Under the pieces are notes generated by a model, which worked only from the letters and a program-made list of their open reading frames with translations, was not told the DNA's origin and ran no database searches. The position numbers and the translations under genes are program-made. A stretch of 64,000 nt of DNA from Ceratorhiza oryzae-sativae (Eukaryota; Basidiomycota; Agaricomycetes; Cantharellales; Ceratobasidiaceae), in the NCBI GenBank assembly GCA_030998015.1, contig JARWMV010000020.1, positions 124,001 to 188,000 of the forward strand. Direction: 5' to 3'. Position 1 is the first letter of the stretch; each line of letters begins with the position of its first letter. Positions 1 to 64,000 of this stretch are shown one piece after another.

Positions 1-444
1 GTCTGAGTCGTTGTATCTTATATACAGAGATATATAAGGATACAATATTGCATGATTGAGTGTGACATTAAGTACCAGCTATTAGAGGAAATCTAAGTAC
101 CTGTAGCTGAGGAAGTACATGCATTAGGCAGCCCTCCATCTATCCTATAAGCTATTGCTTAAGTCTAGTATTAAGATTAGTATCAGTTAGTCCAAGCAAC
201 TAGGGCTGAACTACATTTAAGATATCTAAGGGAACCTGACCATAGTAGTCTTGCTCTTTATACCTATAAATTAGTGAGTTTACACTGTGAAAGATTAAGG
301 CTACCTTGAGTGTTACTTGATTGGATTGCAACTACTTTGAGCCTTCTTACTCTAGTCTAAGAAGTATTGAGTACAATTAGAGTATACTAACATATCTACA
401 TTTGCTTAAGCTCCAGATATTCAAGTGTACCCTGACCTGTAACA
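1..444 (+). repeat. 3' part of a 1.3-kb LTR (E family), cut by the window start
   Basis: This stretch matches the last third of the full plus-strand LTRs at 41,359-42,666 and 44,235-45,543 and ends in the same terminus (CCCTGACC..TAACA). It stops abruptly at 444, where decayed gypsy A sequence begins (GATATTCACC). It therefore seems to be an LTR inserted into the reverse transcriptase region of gypsy A; its 5' part and left target duplication lie outside the window. No coding sequence is seen. Confidence 0.85.
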
Positions 445-3400
445 GATATTCACCAAGTTTGATTTAAAGTGGGGGTTTAACCTTATGCAGATTCAGGAAG
501 GAGATGAATGGAAAGTTGCTTTTAAGACCAAATACAGGTTGTATGAGCCCTTAGTCATGCAATTTGGCCAGAAGAACACACCAGGGACCTTCATGGCTAT
601 GATCCCAGAGGAATTCCAAGACATTGAGGGCATCTATGTTGTAATTTATATGGACAACATACTAGTGTTCTCCAAAACCCAAGAAGAGCATGACAAACAT
701 GTCAGAGAAGTCTTGCATTGTCTTCAAAAGGCTGGCTTGTACTGTGCTCTGGAGAAATGTGTTTTTGATGTCACCAAAGTTGACTACCTGGGAATAGTAG
801 TGACCCCCCAGGGAATTAAAGTAGACCCAGCCAAGGTCAAAAAGGCCATTGAATGGCCAACCCCTACCAACCCAACTGAAGTCCTGGAAGGGCTGGGATT
901 TGCAAATTGGTTATGGCACTTCATAAAGGACTTTTCAAAAATTACAAAATGTCTCTATGAATTAGTCAAGAAGGATGTAAAGTGGGAATGGACAGAGGAG
1001 AGGGATTGGGTGGCAGAGCTACAACCAGAAGGGATGACCCAAACATCTAAGGGGGCAATGGGAGACCTATAGGCAACAATGCTGGAGGTCTAAGTCACAA
1101 CGTCAAGGGGAAGATGTGCAACAAGGAGTAGGGGTGCGATAAGACGTGGATGTAGAAGCATGTGCACTTGTCCTTAAGCAGACTGGGCAGGAACTATGGA
1201 CTATAAGTCACACAGGTAGTAGTGGGGATACAACAGGAGGTCACGTTCTGAGGCTTAAGGCTCTCAGACTCTCCCTTATATATTCATACAATGAGCTATA
1301 TCAAATACACATATGGTGTAAGACAACTATTGTACAATGTAAGAATGGTGCCATGTAACAGCATATTCCAGAAGGTACAAACAGAATGTAAACAACAACA
1401 AGGTCATGTGATCATGTAAGTAATTCTATGCATATATCTGATTAAACAGGACTTGTCCAAAAAATATGAGAAAGAGAGATGTATAAAATATAGGAAAATT
1501 ATAATAGATCCATGTCATGGAACAAACTGAAGCAGAAACTAAAGAAAGCCCCCCTCCTAATTCAGCCAGAGCCTAATAAACCATATATCCTGGAAACAGA
1601 TGCCTCAGGCTATGCCATGGGTGCTGTACTATTGCAATACAGAGAAGACAGAATGCTCCACCCAATCTCCTACTACTCCAAAGCTATGGTTCCAGCAGAA
1701 AGGAACTATGATATCTACAACAAAGAAATGCTGGCAATTATAAAGGCCCTCAAACACAGGTATCACTTGATAGAAGGGGCTGAACACCCAGTAAACAGTG
1801 TTTGTGATCACAAAAATTTGGAGTATTGGAAGACAAATTGGTCACTGAATGGCTGAGTCACATGATAGCACAAGTTCCTATCCAGATTTAAATTCAAGAT
1901 TCTACACATTGAAGGGGCAAAGAATGGCCAGGCAGACATACTCTCTAGGCTGTCAAGGCACATCCATAAAGAGGGGAGTGAGAGCCAAGCTCTGCTTGTG
2001 CAAAACCAATTTTTGGAGCTAAAATCATTGTGGCTACAAGCAATCATGCCAGACCATGACCTGGAACAACTCATTAGGGATACTATTCCAGGGGACAAGC
2101 ACCTATCAAAAGTGCTGAAAGCCTTAGATGACAATGAGAAGGTCAAAAATTGGGAGTGGGACAAAGGACTTTTACAATACAAGGGCCAAATCTATGTCCC
2201 AAATAATAAAGAACTCTGCAAGCTGGTCATCAAAAGTTGTCATGATAACCTGGTGGCAGGACACCCAGGGCAGTTCAGAACATACAAACTGTTAAACCAC
2301 AAATACACATGGTCATCAATGAAAAAATCAGTCAACAAATATGTCATGCATTGCAAATCCTGTATCAGGAACAAGCACAGCAACCAAGTTCTGCCAGGGC
2401 TCTTAAACCCAATACCAGCACTGGAAAAGCCTTGGGAGGAAATCACCTATGACCTGATCACTGGGCTACCCTTGTCAGAAGGGTTTGATGCCATATTTAC
2501 AGTCATCAACTGGCTGACAAAAATGGTACATTTTATTCCATGTCAATCAGAAGCCAGCACTATGGATTGCACACACTTGTTCCTAACTGATGTATGGAAA
2601 CTCCACAGATTACCATGGAAAACAATTTCAGACTGTGGCCCCAACTTTGCATCCAAATTCCTAAGTCACTTGTACAAATAGCTAGATATAAAACCTTCTT
2701 ACTCTACAGCATATCACCCTCAAACAGATGGCCTGTCCAAAAGGGCTAACCAAGTAGTAGAAGGGTACATCAGACACTATGTATCAGATTGGCAGGATGG
2801 CTGGGTCTCACTCTTACCCTTGGCTGAATTCACCTACAATAACAGTGTCAATGCCTCAACTGGCATGTCACCATTCTTTGCAAACTACAATTTCCATCTG
2901 AGACTGGCAGTTGGGGACAGGGAGGGACAAGAACTCCCCTTAGCAGACAACCATGCAGAATGGCTCCAAAAGGGTCATGACAAACTTAAGGCTGCCCTGG
3001 AAATAGCAAACCAGAGGGTCAAAGAATATTATGACCAGAAACATTGGACCCCAGAAGCCATTAAGGTTGGAGACAAAGTCTGGCTTGACACCAAGAATAT
3101 ACAGACACAACAGGCTTCCAGGAAACTGGCCCACAAGAGAGTTGGACCATTCAAGGTGGTAGCACAATACAGCACTTATGCCTTCAAACTGGATTTGCTG
3201 ATGACCATGAAAATACACCCAGTATTTCATATTTCACTTCTGACCAAATATAAAGACAACCCCTATGGACATCAGGTTTCCCCACCACCACCTGTGGTAA
3301 CTCCTGAAGGGGAAGAAGAATTTGAAGTTGAACAGATCATAAAGTTGCAATACAACAAAAGGTCTAATCTTTTTGAATACTATGTCAAATGGCTTGGTTA

Positions 3401-3517
3401 TGATGAGTGACAATGGTTAACTTATGATGACCTGGTGAATGCACCAGAACTCATCGCTGACTATGTCAAGTCACATCCAATGGCACCCCATGACCCCCAT
3501 GCCTTGAAGGGGGGAAG
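445..3517 (+). pseudogene. Gypsy A: decayed chromovirus pol (RT, RNase H, integrase, chromodomain)
   Basis: This is a degraded copy of the pol of element D (21,002-24,532). It starts in the RT palm just before the GDEW motif, has YMDN in place of the YMDD catalytic box (about 648-659), then RNase H (TDASG near 1,597), the integrase zinc-binding and DDE regions, and a chromodomain near 3,300-3,480. A 507-bp foreign block sits at 1,011-1,517. The frame is kept over most of the copy but is broken by stops at 1,854, 1,863, 1,866, 2,679 and 3,408. Where D can be compared, most replace arginine codons CGA or CGG, and one replaces TGG. CpG is nearly absent although D is CpG-rich. It cannot encode an active polymerase. 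Confidence 0.9.
1011..1517. other. Unidentified 507-bp insertion in gypsy A (possible solo LTR)
   Basis: Alignment with D shows that the RNase H region of gypsy A is interrupted here by about 507 bp with no counterpart in D. The block can be read as TG...CA (TGGCAG to ATGTCA), has a TATA-like TTATATAT near 1,276, and keeps several CpG sites while the surrounding copy has almost none, so it probably arrived later. No clear 5-bp target duplication or terminal inverted repeat is seen, so a solo LTR is only one possibility. Short open frames inside look random. Confidence 0.45.
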
Positions 3518-3878
3518 TGTCATGAACTGACATGCATATATCCATTCTATAATATTTTCTTGATTTATTACATTTTATGAGATCATTTTCAAACATACTT
3601 ACCTTTTATGGTATATCTGTGTCATGTGACTCAAAGGATGTTCTGGACCAATGACCAAGATGTATTTCAACTCTTATGTGAAATTCCACAACTCCACAGT
3701 TGCTTCTATCTCTTATTGGTCATGACTCACTGTACAGACTTGTTTGTTACAATGTGGCTTGTATCATGTACATAAACCAGGCCAAGTTCACAGAGGACTC
3801 CTCAAGAACTTGACCTCTTGTTGAATACAAGTTCTTTTCTTATCATTTCCCTCATCACCTGACTTGTTGTCATTGACA
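3518..3878 (+). repeat. 3' LTR of gypsy A (361 bp)
   Basis: It begins TGTCATGAACTGACA, directly after the purine tract AAGGGGGGAAG, and ends TTGACA. It aligns along its length with the 377-bp LTRs of D, with many C to T and G to A changes at former CpG sites. Sequence of the minus-strand 1.3-kb LTR resumes immediately after it, so gypsy A was inserted into that LTR. Confidence 0.9.
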
Positions 3879-4248
3879 GTCTGGGTGGTGAGTAAGAGTG
3901 GTGGTCTGGAAGGGCCTCAGAGTAGGTCCTTTTATACCCTGAGGAAGGCATTCCAGAGCCAAATAGATGCATGCATGCCAGTGCAATTGTCAAAAGAGGG
4001 TACTGCTATTCTTGGGGTACACCCTAGCCCAGTATAGGATAAAAGAGTAGAGCCAGGGTGTGGATCAAAGGCATTGATGCATCCAAGACCTGCTATTGGC
4101 TTGTAGATCATATTATCATAGTATATACATGTAATGAACAGAGGCTACATCTCAGTGAGTCATAAGGTGAGTCAGAGATGCTTCTGGATCAAATTGGAAA
4201 GCTCTCTTGACTCACTGGAGTCATTAGATCTTGATTGATGGTCCAGTA
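3879..4248 (-). repeat. Fragment of an old minus-strand 1.3-kb LTR (part 1)
   Basis: It matches internal LTR sequence at about 7,233-7,606 of the full copy 6,695-8,004, including the TATA region (reverse complement of TTTTATACCCTGAGG). It continues at 6,498-6,694 after removal of the hAT-like element at 4,249-6,489. Its upstream end is the insertion site of gypsy A. Confidence 0.85.
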
Positions 4249-4904
4249 TAAGGTTGCTGTGCCAGGCTCCTGCAGACAGAATGTGCAGGAATTCCATATG
4301 AAATTCTGGCATATTCCGGTGCTGCAGGAGACAGAGACGGTGCAGGAATTGCCCCAGGGGTGCCGGAGTCCCGAGCGGAGTCCTGCAGCTCCTGCATTCC
4401 TGCAGACTGGCGTTCCTGCACCATTGCATGAACCCTGCCATTTGTATCATGTAAGGTACCATTAAATGCGCAAAATTCAGCACATTCTATTGATAAATAG
4501 AACATGTCTCAGTAATAAAAACTGAGCAGGATCAACACACATTTGTCTTGGGAAAATAATCAGGGGTAAGCGCAGCCACCCATGCTCCCCTAACTAAGCA
4601 TTAAACCAGCACATATATATACCATTCAACTTGTCTTGCTGAGAGAAATCAAATGAGCCTGCTCGCACCTCAATCAGACACCTCTCTGAGGAGATACAAG
4701 TGATATACAGGGGGTTAGCCCCTGAATAGTGCCACAAGCACTAGTGAAACTAGCTGTGGAAACATTGCTCCCCTGTCATAAATAGATGCGAACCACTCAT
4801 GAGATTATGTATGCAAAAAATCAGCATGATTGGAGCTGTATTAGTGGGTGAAATCAATGTAGCATCCCCCCTGATGCTTAAAATACCCATAAATCACCCC
4901 TACA

Positions 4905-5036
4905 TAAGGATGTGATGCTGATATTCTGGCATTCTGGCATCAAGGGTAACTCAATTACAGAAGCACTGATTTATAAGCTGATGCAATTGAGTTACCCTTG
5001 ATGCCAGAATACCAGAATATCAGCATCACATCCTTA
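4905..5036. mobile_element. 132-bp hAT-like MITE, copy 1
   Basis: Inverted arms of 52 bp starting TAAGGATGTGATGCTG, with one mismatch, enclose a 28-bp loop. A perfect 8-bp target duplication CCCCTACA flanks it at 4,897-4,904 and 5,037-5,044. The same 132-bp sequence occurs at 31,133-31,264. The terminal TAAGGATG resembles the ends of the larger hAT-like element that contains it. Confidence 0.9.
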
Positions 5037-5371
5037 CCCCTACACAAGTGTGCAGTTCATTACAGGCTTTCTGAGTCTCATAGATCACTTCAGAGGCATT
5101 ATATACCTTAGTCTACATGTCTGGTGTGCTCTAAAGCAGTTCTCAAACATAAATTTCCGACCATGAACAGTTGTTCAGCTGGGATGTCACCAGATCACAT
5201 GAACACATACCAGTTCACTGGAATCCAAGGTAGGTACTAGATAGATAACATGTAGTTAGGGGTTTTTGAGGTCCAGGAAAACAACAGGTTCATTATCCTG
5301 GTACCAAAATGCCATCTTAGGGCTGAAATGGTAGCTGCACCCTTCTGACATTATTTTCTGAACATTAATTA

Positions 5372-6045
5372 CACTGGGTGACAAAAGTCTTGCAGCACTT
5401 GTGTTATGGCTCTGGGCAGTCAGGAGCGAAGGCAAAGCATAACTGTTTGTATGGCATATTTAGGGTACCACCTAATACATATATTGCAATACTTTGTGAG
5501 CATCTGGAGTGCATATACAGGGCATGAGGGGAGATGTGGCACAGGGGTGGTTTTTAAGGTCATTGTTCCAGGTGTCCCTGAGCTTAGCTGTAGTAGTAGG
5601 TATTATAGCACTGAGCCTTGCGACTGCAACGGGAATCTGGGCTTTTGTGTGCCTGCCATCATTGCAGAGATATGGGCAACTGAAAGTACTGATTTTGGGT
5701 GTTTTTGGCCAAAAAGCGCCAAAATTGCTGACTTTGGGCCACCACTGCTCAATAATGGGGGCATGCACCCAAAAGCTCAGATACTTGTTGAAATCTCAAA
5801 GCTCAGTGCTATCATGCCTACTAATACAGCTAAGCTTGGGGATGCCTGGAACAATGACCTTAAAAACCACCCCTGTGCCACATCTCCCCTCATGCACTGT
5901 GTATGCACTCCAGATGCTCACAAAGTGTTGCAATATATGTATTAGACAGCACCCTACATATGTCATACAAAAGGTTGTGCTTTGCCTTCACTCCTAACTG
6001 CCCAGAGCCATAACATGAGTGCTGCAAGACTTTTGTCACCCAGTG
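5372..6045. mobile_element. 674-bp foldback MITE, Tc1/mariner-like
   Basis: The ends are inverted repeats CACTGGGTGACAAAAGTCTT, flanked by TA on both sides (5,370-5,371 and 6,046-6,047), as for Tc1/mariner insertions. The two arms pair over about 300 bp each, leaving a short centre near 5,680-5,740, so a transcript would fold into one long hairpin. Open frames on both strands (such as 5,406-5,945) encode the same arm in opposite directions and are not convincing genes. No transposase is seen. Confidence 0.85.
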
Positions 6046-6497
6046 TAGCTGCAATCTACATGAATATGATTTTTCTACATCATGAAAGTTACATATTTGG
6101 AATCCCCTCATTTTTGCACTTTCTATGAGGTACTAAACAACTAGATATGGTGGGTTTTAAGGTGACTGAAATATTGGCCTTGAGGCTCAAAATCAGAAAA
6201 CTGCCAGTAATTTGACAGGTTTAATTTTCTATGAGATGTGCTATATACTGTTGGAAAGCTCTTAGCAGCGTGCATCTAATGCACTATTAAACAACATGAT
6301 GTGACAACATTGGACTGTAAACAGTTGCAGGAGTCCTGGAGTTCCAGCAAGCTCCTGCACCTGCCAGAATTCTGTATGGAGTCTGGCTCCTGGCATGCTG
6401 GAGCTGGAGCAGGAGCAGGAATCCAAAAAAATGCCAGGAGTCCACCTGCAGCAGGCAGATTCCTGCAAAATTCTGGCACAGCATCCTTAGTCCAGTA

Positions 6498-6694
6498 AGG
6501 TCCTAATAATCTTTGGACCATTCTGGTGCAAGGATCTGGTGGATCATGATGATCTTTGGGCAGCAGATACCACTGAAGATTAGCTATCAATAGAGCATAA
6601 GATCACATTGATAGTAGAAGCAGTTGCCAAGATATGAGTGGCACAATGTTGTAATCAATATTTCTGGATAAGAGGAAATATTGCAACCTCTATA
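6498..6694 (-). repeat. Fragment of an old minus-strand 1.3-kb LTR (part 2)
   Basis: It continues the LTR fragment 3,879-4,248 after the hAT-like insertion and matches about 7,616-7,803 of the neighbouring full LTR. It stops at CCTCTATA, where the full LTR 6,695-8,004 begins. The rest of this old LTR is not found on the far side, so the junction involved loss or recombination. Confidence 0.8.
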
Positions 6695-8004
6695 TGTTAT
6701 GGGTCAGGGTACACTTGAATATCTAGAGTTTAAGAAAATGTAGATATGTTAGTATACCCTAATTTTACTCAATACTTCTTAGACTAGAGTAAGAAGGCTC
6801 AAAGTAGTTGCAATGCAATCAACTAACACTCAAGGTAGTCTTAATCTTTCACAGTGTAAACTCACTAATTTATAGGTATAAAGAGCACAACTACTATGGT
6901 CAGGTTCCCTTAGATATCTAAAATGTAGTTCAGCCCTAGTCACTTGGACTGACTGATACTAATCTTAATACTAGACTTAAGCAATAGCTTATAGGATAGA
7001 TGGTGGGCTGCCTAATGTGTGTACTTCCTCAGCTACAGGTACTTAGATTTCCTCTAATAGCTGGTACTTAATGTCACACCCAATCAGGCAATATTGTATC
7101 CTTATATATCTCTGTATATAAGATACAACGACTCAGACAGTATATAACTAATATGGTACTTTATTCCTCAGTACTAGTTATATAAGAAATCACACACAGA
7201 CAAGAGAAATAGAAAGAGAAAAAGGAAACCAATAACCAGTCTGGGTTGAGTAGAGGAGGGAAAGTGGTCTGGAAGGGCCTCAGAGGAGGTGCTTTTATAC
7301 CATGAGGAGGGCATTCCAGAGCCAAATAGATACATGCATGCCAGTGCAATCATCAAAAGAGGGTACTGCTATACTTGGGGTACACCCTAGCCCAGTATAG
7401 GATAAAAGAGTAAAGACAGGGTGTGGATTGAAGGCATTGATGCATCTGAGACCTGCTATTGGCTTGTAGATCATATTATCATAGTATATACATGTAATGA
7501 ACAGATGCTACATCTCAGTGAGTCATAAAGTGAGTCGGAGAAGCTTCTGGATCAATTTGGAAGGCTCTCTTGACTCACTGGAGTCATTAGATCTTGATTG
7601 ATGGTCCAATAAGATTCTAATGATCTTTGGGCCATTCCGGCGCAAGGATCTGGTAGATCGCCACGATCTGCGGGCAGCAGATACTGCCAAAGATTAGCTA
7701 TCGATAGAGCATAAGATCGCTTTGATAGCGTAAGCGGTTGCGGAGATATGAGTGGTGTGATGTTGTAATCTATATCTCCTGATAAGAGGAAATATCGCCA
7801 CCTCTGTATCTCTCTGAGATCTTATTGTAAAAACTTAATAAAATATGCGTTTGAAAGCAGGAAATTTGTACTATTCAATGGAGTGGAACATAGTACAATT
7901 TGGAGTGCATACAAATTCAAGTATTTCACAATTTAATTACAGAGGCATTGCTTGAGGTTGGCAGAGCAGACTGAAATAATAGAAAATGTTAGTGATCCAT
8001 AACA
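6695..8004 (-). repeat. Full-length 1.3-kb LTR, minus strand
   Basis: On the minus strand it reads TGTTATGGATCAC...CCCTGACCCATAACA, 1,310 bp, with a TATA region near 7,296. The outer flank CTATA and inner flank GCCAG do not match, and there is no purine tract on the inner side. It may be a 3' LTR of E produced by recombination or a separate LTR that cut into the accessory region; the data do not decide. It truncates the hypothetical gene at 8,516-7,989. Confidence 0.85.
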
Positions 8005-8516
8005 GCCAGAAAGTGCAGGCTGCAAACCATCTGTAAGGCCCAAATCTGCAATCGAACCACTTCAGAAATAAGGGCAGGAAGAGATTCAAAAGGATTCTGC
8101 CAGTCCCAAGCAGTGAAGTCTGTTACTGGCTCTATAGGGAAGGCGATTCCAGCTTCCCTGAAGTGTGCATATAGAGGTGAATCCACTGAAAAGTTATGAG
8201 ACTTGTAGGCCTCTTCCAGAGTCCCATTCTGCAAGTAAGTTCCCACAGCATCTTGCACTTGGAGGAGTGCATCTACCAAGGCATGGGCTACTTGATCATG
8301 CACATACCATCCATCAGTGCCCCAGTCCTCATTGAAAATATAGTAAATTTCAATGCCATCCCTGAACTTTTGTTCCAAGATGGAAGTACTGGAGGCATAT
8401 AGCCCTTCCCCCATGCACATAGAGGCTGCCAGGCAGGCAAACTACTTGGACAGCAGAACTGAATCTGCTACTGCCTTGGCTTGCTCCTCATTGAGCATCA
8501 TAGGAGGGGGCTTCAT
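7989..8516 (-). pseudogene. Hypothetical cargo gene of E, truncated by an LTR
   Basis: A minus-strand frame starts at ATG 8,516 (MKPPPMMLNEEQAK), meets an in-frame TAG at 8,442-8,444, and continues open for about 150 codons until a TAA inside the LTR. The last five or so codons are LTR sequence, so the original C-terminus is lost. The visible protein has an acidic, aromatic-rich middle (near YYIFNEDWGTDGWYVHD) and no motif that I recognise. It lies downstream of the spliced gene 9,550-8,715 on the same strand as E pol, so it is probably part of E's accessory region. Confidence 0.45.
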
Positions 8517-8714
8517 GGTGCAAGAATAGAGAGATAGTGGGTGAAAGTGCTTAAGAGCTGGTAGGGTGTTGAACCACTGAGGAGAGAGGGATCTCAAAGG
8601 CTGTTTTTATAGCCAAGAGACGTCTTACTTTGTTCTTTTGGAATTACAGGATTGTCCCTTAAGTTCACACAGGTGGAATTGGGGGACAATAGCATAAATT
8701 CCAAGCAGACCAAA

Positions 8715-9550
8715 CTAATACATGTTATGGGTGTCTAAGATATCCCTAAGACATCTTTGAGCAGCTCTTAGGTTCCCTACTTCTTCCCATAGTTCCCTAT
8801 TCAACTCTTGTACCCTACTTTCTAAGGCCAACTCTGTCACTAGAAGGTCACCCTCTGACTCAGTACCATCAGAAAGTGAGTCAGAGGGTGATTCTGGCTG
8901 GTATTCAGGAGAAGGGGAAGGAGGGTAAGCAAGTCTAAACAAGTCAACTTTAGATCTTGACTCAAAAGAAGCAAACTCACTGATATTCAGGACAATCTTC
9001 TCCTGAGTCATATTCCCCATCACTAGGCTCTTCAGAGAGTATGGAAGGCTCTCTGGAAGCCTTGTGGGGCCAATGTGCATAATCCCTAAACAGATCAGCT
9101 TTAGATCTTGACTCAATTGAAGTCAAGAACTTACCAGTCCATCCTCTCCAGGAACTCCTCATAGTCAACAGGGCTTATGCTCCTTGGGGGAGGCACAGGC
9201 CTTTTGTCCCTCCTGCCCCATCCATGCATCAAAATCAGATCAAATGGGGTTGGCTCCAACCCTGGAGAGGGGGGAGTTGGCCATCCAATCTCAAAATGAG
9301 GACCTTGGCTGGGAGCTTCCAATGGATAAGTTGGAAGTGGAGGATAGAGGGCAGAGGGTGCTTGATTGGGATATACAGGAAGAGGCACATCTGGGGCAGG
9401 CTCAATGCCCTCCCTTCTAGATTGTCGCCTATTCTGCCTGTTTTGAGATTGCACCCTAGTGCATTCCCATCTAAGGCCCATAAAGCAATGCTCCAGAATG
9501 TCCAGATGAGTGCTGGGAGTCTGGGGATGTTCAATCAAGTAGTCAGACAT
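8715..9550 (-). CDS. Three-exon hypothetical protein, proline-rich with C-terminal coiled coil (cargo of E)
   Basis: Exons 9,550-9,135, 9,085-8,981 and 8,934-8,715 join in frame through introns of 49 and 46 bp with GTAAGT/TTTAG and GTGAGT/TTTAG borders, giving 246 residues. The N-terminus starts MSDYLIEHPQTPSTH; residues about 45-125 are rich in proline; an acidic serine-rich stretch follows; the last 40 residues (ELALESRVQELNRELWEEV) look like a coiled coil. The two introns resemble each other over their 3' halves (TTGAGTCAAGATCTAAAG), suggesting an internal duplication. No known domain is recognised. The intact frame within a CpG-depleted element is notable. Confidence 0.6.
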
Positions 9551-9989
9551 GTTTAGAGGGTAAACTGTGCAGTATACAGCTGTAGTACCTTAGAGACAAC
9601 ACAAAAATCTTATACTGCATGTATTTCACATTCAGTTGCCAATAGGAAGCTTACTCCAAGTAAAAGAAGCTTGTAACTGGCCAAATAAAGTGTGCTCTGC
9701 TGTTATCTGTACAGTTATCACATGCTGATCCTCCCAGATCTTTCTTATCTAGTCCTTATACCTTACAGTTGGTGATCAGTCCAAGCAGTCAACCAAGATT
9801 ACTTTGCAGTGACTCATTCTGATGATTGCTTAGGGGATCAGACAACTTTATACTTTAAATCTATATACAGAAAGTTCTGGTACAAGACTTAAAGGGAAGA
9901 TTAGGGGAATAAGGTTTCTTGATAGGGACTAGATGTGATCAATCAAAATAGATCAGTGGACTTGATAAGATGATCAGGATACATCTGAC
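9551..9989. other. Non-coding gap in the E accessory region
   Basis: About 440 bp of AT-rich sequence without a convincing gene or repeat. It probably holds the promoter of the minus-strand spliced gene that starts at 9,550, but no specific element can be singled out. Confidence 0.4.
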
Positions 9990-10211
9990 TTACCAAGCTT
10001 GGTTAATCTTATCTACAGTTGTAGAAAAGATCCTAAGTATTGCTGTTGCTCCATCCCTTGCATTTGATCTGTCCAGTACCATAAGCCTTAAACCCAGTAA
10101 ATAGATTTTGGACTTACAGTATGGATGATCTGGCAGAATGAATAGCTCTGAGGGCATGCCTCTGTTGCCTGGGCCACTGTAAGGACTGTACTGCCTGCAA
10201 TTCCTTACCAA
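9990..10211 (-). CDS. Short hypothetical frame or exon in the E accessory region
   Basis: A 73-codon minus-strand frame overlaps the end of the membrane-protein frame at 10,468-10,205 and ends at TAA 9,990. Donor-like (GTAAGG near 10,204) and acceptor-like (ACTGTAG near 10,016) sites occur, so it could be a downstream exon or an intron of that gene rather than a gene of its own. No motif is recognised. Confidence 0.25.
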   Translation of the reverse strand: MVRNCRQYSPYSGPGNRGMPSELFILPDHPYCKSKIYLLGLRLMVLDRSNARDGATAILRIFSTTVDKINQAW

Positions 10212-10468
10212 GGCAATGGAAATGATGTTGGCTTAACAGTCCAGAGGGTTCTCTGCCTGCTGAAGTACACCAGCTTGTATGGCAGAGAGATCACCACTCT
10301 GCCAGTGACATTGATGGTGTGCTCCAGGTTGGAGTACTCCATTACTACCTTTTGTCCAGGTGTGACCCATATAAAGTCTTCCCCTAAGTTGTAGAGGTAG
10401 TACAGAATGGCAAAGACCATGAGAGCCATGGGGAGAGTAACAGCAGTGATGATAATGAGGTTGACCAT
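10205..10468 (-). CDS. Small membrane protein, hypothetical (cargo of E)
   Basis: An 87-codon frame starts MVNLIIITAVTLPMALMV and has one strong hydrophobic segment at residues 3-27, followed by a polar, probably extracytoplasmic part with two possible N-glycosylation sites. The frame is open upstream for about 14 more codons, back to an acceptor-like TTTTGTAG near 10,506, so an upstream exon is possible. It lies about 120 bp beyond the end of E pol on the same strand. An envelope-like role is conceivable from position alone, but nothing in the sequence shows it. Confidence 0.4.
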   Translation of the reverse strand: MVNLIIITAVTLPMALMVFAILYYLYNLGEDFIWVTPGQKVVMEYSNLEHTINVTGRVVISLPYKLVYFSRQRTLWTVKPTSFPLPW

Positions 10469-10587
10469 GGTTGGTGTGGTGTTTCCAGTGGTAAATGCTA
10501 GCCAATTTATATCTACAAAATGACTTTGTCAGTAAACAAACAACAGAAAAATCACATGTTGTTCTTGGAATGATTTTCAGGAAAGGG

Positions 10588-11417
10588 TTAAGACTTCTTG
10601 GACATCTTGAGGTGTTGCTTAAGTTCCCATTCCTTGAGTATCCTGGGAGCATTTGTCAACTGCTGCCTGGATAACCATTCATCCCATTCAGGTGGATAAC
10701 CCACAAATCTTGTAAGATATCAATGCTGTTTTCTCTGTCCTTTCTTGATCATCTTTTCATCCAGAATCTCTTCCACTTCCCATTCAGGTTCCTTGTCAAA
10801 GTCAGATCTATTCAGATGTTTCTTGGGATGGTCTGTACCATCTTTATCTCTATGATAAGGTTCCAGATGAACTATATTAATTACAGGATGAATTTTGTAG
10901 CTGGCTGGAATCTTGATGCAATAAGTTACATCTGAAAGTTTTTCTAGAACTTCAAAGGGACCATCATACTTCATCTGGAGTTTCCTTCCTTTTCCCTTCT
11001 GATTTCTCAGCAGGTTCAGGGAATGTGGATTCAGCATGACCAAATCTCCTTCCTGTAGATCAAGATAACTATGGTTCTTGTTGTATTGATCCTCCAGGTG
11101 TACCTGAGCCAACTTCAAGGCATCTTGAGCTTGAGAGTGAATAGCTTTCATCATCTCATTGAAGTTCACAGCTTTAGGATCTTCTACAGAGGGTCTGGCT
11201 AAAGCTTTACCAGTTGAAGTGAGTAAATCTGAGGGTTGAACTGGTTCAAATCCTAAAAGAAGATAAAAAGGAGTAAATCCTGTATATGTATGCTCCATGG
11301 TGTTGTAAGCAAAGCTAAAATCATTTAGGAGGTCACTCCAATTATCCATTGAAGGAAAGACAAAAGCTCTTAAGGCAATCTCTAAGGTTTGGTTCATAAT
11401 CTCACTCTGGCCATCAG
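10588..11417 (-). pseudogene. E pol, 3' part: integrase C-terminal half and chromodomain-like end
   Basis: The frame begins at the insertion site of B and continues the integrase core interrupted at 30,673: the conserved DGQSE (catalytic Glu) follows directly across the ATCAG duplication. It then shows the integrase C-terminal region (LQMKYDGPFEVLEKLS) and a chromodomain-like tail (PEWEVEEILDEK ... YLTRFVGYPPEWDEWL). An in-frame TGA at 10,720-10,722 splits the tail, most likely an arginine codon CGA altered at its CpG; the frame then continues to TAA at 10,588. Confidence 0.85.
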
Positions 11418-12184
11418 TGTTATGACCCGCCTAGCAGACATAACCTAACAACCGAATATTGTACAGATTTATGGCATTTTTCCCGAAGTGGAACAAACCA
11501 TAAACAGGATCACGTGATCTCAGCGCTTACCCAACGATTAAGCACTGGTGGTTACCCTGAACTCGCTCCAGCGTTTCTCTCCCATGTTACCTGGAGCGAG
11601 GAGCGAGTTGTCACGTGATCTTGGCGCTTACCAACGATTAAGTGCCGGTGGTTACCCTGAACTTGCTCCAGCGTTTCTCTCCCATGTTACCTGGAGCGAG
11701 GAGCAAGTTGTCACGTGATCTCGGCGCTTACCCAACAATTAAGCGCCGGTGGTTACCCTGAACTCGCTCCAGCGTTTCTCTCCCATGTTACTGGAGCGAG
11801 GAGCGAGTTGTCACGTGACCTCGGCGCTTATCAGCGATTAAGCGCCGTGCTTAAGTCCAAAAGGTCACATGACCCTCGGACCTCGCGCGGCTCTATAAGA
11901 TTCGGAGCCGCACAAACTTAAGACAAACAATTACCTAACCCATAGTACTACATAACCTACACTGCTACTAGAGTGTGCTTAGATAATACCCGCAGCCACC
12001 GCAGCCACAGGTATATAAGGAGGATAAAGCAAGACTGGATGCCTCAGCTTGCTTTATCTGTCAACCACCATAGACCATAGCAAACACTGTAACTAGAACA
12101 CTCAATACATACTGCATAGCACCAAACCGTCAACGCAGCCACTACTTAAGTGCTCCACAAGGGAGCCTCCAGAGGGTCACGACA
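11418..12184 (+). repeat. 5' LTR of B (767 bp) with internal tandem repeats
   Basis: It contains three tandem units of about 100 bp (from about 11,545), each with inverted pieces such as GAACTCGCTCC and GGAGCGAGTT and a TCACGTGA box. The TATA box is at 12,012-12,018. It differs from the 3' LTR in unit number (three against four) and at scattered sites; in the first 135 bp the three differences are all transitions at CpG positions. Confidence 0.92.
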
Positions 12185-12198
12185 TTATAAAGCAAGCT
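12012..12198 (+). promoter_or_regulatory. B promoter and putative self-priming PBS
   Basis: TATATAA lies at 12,012-12,018. About 34 bp downstream, where transcription should start, is AGCTTGCTTTAT (12,046-12,057). Two bases after the LTR end is its exact reverse complement ATAAAGCAAGCT (12,187-12,198). In Tf1-type elements the mRNA 5' end folds back onto the PBS as primer; this layout fits that mechanism. No tRNA-complementary PBS is seen. The start site is predicted, not shown. Confidence 0.7.
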
Positions 12199-12303
12199 CT
12201 TAACTTAACTAGTGGCGAACATAAGTATACTGCACAGATACTAAGGGCTGAGTACAAGAAAACCAGCTAACTCCTGTGATACATAAGAGAACATAAAGAA
12301 ACT

Positions 12304-14133
12304 ATGTCACAGAGACCACAAACTCGATCTCAAAGCAGAGTGGCAAATAGTAGGCCACAATCACCCAAACCCATTGCTTCCCCAGAGGCTGAAGGTAACC
12401 CAGATGAGACCCTCCAAGGAATGCCAGGGGGGTTGCCACAAAACCCACGACCAGTGGCTCAACCCAACCCCACTGGGCCCCCATCCTGGGAGGGGAAATA
12501 GGGGGAATACCACTCCGCAGCCCTCAACCGCCAATTCACCTGATAAATCCAGACCCAGAAGATATCTCAAATCCAGAGAGGGATGAGGTAGAAGATATGA
12601 CCCGAACCATATACGAACAAGGCAGCCTTGGCGGAAGAGGCAAGGACACAACCCCAGCCAGGTCCCGGAACCATAGCCACTGCCAACCCTATTCACACCA
12701 TTGCCACAGCCATCAGGGGGGCTCAAGGAACTTAGAGACAATAATCATAGGGAACTAGAAAAGGCAATCAGGTATAAATCAGTGTCAAATATCACTAACC
12801 CGACAAGAAGGAAACGTGGACTGGATGGTAAGGTCAATGGAAACATCCAACAAAAATGTCCTCTATGTGGCAAAGAACCAGGACGACCTAAAAGCAGAAA
12901 TGGGGAACCTGATAAAAGAATTAAAGGACATCTCCATGGAAATAAACCGGGTACTGGGAATGCAAGAGCGAAAGCTCGAAAGCTTAGAGAAGAAAACCGA
13001 AAACACAGGGGAGATCCTAATCGCACTAGAACAACGGGTAACCGATCTAGGAAATGAGCTCCGGAAAACAACTGAAGCAGGAAGGCCAAGGGAAAGGACA
13101 GAAGAAACCAGGGGAAGAACTAGGGTGGTCATAGGAAGCCCCTCACGATCCCCCTCAGCCTCCCCAGTACGAACACCCTTTCTGGGAAGAACCTTCCAGG
13201 CTGAGTCCACAATAAGACCCCGAACAGAACCTCCATCCCAAGCAAACCAACCTACCCTTGCTGCAAACCACACTCCTAAGGAGGCGAGACTAGGGAGACC
13301 CAGCAAATTTAATGGGAAAAAGGGGAAGGAAGCAGAGAACTTCATAATCAGCATGGAACTTTTCTTTGCTGACTATGACGAATCAGCCTTTGATGACCGA
13401 AAAAAGATATCTGCTGTGCTAATGAACATGGAGGATGGGGAAGCAGCAAACTGGGCACAACCTTACCGCCGGAAACTACTAGCAGGCGAACACACAGGTA
13501 TTCTTGCATCCTGGAAGGATTTCAGGAAGGGATTCCTGGATGCTTTTAATGACCCAGTCATAAAGGAAAAGACCATCCGGAAACTAAGGAAATTAACACA
13601 GACCAAGAGTGCATTGGATTATGCTACCCAATTCCGGATCCTGATCCAAGAGGTAGACTGGAACCAGGAAGCCCTCAAGGACCAATTCAGGGAAGGGTTA
13701 AAACCCGAAGTACGACAAGAGATCTTAAGGATTGAAGTACTGGCAAATGAGGCTGAAGGTCCATCATATACCTTAGATCAATTAATTGACTTTGCCTGCA
13801 AAATGGAATGACATGCAGTTTGCAAACCAGAAAATGAATACAAGGACCAGCAACTCATCAAATTCAACCTGGGCACCAGCGAAATACAAACAAGGGGGGA
13901 ACAAGCCTTTAGGGACCAGCGGCAAACAGGGGAATACCCAAACCAACAACATGGTAAGGATACCAAACAGTGAAAAGGACAGGCGAAGGAAAGAAGGACT
14001 CTGTATCAAATGCGGTAAATCAGGGCATGTCCTGAAGGAGTGCCGAGGCCAGTGGACCTACGACAAAGCTAAGATACAAGGGAAGGCCAGCAGACAAGTT
14101 GAGGAAGAAAGCAGCTCTGAGTCGGAAAACTAA
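12304..14133 (+). pseudogene. B gag, frameshifted
   Basis: ATG 12,304 opens MSQRPQTRSQSRVANS and the frame stops at 12,501; open sequence continues in other frames (about 12,483-12,755 and 12,701-13,057) until the long frame 12,816-13,811. That frame holds a coiled coil (MQERKLESLEKK) and the retrotransposon gag core (LGRPSKFNGKKGKEAENFI ... YATQFRILIQEVDW). A further shift near 13,800 leads to the nucleocapsid part with one CCHC knuckle (CIKCGKSGHVLKEC, near 14,000) and an acidic tail. Several single-base shifts make it non-functional as read; the last could be programmed, but its neighbours suggest decay or sequence errors. Confidence 0.85.
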
Positions 14134-14150
14134 TTGGTCCTACCACTTCC

Positions 14151-17100
14151 ATGTTGGAGGACCCCAATATAACCCCTACCGCAGATGTATGTTACCTCAA
14201 GAAGTCTAGTAATCAATCAATAATATACACTACGGTAGAGGGAATCATGGAACCAGCTAAGACGCTGATTGACTCAGGATCTTCAACCAACTTCATCGAT
14301 AAGGCCTATTCAAGGGAAAAAGGGATTCCAACCACTCCCCTCAAACACAAGAAATCAATTGTGGCCATTGATGGAAATGAAATCAAGGATGCCATAGAAG
14401 AAAGGGCAGAACTAAACATCGAAGTGGAAGGGAAGACACTAAAATGCTCCCTTTATGTAATGACCCTAGGTGACACAGACATAGTCCTAGGGAAAGAATG
14501 GCTTGAAGAAGCAGAACCTATCATAGATTGGAAAGACCTTACCATCTCATACCCAGACGAAATCAAGGCAAGGGCAGCAAGTGAAAGCCTACAAATCCCA
14601 GAAGAATTTAGGGATTTTGAAGACCTATTTGGGGAAGAAGGTTTCCGAGAACTTCCACCCCACCGAGGTAACCTAGACTTCAAAATGGACCTGATCGAGG
14701 GAGCGGAGCTGCCAAAGCCTGCAAAGAGGTACAGTATGTCGCCAGCAGAAACAAAGGCGCTCAGGGAGTACCTAGAGGAGGAACTAAGAAACGGGAAAAT
14801 AAGGCCCAGCCAGTCAGTTGTAGCTGCACCCTGTTTCTATGTGAACAAAGCAGATGGAGGGCTTAGGTTGGTAGTCGACTACCGTAAGATGAATGACATC
14901 ACCAAGCCAGACAGGTTTCCACTTCCAATCCAAATAGAATTGATTGAGAGACTGAAGGATGCAACCATCTATTCAAAAATGGATGTTCGATGGGGGTTCA
15001 ACAACATCAGGGTAAAAGAGGGAGACGAATGGAAAACAGCTTTCAGGACAGGAGAAGGCCAGTTTGAATGCTTGGTCATGCCATTCGGAGTAAAAGAAGG
15101 ACCAAGAACCTTTACCAGGTTCATGATGGAAAAGTTCCGTGATATAATAGACGATTATGTGGTAATCTACATGGACGATGTACTAGTGTTTTCCAGAAAC
15201 AGGGAAGAACACGTACAACATGTCAGGGAAGTGTTAAGAAGAATGAGGGAAAACCACCTCTTCCTCAAACCACACAAGTGTCAGTTCTTTGTGAAGGAGG
15301 TAAGCTTCATTGGAATTGTCATATCCCCAGAAGGGATATCGATGGAAAAGGAAAAGGTAAAGGCAGTTCTAGAATGGCCAGAACCTAACACAGTAAAAGA
15401 AGTCCAAGCCTTCCTAGGCTTCGTGGGGTTCTATAGAAGGTGGATAGAGAAGTTTAGTACCTTAGCCAAACCCCTCACAGATCTCACCCAAAAAGATGTC
15501 AAATTCCTGTGGGAAAGAAAACAACAGGAAGCATTTGAAGCTATCAAAGAAGCAGTAGCAAGAGAACCGGTCCTGATCCACCCAAACCCAAACAGGCCAT
15601 ACATACTGGAAACAGATGCCTCAGGAGTGGCCATGGGGGGGTACTAAGCCAAAAGGGTGATGACAACCGATTGCATCCAATTGCCTTCCTATCGAAGAGC
15701 TTCACCCCACCAGAGAAAAATTATGACACCTACGACAAGGAGTTGCTTGCAATTGTTAGGTCCTTAGAGCACTGGAGGTTATACTTAGAAGGGACAGAGG
15801 AACCTATTGTGATATACACTGACCATAGGAACCTCCAGTACTGGCAAAATGCCCAGATGTGGAATAGAAGGCATGCCAGATGGTATCTCACTCTGGCACC
15901 CTTCAATTTTCAGATTGTGTATAGACCAGGGAAACTCTCACAGAAGCCAGATGCCCTTTCCAGAAGGAGCGACCATGGGGATACCCCTATGGAACCACAG
16001 ATCATGATTCCAGAAGAAAGGTTCATAGGTTTCATGGCAGAAGTACAGGGGAATTTCTGGGAAGAGCTTAAAGAAGCTCAGGAAGAAGACGAATCTATCA
16101 GATCCTTAAGGCTGAGTGTGGCAAATAAAGAACAACTACCGCCCTCAGTACAGAAGGAATTTAGACGGTATGAAATGAAGGAGGGCCTATTAAGGTATGA
16201 CGATAGGCTCTACATCCCAGATGACAAGGACTTGAGGTTGAGTCTCCTTGAGGAGTGCCATGACGCCCCAGTGGCAGGTCATCAGGGACAAGCCCGAACA
16301 CTAGAATTACTATCAAGGGATTACTATTGGCCAGGAATGAAGGCCCAAGTAAACCGATACGTGGAATCTTGTGAAATGTCAAAGAAGCAAAGGACACAAA
16401 CAAGGCACTCCCCTGAAGTCCTTACCAATCCCATGGAAACCATGGGCAGATGTCGCATATGATTTCATGTCAAATTACCTGTCTCAAAGGGGTACGACAG
16501 TATCTTGACAGTTGTAGATCGCTTCTCCGGCAGGCCCATTTTGTACCATGTCTGGAGAGCACCAATGCAGAAGAACTGGCAGAAATATTCATAAGGGAAG
16601 TATGGAGACATCACGGGACCCCAGAAACCACTGTCTCAGAGAGGGCCAACCTTTAACAGCCAATTCCTAAAAGCCCTATACAAAGGAATTGGGACAAAGC
16701 CCAGATTCTCCACTGCTTTCCATCCAGAAACAGATGGTCTGTCGGAAAGGACAAATCAATGGGTAGAAGGGTTCTTAAGAACCTTCTGCAATTATAGACA
16801 AGATGATTGGGTAAAATGGTTACCCATTGCCGAATTCTGCCATAACAACCACGTAAATGCTACAACAGGACAAACCCCATTTGAAACAGTATATGGAAAA
16901 AACCCAAGATGGGTTGTCCGAGAGGGAGAAGAACCATCTGAGGCACCGCTGCAGACAACATGCGTAATCAAATGGAAAAGGTATGGGATGAGGCAAGAGC
17001 CTCAATGGAATTACACCAACAAATGGAAAAGAAAGGGAGGGAATTCAAGGTAGGAGACAAGGTTTGGCTGCTCCTAACAAACCTCTCGTCCAAGAGACCC

Positions 17101-17556
17101 TCCAAGAAACTGGACAACCGAAAAGGGGGGCCCTTTGAAATCACAGAAAAGATCTCATCCCATGCATATCGCCTGGACCTACCTAAAACCATACGTGTAC
17201 ACAATGTATTCCATGTAAATCTCCTCTCGCCATTCACAGAAGATAAAGACTTCCGAAGAAGGCAGGCCAAACCACCACCAATCATAACAGAAAAAGGAGA
17301 GGAGGAATACGAGGTGGACCACATTGCAAATTATGAATGGCGGAATGGCGAGCTGTTTTACCAAATCAGATGGAAGGGCTACGACCCAATAGAAGACACA
17401 ATGGAACGTGCCAGCAAGTTTGCTGACATGAAAGAGGTTCTAAATGACTTGCAAAGGCACTTACCAGACGCACCAATGCCAGTCAAGACAAGTCAGCACT
17501 CAGGTGACTCGAAAGGCAGGCCAAAGAGAACCAAACGAGGATCTGGAAAGCTTTAA
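14151..17556 (+). pseudogene. B pol: protease, RT, RNase H, integrase, chromodomain, frameshifted
   Basis: The first frame, 14,151-15,647, has the aspartic protease motif (LIDSGSSTNF, residue 41), the RT with YMDD, and the start of RNase H (ETDASG). A shift near 15,640 moves to 15,671-16,462 (rest of RNase H, integrase zinc-binding HHCC). Further shifts occur near 16,370-16,960 in the integrase core. The final frame, 16,960-17,556, has the integrase C-terminus and a chromodomain (EEYEVDHIANYEW ... YQIRWKGYDP), placing B among the chromoviruses, which use the chromodomain to direct integration. The frame breaks mean this copy would need help to move. Confidence 0.9.
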
Positions 17557-17950
17557 AAGGAGCCATCCAGGATACCCAAGAAAGGCCAGAGCCTGCTCTA
17601 CTACCTCACTTGCACCACAACACACCTGCGAAACCCCAAAAGCATGCCTTTCGTCACTCAGCCAATCGCACATCCCAACTGTTACACCCCACTTGCCGAA
17701 AATCAGGTGGCCCCACTTTGGCAGCCACCCACCACCAGGCGGCCAGCACCCTACCCTGGCAGGGAAAATCATCCTAAACCAGGGATGTACTGCTCCAGTG
17801 TGGAAGACGCCCAGAGGTACGCTGAACAACTGTTGCCAGGGGCTAACCTAGTGTACATCCCAAAGAAGTTAAGGGATGAAAGGAACTGGATTGACGATGA
17901 CAAGTACCTGGATCCCAGGTTAGGGGTCCTGACATGGCATGGAAGCCGGA

Positions 17951-18327
17951 TGTCATGAACTGACACGCATACATCCACTCTACAATATTTTCTCGATTTA
18001 CTACATTTTATGAGATCATCTTCAAAACATACTTGCCTTTTATGGTATATCTGTATCACGTGACTCAGGGAATGATCCGGACCGGTAACCGAGATGTATT
18101 TCAACTCTGATGTGAAATTCCACAGTTCCGCAGTCGCTTCTACTGCTTCTATCTCTTATCTGTCGTGACTCACTGTACGGACTTGTTTGTTATGATGTGG
18201 CTCGTACTGTGTATATAAACCAGGTCAAGTTCGCAGAGGACTCCTCAAGAACTTGACCTCTCGTCGAATACAAGTTCTTTTACTTTTCTTACTCTTTTCC
18301 TCGTCGCCTGACTTGTCGTCGTCGACA
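17951..18327 (+). repeat. 5' LTR of D (377 bp)
   Basis: It starts TGTCATGAACTGACACG and ends GTCGTCGACA. It holds TCACGTGA near 18,056, TATATAA at 18,213-18,219, and the predicted mRNA start region. No difference from the 3' LTR was found on reading both. Confidence 0.95.
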
Positions 18328-18344
18328 TCAGGTCAAGTTCTTGA
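18213..18344 (+). promoter_or_regulatory. D promoter and putative self-priming PBS
   Basis: TATATAA at 18,213-18,219 is followed 32 bp later by TCAAGAACTTGACCT (18,245-18,259). Its exact 15-nt reverse complement AGGTCAAGTTCTTGA lies at 18,330-18,344, two bases after the LTR end, where a PBS is expected. This matches the Tf1-type scheme in which the folded-back mRNA 5' end primes reverse transcription. The same geometry is seen in B. Confidence 0.75.
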
Positions 18345-19589
18345 CAATCGTAAGTCTCAGTGTCGTCTGGGATACGTCTGGAACACCGTCGGCGTCGTCT
18401 CGAGATAACTCCTCGTTGCCTTCCCCAATCCCACTCCACCTATCCACAGTCACGAGATATCGTTGCCCTATACGCGCCTCTGTGAAACCTTGCATAGCCA
18501 GGTCCCTCACACGTCGTAACAAGCTTCGGTTCTCTAATCTCTTTCGTCAACAAGAGGTGGGGTCGCTCATTGCCCTTAAGTAGCTGAGCAACAGAGGTCA
18601 CCTTCCTATTCCCATAGACTCGGGAAAGGGTCTATTTTTCCTTTTATCTTGCTCTTGCTCGAGTACGTCTCTGACGGAACGCACGGCCCTCAAGTGGCAC
18701 AACCTTTTACAGAAGATCAGCGCTGCCGTCTGTGTGGGTGGTTTGGACACCTATCGATCCACTGCTTCACCCTCAACTCGGTCGAAAGTATCCTTGAAGA
18801 AGCAGGGCACATCGATTTTAACCGAGTAGTAATCGTCAAAGTCCGCCCCCAGAAAGTCGGACGTGCCCAACAAGCCTTTGTCACCGAGCCAGGTGCCCCT
18901 GAGTGCAAGATCTGCCGTCGGCCAAACGCAGCCACCTTCCCCGCGCGCTGCCCTTATTGTCCTAAGAAGGACAAATTCCTCTATTACTACACCATCCCTC
19001 GCAACCAGCTCTAAGCTGGAGAACCTCGGTCAACAGCTTCTTCGTCACCTGCTAAACACTATCGAAAACTTCCAAGATAGGTACCGTTACTACCGGAATA
19101 AGTACGAAGAAACCCGTGAAAAACTTCACGAAGCCGAGGCCCGTTGCGCATACTTAACCGAGCGTTTGCGCGAACACCAGGAGGACTACCTATCCCTCCT
19201 CCAAGACCATCTCAGACTAGAAGCAATAGTCCGAGAAACAATTGAACCCCACGAGTACGCCTTCCCCGTCTTCTCAACGCCGTCAGACCTTCCTCACCCC
19301 ACCTTTCTAAGTGGCACGGGCTCGCCAATTCAGGAAGAAACACCCCTTCCGGCAGCCCAAATCAATTCTTCCCAAGGAAGCCCTCCTTCGGGACCAAACT
19401 AAACTAAAGAAGGTGGAGTGCCCATATCGTTGCCAGGACACCAAAAGCTGGGACTTGGACGACACTTGGTTGAGGTTCGCAGGAATCGGGAACTTCGAAA
19501 TTTATAGACTTGTGAGGGGGAAAGAAATCCTATATTACCAAAACAATCCCCAATTCCCTGTACTTCCGTACCGTCTCCGTCGCCTTTAA
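18341..19589 (+). other. D leader with overlapping open frames (zinc-knuckle and coiled-coil coding)
   Basis: The 1.29 kb between LTR and gag is open in shifting frames: about 18,341-18,583; 18,649-19,014 with a CCHC-type motif CRLCGWFGHLSIHC and a second cysteine cluster (CKICRRPN ... CPYC); 18,863-19,402 with a long coiled coil (RNKYEETREKLHEAEAR); and 19,311-19,589. They could be remains of one upstream protein broken by frameshifts or the exons of a spliced one; no clear splice chain is seen. A nucleic-acid-binding knuckle upstream of gag is unusual. Confidence 0.4.
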
Positions 19590-19613
19590 AAATTTCATCA
19601 AACCTTCTCTGAA

Positions 19614-21005
19614 ATGGCGTCACAACCTCCCGCCCCCGCTTGGGCCAATATGTCTGATGAGGATAAGGTCATCTATATGCTTCGGTCAATGGACGAACTG
19701 CGAGAATGAACCAATAACCTCCAAAACGATATTGGGGACGTCGAACACAATAATAAGACCTATACAGACTCACTCGAAGCAAAACTTACCACAAATCAGA
19801 CAAAGATAGACGCAGATGTGGCTGGATTAGCCACCAACGTCAATAACCTAGTAGGAATGTTAGCCATTCTCCAAACCACTATCACGCGCATTGAAGCGCA
19901 AATCAACACCTCCATGAGTGGCTCAGGAGCGGCTCAAGTATTAGCTTCCTCCAGTACAACCCAACCACAACCAACAGCTCCCGCTCCCTCCGGAGGATCA
20001 ACTGCAAAGGTTAAGATGGCTGCCCCTCAAAAATTTGATGGCACAAAACGAGAGGACGCCATCTCATTCAGAATTGCATGTGCCCGATATATCAATACAA
20101 ACATGAGTGGACACTCAGCTGACCAAGTGGTCGCCTTCATCACCTCTTATCTCGAAGGGTCAGCAGCTGAATGGGTTAACTCGTATGAAGAATTCGAAAT
20201 TCTCAACCCTGGGACTGCGATCCCCTGGCTTCACGATGCCAATTTGTTCTGGCAAGAATTTACTACCCGATATGGGGATCTGAACCGCACCGAAAATAAC
20301 CGTGACAAGTGGCGAAAGTTGAAACAATCCAAGACGGTTCAGGATTACCTCACCCTGTTCAACTTATATTCCACAGGCCTCAACTACAACGATGCCGCCA
20401 TGCGTGACCAGTTCTATGATGGCCTGTCGTCGGACGTGACAGATAGCATGGTGGCCCAAAACTACGACCCCCGCACAAAGACATTCGCCCAGCTCACACA
20501 GCGGGCCCTGGAAATTGACCGCCACCTCATCTCTTTTGGTAGCAAGAGGACATCGCATGGGGGTAATAAGTCCAGCAGCAACAATGCTTCGACTAGCAGG
20601 CCCACAAATAACCCCCAAAGCGCTCCCCAAAAGGAGAAATTCAAGAATGGGGAACGCATATACAAGATTAAAGATGGCAGGGCTGTAAAAGGTCAAATCG
20701 TAGCCATTGGTCCCAATGCGAAGGGCTTCACAGTCCCAACTGTCCGTTACGATGGCAGCAATGCCAACATACAAGAATCCTTCAAAGACATAAAGAAGGA
20801 TAACCATCCACCGGCGGCCCCAAAGGCAAAGGATCCAGACGCAATGGATCTGGATAGCGCAGGAAAAGGAAAAGGAACGAACACCTGCTATAACTGTGGA
20901 GGACGGGGCCATATTGCAGCCAAATGCCCCTCAGCTAAGATGTCAGGATACGAGGCAGTGGTCGAGGATGTAGAAACAACCGACGATGAGTCGGTAAAAG
21001 AATGA
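19614..21005 (+). CDS. D gag with one in-frame TGA
   Basis: The frame starts at ATG 19,614 (MASQPPAPAWANMSDEDK), meets a TGA at 19,707-19,709, and is then open to 21,005. The TGA is most simply CGA changed at its CpG, so this copy would make a truncated product unless a later start is used. The gag core (PQKFDGTKREDAISFRIAC) spans roughly codons 140-310, and a CCHC knuckle (CYNCGGRGHIAAKC) lies near the end at about 20,886-20,927. The stop overlaps the pol start as ATGA (21,002-21,005), which suggests termination-reinitiation for pol. Gag forms the particle and binds the element RNA. Confidence 0.8.
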
Positions 21006-24000
21006 GCTCAAACCATGCCAGGGGGGCGGTCTTGGGCGCTATGTTACAAAATGCGCATAATGAAAATAAAAATATGGAAATGGAATGTATGTCGTTAGGA
21101 AACCAATCACAACTACAGTTTTTCTTCCATGCATTCCCATTGCGCATAACCCCCGAACACAAGTCTGCATATAACATGAAAAAATTTAATGGATGGGCCA
21201 TGATTGACTCAGGGGCCACATCAGTATTTATACATGAAGATTTAGTCAAACAATACCGCATCCCTACCGTCGCCCTAAAAACACCCAAGAAACTGAGGGT
21301 AATCGACGGAAGGGAGATAGACTCTGGGTCCGTGACCCATTACTGCACCTTTGAGTTGTGCATTCAAGAGCACAGAGAGATCCTCAGTGCCTACGTTGTG
21401 AATGTTGGCAAAAATGATTTAGTCCTGGGCATGTCATGGCTCAAATTCCATAACCCCAACATTGATTGGGATGGGAAGGACATGAAGTTCGACTCGCCAA
21501 TATGCCTGAAGCATTGCATCACAAAACCCTTGCACGTGCGTGCAAATGAACCTAAGGAGCTTCAGCTGGACTCCCTAGACTCCCTTCCAACAAAATACAA
21601 AGAATTCCAGAAAATATTCGCTGAAGAAGACGACGTCCAACCACTACCACCCCATAGAAAGTGGGATATGGAAATAGATTTAAAACCAGATGCCAAGCCA
21701 AGGCACGGTCCCATATATAGCGTGGGTGTCAAGGAAGATGCAGAATTGCGCAAAACCTTGGATCGCCAACTGAAAGCAGGGCACATCAGACCCTCAAGGT
21801 CACCCATGGCATCTCCAGTCATATTCGTCAAAAAGAAAAATGGGAAGCTGCGCATGTGCATTGACTATCGGCGGCTAAACGAAATGACTGTCTCCAATGT
21901 GTACCCACTCCCACGCATCAATGATATTGTGGAAACCTTGCGTGGGGCAAAGATATTCACCAAGTTTGACCTAAAGTGGGGTTTCAACCTCATACGAATT
22001 CGGGAAGGAGACGAATGGAAGGCCGCTTTCAAGACCAAATACGGGCTGTATGAGCCCCTAGTCATGCAATTTGGTCAAAAGAATGCACCAGGAACCTTCA
22101 TGGCCATGATCCGAGAAGAGTTCCAGGACATCGAAGGCATTTACGTTGTAATTTACATGGATGACATATTGGTATTTTCAAAAAACCAGGAAGAACACAA
22201 TGAACATGTCAGGGAAGTCCTGCGCCGGCTTCAAAAGGCTGGTTTATACTGTGCCCTGGAGAAATGCGTTTTTGACGTCACCGAAGTGGACTACCTGGGA
22301 ATAGTAGTAACTCCCCAAGGAATTAAGGTAGACCCAGCCAAGGTCGAAAAGGCTGTTGAGTGGCCAACCCCTACAAACCCAACCGAAGTCCTGGAAGGGT
22401 TGGGGTTTGCAAACTGGTTAAGGCACTTTATAAAAGACTTCTCAAAAATCACAAAATGTCTCTACAAACTTGTCAAGAAGGACACAAAGTGGGAATGGAC
22501 AGAAGAAAGGGATCAGGTGTGGAATTTGCTAAAGCAGAAATTGAAAGAAGCACCTCTCCTAATTCAGCCAGAACCCAGCAAACCATTTATCTTAGAAACA
22601 GACGCCTCAGGCTATGCCACAGGTGCTGTTTTATTGCAATATGGAGAAGACGGGATGCTTCACCCAATCTCCTACTATTCCAAAGCAATGGTCCCAGCAG
22701 AAAGAAACTATGATATCTACAACAAAGAAATGCTGGCGATTATAAAAGCCCTCAAACACTGGCGTCACCTACTAGAAGGGGCTGAACACCCGGTAAACAT
22801 TGTTTGTGACCACAAAAATCTGGAATATTGGAAGACAAACCGGCCGCTAAATGGCCGAGTCACACGATGGCATGAGTTCCTGTCCAGGTTTGAATTCAAG
22901 ATTCTATACATCGAGGGGGCAAAGAATGGCCGGGCAGACATACTCTCTAGGCTGTCAAGGCACATCCCTAAAGAGGGGGGTGAGAGCCAAGCTCTGCTGG
23001 CACAAAACCAATTTTTGGAATTAAAATCTCTGCAGCTACAAGCAATCACACCAGACCATGACCTGGAACAACTCATTAGGGATGCTATCCCAGGAGACGG
23101 GCACCTGTCAAAGGTGCTAAAGGCCCTAGATGACAATGAAAAAGTCAAAAACTGGGAATGGGATGAAGGACTTTTACGATACAAGGGCAGAATCTATGTC
23201 CCAAACAACAAAGAACTTCGCAAGCTGGTCATTGAAAGCCGTCACGACAACCCAGCCGCAGGACACCCAGGACAGTTCAGAACATACGAATTGCTAAACC
23301 GCAAATATACATGGTCATCAATGAAAAAATCAGTCAACGAATATGTCACACATTGCGAATCATGTATTAGGAATAAGCACAGCAACCAGGTTCCCCCAGG
23401 ACTCCTAAACCCAATACCAGCACCAGAAAAACCTTGGGAGGAAATTACTTATGATCTGATCACCGGGCTACCCTTGTCAGAAGGGTTTGACACCATATTT
23501 ACAGTTGTCGACCGCCTGACAAAAATGGTCCACTTTATTCCATGTCAATTGGAAGCCAGTGCTATGGACTGCGCCAACCTGTTCCTAACATACGTATGGA
23601 AACTTCACGGGCTACCACGGAAAACAATCTCAGATCGCGGCCCCAACTTTGCATCCAAGTTCCTAAGGCACCTATATAAACGGCTAGACATAAAACCCTC
23701 CTACTCTACAGCATATCACCCACAAACGGATGGCCAGTCAGAAAGGGCTAACCAAGTAGTAGAAGGGTACCTGAGACACTACGTATCAGATCGGCAGGAT
23801 GACTGGGTCTCACTCTTACCCTTGGCCGAATTTGCCTACAACAATGGTGTCAATGCCTCAACCGGCAAATCACCATTTTTTGCAAACTATGGTTTCCACC
23901 CAAGGCTGGCAGTTGGGGACAAGGAGGGACAAGAATTCCCCCTAGCCAACAATCATGCAGAATGGCTCCAAAAGGGCCATGACGAACTTAGGGCAGCCCT

Positions 24001-24532
24001 GGAAATAGCAAACCAGAGGATCAAGGAATACTACGACCAGAAGCATCGGGCTCCTGAAGCTATTAAGGTTGGAGACAAAGTCTGGCTTGATACCAAAAAC
24101 ATACGGACACAGCAGACCTCCAGGAAACTGGCCCACAAAAGAGTTGGACCATTCAGGGTGATAGCACAACATGGCACACATGCCTACAAATTGCACTTAC
24201 CGATAACCATGAAAATACACCCAGTATTTCATGTCTCACTCCTGACCAAATATAAAGACGACCCCTATGGCCGTCAGGTTCCCCCACCACCACCTGTGGT
24301 AACTCCTGAAGGGGAAGAAGAGTTCGAAGTGGAACAGATCATAAAGTCACGATACAACAAAAGATCCAACGTCTTCGAATACTATGTCAAGTGGCTCGGC
24401 TATGACGAACGACAATGGTTAACCTATGACGACCTAGTGAACGCACCAGAACTCATTGCTGACTATGTCAAGTCACACCCAAAGGCACCCCAGGACCCCC
24501 GTGCCTTGAAGGGGGGAAGTGTCATGAACTGA
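21002..24532 (+). CDS. D pol polyprotein (protease, RT, RNase H, integrase, chromodomain), intact
   Basis: An uninterrupted frame of 1,176 residues. In order: aspartic protease with DSGAT at residue 69; RT with YMDD at 385-388; RNase H with TDASG near 533-537; integrase zinc-binding HHCC (about 750-786); DDE core with Asp 818, Asp 878 and Glu 914 (35 residues between the last two); an integrase C-terminal domain; and a chromodomain at about 1,106-1,160 (FEVEQIIKSRYNKRS ... YYVKWLGYDE). The last codons run 13 bp into the 3' LTR. All catalytic residues I can check are present. It is the reference for judging decay in gypsy A. Confidence 0.95.
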   Translation: MSSNHARGAVLGAMLQNAHNENKNMEMECMSLGNQSQLQFFFHAFPLRITPEHKSAYNMKKFNGWAMIDSGATSVFIHEDLVKQYRIPTVALKTPKKLRVIDGREIDSGSVTHYCTFELCIQEHREILSAYVVNVGKNDLVLGMSWLKFHNPNIDWDGKDMKFDSPICLKHCITKPLHVRANEPKELQLDSLDSLPTKYKEFQKIFAEEDDVQPLPPHRKWDMEIDLKPDAKPRHGPIYSVGVKEDAELRKTLDRQLKAGHIRPSRSPMASPVIFVKKKNGKLRMCIDYRRLNEMTVSNVYPLPRINDIVETLRGAKIFTKFDLKWGFNLIRIREGDEWKAAFKTKYGLYEPLVMQFGQKNAPGTFMAMIREEFQDIEGIYVVIYMDDILVFSKNQEEHNEHVREVLRRLQKAGLYCALEKCVFDVTEVDYLGIVVTPQGIKVDPAKVEKAVEWPTPTNPTEVLEGLGFANWLRHFIKDFSKITKCLYKLVKKDTKWEWTEERDQVWNLLKQKLKEAPLLIQPEPSKPFILETDASGYATGAVLLQYGEDGMLHPISYYSKAMVPAERNYDIYNKEMLAIIKALKHWRHLLEGAEHPVNIVCDHKNLEYWKTNRPLNGRVTRWHEFLSRFEFKILYIEGAKNGRADILSRLSRHIPKEGGESQALLAQNQFLELKSLQLQAITPDHDLEQLIRDAIPGDGHLSKVLKALDDNEKVKNWEWDEGLLRYKGRIYVPNNKELRKLVIESRHDNPAAGHPGQFRTYELLNRKYTWSSMKKSVNEYVTHCESCIRNKHSNQVPPGLLNPIPAPEKPWEEITYDLITGLPLSEGFDTIFTVVDRLTKMVHFIPCQLEASAMDCANLFLTYVWKLHGLPRKTISDRGPNFASKFLRHLYKRLDIKPSYSTAYHPQTDGQSERANQVVEGYLRHYVSDRQDDWVSLLPLAEFAYNNGVNASTGKSPFFANYGFHPRLAVGDKEGQEFPLANNHAEWLQKGHDELRAALEIANQRIKEYYDQKHRAPEAIKVGDKVWLDTKNIRTQQTSRKLAHKRVGPFRVIAQHGTHAYKLHLPITMKIHPVFHVSLLTKYKDDPYGRQVPPPPPVVTPEGEEEFEVEQIIKSRYNKRSNVFEYYVKWLGYDERQWLTYDDLVNAPELIADYVKSHPKAPQDPRALKGGSVMN

Positions 24533-24896
24533 CACGCATACATCCACTCTACAATATTTTCTCGATTTACTACATTTTATGAGATCATCTTCAAAACATA
24601 CTTGCCTTTTATGGTATATCTGTATCACGTGACTCAGGGAATGATCCGGACCGGTAACCGAGATGTATTTCAACTCTGATGTGAAATTCCACAGTTCCGC
24701 AGTCGCTTCTACTGCTTCTATCTCTTATCTGTCGTGACTCACTGTACGGACTTGTTTGTTATGATGTGGCTCGTACTGTGTATATAAACCAGGTCAAGTT
24801 CGCAGAGGACTCCTCAAGAACTTGACCTCTCGTCGAATACAAGTTCTTTTACTTTTCTTACTCTTTTCCTCGTCGCCTGACTTGTCGTCGTCGACA
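24508..24896 (+). repeat. Polypurine tract and 3' LTR of D
   Basis: A purine tract ending GAAGGGGGGAAG stands directly before the LTR and would prime plus-strand DNA synthesis. The 377-bp LTR (24,520-24,896) starts TGTCATG and ends GTCGACA, followed by the CCGGA duplication. Confidence 0.92.
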
Positions 24897-25495
24897 CCGG
24901 AAGCCAACAACGAGAAATGCCTTGTTAAGAACACCGATGTATGTTGTCGACAATATTGTGGGACCAACAGTCGACGTGGTGACCAAGGCAGCAAGGCAAC
25001 AGAGGAGGGCCACAGGCCAAATACCAGACAGAGGGGACTGGGAGGTGGAGTGCTGGGCAAAGGCACTGTTGGAGCAGTGGAAGCTGGCACTGGCGGCACC
25101 ATATGTGGGACTGCTTGAGGCCACTACCACTGATGAAATGTTTACTGCCATCAGGTTGAAGGAAGCAAACTTGGCCGACTTCCGTAACTGGGTGAAGGTA
25201 CACCCAAACCTGCATGGTTACGACACAGATATGTCAAGCCTCATGGCAAGCCTGGAGTCCCTGGTGGTGAAGGAGGAGGAGCCGAGAGTAACAATAAAGG
25301 AACCAACCCCAGACCCAGCCCAAGAGGGAGTCCAAACGGATTGGGCCAAATGGGAGGATGAGCTGGCAGGCGCCTTGGAGGAAGTGCCCCTGCTGGCCCT
25401 GGAGCCCCTGTGATTATCGGGCCTATCACATGTTTTTTTTGGAATGTCTTAAGAATAATTTTCATAATCATATAATAATACATTTCAAAATGTTC

Positions 25496-27478
25496 CTATT
25501 TTTTCTTGCCCTTGAGGGGCCGGGCATAGGGTTTTTTTGCCTTCTTATCCTTCCTAGTAGTACGGGCCGCAGAACCACTGGCCCGGTTCTCAGGCAACAG
25601 CCAGGGGGCCTCCCCCCCTGGGAAGTCGGCCATGTAGTTCTGGAAACACCCAGAACCAGACGCTGCAAAGGGCGAAGCCTCATCAAACAAGGGAGCAGAG
25701 CCCTCCTTGAAGAATTCGGCAAGAGCGGCCTGGTGAGACTGCTCCTTAGAGAAGCTGTGCCAGAATTTTGCAGGACTCCGGCACCTGCAGCAAGACTCCT
25801 GTGCTTTTTGGCCATTCTGGCACTGGCACTGGCACTGGCATGCCAGTTGCCGGAGACTGTGCCAGAATTCTGGCAGGTGCAGGAGCATGCCAGAATCCCG
25901 GGACTCCGGCAACTGGCTATGGTCAGAACTCACCACATCAGATTGTGTGGTAGCTCATTAGATGCGCATAAGAGAGAGCTTTCCAACGATATAAGGCACG
26001 TTTCATAAGAAATTGATTCTGGCAAATTGTATGCAGTTCTTTTGTTCGGGCCTTTGTGGCCAATATTTCCAGGGCCACAAAACTCACCACAATCTCTTGC
26101 AAAGTAGCTCATTAAACGCGCAAAACTCTGTAGATCACAAATATGTCATTCGCTCTGCGCAGAAAATTCAATAACGCATAGCTTGCACCAGATTAGTGCC
26201 CAGGAAATATTCTGGGAAATGCACACATGCCATTTCACCACAAAGAAAGCTATTTGAAGCTTATATGACCAGCTAGCCTTTTTTCTGAGCTTAAGAAACC
26301 CCTACTGACATAATATCTAGTCAATTCATCAACAGGATGACTATGAACTGGGGTGTGTGCAGACATCCTCACTGTCACCCCAGCAGAATCACTGCACATG
26401 GTTGGAAATTTAAGTTATAAGCTTGTTCCAGATGTTTCAGGTATCTGAAATAGGGCAATAAGTATCCCTGAAGCTGTCTGTGATACTCAGAAAGACAGAA
26501 TTGCACTGTGTGGGTGTCCATGGCGCATTTCAGGGGGTTTTCAGCATCAGGGCACTGTTCCCCCAGTTTCACTGGCTAAAACACCTTCAATCAGGCTGAT
26601 TTTTGGTATATAGAGTCCTTATAGTAGTGCGTATCGACTCCGCGCAAGGGAGCAAGGTTTGCATGGCTGGTTTCACTAGCGCCTGTGGCACTGTTCAGGG
26701 GCTTCCTCCCTTTATATTGCTCATAACTTTCGATAAAAGCGTTCGTTTATGATGAAAGTATATGCATTCGATTCCTCTCAATGAGACGAGTCGATTGGTA
26801 TGTATATCACGCCAATTGGAGCTCAGGATAGCGAGCTTCAACATCTGTGCATCCCCCTGAATATTCTTCCTAGATAAATCTGCGCCAATACTGCTCATTT
26901 CTTAGCCGTTTGTAATCAAGTACAGTACAATCGGATCCGCTGAATTTTGCACATTTTATGAGTGCTTGACATACACAATCTGAGATGGACATGTACAGGT
27001 GATGATGTGCCAGCATGCAGGTATGCAGGTATGCCAGTACTGCAGGACTCCACCCAGGACTCTGGCACCCTTGAGGCTATTCTGGCACCTGCACTGGCAA
27101 CTGGCACACCGGAATCTGCCAGAATTTTAGCCAGAATTCTGGCAAGTTCTGGCTGCAGGAGCCTGGCACAGCACCTCTACCGCTCCTCAAAGGACTTGTA
27201 GTCCTGATCAACGAGTGCCCAGACACGCTCAAGGGTGGCCTCATGGGCCCGACCATCAAGGAGGATGCGCTCTTCTACAGAACAAGTTAGCTATGTGAGA
27301 ACGACAAAGAATGAACACACGTACCTGGCACCCCACAGAAGAACCAGTCCCCAACACCCCTGTAGAAGTCCTCAAGGGCGGCGTTGCAGACTGCGTCGCA
27401 ATAGGAGCAGTAGTCCCCCTCAGGAAGGGACCAACAAGTACAGTTGAGGGGATTATAGTTAAGGGTGATGACACGCAT
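25496..27478 (-). pseudogene. B ORF3: spliced minus-strand cargo gene, split by a hAT-like element
   Basis: Exon 1 runs from ATG 27,478 (MRVITLNYNPLN) to 27,325; an upstream ATG at 27,619 is also in frame. A 50-bp intron (GTACGT...TGTAG, 27,324-27,275) leads to exon 2, which is broken after 27,188 by the element 25,747-27,179 and continues in frame to TAG at 25,496. The protein would be near 170 residues: a cysteine cluster (CTCW, then CSYCDAVC), a charged helical middle, and a very basic tail (RKDKKAKKPYARPLKGKKK) like a nuclear-localisation or nucleic-acid-binding tail. It is convergent with ORF2 and divergent from Rep. No family is recognised. The basic tail and ambisense layout recall capsid genes of small ssDNA viruses, but no capsid fold can be claimed. 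Confidence 0.5.
25747..27179. mobile_element. hAT-like non-autonomous transposon, 1,433 bp, in B ORF3
   Basis: Terminal inverted repeats TAGAGAAGCTGTGCCAG and TAGAGGTGCTGTGCCAG (reverse complement) are flanked by 8-bp duplications CTGCTCCT (25,739-25,746) and CCGCTCCT (27,180-27,187), which differ by one transition at a CpG. Subterminal CCAGAATTCTGG palindromes are shared with the element at 4,249-6,489, as are pieces around ATTAAACGCGCAAAA. No transposase frame is seen. Confidence 0.85.
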
Positions 27479-27658
27479 AATTGAATAGAGGTTGATGAAA
27501 AGGCCCACAAAGGAGGGGAGATTATATCGACAAGGCAGGACCATAACCTGCACAAACACCAAAACAAACTTGACTGGAAGACACAACATCATGTGACCCC
27601 CAACTGAGCAGAACAACAAGATGCCATGTGACCTAGCTTGGTCACATGAGCATTTGCG

Positions 27659-28048
27659 ATCCCCTAACTACCGGAGGGGTCGGAGAGGGGGCACCGACCG
27701 AAGTGGGGGAGCGGAGGCCCCGAGCGTAGCGAGGATCAAGGCCGACACGGAGGAACGGATGGGAGGGCACCCCTCGGAGATGCGTCACAAGGGAAAGACA
27801 TACAAGGACAAGCAAGAAAACAAACAAGTCATGTGACATGAAGCGAACATGTGTCCCAAGCAGACAAAGAAAACAACAAGGTCACGTGACCCAGACAATG
27901 TCACATAATATGGCTGCTATCCCCTGAACTACCGGAGGGGTTGGAGAGGGGGCACCGACCGGAGTGGAGGAGCGGAGGCCCCGAGCGCAGCAAGGTTTAA
28001 GGCTGACGCAGGGGAACGGATGGAAGGGCACCCCTCGGAGATGCGTCA
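27659..28048. repeat. Two 130-bp direct repeats between divergent ORF3 and Rep
   Basis: Units 27,659-27,787 and 27,919-28,048 are about 85-90% alike (ATCCCCT...CTACCGGAGGGG to ATGCGTCA). They lie 260 bp apart in the intergenic region between the ORF3 start and the Rep start. TCACGTGA/TCATGTGA boxes recur around them. They may be promoter or replication-control repeats; function is unknown. Confidence 0.75.
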
Positions 28049-28206
28049 TCACCGAAATAAGGTCATGTGATCACAACAAACGAAAGACGGAGTCATGTGA
28101 CGATCAAAATGGACCTTGCAGCTTATATAGACAAGCACAAGGCCCGAGATAACCCGCACTCTCATGCTCTCTTCCCAGTCCCCAAATACCTCTAAAACTG
28201 TAAACA

Positions 28207-29493
28207 ATGCTAAGCAGAAATGGATCGAATGCAGCAACACCCCAGCCAAGCAGATCAAGCAAAGGGTGGAGGTTGGCGTCGCCATTGCCAACGCCCTTGG
28301 TATCAAGCCGAGCCCCCTCACCCACTTCTATGCGGCCTATGCCGATGGATCAAGGGTCCGAAGAGCTGACCGAAACCGTGCCGGCCCCTCGGTTCCGCGT
28401 CCAGACCAGGGTGGTGCTGCTGACCTGGTCGAAGCTATGCGATCAGCCCTCAAGTGGGCTCGTCACCCGATACAAGGTGTTCTGCCACCAACGGCCAAAT
28501 CATTGGGTGACTTTGGCAGTGGTGGAATGCCACAACCCCGAGGAACCAAACTATGACCCGGCCCGGCCCCTCCATGTCCATGCCCTCTCCATCAGTCAGG
28601 AGCGGAAGGGCGGCTGGAACACCCAGAACACCCGGTTCTGGGACTTTGAGGGGCAACACCCCAACATCCTGCCGAAGGACCTCAAGGATGGACCAGGAGG
28701 CAACCCTGCAAGGGAGGCTTTCAACTACCTCTGGAAGGATGTCGGAGCTAACAGCGAGGAGGTAGAGGAGCTGATGGCAGGGGACCTGACCTCGGAAAGG
28801 TTGGAGGAAATCCTGGTGAAGGGAAAGGGCAGGAAAAGGTCGAGGGCGGAGGCGGACCTGGAGGACGGGGCGGAGATTGTTGCCTTGGTGACAAAAAAAG
28901 AGTACTACCAGGCATTCAAGCGCCTGCACCCCCTCCAGATGGTGACAACGTGGAACTCGGTACAAGCATATGCTGAGTACACGTATAAGGAGGACTGGGG
29001 ATGCATGCCTGCAATCCCAGTGGAGTTGGAAGCCCCAGAAGACCAGGCGCACATTGACAGGGCAGACCGATGGTTTGCAGAAGAGGCTGAGAAGAGAGGG
29101 AGGGGCGTGCGCCATTGCATCCTGGTGATCGAAGGCAAAACAGGAACTGGGAAGATGGCGTATGCGCGATCCAAGGGCTCCCATAGCTGGATGTGCAACG
29201 TCTGGAACATGGGGAATCTGTCAGAGGACGCCGACATCTGGATCCTGGATGACATGGTCCAGTCAAACAGGAAGTACTCGCTCAAAGCCCTGAGCCAGTA
29301 CGAGGCAGACTTCACAGGCAGATATGCTCATGTGAAGTCAATGAAGGTACAACTGACGGTGATCCTGGGGAATAGCCGGTCGGCCATAATGAAGTGTTGG
29401 ACAGACATAGAGGGGGAAGAAGGGGACCTATGGGTATCCAAAAACGTAGACTGGGTATACTCAGGAGGGAAGCCATTTTTTGTTTTTCCTTAA
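28207..29493 (+). CDS. rep: Rep: HUH endonuclease-SF3 helicase of CRESS-DNA-virus type, cargo of B
   Basis: An intact 428-codon frame. The N-terminal half has the rolling-circle motifs: motif I (VVLLTW, about residues 69-74), motif II HVH (123-125), a geminivirus-type segment FWDFEGQHPNI (144-154), and motif III YLWK with the presumed catalytic Tyr 174. A basic patch (KGKGRKRSRAE, about 205-215) follows. The C-terminal half has Walker A GKTGTGKM (310-317), Walker B WILDD (345-349), and motif C LGNS (387-390). Walker A ends in Met where Ser or Thr is usual, and the old copy B2 shares this. Such proteins nick an origin and unwind DNA in rolling-circle replication. It lies inside an LTR element, on the gag-pol strand. 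Confidence 0.85.
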   Translation: MLSRNGSNAATPQPSRSSKGWRLASPLPTPLVSSRAPSPTSMRPMPMDQGSEELTETVPAPRFRVQTRVVLLTWSKLCDQPSSGLVTRYKVFCHQRPNHWVTLAVVECHNPEEPNYDPARPLHVHALSISQERKGGWNTQNTRFWDFEGQHPNILPKDLKDGPGGNPAREAFNYLWKDVGANSEEVEELMAGDLTSERLEEILVKGKGRKRSRAEADLEDGAEIVALVTKKEYYQAFKRLHPLQMVTTWNSVQAYAEYTYKEDWGCMPAIPVELEAPEDQAHIDRADRWFAEEAEKRGRGVRHCILVIEGKTGTGKMAYARSKGSHSWMCNVWNMGNLSEDADIWILDDMVQSNRKYSLKALSQYEADFTGRYAHVKSMKVQLTVILGNSRSAIMKCWTDIEGEEGDLWVSKNVDWVYSGGKPFFVFP

Positions 29494-29588
29494 AGAATAA
29501 AAATAAATTATCTTTGTATAAGCTGTTTTATTCTCAGACCATGTGTCAAGAAGTAAGCTTAAACAAGGAAATAAGCAAGGAGAAAGTA

Positions 29589-29713
29589 ATCTCATGTAGC
29601 GTAGAGGTTAAGGGGTCTAGCTTGACTCATCATCTCCTAGCTGAGCAATTACACATTGAATGGAAGGTTGTTGGTTCGAGTCCAGCGCCCTTAACCTCCT
29701 CGATATATGAGAT
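29589..29713 (+). ncRNA. tRNA-like hairpin with Pol III B-box, downstream of Rep
   Basis: Nested arms ATCTCAT/ATGAGAT (outer) and GAGGTTAAGGG/CCCTTAACCTC (inner) can form a long stem about 125 nt across. Inside it, GGTTCGAGTCC at 29,673-29,683 fits the tRNA T-arm/B-box, with a 5-bp T-stem around TTCGAGT, and TAGCGTAGAGGTTAAGG (29,598-29,614) resembles an A-box. No convincing anticodon arm can be folded, so it is not called a functional tRNA. The same structure lies at 43,717-43,831 after the old Rep copy. Confidence 0.5.
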
Positions 29714-29776
29714 ACCTTTTAGAAACTTTTAGAACCCAGAAAAGAAACATGCCTCAAGATCCCCCAAGACATGTCC

Positions 29777-30672
29777 AAAGGGGGGGATAATGTTATGACC
29801 CGCCTAGCAGACATAACCTAACAACCGAATATTGTACAGATTTATGGCATTTTTCCTGAAGCGGAACAAACCATAAACAGGATCACGTGATCTCGGCGCT
29901 TACCCAACGATTAAGCACTGGTGGTTACCCTGAACTCGCTCTAGTGTTTCTCTCCCATGTTACCTGGAGCAAGGAGCAAGTTGTCACGTGATCTCGGCGC
30001 TTACCCCATGATTAAGCGCCAGTGGTTACCCTGAACTCGCTCCAGTGTTTCTCTCCCATGTTACCTGGAGCGAGGAGCGAGTTGTCATGTGATCTTGGCG
30101 CTTACCCCATGATTAAGCGCCGGTGGTTACCCTGAACTTGCTCCAGCGTTTCTCTCCCATGTTACCTGGAGCAAGGAGCGAGTTGTCACATGATCTCGGC
30201 GCTTACCCAACAATTAAGCGCTGGTGGTTACCCTGAACTTGCTCCAGCGTTTCTCTCCCATGTTACCTGGAGCGAGGAGCAAGTTGTCACGTGACCTCGG
30301 CGCTTATCCAGCGATTAAGCGCCGGGTGCTTAAGTCCAAAAGGTCACATGACCCTCAGACCTCGTGCAGCTCTATAAGATTTGGAGCTGCACAAACTTAG
30401 GATAAACAATTACCTAAGACCTAGTACTATATAGAACCTATAACTGCTATAGACAGCGCTTAGGAAAGAGGGGCCACCGCAGCAACCGCAGTCACATGTA
30501 TATAAGGGGAGTAAAGCAAGACTGAATGCCTCAGCTTGCTTTATCTTGTCAACCACCATAGACCATAGCAAACACTGTAACTAGAACACTCAATACATAC
30601 TGCATAGCACCAAACCGTAAATGCAGCCACTACTTAAGTGCTCCACAAGGGAGCCTCCAGAGGGTCACGACA
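29777..30672 (+). repeat. Polypurine tract and 3' LTR of B (882 bp)
   Basis: AAAGGGGGGGATAA (29,777-29,790) precedes the LTR 29,791-30,672. The LTR has four of the roughly 100-bp tandem units against three in the 5' LTR, which accounts for most of its extra length. It ends GGTCACGACA, followed by ATCAG. Confidence 0.92.
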
Positions 30673-31132
30673 ATCAGCTTGTGGGTGGAAAGCTGTAGTA
30701 AGTGATCTCTGAATTCCAACCAAAGAGGCTAAGTGTTCCCAAAAGGCTCCTGTCCACCTAGAGTCTCTGTCAGTAATAACCTGCCTTGGAAGGCCATACT
30801 TAGTCCATATATGCACATGGAATAGTTTGGCTGTCTCTTCCTCATTTATAGAAGTATTGCAAGGGATAAAGTGCACATACTTAGTTAATTTATCAACTAT
30901 AGTTAGTATGGCATTAAATCCATTGCTAGGAGGAAGATCCATCATAAAATCCATGGTTACTCCTTCAAAAGGCTGACTAGGAATTAGAATAGACTGAAGA
31001 AAACCTCCTTGTCCATGTCTTTTAGGCTTAGGCTTTTGACAAATATCACAAGTGCACACATATTCCTTAATGACTTGCACCATCTTAGGCCAGTAGTAGG
31101 TGGAAGCTACTTTATTGTAGGTCCTATGGTAG

Positions 31133-31264
31133 TAAGGATGTGATTCTGATATTCTGGCATTCTGGCATCAAGGGTAACTGAATTGTAGAAGCACTGATTT
31201 ATAAGCTGATGCAATTGAGTTACCCTTGATGCCAGAATGCCAGAATATCAGCATCACATCCTTA
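31133..31264. mobile_element. 132-bp hAT-like MITE, copy 2, in E integrase
   Basis: It has the same length and almost the same sequence as 4,905-5,036, with 52-bp inverted arms starting TAAGGATGTGAT. A perfect 8-bp duplication TATGGTAG flanks it (31,125-31,132 and 31,265-31,272). It interrupts the integrase zinc-binding region; the frame continues on both sides. Confidence 0.92.
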
Positions 31265-33026
31265 TATGGTAGCCAGCATGAGCTCCTTCTTGAAGAGAGT
31301 CATGTATTTCAGCTACTACTTCCTTCTGTAAGACTTTAGGGACACACAGCTTGTAATTGTCATCTCTGCAAAAGTAAATAAGACTGTTTTCTCCAATCCT
31401 GTATTGTTTGTAGGGTGGATTTAGATGATCATACTCACCTTGCAGCTTCTTGAGTACATCAGCAAAATGGGGATCATTAATGTATGCTTCATAAAAGCAA
31501 TTAACTTCAGATTCATTAATACTGATGTGTAGCTCATTCAAACCTGATGTAGCAAGAGAGACATTAGCTTTATATACTTTGTTTCTTACCTTAAACCTTG
31601 TCCTAAAACCTTTGGAAGGCTTTTCTTCATTGGCTAAAGCATGCATAGTCAATTGGACTAGCAAATCCTTCTCAAAGTCTACACCTATTTCTTGGTACAG
31701 ATTCTTCAAGGCATCTTCAGTGTCATTGTTAAAAGTAAGAGGGGTTGATAAGTCTGCTAAAGGTCCATCTTGTCTAGGGATCCTTCTTCTTAATCTAGAG
31801 ATTGGGTCAACATTAGTATGGACTTTGCCTGCTCTATGAACTATTACTTGGTCTGGAAAGGCAGCTATTACTATGCCATAACCAGATAGCCTTCTGTTCA
31901 CAGTTTGGTAAGTCTTACTCCATTTAAGGGCAGCATGATCTGACACTACTACAACTTTAGCACCTTCAAGATACATGTGGAATTTCACTAGACCATCTCT
32001 TACACCTAGAGCTTCTCTCTCAGTGGCTGAGTACCTTGTCTCAGCTGATTTGAGAAGTCTTGATCAGTAGGCAATGACTCGCTCTATGTGTACTTCAGTT
32101 TCTTCAAAGTCTTCATTCCAAGTATCTTCATAGTCAAAGGTTTTGGTACCATCAGCCCCCCCAGTCAGGATGACCTTTCCTTTGGAGTCAGGTGTAATAA
32201 AACTGGGGACAGGTAACCCTTCTTGGTGAGCTTTGTTACATTGATCATAAACTCTAGTTCCTTTCAGGTCCTTAAGTTTCCTGGTTTGAATTTGCTGTAA
32301 GATAGCAGCTATTCCAAAGTCACATGCATCAGTATAAGGCCTATAGGGCATCCCTGGTATTGGGTAAGAGAGGACTGGTGCATTGGCTAGGACTAGCTTA
32401 GCTAGTTTGAAAGCATGGGATTCCAAATTATCCCATTTCCACTTGACACTCTTCTTTAAGAGATTAAATAATGGAGCTACTATCCAAGTATAATATGGAA
32501 TATAACTTGAAAAGTAGGTCATCATTCCTAAGAATGTTTGTAATGTAGGTATATCCTTAGGTTCCTCTAATTGTAGAATGCCTTCCACTTTCTCCTTATG
32601 GGTAGACATGCCAAGTCTGGACACCTTTCATCCTAAAAGGAGTAAAGATTGATATCCAAGGTGGCATTTACCAGGAGAAAGAGTCAATCCAGAGTCTGCA
32701 ATGGCCTTTAATACTTTGTCTAAATGCTCACAGTGGTCTTCAAATGACTTGCTGTATATCACAATGTCATCTATATATACTAGAGCAAATATCCATCAGA
32801 ATGGGGCCAAGACATCAGTCATAACCCTTTGGAATACTGGAGGTCCATTTCTCCATCCAAAAGGCATTCTTCTGAATTGAAAGTGTCCTCTGTGACATCT
32901 AAATGCTGTCTTAGGCCTATCCTCATCCTTTATCTGGAGTTGAGTAAAGCCTGCTAAAGCATCAAGAGTACTGAGATATTGGGCTCCTTCAAGTGAATGA
33001 AGGATGTCTTGTTGCCTAGGTAGAGG

Positions 33027-34337
33027 TGTTATGGGTCAGGGTACACTTGAATATCTAGAGCTTAAGCAAATGTAGATATGTTAGTATACTCTAATTGTAC
33101 TCAATACTTCTTAGACTAGAGTAAGAAGGCTCAAAGTAGTTGCAATCCAATCAAGTAACACTCAAGGTAGTCTTAATCTTTCACAGTGTAAACTCACTAA
33201 TTTATAGGTATAAAGAGCAAGACTACTATGGTCAGGTTCCCTTAAATATCTTAAATGTAGTTCAGCCCTAGTTGCTTGGACTAACTGATACTAATCTTAG
33301 TACTAGACTTAAGTGATAGCTTATAGGATAGATGGTGGGCTGCCTAATGTGTGTACTTCCTCAGCTACAGGTACTTAGATTTCCTCTAATAGCTGGTACT
33401 TAATGTCACACTCAATCAGGCAACATTGTATCCTTATATATCTCTGTATATAAGATACAACGACTCAGACAGTATATAACTAATATGGTACTTTATTCCT
33501 CAGTACTAGTTATATAAGAAATCACACACAGACAAGAGAAATAGAAAGAGAAAAAGGAAACCAATAACCAGTCTGGGTTGAGTAGAGTAGTGAAGGGTGG
33601 TCTGGAAGGGCCTCAGAGGAGGTGCTTTTATACCCTGAGGAGGGCATTCCAGAGCCAAATAGATATATGCATGCTAGTGCAATCATCAAAAGAGGGTACT
33701 GCTATACTTGGGGTACACCCTAGCCCAGTATAGGATAAAAGAGTAAAGACAGGGTGTGGATTGAAGGCATTGATGCATCTGAGACCTGCTATTGGCTTGT
33801 AGATCATATTATCATAGTATATACATGTAATGAATGGAGGCTACATCTCAGTGAGTCAGAAAGTGAGTCAGAGAAGCTTCTGGATCAATTTGGGAAGCTC
33901 TCCTGACTCACTGGAGTCATTAGATCTTAATTGATGGTCCAGTAAGATTCTAATGATCTTTGGGCCATTCCGGCGCGAGGATCCGGTGGATCGCGAGGAT
34001 CTTCGGGCAGCAGATACTGCCGAAGATTAGCTATCGATAGAGCACAAGATCGCTTTGATAGCGTAAGCGGTTGTGGAGATATGAGTGGTGTGATGTTGTA
34101 ATCAATATCTCCTGATAAGAGGAAATATCGCAACCTCTGTATTTCTCTGAGATCTTATTGTAAAAACTTAATAAAATATGTGTTGGAGAGCGGGAAATTT
34201 GTACTATTTAATGGGACATAAAATAGTACAATTCAGAGCACATACAAATTCAAATATTTCACAATTTAATTACAGAGGCATTGCTTGAGGTTGGCAGAGC
34301 AGATTGAAATAATAGAAAATGTTAGTGATCCATAACA
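33027..34337 (-). repeat. Solo 1.3-kb LTR inserted in the RT of E
   Basis: A 1,311-bp minus-strand LTR of E's own family splits the RT codons around YPLPR. Flanks AGAGG (33,022-33,026) and AAAGG (34,338-34,342) are a 5-bp duplication with one transition. No internal sequence remains, so it is a solo LTR left by recombination. It is a later insertion of the same family into E. Confidence 0.92.
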
Positions 34338-36072
34338 AAAGGGTATTCATCTGGTATAGCTACTGCATTAAGCTTCCTGTAATCAATGCACAAGCAAGGC
34401 TTATTATTCCACCATACTACAAGCACTGGGAAGCCCCAAGGGCTCTTAGATTCCTCAATTACACCTAAGCACAACCAATCATCTATTTGCTTGTCTATAG
34501 CAGCCTTAGCTTCTTCACTTGGCCTATAGGGAGTTAAAGCAATTTCCTTTGTACCTGGTCTGAGATTAATCTCTACTTTGGCTGGGTAATTGCCAAGTCT
34601 TCCATCTAATCCAAAGCTTCAAAGTTCTTCTTCAAAACTCTTTGCAAGCTTTTCTTCTGATCTGGAGTCAAATTGTCTCCCCAATGTACCTCTGCCAAGA
34701 GTCTTTCCCTAGGGACTGGCTCTGGATCAGGCAGTTCAGCAGTTTTAGGACCTCCTTCCAGCTGCTTTGAGAGTTCAATCTCTTCAGCAGTAGGAGAAGG
34801 TATTTTGACTTCCTTCATAAGAGTATTTATTAGATGTGCCTTGGCTTCTCCTGCCTTCTTAAGTCCTTCAGGCAAGTCTTTTTCTTTATCCAATGCAATC
34901 TTGGGGTCATGCATATATTGTATGACATGTCCTTTGGGTAAATGCACTGGCCTCTGAGAAAAGTTAGTTATCTGAATAGTCTTAGTAGCAGGAGTGATGA
35001 TGCTGTCTGTAGTTCCATGCACATCTAGAGTTCCATTATTACTTTCTAGACTACCTTCAATAAAACCTTCTTGCTGTCCTTCCTGGAATTCCACTAGAAT
35101 AGGCACTTGTGTAATTAATTCAGCCTTTAAAAATACATCCCTAGCTAATTTAACTGGGGTAGCACCTTCAGGCCCTTTCTTTAAGGCTTTCTTCTTAGAA
35201 GATTTTCTCCTGTGAAAGGCTCTTCTCTCTAGGTTTGTCTTGAAGTCTGGTCTAGTGTAAACTTGAAATACATTTCCAGCTTCATCCAATCTTGGTTCAG
35301 TTTCTAATTCAATTACTTCAGCAGACCTACCAGAGTTGCCAAAGAGTATTCTGCTAGGAGAGGAAAGATGATCTAAAGAGATTCTATATTGGTTAGAAAA
35401 GTCATTACCCAGAATGAAAAGTACTTTCATTCCTTTCACTACATAGGCTTCTACCTGCATCTTTACAGGTCCATCCTTAGTAGGGAAGGTTAATTCTAAT
35501 ACTACATATCCTGTAATACTAGTTTTACTAGTCACTTGAATAAGATTTATCTTTTGGCCAGATTTCTCTTTAGGAGGTTGTTTCAAGGTAGTCAGAAAAT
35601 TGTAGCTAATCAGGGTAATATCAGAGCCTGAGTCAACAGTAATTTCTGTTAAGCCTTCCTCATTCCCAACCCTAGTCATAGCTACTGTAGGTCTAGTTCC
35701 CAAGAAATGAGTTCCTGAAGGATGTTCCATCACCTTTTTAAGAGTAATAGTTTTATCCTCAGGAATTGATTTAAAGTCAAGAGGCTCATTCCTGGTAGAT
35801 AATTGAATAGAAAATGATTTGTTAGCCATTGTTTGATTTGCTAATGCATTATAATTGTGTACAGCCTGTATACCCTGGTCCTCTGTATTTACTCCCAAGT
35901 CCTCTGTCTCATTAGATTCAGAAGGCTGGGAATTAATTAAAAATCCAAGTCAGAAGAAGAGCTAGAAGAATCAGATTCTTCCTCTTGGTCTTCAGATGGC
36001 TCAGTTTCAGATGATTCAGGATCAGAATCATTGCAGACAGCTTCATATTCAGCATAAGCAGTTTGTTCAGCT

Positions 36073-39000
36073 TCAAATAGTTTCAGCAAAATAAACTTGG
36101 ACATTGTTAGCATTAGATTTATTATGCTTGCACTCCTTGTCATAATGCATAAGACTTCCACAATGGATACAGCCTCTCATTCCTCTAGCTTTAGGAGTCC
36201 CTTTCATATGTTTTGAAACATTAGAATTGTCTGGAGGGAAGGGCCTCTTATAGCCTTTGAATTTATCAGGCTGCTTTGACTTGAACTTAGAGTTAGAAGA
36301 ATTTACTGCATGAGCACTAGCTTTGTGACTGTGCCTTTTCTGATGCTTTTCAGCCTTCAAAGCTTTGATCACCTCCTTGACTGTGTCATAGGTAGCTTGG
36401 TTGTTCATGTGGCAGGGCCAATCCTGCAATAAATCTTCTTGTTCCTTAATTCTAGTCACATAGGTGGACCAGTCTGCAATATCCTCATGGTTGACTATAG
36501 TTCTCCATTGTGTTGGAGTGGACCTAGCTACTTCAGCAATAATAGTGAGGTCATCCCAATCTTCAACCATGTCAAGCAGTTTCTTTTTGCAAAGTGCATA
36601 CTGAACTGGAGTTTCTTTATTGTTGCCTGAATCCTTGAACCTGGCTGCCAAAGCTTTGTTCCTAGCTTTAGTAATCCAAGTAGGAGTCCAAAAGAAACTA
36701 ATTAAGCAAGCTCTCATCTGATTCCAATCTGTAGACATTCTAAGCCTTTGTTCCTCATTGAACTGATACCACCATTGTTTAGCATCTCCAGTAAACCTGA
36801 ATGGGATAGTCAGGGTGAGTCTGTTGTTCTCATTTAAACCCATGGCTATATAATGGCTAATTTGGTCTATCCACTCATATAGTTCATCTGGATCACCATC
36901 ATACTCTGGTATCACTTCAGGCTTCAATTTCATGTCTAGATGAGGTTGATTATTTTGGTTGTTATTGTTACTATTTCCTCCAGCTCCTCTAGGGCCCTCT
37001 GGGCCTGGTGGACCTGGTGGACCATCTCTTCCATCCCTGCCATCCCTTCCAGGGGGACCTTGGTCTCCTGGATGTCCTGGGGGGCCTTGAATCCAAGGAT
37101 AAGGACCATTAGGAGGATTTCCAGGGGGCCCTGGAGGTCCAGGTGGTCCTGGTGGTCCTGGTAGTCCTTGTGGCCTAGGAGTATTGGGTGGAATAGGTGG
37201 AATGGGAGTAATATGAGGAATATGTCCTTGTCCTAGCTGAGGGTAACTTTGACCTACTGGAGGGTTAGGTGGCCCCTGTCCTCCTCCTGGAGGATTAGGT
37301 GGACCTGCACCTCCTACTGAGAAATTCCTACCACTAGAGGCAGGAGGTCCAGTGGGAGGAGGTCCTGGTGGCCTCCTAGGTGGAGTAGAAGCCAGACCAG
37401 AGAACCCTGGTCCTAGATTAATCACAAAGGGTTGATAAGGATCAAACCTCTGAGTTCTAAATGTTTCAGCTTCAGTAGGTCTAGAGACTTGTGGCATATG
37501 TATGCTAGCATCAGCAGGTAATTGTGACTGAGGTACTAATGGCTGGAAACCTAATAAGGTATTCCCTTCAGGACTATAAACTGGCATCTTTGAAGGATCT
37601 CCAGTCATAGTTACAGAAGGTCCAGTAGGCTCTCTAAAACCTTCAGCCCTATGATCTTCTGTAGGCCTGCCTGCTTCAGCATCTGAAGTTCTATTAGAAC
37701 TCCTATGCCTAGGTCTCCTAGCTTCTTCCTCAGAAGAGTCTTCTTCACTAGGAGTAACAATAAGGGGAACAGCCACTTGAGGAACAGCCCCAGAGTCATC
37801 CCTGACTGGCCTAGAAGGGGTTATTGGCTCCCTAGGTGGGTAAGGAGATGCTGGTCTTCCAGTATACTGTTCATGAGGTGGAAACTCTTCCTCAATAGTG
37901 ACTGCATGACCTTTGCTAAGTTGACCCCTAAAAGGTTCCTTCCTAATAGCATTGTCAAAGGATTGACAAGGTCTAGCAGGTTTATTTACCAAGGGAGAGT
38001 CCTGGTCCTGATCAGTATCATCCTCATTTACTTCTCCAATAGTGGGTAAAGCTGAAGGACCAGCTTCAGTCACTTGAGCAGGAGGTAATAGAGGTTCTAG
38101 CACTCTTCCTGATTGCCTAGGACCTACTCCTATGCGTCTAGGATAGTCTTTCTCTACAGGAGTAAATGAAGTTCCTAGATAACTTTCCAAGTAAGTAGAA
38201 GGACCTCTAACTCCCAGAATGTGAGTAGCTTCTATTTGAGAGACTGATTCTGGAGTAAATAGAGCTTGTAGTCTCTTCTCACTTGGAGTCCTTATAGGAG
38301 TAATTGCACCTAAAGCTTCTGGTCTAGCTGGAGAACTAGTTACAGGGCCAAGGAAGCTCCTTCCTGAGCCATAGCTGAAGTAGATGCAAATCCAGAAGGT
38401 TGAATTGCAGTCATGGTAGTATCCTCAGCAGAATCATCTGCTATCCTTGTGATATCTTCCACTTCCTGCTCTTCTATTTGAACTAGCTCCTCTCCACCAC
38501 TCACTGGCTCATCTGGATCCTCCTGAACTTCTAGAGGTTTGAATTCTAGACGACCAGTAGGAGATCTAATTGAGTCAATAGTGTGCTTAGGATGAGGGGC
38601 TGGAGCATATTCTGGAGTCTTGGATCTGCTCTCAGAATTTTCCCACATTATTTCATTGAGCTCCCTTTGCTTCCCTTTACCAAGGTCTTGCATAGCTTGG
38701 TGTTCAATAAAGAGGTAAGCCAAAAAGCGCTCAACTTCATCCCTGAATAATACACAAGCAACTTCATGCTGTTTCTTACTGAAAGCAAAATGCTTCCTAG
38801 TTTCAGGGAATGCAGGAACATCTGGGTGAGGTATAGGATGCCTGCTCCTAACAGGGAGTAGTTGGGACTTGAAAGCAGAGAGCTTAGTCCTAAAACTCCT
38901 ATGCCTGTTCAAGTCAATGAACATGACAGGTTCTCCAGATGCAGACCAAGACCATTCTGGCCTAAATGTACATAAATAATCCAATTCTTGTAAGAGATCC

Positions 39001-39466
39001 TTGAAGAATTCTCTACACCCAATAGATGGATATTTAATGTGCATTACATGGGGATGAGGACGTTCATATATCTTCCTACCTACTGCTCTAACTAACCTTC
39101 TCCTCTCTGCTATCTCTGGATGCATCCTTGTTAGGTTTGTCATCCTAGTAGCAGCAGGTTGGTAAGTCAGATGCCTTTGCTCTCTAGGAGTAAGAGCAAT
39201 ATATGAACTAGATCCATTAGGAGGGATGGGCAAATATTGTTCATAATCTACAGTATCTGGTGATGATAACTATAGTCTGATTGTACATGCCTACCTCCTG
39301 CATCACTTCCTACCATGGAATCTGATGCATAAGGATCTTCAGGTGGTAATGGGTGGTGTGTACTGTCCCAAAAACTTCCAGGGACATGCACAGACATATT
39401 TGAAGTACTGGCCATAACAGTTCTTCTCCAATTCAAGATGAATTTGTACTTAGGAATAATTTTCAA
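36073..39466 (-). pseudogene. E gag with collagen-like tract and CCHC knuckle, frameshifted
   Basis: On the minus strand a first frame (39,466-39,248; alternative ATG 39,415) is followed by 39,233-38,340 and then by a long frame open from about 38,370 to 36,073. The pieces overlap in different frames, which suggests at least two indels in one long gag. The last piece has a proline/acid-rich region, a collagen-like GPPGPPG tract (36,980-37,173), an Asn-rich linker, the gag core (PEYDGDPDELYEWIDQI ... GDAKQWWYQF), and one CCHC knuckle (CIHCGSLMHYDKEC). Gag would package the RNA. The collagen-like tract is not a usual gag feature. Confidence 0.8.
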
Positions 39467-39936
39467 AATATGTTTCAGTTACAAATTGATAAATGGCTTG
39501 ATAAACTGTATCCCAGTAGCTGGTATGGGGTGACCAGAAAGACCTAATAAATGTGTGTTGAACTTTTATTGGTTGTGGTTGATCAGGAAGATGTTGAATA
39601 TAGACTTCAAATTCAAGTCCAGCACTTAGAGCACTTGATACTGAATTTATTGGAATATATGGCCTATAATTCCTAAAGGTAAATGTCAGAGTAATATGTG
39701 GGGGTGGACCACCAGTACTACTATAACCTAAAACAGTAATTGTAGGGTTTGGGGCTTGAATCCAGACAGGATCTATCTCAAGAGCCCAAGATATGTTGTT
39801 GTATTCTGTGGTAAGAAAGGTTTTCTATACACAGAGTGGTCAAAATTGAGAAATTCCGTTTTGGGCAATAGATTGACCAAAAATGGCAATGTTAGTTGAT
39901 AGTTACTTGATGTAAGGACCTGGGTCGCTTCACCAA
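39467..39936 (-). promoter_or_regulatory. E leader and tRNA-type primer-binding site
   Basis: One base inside the 5' LTR, the minus strand reads TGGTGAAGCGACC (39,935-39,923), which has the TGGT start of a PBS complementary to a tRNA 3' end (...CACCA). This differs from the self-priming sites of B and D. The remaining 450 bp before gag hold no clear gene. Confidence 0.7.
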
Positions 39937-41239
39937 TGTTACGGGTCAGGGTACACTTGAATATCTAGAGCTTAAGCAAATGTAGATATGTTAGTATACA
40001 CTAATCGTACTCAATACTTCTTAGACTAGAGTAAGAAGGCTCAAAGTAGTTGCAATGCGATCAAGTAACACTCAAGGTAGTCTTAATCTTTCACAGTGTA
40101 AACTGACTAATTTATAGGTATAAAGAGCAAGACTACTATGGTCAGGTTCCCTTAGATATCTTAAATGTAGTTCAGCCCTAGTCGCTTGGACTAACTGATA
40201 CTAATCTTAATACTAGGCTTAAGCGATAGCTTATAGGATAGATGGTGGGCTGCCTAATGTGTACTTCCTCAGCTACAGGTACTTAGATTTCCTCTAATAG
40301 CTGGTACTTAATGTCACGCTCAATCAGGCAATATTGTATCCTTATATATCTCTGTATATAAGATACAATGACTCAGACAGTATATAACTAATATGGTACT
40401 TTATTCCTCAGTACTAGTTATATAAGAAATCACACACAGACAAGAGAAATAGAAAGAGAAAAGAAACCAATAACCGGTCTGGGTTGAGTAGGAGGGAGGT
40501 GGTCTGGAAGGGCCTCAGAGGAGGTCCTTTTATACCCTGAGGAGGGCATTCCAGAGCCAAATAGATACATGCATGCCAGTGCGATCATCAAAAGAGGGTA
40601 CTGCTATACTTGGGGTACACCCTAGCCCAGTATAGGATAAAAGAGTAAAGACAGGGTGTGGATCGAAGGCATTGATGCATCCGAGACCTGCTATTGGCTT
40701 GTAGATCATATTATCATAGTATATACATGTAATGAATGGAGGCTACATCTCAGTGAGTCATAAAGTGAGTCAGAGAAGCTTCTGGATCAATTTGGGAAGC
40801 TCTCCTGACTCACTGGAGTCATTAGATCTTGATTGATGGTCCAGTAAGATTCTAATGATCTTCGGGCCATTCCGGCGCGAGGATCCGGTGGATCGCGACG
40901 ATCTTCGGGCAGCAGATACCGCCGAAGATTAGCTATCGATAGAGCATAAGATCGCTCTGATAGAGTAAGCGGTTGCCGAGATATGAGCGGTGCAATGTTG
41001 TAATCAATATCTCCTGATAGGAGGAAATACTGCAACCTCTATATCTCTCTGAGTTCTTAAGATAAAATCATGATAAAATATGCGTTGGAAAGAGGATATT
41101 TTGTAGTATTCAATGGAACACAAATAGTACAATTTCAGATGCATACAAATTCATTTAATTTCAAGAAAAATTACAGAGGCATCACTTGAGGGTGGCAGAG
41201 CAGACTAAAATAATAGAAAAATGTTAGTGATCCATAACA
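39937..41239 (-). repeat. 5' LTR of E (1,303 bp)
   Basis: On the minus strand it reads TGTTATGGATCAC...CCCTGACCCGTAACA, with a PBS at its inner side. Its outer flank (41,240) is the Rep fragment of B2, which marks the boundary between E and B2. Confidence 0.92.
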
Positions 41240-43588
41240 GCTTGCTGCCCAATATGAGGTGTTCTGCTCCCACCAGCCCAATCACTGGGCAACTTTAGCC
41301 ATGGTCAAACAGCACAACCCAGAGGAGCTGAACTACAACCTGACCCAGCCCCTGCACATGTTATGGATCACTAACATTTTCTATTATTTTAGTCTGCTCT
41401 GCCAACCTCAAGTGATGCCTCTGTAATTTTTCTTGAAATTAAATGAATTTGTATGCATCTGAAATTGTACTATTTGTGTTCCATTAAATACTACAAAATA
41501 TCCTCTTTCCAACACATATTTTATCATGATTTTATCTTAAGAACTCAGAGAGATATAGAGGTTGCAATATTTCCTCTAATCAGGAGATATTGATTACAAC
41601 ATTGCACCGCTCATATCTTGGCAACCGCTTACGCTATCAAAGCGATCTTGTGCTCTATCGATAGCTAATCTTCGGCAGTATCTGCTGCCCGAAGATCGTC
41701 GCGATCCACTGGATCCTCGCGCCGGAATGGCCCGAAGATCATTAGAATCTTACTGGACCATCAATTAAGATCTAATGACTCCAGTGAGTCAAGAGAGCCT
41801 TCCAAATTGATCCAGAAGTTTCTCTGACTCACTTTATGACTCACTGAGATGTAGCCTCTGTTCATTACATGTATATACTATGACAATATGATCTACAAGC
41901 CAATAGCAGGTCTCAGATGCATCAATGGCTTTGATCCACACTGTGTCTTTACTCTTTTATCCTATACTGGGCTAGGGTGTACCCCAAGTATAGCAGTACC
42001 CTCTTTTGATGATTGCACTGGCATGCATGTATCTATTTGGCTCTGGAATGCCTTCCTCAGGGTATAAAAGCACCTCCTCTGAGGCCCTTCCAGACCACCT
42101 TCACTCCTTTACTCAACCCAGACTGGTTATTGGTTTCCTTTTCTCTTTCTATTTCTCTTGTCTGTGTGTGATTTCTTATATAACTAGTACTGAGGAATTT
42201 AGTACCATATTAGTTATATACTGTCTGAGTCATTGTATCTTATATACAGAGTTATATAAGGATACAATATTGCCTGATTGAGCATGACATTAAGTACCAG
42301 CTATTAGAGGAAATCTAAGTACCTGTAGCTGAGGAAGTACACGCATTAGGCAGCCCTCCATCTATCCTATAAGCTATCGCTTAAGTCTAGTATTAAGATT
42401 AGTATCAGTTAGTCCAAGCAACTAGGGCTGAACTACATTTAAGATATCTAAGGGAACCTGACCATAGTAGTCTTGCTCTTTATACCTATAAATTAGTGAG
42501 TTTACACTGTGAAAGATTAAGACTACCTTGAGTGTTACTTGATTGGATTGCAACTACTTTGAGCCTTCTTACTCTAGTCTAAGAAGTATTGAGTACAATT
42601 AGTGTATACTAACATATATATATTTGCTTAAACTCTAGATATTCAAGTGTACCCTGACCCATAACAGCATGTCCACACCCTCTCCATCAGTCAGGAACAG
42701 AAGGGTGGGTGGAACACCCAGAATGTGGGGTTCTGGGACTTCAAGGGACAACACCCCAACATATGGCCCAAAGACCTCAAGGACAGGCCAGGAGGCAACC
42801 CAGCAAGGGATGCCTTCAACTATCTCTGGAAGGATGTTGGAGCTAACAGCAAGGAGATAAAGGATTTGATGGCAGCGGACATGACCTTGGAAAGGTTGGA
42901 GGAGATCTTGGTGAAGGGAAAGGGTGGAAAACAGTCAAGGATGGAGGCAGACTTGGAGGACAGGACAGAGATTGTTGCCTTGGCAACAAAACAGGAGTAC
43001 TACCAGGTGTTCAAGCGCCTCTGCCCCCTCCAGATGGTGACAACATAGAACTTGGTATGAGTGTATGCCAAATACACATACAAGGAAGACTGGGGTTGCA
43101 TGCCTGCAATCCCTGTGGAGTTAGAGGTCCTGGAAGACCAGGAGCACATCGACCAAGCAGACAGATGGTTTGCCAAGGAAGTTGAGAAGAGGGGAAGAGG
43201 CATGCACCATTGCATCCTGGTGATAGAAGGAGAGACTGGAACAGGGAAAATGGCATATGCACAATCCAAGGGCTGCCACAGCTGGATGTGCAATGTGTGG
43301 AATGTGGGGAACTTTTTGGAAGACACCGACATTTGGATCCTGGACAACATGGTCCAGTCAAATGGGAAGTACTTGCTCAAGGCCCTGAGCCAGTATGAGG
43401 TGGACTTCACAGGCAGGTATGTGCATGTGAAATCAATGAAGGTATGGCTGACAGTTATTCTGGGTAATAGCTGGTCAGCAATCATGAAGTGTTGGTTGGA
43501 CATAGAGGGGGAAGAGGGGGACTTATGGGTATCAAAAAATGTAGAATGGGTGTACTCAGGAGGAAAACCATTCTTTGTATTCCCTTAG
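41240..43588 (+). pseudogene. Second Rep copy (element B2), truncated and broken
   Basis: Segments 41,240-41,358 and 42,667-43,588 match the B Rep from its N-terminal third to the stop, with the HVH motif, FWDFKGQHPN, YLWK, Walker A GETGTGKM and Walker B WILDN, where the second Asp is lost. The N-terminus is cut off at the E LTR, a solo LTR splits the coding sequence beside HVH, and a TAG at 43,046 replaces a tryptophan codon. CpG is almost gone. The copy shows that Rep was already part of this retroelement family before B inserted. Confidence 0.88.
41359..42666 (+). repeat. Solo 1.3-kb LTR in the Rep copy of B2
   Basis: A 1,308-bp plus-strand LTR with TATAAAAG near 42,064. Flanks GCACA (41,354-41,358) and GCATG (42,667-42,671) are explained by one ancestral GCACG whose CpG decayed to CA on one side and TG on the other. 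Confidence 0.92.
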
Positions 43589-43716
43589 AATAATTTACTG
43601 TATTGTACATCTTCTGCTACACCCATCCAAACAGTTAGGGCATCCTGAGAAGAAGCAGACAACTCCTCACCCCTGAATAACCTCCACAACAAAGAAAAGA
43701 AAAACAATCTCATGTA

Positions 43717-43831
43717 ACAAAGAGGTTAAGGGGTCTAGCCTGACTCAGCCTCACCTCATTGAACAATACTGAATCAGCTGAAAGGTCATTGGTTTGAGTC
43801 CAGCGCCCTTAACCTCCTCAGTGCATGAGAT
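43717..43831 (+). ncRNA. tRNA-like hairpin of B2
   Basis: The stem arms ATCTCAT/ATGAGAT and GAGGTTAAGGG/CCCTTAACCTC are fully kept, while the region between them has diverged in sequence and length from the B copy. The B-box reads GGTTTGAGTCC, a CpG to TpG change. Conservation of both arms suggests that the structure matters. Confidence 0.5.
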
Positions 43832-43885
43832 TCCTTTTGCATAAAGGATTTAAATCATGTCTCAAGGTCCCCCAAGACATGTCCA

Positions 43886-45849
43886 AAAGGGGGGGATAAT
43901 GTTATGACCTGTCAAACAGACATAACAGAGTAACCAAATATTTTTACAGATTTATGGCATTTTTCCTAAGTGGAACAAGCCATAAACAAGGTCACATGAC
44001 CTTGGTGCTTACCCAGTGCTTATGGTGGTTACCCTGAACTCACTCCAGCATTTCTCTCCCATGTTACTTGGAGCAAGGAGCAAGTTGTCATGTGACCTCA
44101 GCACTTAGCCAAGCACTTACCTAGGTGCTTACAGTGGTTACCCTGAACTTGCTCCAGCATTTCTCTCCCTTGTTACTTGGAGCAAGGAGTGAGTTGTCAT
44201 GTGACCTCAGCACTTATCCCTCAGACCTTGCATGTGTTATGGATTACTAACATTTTCTATTATTTTAGTCTGCTCTGCCAACCTCAAGCAATGCCTCTGT
44301 AATTAATTTGTGAAATACTTGAATTTGTATGTGCTCCAAATTGTACTATTTTGAGTTCTATTAAATAGTACAAATTTCCTGCTTTCTAACGCATATTTTA
44401 TTAAGTTTTTACAATAAGATCTCAGAGAGATACAGAGGTTGCAATATTTCCTCTTATCAGGAGATATCGATTACAACATCACACTGCTCATATCTTGGCA
44501 ACTGCTTACACTATCAAAGCAATCTTATGCTCTATCGATAGCTAATCTTTGGCAGTATCTGCTGCCCAAAGATTGTTGTGATCCACCTGATCCTCATGCC
44601 AGAATGGCCTGAAGATCATTAGAATCTTACTGGACCATCAATTAAGATCTAATGACTCCAGTGAGTCAGGAGAGCCTTCCAAATTGATCCAGAAGCTTCT
44701 CTGACTCACTTTATGACTCACTGAGATGTAGCCTCCATTCATTACATGTATATACTATGATAATATGATCTACAAGCCAATAGCAGGTCTCAGATGCATC
44801 AATGCCTTCAATCCACACCCTGTCTTTACTCTCTTATCCTATACTGGGTTAGGGTGTACCCCAAGTATAGCAGTACCCTCTTTTGATGATTGCACTGGCA
44901 TGCATGCATCTATTTGGCTCTGGAATGCCCTCCTCAGGGTATAAAAGCACCTCCTCTGAGGCCCTTCCAGACCACCTTCACTCCTTTACTCAACCCAGAC
45001 TGGTTATTGGTTTCCTTTTCTCTTTCTATTTCTCTTGTCTGTGTGTGATTTCTTATATAACTAGTACTGAGGAATTTAGTACCATATTAGTTATATACTG
45101 TCTGAGTCATTGTATCTTATATACAGAGATATATAAGGATACAATATTGCCTGATTGAGCATGACATTAAGTACCAGCTATTAGAGGAAATCTAAGTACC
45201 TGTAGCTGAGGAAGTACATGCATTAGGCAGCCCACCATCTATCCTATAAGCTGTTGCTTAAGTCTAATATTAAGATTAGTATCAGTTAGTCCAAGCAACT
45301 AGGGCTGAACTACATTTAAGATATTTAAGGGAACCTGACCATAGTAGTCTTGCTCTTTATACCTATAAATTAGTGAGTTTACACTGTGAAAGATTAAGAC
45401 TACCTTGAGTGTTACTTGATTGGATTGCAACTACTTTGAGCCTTCTTACTCTAGTCTAAGAAGTATTGAGTACAATTAGTGTATACTAACATATATATAT
45501 TTGCTTAAACTCTAGATATTCAAGTGTACTTTGACCCATAACAGCATGGCTCTATAAGATTCAGAGCTGCACAAACTTAAGATAAACCATTACCTAACCC
45601 ATAGTACTGTATATAACCTGTACCTACTGTGGACTGTGCTTAGATAAGACATCTGCAGCCACTGTAGCCACAGGTATATAAAGGAGGATAAAGCAAGACT
45701 GGACACCTCAGCTTGCTTTATCTTGTCAACCACCATAGACCATAGCAAACACCATAACTAGAACACTCAATACATACCACATAACACCAAATTGTCAATG
45801 CAGCCACTACTTGAGTGTTCTGCAAGGGAGCATCCAGATGGTCACAACA
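43886..45849 (+). repeat. Polypurine tract and 3' LTR of B2, split by a solo LTR
   Basis: After AAAAGGGGGGGATAA the LTR starts at 43,900 (TGTTATGACCTGTC). It has two of the tandem units, is interrupted by the solo LTR 44,235-45,543, and resumes at 45,549 with the TATA region (GGTATATAAAGG), ending GGTCACAACA at 45,849. It matches the B LTR with CpG decay. Host-like sequence follows. Confidence 0.88.
44235..45543 (+). repeat. Solo 1.3-kb LTR in the B2 LTR
   Basis: A 1,309-bp plus-strand LTR with a perfect 5-bp duplication GCATG (44,230-44,234 and 45,544-45,548). It is nearly identical to the solo LTR 41,359-42,666, so the two probably inserted in the same period. Confidence 0.95.
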
Positions 45850-47170
45850 TGCAAGACTAAAGTGGTGGACAAAGAGAAGAAAATGATGCTTAGCCACAAG
45901 ACCTTTGATTGTGGCTCATGACAGAACTGAGATAATTGAAGTGTTTTCTTTTCCATGTTCTCTTTTCCTCTTTTCTATATTTTCTCTTCTGTGTTTCCTA
46001 CTCTAATATATCTTTTGTGACTTTTCAAACTGCCTTCTGATGTAAAGTTCTTGGTCATGAATCAAAGTCTCTTAAGCTGGTCTAACCAACATCAACTGTT
46101 GAAAAGTTAGCCCATAGTGTCTACAAGGCCTAAAGTTCATTAATCACAATACTGCCATCTGTTATTAAATTGTTTGTAGCAGCAATTAAAGCAATTCATG
46201 ACATTTGATAGCATACAACAAGTGGTGTAACATGTTTGTGTGTTTTGGTTAAGGAAGAGTACAGAGCAATAGGACAAAATAGTAAGCCTGATAGTGAAGA
46301 CAAGCAACATGAGACAACAAGGGGAAGAGCAAGTGGAGGGTGCAGTGACATTGGCAAACAAGGAAAAGGAAGTGGAGAGGATGAGCATTGACCCTGTGTA
46401 AAAAGTAAGAAAAACTGTGACTGGATCATGGACGCTTCTGCTGAATGCTCACTTAGGAAGGCAGGAGAGGAGGGAAAGCATGTCTCGCCTGCATATAAAG
46501 AACGCTGGGAAAGCTCCATTTACATGTTGCCTGCTCTGCACACACTTTGAATGGGGAAAGTGCAAAGGAAGAACCTACAGTTATCTGTGGGAAAACGAGG
46601 TGGAAATTAGAAGAAACGACTCACCGTTGAGCCATTGTTGATCCAAGGGAGAACGCAACAAACACGGCCAGTTTTACGTCTGGGGGAAACGATCGAAAGA
46701 GGCCGAAAGGGGTAGGCTGTTTGATTAGGTTTTGGTCAGGGGGAACCCCATGATTATGCTGAGCATTTTCGCCTGGGAAAGGTCTGTCAGTAGGTTAAAT
46801 AAAAGTCGGCCAATTTTACAAGTCTTTTTGCCTGAGAAAATCCTCGGGGAGAGTCGAGGGTTTGCCTTTGGAGAGACAGGTGGGAAGTTGCCGGAAAAGG
46901 CTTACGTTCTCCTGGCGCTCATTGAGCATTGACCCTAGCGAAAGCGCCCGGAGCTTTTGCTCCCAAAAAGCCGGACTGTTCTCCGTATGGGTAATGTTGA
47001 GAGAATGATGTAAGCACGGTGAGGCTTGTCCCAATCTTTGCTGGCCAGAAAACCTGCTGATAACAAGCAGGGTTGTTCAAAGGTTTCCACGAGCGGAAGG
47101 TATAGGAAATCCGTGTCTGTGTTTCGCCCATTACTCATACATTCCTTGCCCAGGAAATCCCTCATCCCCC
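45850..47170. other. Host intergenic sequence
   Basis: CpG-poor AT-rich sequence up to about 46,400, then normal host composition. Only short open frames occur and none has a recognisable motif. The phrase GAGCATTGACCCT recurs near 46,382 and 46,922 for no evident reason. This stretch would contain the 3' region of the SRA gene. Confidence 0.5.
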
Positions 47171-49042
47171 CTAGAGTAATTTGGCCTGAATTCGAGCACG
47201 TGACGTAAAGGAACGGCACGCGTAGCGTGCCGATCCCCAATAGAAACGACGATCTTGTTCAGCAGTCACCAATCGGACCTTGAAACAAGCAAACGTTACA
47301 TATATACATATAATCGATTTCGGTAATAGCACAACAGCGAGACGATAAGAACACTTGAACCAAGGACAGGAATAGATAAAGATATATACAATCGACCAAG
47401 AGAGAGGAGCCATCATCAAATGCAATTCCACCCCTGCATAAGCTTTACGCCGCCCGCCCCTCTTGGGTGCAGCCTTTTTCACAGGTGTGACCTTTATAGT
47501 GGCTGGAGTCTTTGTACGCTTGGCTGGAGGGCCACCTTCGTCTTCGTCTCCTTCTTCGTCCTCGGGAGGAACATTCTCCTTGGCCGATTCTTCCCCAGCA
47601 GTCTCGGTCTCCGCTTCAGACTCATCGTTCCCATCCTCCGATTCAGCCTCCTCAGCTTCCTCTTCGTCGTCATCGCCAGCGCCCCGCTCGGGGATCGGCG
47701 GCTGTCCAGGAACACGCTAAGACAATGTCAGTGATCTCATCGCGGGGCTGACGTGTTCCGCCCTCAAGACCGAACCAACAAAAAAAAACACGCCGACTGA
47801 CCCTAAACGCAAATTTGCACACTTTGAACCGACCCGGGTTGTTCCCAGGTTCCATCCACGCCTTTTCGACGACGTAGATCCCATCGTAGCGGTACCCAGT
47901 TCGCGGAGCGTATTTGCTCGGGAGTTTGAACCCTCGGATGACGCGAACGGGCTTTTTGGTTTGAGACGAGATCTGAAAATGGTCAGGTGTCAGGCGGCGA
48001 ATGAGAGCTAGAAGAGTCCGTACCAGAAGAGCCTTGTTGAACGAGTTTTCAAACGTCTGGTGCGACGACTGTGGAGCTGTGCGAAGCTAGGCATGTATTG
48101 TTGGTGCGAATCGGGATAATAATAGACGAGAAGCGCACATTCTTCGGATTGGCCTTGGTTCCTTTGAGATCGCGTCCACCCGACCCTGTATATGTACTGC
48201 CGTTGTTCCAAATTAGCATAACCACATTTAGACGGAATGGGAATAGGGACATACAAGGCTTCTCCCATATCAACATCGTCGTCGTATCCTGCCATTCAAC
48301 ATTAGGAGGAAAATCATTTATGCGAACGAGCAACAGCTCACCTCCACTCAGGGCGACACTATAAGCGCCTTCCGATCCGCCCGAAATGCCAGCGACAAAC
48401 GGTGCGTGGATGGCAGCAGCCGAACATTCAGCCCGAGTCTCCCACCAGGTGCCGATGCGCACTCCAGGAATCAGTCCAAACGTTTTCCTATATGGCCAAC
48501 GCTGAGCACCACGGACGATGATATACTATGCGACCATCTACTCACGGATCATGAATTCGTCCAACGAGCCTGTTGACCCTGCCTTTGCCTCCACGCTCGC
48601 CCTCCGCATCGTCGTCGCCGCTGTCATCTTCGTCCCATCGTTTGCCCGGTCGAGAGAGGATGACGGGCTCCTTGGAACGATCGACAATGTTCTCCCCGTC
48701 GCGGGCGTACGATACCTGGGGCTTTGCCGCGTTGCGCGCGCTGCGACGGGTGCCCAGTCCAGACCGAGTCGGTGCAACATCGGCCGTTTCTGCTGCCTCG
48801 CGCGTATCGTCCGCAGCCGACGCGACAGGTTTAGGCGCCTTTTTGGATCTGCCTGCGTTCTTGTTCTTGACTCCCCTCGAGACAGCCGGGACCATCTCGA
48901 GCGCACGGATCGCAAGCGCGTCTCCCGGCGAAACCGAAACATCCGCCACGCCCATCAGCCCCATCAGCGTCTCCTGGTTCCTCTTGATGTTTTCCAGCTG
49001 GATTTTTTCATATTCAGACAGTCCTCCGAGTTGGGCGGGCAT
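47171..49042 (-). CDS. SRA-YDG domain protein (UHRF1-like methyl-cytosine reader)
   Basis: Seven exons (49,042-48,546; 48,487-48,342; 48,288-48,255; 48,196-48,139; 48,086-48,024; 47,972-47,802; 47,716-47,171) join in frame through GT-AG introns of 51-85 bp to about 504 residues. The SRA domain spans about residues 166-331: FGLIPGVRIGTWWETR, SGGYDDDVDMGEAFTYTGSG, GRDLKGTKANPKN, KKPVRVIRGFKLPSKYAP and GYRYDGIYVVEKAW. In UHRF1 the Tyr/Asp-rich loop holds a flipped 5-methylcytosine in hemimethylated CpG. The N-terminus is a charged linker without PHD or Tudor motifs; the C-terminus is acidic then basic, without a RING. The last 60 codons look like read-through, so the true stop may differ. It is nuclear by family. 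Confidence 0.88.
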
Positions 49043-49113
49043 CGTGCGAGTAGATGGGACGACCGGGCGAGGTGAGTGTTGTTTGTTTGTGAAAGGACAC
49101 GGTCACCTGACCT

Positions 49114-49144
<31 letters not shown>

Positions 49145-49320
49145 GCATTCAATTTTAACGAGCTACATGAACACATCGGTCAAACCGCTCGGGACACAGT
49201 CCGGGAAACAAGAAGAAGCAGCCCTAAGGGCGGGGGACATCAGCGAGGCAGGAGAAATAACAGGGGCGTGAACAGGGGGGGTAAAAAAGTAGGGCCCGAA
49301 GGCAACACGGACGCGACAAA

Positions 49321-52300
49321 CTAAATAGTAACCGAGTCGGTATAGTTAATTTTACGGAAAGCAGAGGTAAGTTTCAGGAAAGTGGCCATAACCCGAAGGC
49401 CCGAGATGGTGCCGAACAGGTCGGAAAGAAGCAGAGGCTTGGAGGCCTTGCGTAGGATGTGACGGCGCGTGTCCCACAGCGTGCACTCCCTGAGCACGTG
49501 CGAGATCGTCTGCCTGGTCTGGAAATCGCATTGACATTCCGCCATATTGCCCCCCGGCGGCGGTGACGTGAGGTTGAAACGGTCGTAGTAGTCCCCAAAG
49601 AACCCGTGACCGAGGATGATCTGGATGAGGCGGCAGTGTATGGCCCTCTCTCCCGTATACCCAGTATGGAAATTGTGAAGTTTCCAGGTCGGGGCGCGAT
49701 TGAGTGAGATCCGTACATGATCGGAGTGGGGTTCGGACTTCCACCTCTGTCCCCAGCGTGCGACGGCTCTGGATTTGGCCCTGGCCTTGGCCCAAGCTAT
49801 GGTGCGGCTGAACAGAGGGGTGGGCGTTAGGGAAGTCGCTTTGAGCGCTAGCGTGTCTGCTCGCTCGTTGCCTGCAATTTTTGCGTGTCCTTTGACCCAT
49901 TGGACTGTGATGGTGAGGTCAGGGTGGGTCCTTAGGAGGTCGTCGACAGCGTTGCGGAAGATGATGGAGGCGGCTGGGCTGTATGCGTGGAGAGGCTGGT
50001 GATGGTCTGGACCGACCGCCGCAAGGTTATCTGAGGAGAAGAGCACGTGTCGGACTGGTGAGTTGTGGGATGGGTTATGCACTAGAGCCGACGCTCGCTT
50101 GGCAGCGTAGCCAGAGCCATCATTTCCGCATCATAGACGTCGGAGTGTCGCCCAAGACTTAGCAGGCCCGTAGCGACCTCTTCACTAAACCTGGAAATGG
50201 AGAACCCGCAGCCGACCCGTCGAACGTTGCGAAGGATCCGTCTAGACCCATCACTGAACACGAGGAGGAACCGTCCGATTGGGCTGTGCTGATGCGATTC
50301 TTGGCTGCCTCGAGGAAGATCCTTCGTTCGTCCTCAGACGAGCCGTGGGTGGGGAAGAGGGTGCGAAGTCGGGATGGCCAAGGGTGGGGCAGCTCCCATG
50401 GAGGCGCCAGGTAGGGTGTGGTGAATTCGGCATCTGGGTGGGACATCCCTGCCAGGTGGTGTATAATGGTGGTTTTGGTGGGGGGCGGCTGAGGGGTGTC
50501 TGGGCAGTGTGTATCCCAGTTGGCAGGCAACCGTTTGGCAACCTCAGAGTGGGCGGGAGGCGGCGGAGGCGCACGGCGGCGTTCTCGGAGAGGCGGTGAA
50601 GCGTGATGGCCATGGGGGGGATGGAGGCCACATGTTCCATGGCCGAGACCGGCGAGGTTCGGAAAGCCCCGAGTAGCCACCGAAGGCCTGAGTTCTGGGC
50701 GCGCGTGAGGGGTTCGATGAGGGCTTTTTGCTTGATGCCTGTGTACCATATGGTGGAGCCGTACGTTAGGATGGGGATGACGCAAGCTCGGTATAGTAGG
50801 CGGGCGTGTTTGACTTTGATGCCTCGGATGGAGTTGGCTGTGACCCGCAGGCCGGCGATGGCTGACATTGCCTTGGTGGCCATTTTCCTGACGTGTTCTT
50901 TCCATTGGAGACAGCGGTCGAGCCAAAAGCCCCAGCGACGAATACACGCCTTAGCATGGACCCATTGGGTGGGGGACCCTGGGGGGGCAAGGTCGATGCC
51001 GGGGTTGGTGGCGGTGTCTTTCTTTTGAGAGGCGAAGTGGATGAGGTCGCACTTCTCTAGTTCGAATGACAAACCCAGTTTCCGTAATATGGATGTGGCA
51101 GTGCCGACGGCTTCCTGGATGATCTCGACATTTGTGTTGATAGAGTGCGATGGGCGAGGATCGTGAAGTCGTCGACGTAGCCCTTGATGTCCACATTCGG
51201 TTCGGCTGCCATGGTAAGCAGAGGGGTAGGAGTAGATAGAACTGAGGATTGGCGAGAGCGGGGAGCCCTGCGGAATCCCGATGGGGGCGATAGACAGAGA
51301 GTCACAGAGAACAGATCAATACGGAATTGTACAGTACGATCAGAGAAGTAAGAGCGCAGCCAATTACAGATATTCACAGAGAAGCCAATCTAGAGAGAAT
51401 GCGGAGTAAGAGAGAGTGATTGACGTTATGAAGTAACCTTTGATATCGAGAGTGAGGAGGGAGACTTTTTGTTGATTTTTCCAATAACTTTGGATGTCGT
51501 GAACCATAGCGAGACCAGCATCATACAAGAAGAGCAATCACGGCCACCGAACTGAGAGAAAGGGACAAGAGTAAATTTGCCGACTTCGAACAGGATTCTA
51601 GTAGTAATGATTTTTTCCAGACATTTACTGAGGGTTTCGAGCAGAGAGATGGGACGGTACGAATTGGGATTGGACATGTCGATTTTCCGGGGTTTGGGGA
51701 TGACGGACACCACGGCATTACGCAAGCAAGTAGGTTGAACGCCCAGATCCAAGCAGCCGTTGTAGAGTTTGATGAAAGCCTCGGTACCAGCTCGAACGCC
51801 CATTTGAGAACTCGGTAGTTCGAGCCAAAGGCTCCAGGGGCGGAGGTGTTCGATGACCGTGATAATGCCTCATGGATCTCCTCCCTTGTGATCGGTGGTG
51901 AGCACGAGTTTCCTGCGGGTGGGATGCAATCAATGCACGACATGTCCACCTCAGGAGGTACCGTTGGGAAGAATGCCTTCTGAAAAGCAATAGATTGAGC
52001 GTTAGTGGTGTTTCGCAAAGCCTGTCTCAGTGCGGATGGGAGGAGTCTTGGTGATACGTTTACCGTTGGACCATTGACACATGCGAAAAGCGCCGGCATC
52101 TGAGCACATTATAGCAACGCAGCGGGTCCGCGTGTTGACGTCGTGCAGCTCGGATCGCCCTCCGGACCTCCCCTCGGAGTTTTGCGCGTTCGTCAGGGTC
52201 GTCCCCACGTTTGCAGTATTGCACTAGTAGACGGACCGCAGAGGTGCAGTCGTCATTCCACCAGGGTGCTCGCCTAGCCCTATTGCCTACTCGCGCCTTC

Positions 52301-53269
52301 GGCATGGACTTCTCGATGGCAATCTTCATGGCCCTCATGATGCTGAGTGCCCCGTTTTGGCAATCGTTGCCCGATAGGTAGGACTCTGGAGGAGGTGTGG
52401 CTTCGAAAGCCCGGGTGAACGCATCAACCCACTTCTCAAAGTTCTCCTTGTCGTCCACGATCTGATATTGGTAGAGTTTGGGTTGGGGGGTGAAAGCGGG
52501 GGTTTCTTGGATGTTGATCGTCCAAGTGATCGCGTTATGGTCCGACCCAACACTGAGTGCCTGAACGCTATCCCAGTCAATGACTAGGTCAGTGTCGTGA
52601 GCAGGTCTGTTAGTGAGGGTGAGGTCGATAACGGAGTCACGCTGGCCCCCATGTCCTCGCCGAGTCGGTACATACTTGTCCTGTTTAGGATAGAAATTTC
52701 ATTAGTGAGGATCCATTCCGCCAGATCACTCGCCGGTCCAGAGGTGGAGCCTGGGACCCCATCTTCCAGGGACCAGAGCTCGTGGTGGAGGTTGAAGTCC
52801 CCGGCATAAATGCACGGGTTCCCCAAGTCAGGCGGGGTCTCTAAAAGGGTGGTGAGTCCTTCCTTGGCTGTGGAGCCGTGGAAGTAGAGGTTAGTAACGG
52901 TGCAAAGTGAGCCATAAATACGGAAGTCAATAGCGAGCAGATGCATGGAGGGGGGGTACAGGGCGAGAAAGAGTAGTCCAGCCATCTTAGACCCTTGCGC
53001 ACGTATGTGACGACAGAGGGGCCGACCGCGAGGTGCGGCATGCCACGATGGACACACCACCATTCACCGCTGTTGACGGTGCCATAGATAATAGACGGGG
53101 ACGTGTGATCGTCCCCAATACGGCCCCACCAGGGGTCCTGAATAAGCAAAATAGAATACTCGTTATACGTGTCACTGTTTAGGATGGCGTGTGTGCGGGC
53201 GTTCGATTTGGCAACATTGAGTTGTAGGACTCGAACATGTTTGCCTTGTGTTACGCCGTCGTCATTCAT
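49321..53269 (-). pseudogene. LINE ORF2: endonuclease, reverse transcriptase, RNase H, CCHC
   Basis: The start ATG at 53,269 overlaps the ORF1 stop as ATGA. The APE-type endonuclease begins VRVLQLNVAKSNART with ILLIQDPWWG, and has YAGDFNLHHELW near 52,800. The RT shows VVSVIPKPRK, SYRPISLL, IPQGSPLSP and the active-site GYVDDF near 51,180. RNase H shows FSSDNLAAVG and VKGHAKIAGNERADTLA (near 49,870), followed by a final cysteine motif (CQCDFQTRQTISHVLREC). Frame changes near 52,980, 52,580, 52,080, 51,800, 51,440, 51,150 and 50,180 mean it cannot be translated as one protein. Confidence 0.88.
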
Positions 53270-55662
53270 TCGATCTCCTGTTCGATGGTGGCCTGAGACG
53301 TCGGGACAACTTCATTAGAGAGAGCAGGCTCGATCTCCATTTCAGTTTCATCACTAGTCTCTTGTGGGGCGGCTACGGTGACTGGCGGGACCGAGGTCTC
53401 GGCGGCGGGCATGGTGGCGGGTGCTGGGTCGGGGATCGCATTGGGGGCGATCAACTTGGAGATTGGGATGCGGAACCGCTTGCGGGCTGGACACTCGTGG
53501 GAGAGCGCCTGGTGTGTCCCTTCACAGTTAGCGCACTTGTATGGGTGGGGGCATTTCGCCTTAGGGTCGGTTTTATCGATCTTGCATTGTTGGCAGCGAT
53601 AACGGTGGTTTTTGGTCTCGTGGTTGAGTCCGCAATCGCCGCATCGAACACGTTCTCGGCAGACACGTGCGTTGTGGTCGAGGCGTTGGCAGTTCGTGCA
53701 CCCTTGGAGTAGGGGCTTTTCTTTCCATTCCTCGACTGACACTTTACTACCAAACATGTGAGTGATGTTAGCGCAGACATCTCGGGTTTGAATATCGTCC
53801 TCCATCTCAAAAGCGAAGGTGACAGAGGAGTGTACCCCCATCATGTTCTCGGCTTTGGTAATCCACCGAGGATTGCGGGTGACGGTGATGAGCTCCATGA
53901 TCGGGTTGTTGCGTTTGAGTTCGTCGAAGAGTTCGGTTTCGTTGAATCGGCGGATGCCGCATCGCCTAGTCCAGGGGTACCCGGCGGATGATGACCTTAC
54001 CCCACGGGCGGTCCTTATTGGCTGTGGAGCCTTTAGGGAGGCCGCAGGCATCAGCTATCTCGCTTTCGACCTTTCTGAACTCTTCGATGCGAGCGCCGGG
54101 TTTGAATTGGAGTATAAGATTGCCTTTGACGTTGAATTCGGCGCCAACGATCCTCAGGCTGGGCGCCTTTGTCTCGCATATAATCCCGATATTCTTGTAC
54201 ATGATGAAGGAGCCGAGTTTGCGGAAGGGCCCTTTGTCTTGTACGAAGAAGACGAACCGGTCGTTCTCCTCGATCTTGCGTGTCGGAGCCGACTTGGGAG
54301 TGGCCGCAGGTTGGGGTAAGTTCTTGGCAGCAGATGCAGCTTCCGCGAACGAGACTTTGGCCTTGCCCTTGCCTGCCCCTGCTAGCTTCGCACTCGGGCC
54401 GTCATCGACAGCCTTTGGCATAGCCGGCAAACAGTTTGGTTCGGGTGCTTTCGCCTCGGCCGCCAGGGCCTTGACTACGGCGGCCTTAGTAGCGTTGGCT
54501 AGTCTTTTGGCGCGTTTCATCTGGTTTTTGGATAGGGTGGCGGGAACTGGTGGCTCGTCTGGCGTTTCGGGCATGGTCGCTTGTTTCTCGGGCTTTTCGT
54601 CCGGCTTGGGGGCGTGGATAGAGGTGCTCGTTCCGAAGAATTCATCGCCGTCCTCCATCATAGTTTCGAGGTCCTCGAGATCTTCAGGGCTTGGCTGAGA
54701 GATGATCGTGGGCCCATCGGCGGGGGTGGCGAGCGTCGGGTTCCAGTTGGCGTCGAGGGCCCCGGGCTCTCGTGTGGCACCTGGAATGGGAACCCTCATC
54801 TCGAGGTTAGATAAGCGTTCGTTCATGTCAAGCATAGTGTCGTAGACGAGTTGCAGGGTGGCTGGGGTGCCAACCCGCTTTACCTTGGTTCCGTTGACCT
54901 CGTAATCTTTGTCGAAGAGGCCGTAGCCCCGGTTGGAAGCCTCGATGGCTGTGTCTAACAGGGCCTCCGCGTGGCGGTGACCATGAGGCGGTAGTCCTCG
55001 AGGAGTTGGAAATTATTCTCGAAGACCTTAGCCGTAGGGTTGAGGTCTTTATCGTGGAGGTAGTCGGTGAAGTGCCCTTCGAGGCGGTCGAGTAAAGTCC
55101 CCAGGACGTCGAGGACGGTGTTGTTGGTGGGGTGTGTATTGATCTTTGTATGCGCTACCGATCCTGCCCTATAGACATAGTCGAGTAGCCCATTGTGAAG
55201 GCCGAGGTCTGGAAGTTGGGAGAGACGGAGTTCGCTTTCCGTCCAGTTGCGGCACGGGTCGCTCGGGAGGGTTGTGGCGGGACCTCGAACTGGAGAGTTC
55301 GTGGTGCTACCCGCGATGCTAGCTTTAGGGGTGGGGGTGTTATCATGGTTAGTGAGGTTGCGGGCAGTAAAGGTGAAGTCGTCCGATCCAGCGCGCGAAC
55401 CAGTTCGCGACCGTACGGACATATGGGAGTCGGAGCCTGAGTCAGAGTCACTTAAGTTAGAGGAGAGGCTGCGTCGAATCTTTTCTGGGGTTTTGGCGTT
55501 ATAGGCAGCAATACGAGAGGAAGAGACGGAGACAGCGCGCTCGCGAATTTCGCGGGTGCGTTTACGAGTAACAGGACCAGAAAGAGGAGGGCTAGAGAGA
55601 TCAAATTTGAAGCTGGAGAGTGCTGGGACGTCGATAATACCTTTGCCTAGGTTGTCGGTCAT
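53266..55662 (-). pseudogene. LINE ORF1: gag-like RNA-binding protein with CCHC knuckles
   Basis: The likely ATG is at 55,662 (MTDNLGKGIIDVP). The frame holds to about 54,960, shifts, continues to 53,966, shifts again, and ends at TGA 53,266. Low-complexity Ser/Ala/Pro regions are followed by a conserved segment (KVIIRRVPL ... FNETELFDELKRNNP) and three zinc knuckles: CTNCQRLDHNARVC, CGDCGLNHETKNH and CANCEGTHQALSHEC. Proteins of this type bind LINE RNA and accompany target-primed reverse transcription. Confidence 0.85.
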
Positions 55663-55691
55663 GGTGGTCGTCGTCGTCACCTGACCTGACT

Positions 55692-57284
55692 CCTTGAGCG
55701 TTCCAATCAATTGGCAAAGCTACTTACTGCATTGCGAGCCTCAAGGTGTCCTCTTAGAAATGCAAATTTACATATTTCTGCTGTTGCCGACAGGAATGAC
55801 TCGAGATATACTGTTCTTGAGTGTCGCAACACTTAACCGCTATGACGATTAGACATTGATTCATGGTCCGTGTCACGGAGCCGATCGTCCGTGATATTCA
55901 GCCTATCAAGCGGCAGCTCATTCACGGATTCTGCAATGAAGATTGACTTGTCCGATGCAACATGAAATGAATGTGTCTCCCGTAAGCGAGCCAGGCTCAG
56001 GCTCATGCTAGATCAGTAGTTCACTGAATTACTGGCTCTGATACTATAAGCCATCGGCAACCACCAGCTTGTTTGGGCGATGCTTGCATCCCCTTTGGCA
56101 CCGCCAGCATGACCGGATCCCCGACTCTCCAGCACGCCTCGAAGAGTACCCGGACTTGCGAGACTCGCACTTGGGCTTTTAGCTTAGGTCTCACGATGGG
56201 TCCTAATTTCATGGAGAGCGGCATGGTGGGCAGGACAAACTCGACACGCGATGACAGGTGCTGCAATCGTGAGATCGTGGTCAGGTGGCTATACCGCTGA
56301 GACGCAAGGTTCGAAGTCCACTCGCAACTCATTCGAACCCTTCTCGGCCATTGTTTCTCCGAAGCATATAAGTTCCAATGTCGCTCATACAGCATGGACG
56401 GCATCACCGACCCCTCGTATCCCTGTGAGGGCACATCCCTCCAGACCGCCAAAACATCCTCCGATGCTGCCCCTTATACTCGGATTCACGCTGCTACCTT
56501 CGCAAAACCTCCCCTTGGATAGCGATGGCCAGTATCTGCGGCACGATCATTTCCTCTATGTTTTGTATCCGACCATATGATGCCACCGCTTCCTTACACA
56601 GTTTCCACTGTGGTGTTCGTATAGGTCTTTAAACATGTATACAAAAATGAAATTAACTAATAGTGGCCAGATGCACGTCGCTGCGCGCACATCACATGCC
56701 CTCTCGTCCTGGTATCGCTAGTGCTCCTCAGGCGGTCTCATTCACTAACAACCTGGCCAAGCCATATGGCTCAAAGGAAGGGTCGCCCTTTATTGTAACA
56801 GCTCGGCCAACCAACCAATCAACGAACTGAGCCCCCTCCCCCCCAAAAGAATGGATCCGCGAAAAAGTGCCATGGTACGTTTCGCGATGGGACTTTCTTA
56901 TGGAGACTGGGCATTCCATTATGCACGGCCTGATTCACAAATAAGCATTTGTAAAGGCAATGCATATTACTTGTGTCTTCCGATCCCTCGGCGCGAGGGG
57001 ATGAAAGTTCTCTTCGAACTGTCTGATATCTTGCATTATCTCACCGCGGGTTGCGATAACCGTTATTTGCTAAATGTTATGGGAACTAGGCAGGAACTGT
57101 ATGTGCCGTGAAGCCACGCTTATGCATATTTGAATATTCATTTTACATGATTCAACAACACAAAATTCGCGGAGCATTCGTGTATGATTCAGCCACAGAA
57201 TGAATTGTAAGGCGACTAGAACAAATGGGAGGGATAGTAGGCCTGAGCCAAGGAAATGTTTGCTTTATGTAAAATTCACTCACC
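55692..57284. other. Host intergenic sequence, probably the displaced SRA promoter region
   Basis: No convincing gene. Open frames at 56,021-56,452 (-) and 56,851-57,111 (+) lack motifs and splice context. Before the LINE inserted, its SRA-proximal end would have joined the SRA 5' region at 49,102, so the original SRA promoter is probably here. The other end is the 3' flank of the NLR-like gene. Confidence 0.5.
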
Positions 57285-60200
57285 TCACAAATTATCAGCC
57301 TCTCTGCTCGCTTGGGTGGCTTCTTTGTACCGATTCAAGGAGCGGAAGTTGTGCGAGAGTAGTTGAAGATTACGTTTGAGGTGCGGATTGAAAATTAATG
57401 GCCGAGTTTTGGATAGCTGTCTGTAGATCTCTGTGCTCTCCTCGAGTGTCGAAAGTGCCTCCTCGAAATGTTTCAGTCGAGAGACAGTTACTGACCGAGC
57501 AAATAGACCCAGAGCAAGATCAGACGCGTGTACAACTGGTCGATCCGCAGCCAGGTTTCTGTACATATCTACCGCCTCTTGTATCACAGGCAGGGCTTCT
57601 TCATTTCGACCCACGTCGGAGAGACGAACCGAGAGATCATTGAGCGATCGTGCAAGGTCAAATGTGTACACGGCTGGTCGGTCTGCAGCCAGGTTTCTGT
57701 ACATATCGACTGCCTCTTGTATCACAGGCAGGGCTTCTTCATTTCGACCCACGTCGGAGAGATGAAGGGAGAGACTATGGAGCGATCGTGCAAGGTAAGA
57801 TGTGTACACGGCTGGTCGGTCTGCAGCCAGGTTTCTGCGCATAGCTACCGCCTCTTGTATCACAGGCAGGGCTTCTTCATTTCGACCCACGTCGGAGAGA
57901 CGAACCGAGAGATTATGGAGGGATCGTGCAAGGTCAGATGTGTACACGGCTGGTCGGTCTGCAGCCAGGTTTCTGTACATATCGACCGCCTCTTGTATCA
58001 CAGGCAGGGCTTCTTCATTTCGACCCACGTCGGAGAGACGAGCCGAGAGATTATTGAGCGACCCTGCAAGGTAAGGTGTGTACACGGCTGGTCGGTCTGC
58101 AGCCAGGTTTCTGTACATATCGACTGCCTCTTGTATCACAGGCAGGGCTTCTTCATTTCGACCCACGTCGGAGAGATGAAGGGAGAGACTATGGAGCGAT
58201 CGTGCAAGGTAAGATGTGTACACGGCTGGTCGGTCTGCAGCCAGGTTTCTGCGCATAGCTACCGCCTCTTGTATCACAGGCAGGGCTTCTTCATTTCGAC
58301 CCACGTCGGAGAGACGAACCGAGAGATTATGGAGGGATCGTGCAAGGTCAGATGTGTACACGGCTGGTCGGTCTGCAGCCAGGTTTCTGTACATATCGAC
58401 CGCCTCTTGTATCACAGGCAGGGCTTCTTCATTTCGACCCACGTCGGAGAGACGAGCCGAGAGATTATTGAGCGATCCTGCAAGGTAAGATGTGTACACG
58501 GCTGGTCGGTCTGCAGCCAGGTTTCTGTACATATCGACCGCCTCTTGTATCACAGGCAGGGCTTCTTCATTTCGACCCACGTCGGAGAGACGAACCGAGA
58601 GACTATGGAGGGATCGTGCAAGGTCAGATGTGTACACGGCTGGTCGGTCTGCAGCCAGGTTTCTGTACATATCGACCGCCTCTTGTATCACAGGCAGGGC
58701 TTCTTCATTTCGACCCACATCGGAGAGACGAGCCGAGAGATTATTGAGCGATCCTGCAAGGTAAGATGTGTACACGGCTGGTCGGTCTGCAGCCAGGTTT
58801 CTGTACATATCGACCGCCTCTTGTATCACAGGCAGGGCTTTTTCATTTCGACCCACGTCGGAGAGACGAACCGAGAGATTATGGAGCGATTCTGCAAGGT
58901 CAGATGTGTACACGGCTGGTCGGTCTGCAGCCAGGTTTCTGTACATATCGACTGCCTCTTGTATCACAGGCAGGGCTTCTTCATTTCGACCCACGTCGGA
59001 GAGACGAACCGAGAGATTATGGAGCGATCCTGCAAGGTAAGATGTGTACACGGCTGGTCGGTCTGCAGCCAGGTTTCTGTTCATATCTACCACCTCTTGT
59101 GTCACAGGCAGGGCTTCTTCATTTCGACCCACGTCGGAGAGACGAACCGAGAGACTATGGAGCGATTCTGCAAGGTCAGATGTGTACACGGCTGGTCGGT
59201 CTGCAGCCAGGTTTCTGTACATATTGACCGCCTCTTGTATCACAGGCAGGGCTTCTTCATTTCGACCCACGTCGGAGAGACGAACCGAGAGATTATGGAG
59301 CGATCCTGCAAGGTAAGATGTGTACACGGCTGGTCGGTCTGCAGCCAGCTTTCTGTACATGTCTACGGCTTCGTTGATCAGTTCCAGGCCTTGATCATGC
59401 TGACCCACTTTAGATGAAGAATAGCTCAGCAGAAGGATTGCTTGAGCCAGCCTTGGTGAACAGACCTCTGGGCTGTCTATTGCTAGCTGGCGATACAGTA
59501 TAACTGACTCTTGCGTCACAGTCAACAAATCTTCTCGTCGATCGTCATAGTCGAGAAGACTCCAGAGGGACCAGCATGCATCTGTATAGTCCTCGGCCCA
59601 TCCATGTATACGTGATATAATCTGAGTTTCCAGGTTGTTCTATTCAATTCCGACGGTTAGCATAGTAATGCTCCAACCATAGCGTTCACCATACCTGCAT
59701 CCATTTTCGCACCCCGCTTAGATCGCGACATTGCCCACAGGATGCCATCACCTCTAGCCACGCCACAATATTATTCTCCATCAGCTCCAGTAGTGGATCT
59801 TGCACAATCTTTGGATCATCTACGTCACATATGTGGTCCGGCCAATACTGGCAGGCATACCACAGTGCCTCCGAGAGTGTGTTGCTGTCCATAGTTGGTA
59901 CCCCTCGGTCCCGTTTACTTTTATCCGAAAGATATCCAGCAACAGGGATGGCTTGCCCGAGGTTTCGGTTGAGGATGTTGAGGCACAGTAGGGCCAGCTC
60001 GCCGCTCTGTCTCTTCTCATCGAGTCGTGCGGCGTCGGGCGATGATGTAGATCGTAAGATCAAAAAGTCTCGTAAAGATTGGTGCAGCATTCGCACGGGC
60101 TGACTCTTGCCATCGGTTGTGTTCATCCCAGTCAGAAGCGGGCTAAGGCTCCGCAATGCAAAGTCATAGGAGATGGGTTGGGTATGGTACAGTTCCTTTA

Positions 60201-61969
60201 TAGCGGATATTGTCAGCGGCGTCTTGCTCGCGATTGCTACCCCCATGACTCGCTTATAAACCTCCACAAAAGGCCCATCACTCCACTCAAATGAATCTAG
60301 TATAGTGGCATATAGCCTATCCATTCGCATTTCAGCTGTACCGGAATCAAGATCCGTCGACCGAATCAGCTTTTCCAGCTCCATGGTCGGGTCGCTCCGA
60401 TGGCGCAAGTAGTCACAGACTGTCGCAACCCACAGGAAGAGTCCTCCGGCTTTGGTCGTGAATTCAGCCTTTACAGTTGAACCAGGCCAATCGTTGTCGA
60501 GGTTCCGATCCTCTGCCAGCTCTCGTAGCTTATATGCGACGTACTCGGCCATGTCCTCCATGTTGGCCTGGTCCCCTATATCTAGTTCCACCATCTTCAC
60601 ATGCGCCATGCGAATGAGCCGATCGAGCTCTGGCCGCATCCGGGATGTGATAAATATACGGAACATATCCGGTAAGCCGCTTGCAGAGTCGCGCAATATG
60701 CGAAGCAAATCGTCATCCCATGCCTCGTCGAGCCCATCGATTACTACGACCACAGGTTTAGAAAAGGATACGCCTTGGCACGATTGGAGGATTAGTCCGT
60801 CAAACTGTCTTGAGATTGGCGCAGTTGGCAGGCCCCAGTCCTCCTCTAAGGCAGTCACCATCCGATCGGAGATTCGTGGGTCAATTCTACTGAGGTCAGA
60901 AGCGATAGTCGTAAACAGAGCAACAGGACTGTTTCTGCCTTCTGTCTCATGGTCGAAAAAGAACGAAGAACCCAGAGACTTGTCCTTGGCGCATAGACTA
61001 GCGACCGTGTGTGCAATAGTGGTTTTGCCGGCACCGGCGACGGCCGTGAGGATTATAATTTTTACACCCGCCATGTCGTTTGATGAATTTGAAGGAACAC
61101 TCTCAATCCAGGAGCGAATTCTGTTGATGATGTTGACCCGAGTGTTCTCCAAACACCCTCGCGAGGGGTCCCACGACGCACCCTGGACCCTTCGCAACTT
61201 GTCAAGCGCTACATGCTGCGCAATCCCCGAAGCGCTCTGCGCTATTCCGGATACTGCAAGTGCTGTTAATGGTCCCCCAACGGGTTTAGCAGCCAGTAAA
61301 CTCACATGTTCTACTACTCGCTTCCACGGCGTCCAGAGTTTTCTTGACATCTACCATGGTTGTCACCGTTGCACCGAGCTGGGACGGAAGGCAGAGTAAG
61401 CATAAGCGCGTGGCAGGATCGAGCGAAGTGCCTACAAGAGGCACTCATACCTGAAATAGACCAATTATATCGTCGACTCGGTTCCTCATGTTCGATATCC
61501 TTTCTGGGTCCTGCCGGAACCGGCGTAGGCGCTGGCGACCCGACAGCGATCGCTCGAACTCGATCTCTTTGAGAATGGCAACAAGCGTGCTTTAAGAAGT
61601 ATTAAAATTAGATTTATCGAATTGATACGGGCCGCCTCACCTGTGTAGCCTCTCCAACCGTTCTGCGGTTTCCCTGGTGGTAGCACCGGCTCGAGCAATT
61701 GAATCCACGACTCTAGCCGTTGCGTCCTGTAAATAAGCACCAAGATTGTGCCATTCGTTCTTGTTCGACCTAAATTCCTGAATTCATGGTCAGCAAGGCG
61801 GCGCTTGAGCTCCAGTACTCTACCCGCTAACCTTGACCGTCTCCGCAATACGAAGAGCGTCACCAGCAGCACTCTTGAGGGGAGGAAATACGTCAGATGA
61901 AGTAGCTGTGAAACGCAGGATATTCATGGCGATGTCGCCTGTCGTGCTGAGCATTCGTCGAGCGGCCAT
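57285..61969 (-). CDS. NACHT-TPR NLR-like STAND protein
   Basis: Six exons (61,969-61,832; 61,780-61,641; 61,589-61,451; 61,378-61,306; 61,241-59,695; 59,639-57,285) join in frame through GT-AG introns of 51-72 bp to about 1,463 residues. Residues 1-160 form a helical N-terminal domain (FPPLKSAAGDALRIAE, NKNEWHNLGAYLQD) of the HeLo/MLKL-like type common in basidiomycete NLRs. A NACHT domain follows, with Walker A AVAGAGKTT (near 230-238) and Walker B VVVVIDGLDE (near 327-336). The C-terminus (about 717-1,463) is a TPR array with 13 near-identical 46-residue units. Such proteins are thought to sense non-self or damage and trigger cell death. All frames and splice sites are intact. Confidence 0.9.
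57510..59303 (-). repeat. Thirteen 138-bp tandem repeats encoding TPR units
   Basis: Each 46-residue unit reads SLHNLSVRLSDVGRNEEALP followed by VIQEAVDMYRNLAADRPAVY and a short variable end. Variation is concentrated at a few sites: H/N and V/A near the start, D/A and Y/R in the middle, and the last residues (SYLAG, SDLAE, SDLAR, SYLAR). Units 8-10 and 11-13, counted from the N-terminal side, repeat as a 414-bp block. Such homogeneity indicates recent unequal exchange or conversion. Confidence 0.95.
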
Positions 61970-63567
61970 CGTGGTGGGCAGCCCTAGGTGCGCTTGACAC
62001 CAGGGTGGAAGGCTGTGTGTAGAGCTGACGTAATCTCCTCGAGGCGCTTATGCTCCACAAAGTGGCCCAAAGGGGTGAGACGAGTACAACTGCATATGAG
62101 CAGGGCATTCAAACATCGCAAGCAAGTAAATTTTGCGTGTATCAGATGCCACAACCAATACCCACGAATACTCAGGGATCAGAACGGCCAATTGGTGTGT
62201 TGTGCAAGCTGAGCGGCTGGAAATTGACCAAGCAACCATTGAGGCAAACGGCTAGGGTGCATCAGGTGAATCAATGGGCGAAAAAAGGCATGAGGAGGGC
62301 TAGAGACGGCTGGATGCGAAGGGCGCGGTGCCATTTGATGCGCAGAGAGCAGCGTTGGGCATCACGCGTGGCTGCGCGCATACAGCTATCTGATTTGAAT
62401 TCACGCATCGAAGTAAAAATTTTATGAGAGGTTGCGTTTACCTTACCACCATGTAGCCTGCCCGCTACCGTTAGTTTGAAATTCTCACCCAGCAGAGCGC
62501 GAGCCTAGCGACAAAGGGATTGCAGACTGGGCTTTGCTGTCGCTTGAAACTTGGAATCGTCATATGGCTCTCAATTTTAAGCTGTCGCTCCTGCTTCCTG
62601 TATCTATTCAGACTGTTTTGTACAGTTGGGCCGCTGTTTCGTACCATTTGTGCGGCTCCTCTCCAATATGACGTGCTCGCAAAGCAACAGAAGCAACTCT
62701 GTTCATCCACGTTATCGAAATGCACTCACGTGTGATAAATGCCTACCAGAATTTGCCCCAATCCGATCAGACCTGCAGCAGCCGACCGTCGTAGATAAAT
62801 TCTATTATCAATCAGCGCACGGTTGAATGTATGTAGTTTGTTTAGATCGACGCGTTCCGCCACTCCTCGCCGGTACTAGAGAATGTCCGTTTTGGGGAGT
62901 GGGGTAGATTTAAGGTTAGCTCTTCGCCAAGGAAGCCAAATTTGACGGACAAAATCTTGGCCGTCACCGAGGCTTCACAGCCAAAACAGCATTATGACAT
63001 GCTCCCTACCCCTGTCCAATCTTTCAGAACGCGCATATGAATTGAAATCAAGGCATAATTTCGAAATGCTTGGCCGATCCCCAAAAATCTAGTTGGCAAG
63101 TGATAATGGCCAACAGTCTAAGTATGCTTCTTAGCGTTAACCAGATGCTGATAGCACTAGTAGCCCGTGCTACTTCGGATCTAGCGATTGCTCAGAAGTA
63201 TACTTATACATGTGTAGCTGTTATATGCTAGCTAGATTTACGGGGTTTGGCTGAGTGCGCCCACCCATGCGCCCCCCAAAAAGGTATGTGGAGGCACCCT
63301 CAAGGCGTCATTTGATCATATATGCTTGTGGAACGGAGGCTACGTGTAAAAAACTTTGATTCCTATTCCGTCATACCTTTTGATAAGGGGTAAACTGCGA
63401 ATCGCCAGCAGCTCACACCGGCAAAGGGTCATTGTTGTTTTCCCAAGCGTTGCTCTTGATGGAAATCCGAACTTGGAGCGCTAATGACGCTTATGCGTGG
63501 CTGACTGTACAGTTCCCCGATTAGTTATGTGCTCTGAAATTTTTCATTCATGTACGCTAGCTCTCGT
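61970..63567. other. Host intergenic sequence upstream of the NLR-like gene
   Basis: It should hold the promoter of the NLR-like gene near 62,000. Open frames such as 62,050-62,427 (+) have no recognisable motif. No repeat or RNA gene was identified. Confidence 0.45.
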
Positions 63568-63715
63568 CTATTCTACTCGCTTTCCCGGTTTTCCGCCCGA
63601 CCCGCGAAGTTTCTCCTCATGAAATTTCTTTTCGAACGGCACCTGGTAAATCCTGGCCCCAAGCTTGGCAGCAAAGGCTTGTTGTCTCTTGTCTCCTTCG
63701 CTAGGTGTGGTCGGC
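63568..63715 (-). CDS. Possible last exon of a gene extending beyond the window
   Basis: A minus-strand frame of 49 codons follows an acceptor-like TTTAACAG (63,716-63,723) and ends TAG at 63,568. Its sequence is charged and looks protein-like (KLGARIYQVPFEKKFHEEK). The upstream part would be at higher coordinates, but 63,720-64,000 shows no clear exon, so this is tentative. Confidence 0.25.
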
Positions 63716-63723
63716 CTGTTAAA

Positions 63724-64000
63724 GCGCAAAAGAAAAATGTATGCGCTATGTATGTACGTAGCGGAGCGGGTAGAGCACACAGTATACGAGAGGTGAAATG
63801 GTCGCTGAAGAATGAGCGACATGTACATTTGGTTTATATAGCATACAACGGGCAAAAAAAGGAGGTACATCGGTGTGTATACGGAAGAAAGAAGATACAA
63901 GCGGGGATAAAACATCTATCATCGGAGAGAGAGAACAATAAGAGGGGGTATCATCGATATAACTTCGATAAATGCGCGGGATCGTTCAACACGGCCCAAA
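63724..64000. other. AT-rich end of the window
   Basis: No supported feature. It could be an intron of the possible minus-strand gene ending at 63,568, or intergenic sequence. Confidence 0.3.

What the first reader, a model, noticed from the sequence alone, without database searches (positions are those of the whole stretch)
28207..29493. A CRESS-virus-type Rep gene carried inside an LTR retrotransposon
Seen: an intact 428-codon frame with rolling-circle motifs (VVLLTW, HVH, FWDFEGQHPNI, YLWK) and SF3-like helicase motifs lies between pol and the 3' LTR of B, within a perfect ATCAG duplication. Known: Rep genes of circular ssDNA viruses have been found integrated in eukaryotic genomes, including fungi. 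Inference: here Rep is cargo of a mobile chromovirus, which could give the element a DNA-replication or circular-DNA function. Rep is intact although gag-pol of the same copy is frameshifted, which hints at selection or a recent source.
Basis: partly seen in the sequence, partly recalled or inferred. Interest (0 to 1): 0.88.

Follow-up and report, generated by a model that had tools for sequence, protein, structure and literature searches.

The report
Retrotransposon with a viral replication gene
A family of fungal jumping genes that copies itself through RNA also carries, in nearly every copy examined, a gene that looks like the DNA-replication starter of small circular DNA viruses, and the gene shows the marks of having been kept by natural selection.

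Summary
An open 428-codon frame at 28207-29493 has the motif order of a genomovirus/geminivirus-type Rep and lies between pol and the 3' LTR of a Ty3/gypsy chromodomain element (11418-30672, duplication ATCAG). It is not stray cargo. Rep sits at the same place, about 300 bp before the LTR, in 20 of 20 Rep-anchored regions; 13 of 14 pol-anchored regions, fetched because no Rep had been listed for them, also hold Rep (8 whole, 5 interrupted or cut). Four further elements with both LTRs and 5-bp duplications carry it. The genome has at least 98 places with Rep. Outside CpG, pN/pS between two Rep subfamilies is 0.08, like the family's reverse transcriptase (0.09), so selection has kept it. Relatives (about 71% identity) occur in Ceratobasidium, as does the nearest pol (73%). 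The LTRs hold one to four units with a hairpin whose loop ends in TGTTAC (95 of 95 units), followed by a repeated GGAGCGA. This resembles a Rep origin but is weak evidence alone. Best mechanism (inferred): Rep nicks the LTR hairpin and copies element DNA by rolling circle. No family or fold search gave a formal match; Rep identity rests on motifs.

The parts
11413..11417 (.). target-site duplication ATCAG, left copy
11418..12184 (+). 5' LTR of element B, three 101-bp units in the part before the TATA-like stretch
11562..11600 (+). one origin-like hairpin of the 5' LTR (stem ctcgctccag/ctggagcgag, loop ending CCATGTTAC)
   Evidence: sequence; this unit folded
12185..12204 (+). primer-binding-like stretch; 12 bases complementary to a stretch starting at 12046 inside the LTR (Tf1-like self-priming, inferred)
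12759..14133 (+). gag (capsid domain; zinc-knuckle part in another frame in this copy)
   Evidence: Retrotrans_gag 2.9e-13
14121..17556 (+). pol: RNase H, integrase zinc domain and chromodomain scanned, protease and RT by likeness to relatives; broken into several frames in this copy
   Evidence: open over 1147 residues in L025 and L026
17557..17950 (+). first part of ORF X, about 300 codons in some other copies, no Pfam match
17951..24896 (+). nested chromodomain element A without Rep, identical LTRs, inserted in ORF X of B
24897..25413 (+). second part of ORF X
25413..25746 (-). last part of an antisense reading frame divergent from Rep (basic C-terminus)
25746..27190 (.). approximate extent of an insert absent from the fetched copies that cover this place
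27190..27592 (-). first part of the antisense frame, with an intron-like GTACGT...AG interruption (inferred)
28123..28130 (+). TATA-box-like stretch 34 nt before the upstream ATG; TTATATAG present in all 20 other copies printed
28164..28556 (+). overlapping 130-codon frame whose product matches the N-termini of some Ceratobasidium Rep gene models
28207..29493 (+). Rep: HUH-type nuclease motifs and SF3-type helicase motifs
29777..29789 (+). polypurine tract before the 3' LTR
29791..30672 (+). 3' LTR of element B
29883..30387 (+). tandem 101-bp units of the 3' LTR
30036..30074 (+). origin-like hairpin, 10-bp stem, 19-nt loop ending CCATGTTAC, followed by GAGCGAG
30137..30175 (+). second origin-like hairpin
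30673..30677 (.). target-site duplication ATCAG, right copy
42668..43593 (+). second, truncated Rep copy (83% DNA identity, two stops inside) followed by B-type LTR sequence at 43706-44220 and 45548-45850, split by a 1.3-kb repeat

Best explanation
Element B belongs to a Ty3/gypsy chromodomain retrotransposon family that has taken up a genomovirus/geminivirus-like Rep gene and kept it as a regular, selected gene. Shown: fixed position of Rep in the family, spread of whole elements carrying it, purifying selection. Supported by motifs: Rep is an HUH nuclease joined to an SF3 helicase. Inferred: Rep is made from its own promoter, binds the repeated GGAGCGA in the LTR, nicks the hairpin loop within TGTTAC (between TT and AC, by analogy with known Reps, recalled), and copies element DNA by rolling circle, either from circular cDNA or from an integrated copy between its two LTRs. 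The extra DNA copies would serve as templates for transcription and integration, so that the element amplifies at the DNA stage as well as through RNA.
For: Position: LTR about 300 bp after Rep in 20 of 20 Rep-anchored 10-kb regions, pol on the same strand upstream inside the region in 18 of 20. Of 14 pol-anchored regions 13 hold Rep at the expected place, 8 of them whole; the LTR follows inside the stretch in 10 of the 13. In the lists, 53 of 85 pol places have a listed Rep downstream on the same strand within 16 kb, against 1 upstream and 2 on the other strand. Mobility: duplications CCTGA, CACAA, TGCTA, CCAGT in the four further elements whose two LTRs I had; LTR pairs 97.6-98.8% alike. Selection: pN/pS outside CpG 0.08 between subfamilies (54 pairs), 0.21 within (153 pairs), RT 0.09 (15 pairs); 13 of 21 copies without an internal stop; the two His, the Tyr and Lys of motif III, the P-loop Lys, both Walker B Asp and the motif C Asn are the same in 21 of 21. 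Rep motifs: 77.7 bits against a shuffle maximum of 41.4; Gemini_AL1_M, below its cut-off, in 9 of 31 members of the Rep alignment, best 0.001 (P0009) and in the expected middle position. Origin-like unit: TGTTAC in 95 of 95 units used of 97 found, the full CCATGTTAC in 79 of the 95; folding z near -4 for two of three LTR units folded, -2.5 for the third; among perfect hairpins (stem 8 or more, loop 6-22) of the 10-kb stretches L021 and L026, only this one has a loop within one mismatch of NANTRTTAY; 667 places in the genome with up to 3 mismatches against 0 for the pattern read backwards. Both LTRs of all five complete elements hold it, as a release between LTRs needs.
Against: No binding, nicking, transcript or circle was observed. 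No Pfam family over its cut-off, nothing credible in solved-structure sequences, no viral-contig relative, and both structure predictions failed (mean pLDDT 36 and 39). The usual loop has one mismatch to the CRESS nonamer pattern; by my own rough estimate such a match in a 19-nt loop has a chance near 0.1, and the loop is longer than I recall for known origins. In the window stretch two other hairpins have loops as close to the pattern, one of them in the nested insert. The LTR units may simply be promoter repeats: they also carry CACGTG. The likeness of the units may come from concerted evolution of tandem repeats. 5 of 22 LTRs counted have only one unit. This copy has a changed Walker A residue and a broken pol.
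Confidence: 0.42

Rival explanations
1. Rep is a resident, selected gene of the element but works otherwise: as a DNA-binding regulator of the LTR or of its own promoter, or to help cDNA import, integration or repair, without replicating element DNA.
For: Selection and fixed place are explained equally well; the LTR units lie in the likely promoter part and carry CACGTG; the region before Rep has its own repeats.
Against: The catalytic residues of nuclease and helicase motifs listed are the same in 21 of 21 copies, and the helicase half is the more constrained half (0.059 against 0.141), which a mere binding role would not need.
Confidence: 0.33
2. Rep defends: the protein blocks or poisons replication of related ssDNA viruses or plasmids in the host, and the element profits because its host does.
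For: Viral helicases in insect retrotransposons have been discussed as antiviral (PMC6338049, passages read); Rep is intact in many copies.
Against: Selection through host benefit is hard to maintain on one gene in about a hundred dispersed copies (inference); no related virus was found in the viral collection, though that collection may hold few such viruses (my pattern search found none).
Confidence: 0.08
3. Passive hitch-hiker: Rep was caught once and amplified only because the element amplified.
For: Many differences between copies are CpG transitions, as in decaying repeats (579 of 1008 departures); 8 of 21 copies have internal stops.
Against: pN/pS outside CpG 0.08 between subfamilies whose pS reaches 0.42 in the helicase part; conservation to Ceratobasidium.
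Confidence: 0.05
4. The frame is not a CRESS-type Rep but an unrelated P-loop protein that mimics its motifs.
For: No family or structure match above threshold; failed fold predictions; two of the seven motifs not significant alone.
Against: Ordered motif chain 10 s.d. above shuffles, GRS WDFEGQHPNI not reached by 300 shuffles; Gemini_AL1_M hint in the right place.
Confidence: 0.12

Closest known systems
Genomoviridae / Geminiviridae Rep (phylum Cressdnaviricota)
   Same: Order of motifs: LLTW(S), HUH, GRS WDFEGxHPNI, YxxK, Walker A GxTGTGKTxxAR, uuDDu, UxxN, compared with tables in PMC10821283 and PMC4459443 and definitions in PMC11052389 (passages read)
   Different: W instead of Y in motif I; no significant family score; sits in an LTR retrotransposon with no capsid gene recognised
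Geminivirus-like transposon of Tuber melanosporum (Liu et al. 2011, PMC3198968; passages and section 8 read)
   Same: Multicopy Rep-like gene spread by a transposable element in a fungal genome
   Different: There a DNA transposon with 37-bp terminal inverted repeats, transposase frames and no obvious duplication, Rep interrupted; here an LTR retrotransposon with 5-bp duplications and a Rep that is open in many copies and under selection
LTR retrotransposons with captured extra frames (bdelloid rotifers, PMC5408684, passages read; orchid Ty3/gypsy demethylase, PMC9289625, start of abstract in listing)
   Same: Extra gene beside gag-pol kept by the family
   Different: Nothing I saw of these papers names a rolling-circle initiator; 'rolling' and 'ssDNA' do not occur in PMC5408684
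Tf1/Tf2-type chromodomain Ty3/gypsy elements
   Same: gag, RT, RNase H, integrase, chromodomain; self-priming-like 12-base complementarity; Tf1 self-priming itself is recalled
   Different: Extra ORF X, antisense frame and Rep downstream of pol; hairpin units in the LTR

Membership tests
LTR retrotransposon, Ty3/gypsy chromovirus | LTR pair with 5-bp target-site duplication | tested here: met
   window plus 4 further elements
LTR retrotransposon, Ty3/gypsy chromovirus | gag, RT, RNase H, integrase, chromodomain in gypsy order | tested here: met
   Pfam on pieces of B (gag, RNase H, integrase zinc domain, chromodomain), nearest whole proteins with RT and integrase named Tf2
LTR retrotransposon, Ty3/gypsy chromovirus | primer site and polypurine tract next to the LTRs | tested here: met
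   (primer site by self-complementarity, function inferred)
CRESS-DNA Rep | HUH nuclease motifs I, II, III in order | tested here: met
   present in order; I and II reached by 6% and 2% of shuffles, III not significant alone and the chain placed it elsewhere
CRESS-DNA Rep | GRS motif between II and III (gemini/genomovirus type) | tested here: met
   WDFEGQHPNI, 20.0 bits, 0 of 300 shuffles
CRESS-DNA Rep | SF3 helicase Walker A, Walker B, motif C | tested here: met
   Walker A 16.8 bits, 0 of 300 shuffles; B 5%; C (ILGN) present but not significant, and the chain placed it elsewhere
CRESS-DNA Rep | score over Pfam cut-offs or confident HUH/SF3 fold | tested here: inconclusive
   below cut-offs, folds failed; so filed as Rep-like, not as a member
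CRESS origin of replication | stem-loop with NANTATTAC-like nonamer and nearby iterons | tested here: inconclusive
   stem-loop and repeated GGAGCGA present, loop CCATGTTAC (79 of 95 units) one mismatch from NANTRTTAY
CRESS virus (integrated) | recognisable capsid gene, or Rep with its own junctions | tested here: not met
   ORF X and the antisense exons have no credible Pfam match; Rep lies inside the LTR element in the regions
Functional Rep | site-specific nicking and joining of ssDNA | not testable with these tools
   needs biochemistry

The most novel reading that the evidence does not exclude
A two-stage mobile element: it integrates by reverse transcription and integrase like a gypsy element, and also multiplies as DNA by a captured virus-type initiator acting on origins placed in its own LTRs, so that each integrated copy can be released between its two LTR origins as a circle, much as Rep releases circles from tandem viral genomes (recalled).
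Probability: 0.35. Interest if true: 0.93.

Novelty: new variant of a known kind. Interest (0 to 1): 0.8.

Why it matters
Gypsy elements are known to pick up genes, and virus Rep genes are known in fungal genomes and in one DNA transposon, but a Rep held by selection inside a family of LTR retrotransposons joins two replication strategies in one element. If Rep acts on the LTR hairpins, it would be a natural case of a retroelement with a DNA-replication stage, could explain the unstable unit number in its LTRs, and would make exchange between retroelements and ssDNA viruses testable in a fungus. My ten searches of the open-access library showed no report of it in the titles and abstract starts listed; subscription papers are mostly missing there.

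Tried and rejected
Rejected: Rep as an isolated insertion with its own junctions; passive hitch-hiking; an origin in the window between the antisense frame and Rep (no perfect hairpin there with a nonamer-like loop; the two 136-bp repeats do not fold clearly better than shuffles: z 0.39 and -1.33).

Led nowhere: structure prediction with 31 and 35 sequences (mean pLDDT 36 and 39), so no fold search was made; solved-structure sequence searches; viral contigs by profile, by a metagenome relative and by a degenerate DNA pattern for a recalled geminivirus-type motif (the 5 stretches found do not look like Rep); PHROGs and NCBIfam; plasmids; Pfam Gemini_AL1 and Gemini_AL1_M over the genome (nothing over cut-off; for Gemini_AL1 the 14 control genomes gave nothing either, so that answer is empty); Rfam and tRNA scan; a bacterial promoter scan, not meant for fungi. 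Locus-tag adjacency in Ceratobasidium could not be read because its pol records are listed without tags.

Rows dropped: one Rep row (L006) was in the wrong orientation, so its rates are void; rates were redone without it and residue counts. In one search, 6 of 12 pol copies were dropped for not aligning without gaps. In one search, 2 of 97 units were left out for another spacing. In one search I used 85 of the 89 pol rows (4 fragment rows left out) and 99 of 99 Rep rows. The 20 Rep regions were picked mostly from the better-scoring rows; the 14 pol regions are 14 of the 32 pol rows without a listed Rep.

Full report
What is there. Element B (11418-30672) is a Ty3/gypsy element with a chromodomain: LTRs 11418-12184 and 29791-30672, duplication ATCAG on both sides, gag and pol domains, a polypurine tract, and a primer-like site with 12 bases complementary to its own LTR. 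A second chromodomain element without Rep (17951-24896, LTRs identical) and an insert of about 1.4 kb (25746-27190) are nested in it. Rep (28207-29493) starts after a TATA-like stretch that is present in all 20 other copies printed and ends about 300 bp before the 3' LTR.

Rep belongs to the family. The genome search gave 99 rows from 98 scored of 252 candidates, two rows being one copy, so the copy number is a lower bound; 33 of the 99 rows have no stop inside, some of them partial, and the stops listed are mostly TGA. Of the 20 further regions fetched around Rep, 20 have the B-type LTR right after Rep and 18 have pol upstream inside the stretch. Starting from pol instead, 53 of 85 pol places used have a listed Rep downstream within 16 kb on the same strand, 41 of these within 6 kb, against 1 upstream and 2 on the other strand. 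Of the 32 without one I fetched 14 at the predicted place: 13 hold Rep and one (L052) shows no match of 100 bases or more. Of the 13, 8 are whole; L041, L045 and L047 are interrupted by sequence of the A-type element, L043 has only the first 515 bases, and L044 runs off the stretch. The LTR follows inside the stretch in 10 of 13. Five 5' flanks were fetched; four gave complete elements with perfect 5-bp duplications, the fifth is a contig start without an LTR match. LTR pairs in the four are 97.6-98.8% alike. The window copy's pair is 93.2%, and by eye its two LTRs look like different subtypes, which suggests template switching or later change (inference).

Selection. Among 21 copies, C-to-T and G-to-A changes are 733 of 1008 departures from the majority letter, and 579 of the 733 are at CpG. 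With the columns that are CpG in any copy masked, pN/pS is 0.21 within the main group and 0.08 between it and a second subfamily (L023, L026, L028); by region, between groups, it is 0.14 for residues 61-215 and 0.059 for 216-428. The first 60 residues show no constraint in the Rep frame (ratio near 1 over all sites; outside CpG no silent change at all). The reverse transcriptase part of six copies gives 0.09. Only small numbers of changes lie behind the within-group value (about 4 and 5 per pair). Between groups pS outside CpG is 0 for the first 60 codons, 0.11 for 61-215 and 0.42 for the rest, while gag-pol is about 99% identical to the window in the two of those three copies whose stretch includes it: the 3' modules are older than the rest, so the family is mosaic (inference).

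What Rep is. No Pfam, NCBIfam, PHROG or solved-structure match is credible, and the AlphaFold2 models are unusable. The case rests on motifs: compared with motif tables of genomoviruses (PMC10821283, PMC4459443, passages read), the ordered chain scores 77.7 bits, 1000 shuffles reach 41.4, 315 pieces of pol proteins 35.5. The chain took other positions than the expected ones for motif III (YLWK, 174) and motif C (ILGN), which are not significant on their own. The catalytic residues are the same in 21 of 21 copies, except one Walker A residue in the window copy. A hint of Gemini_AL1_M, below its cut-off, appears in 9 of 31 members of the alignment; in the two whose position I saw it lies between nuclease and helicase motifs. 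Named relatives of Rep are Ceratobasidium in every named row, nearest at 71%; the nearest pol is also from Ceratobasidium AG-Ba, at 73%, whereas Rhizoctonia solani appears among the 120 pol rows listed of 2675 but not among the Rep rows. That is consistent with pol and Rep travelling together, but genome context in those species could not be seen.

How it may work. The LTRs carry units of about 101 bp (about 113 in the second subfamily); the 22 LTRs counted hold one to four (1 in 5, 2 in 2, 3 in 8, 4 in 7). A unit has a hairpin ctcgctccag-19 nt-ctggagcgag whose loop usually ends in CCATGTTAC (79 of 95 units), followed directly by a second GAGCGAG, so that GGAGCGA is repeated in and after the right arm. 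TGTTAC is identical in 95 of 95 units. Of the other frequent changes in the 75 bases, most columns are CpG; four are not (two just before TGTTAC, the first base after the loop, and one outside the hairpin). The two LTR subfamilies differ by about 15% over the LTR. The layout resembles circovirus and geminivirus origins as I recall them (a nonamer next to the right arm, iterons beside it). Published genomovirus nonamers include TAATGTTAT and TAATATTAC. With Rep in the element and an origin-like site in both LTRs, the boldest simple reading is that Rep copies element DNA from LTR to LTR. The number of units differs between the two LTRs in five of five complete elements (3/4, 2/1, 4/3, 2/4, 4/2), as slippage, unequal exchange or rolling-circle copying would give. 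None of this is a test of function, and the units could be promoter repeats.

Where it stands against the known. A Rep in a fungal DNA transposon is in print (PMC3198968, passages and section 8 read), viral helicases and extra genes in retroelements too (PMC6338049, PMC5408684, passages read). Ten library searches showed, in titles and abstract starts, no rolling-circle initiator as a standing gene of an LTR retrotransposon. Works like: plausibly a Rep-driven replicon inside a retrotransposon. Is a: Ty3/gypsy chromovirus with a Rep-like extra gene; membership of Rep in the CRESS family is likely but not formally met.

Noticed in passing
window 28164-28556: An overlapping frame starting 43 nt before Rep is conserved to Ceratobasidium in its own frame (FYAAYADGSRVRRADR against FFAAYADGSRVRRAER or RRADR, best E 5.9e-18 to P0011), while the Rep frame of the same stretch shows no constraint: possibly a dual-coded exon or a second Rep start.
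   Followed up: partly
window 25413-27592, minus strand; L021 5924-6513: Antisense frame in two exon-like pieces, divergent from Rep, cysteine-rich start and basic end, no credible Pfam match; by eye a similar end is fused to Rep in the gene model P0027. The divergent layout recalls CRESS genomes.
   Followed up: partly
L021 4935-5837; window 17557-17950 and 24897-25413: ORF X of about 300 codons between pol and the antisense frame, open in some copies, no Pfam match.
   Followed up: partly
LTRs of five complete elements (window; C251, C57, C32, C87): The two LTRs of one element differ in the number of 101/113-bp units in five of five.
   Followed up: partly
window 11418-12184 against 29791-30672: The two LTRs of the window copy are only 93.2% alike and look like different subtypes, although the duplication is perfect.
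   Followed up: no
window 29598-29710: Stretch with a tRNA-like B-box (GGTTCGAGTCC; recalled motif) just before the 3' LTR; ARAGORN calls no tRNA.
   Followed up: no
window 1-445, 6690-8006, 33027-34337, 39937-41241, 41346-42671, 44222-45548: A repeat of about 1.3 kb in several copies and both orientations, 92-97% alike; one copy splits the LTR of the second Rep copy.
   Followed up: no
window 57514-59380: Array of about 138-bp units spanning 1.9 kb.
   Followed up: no
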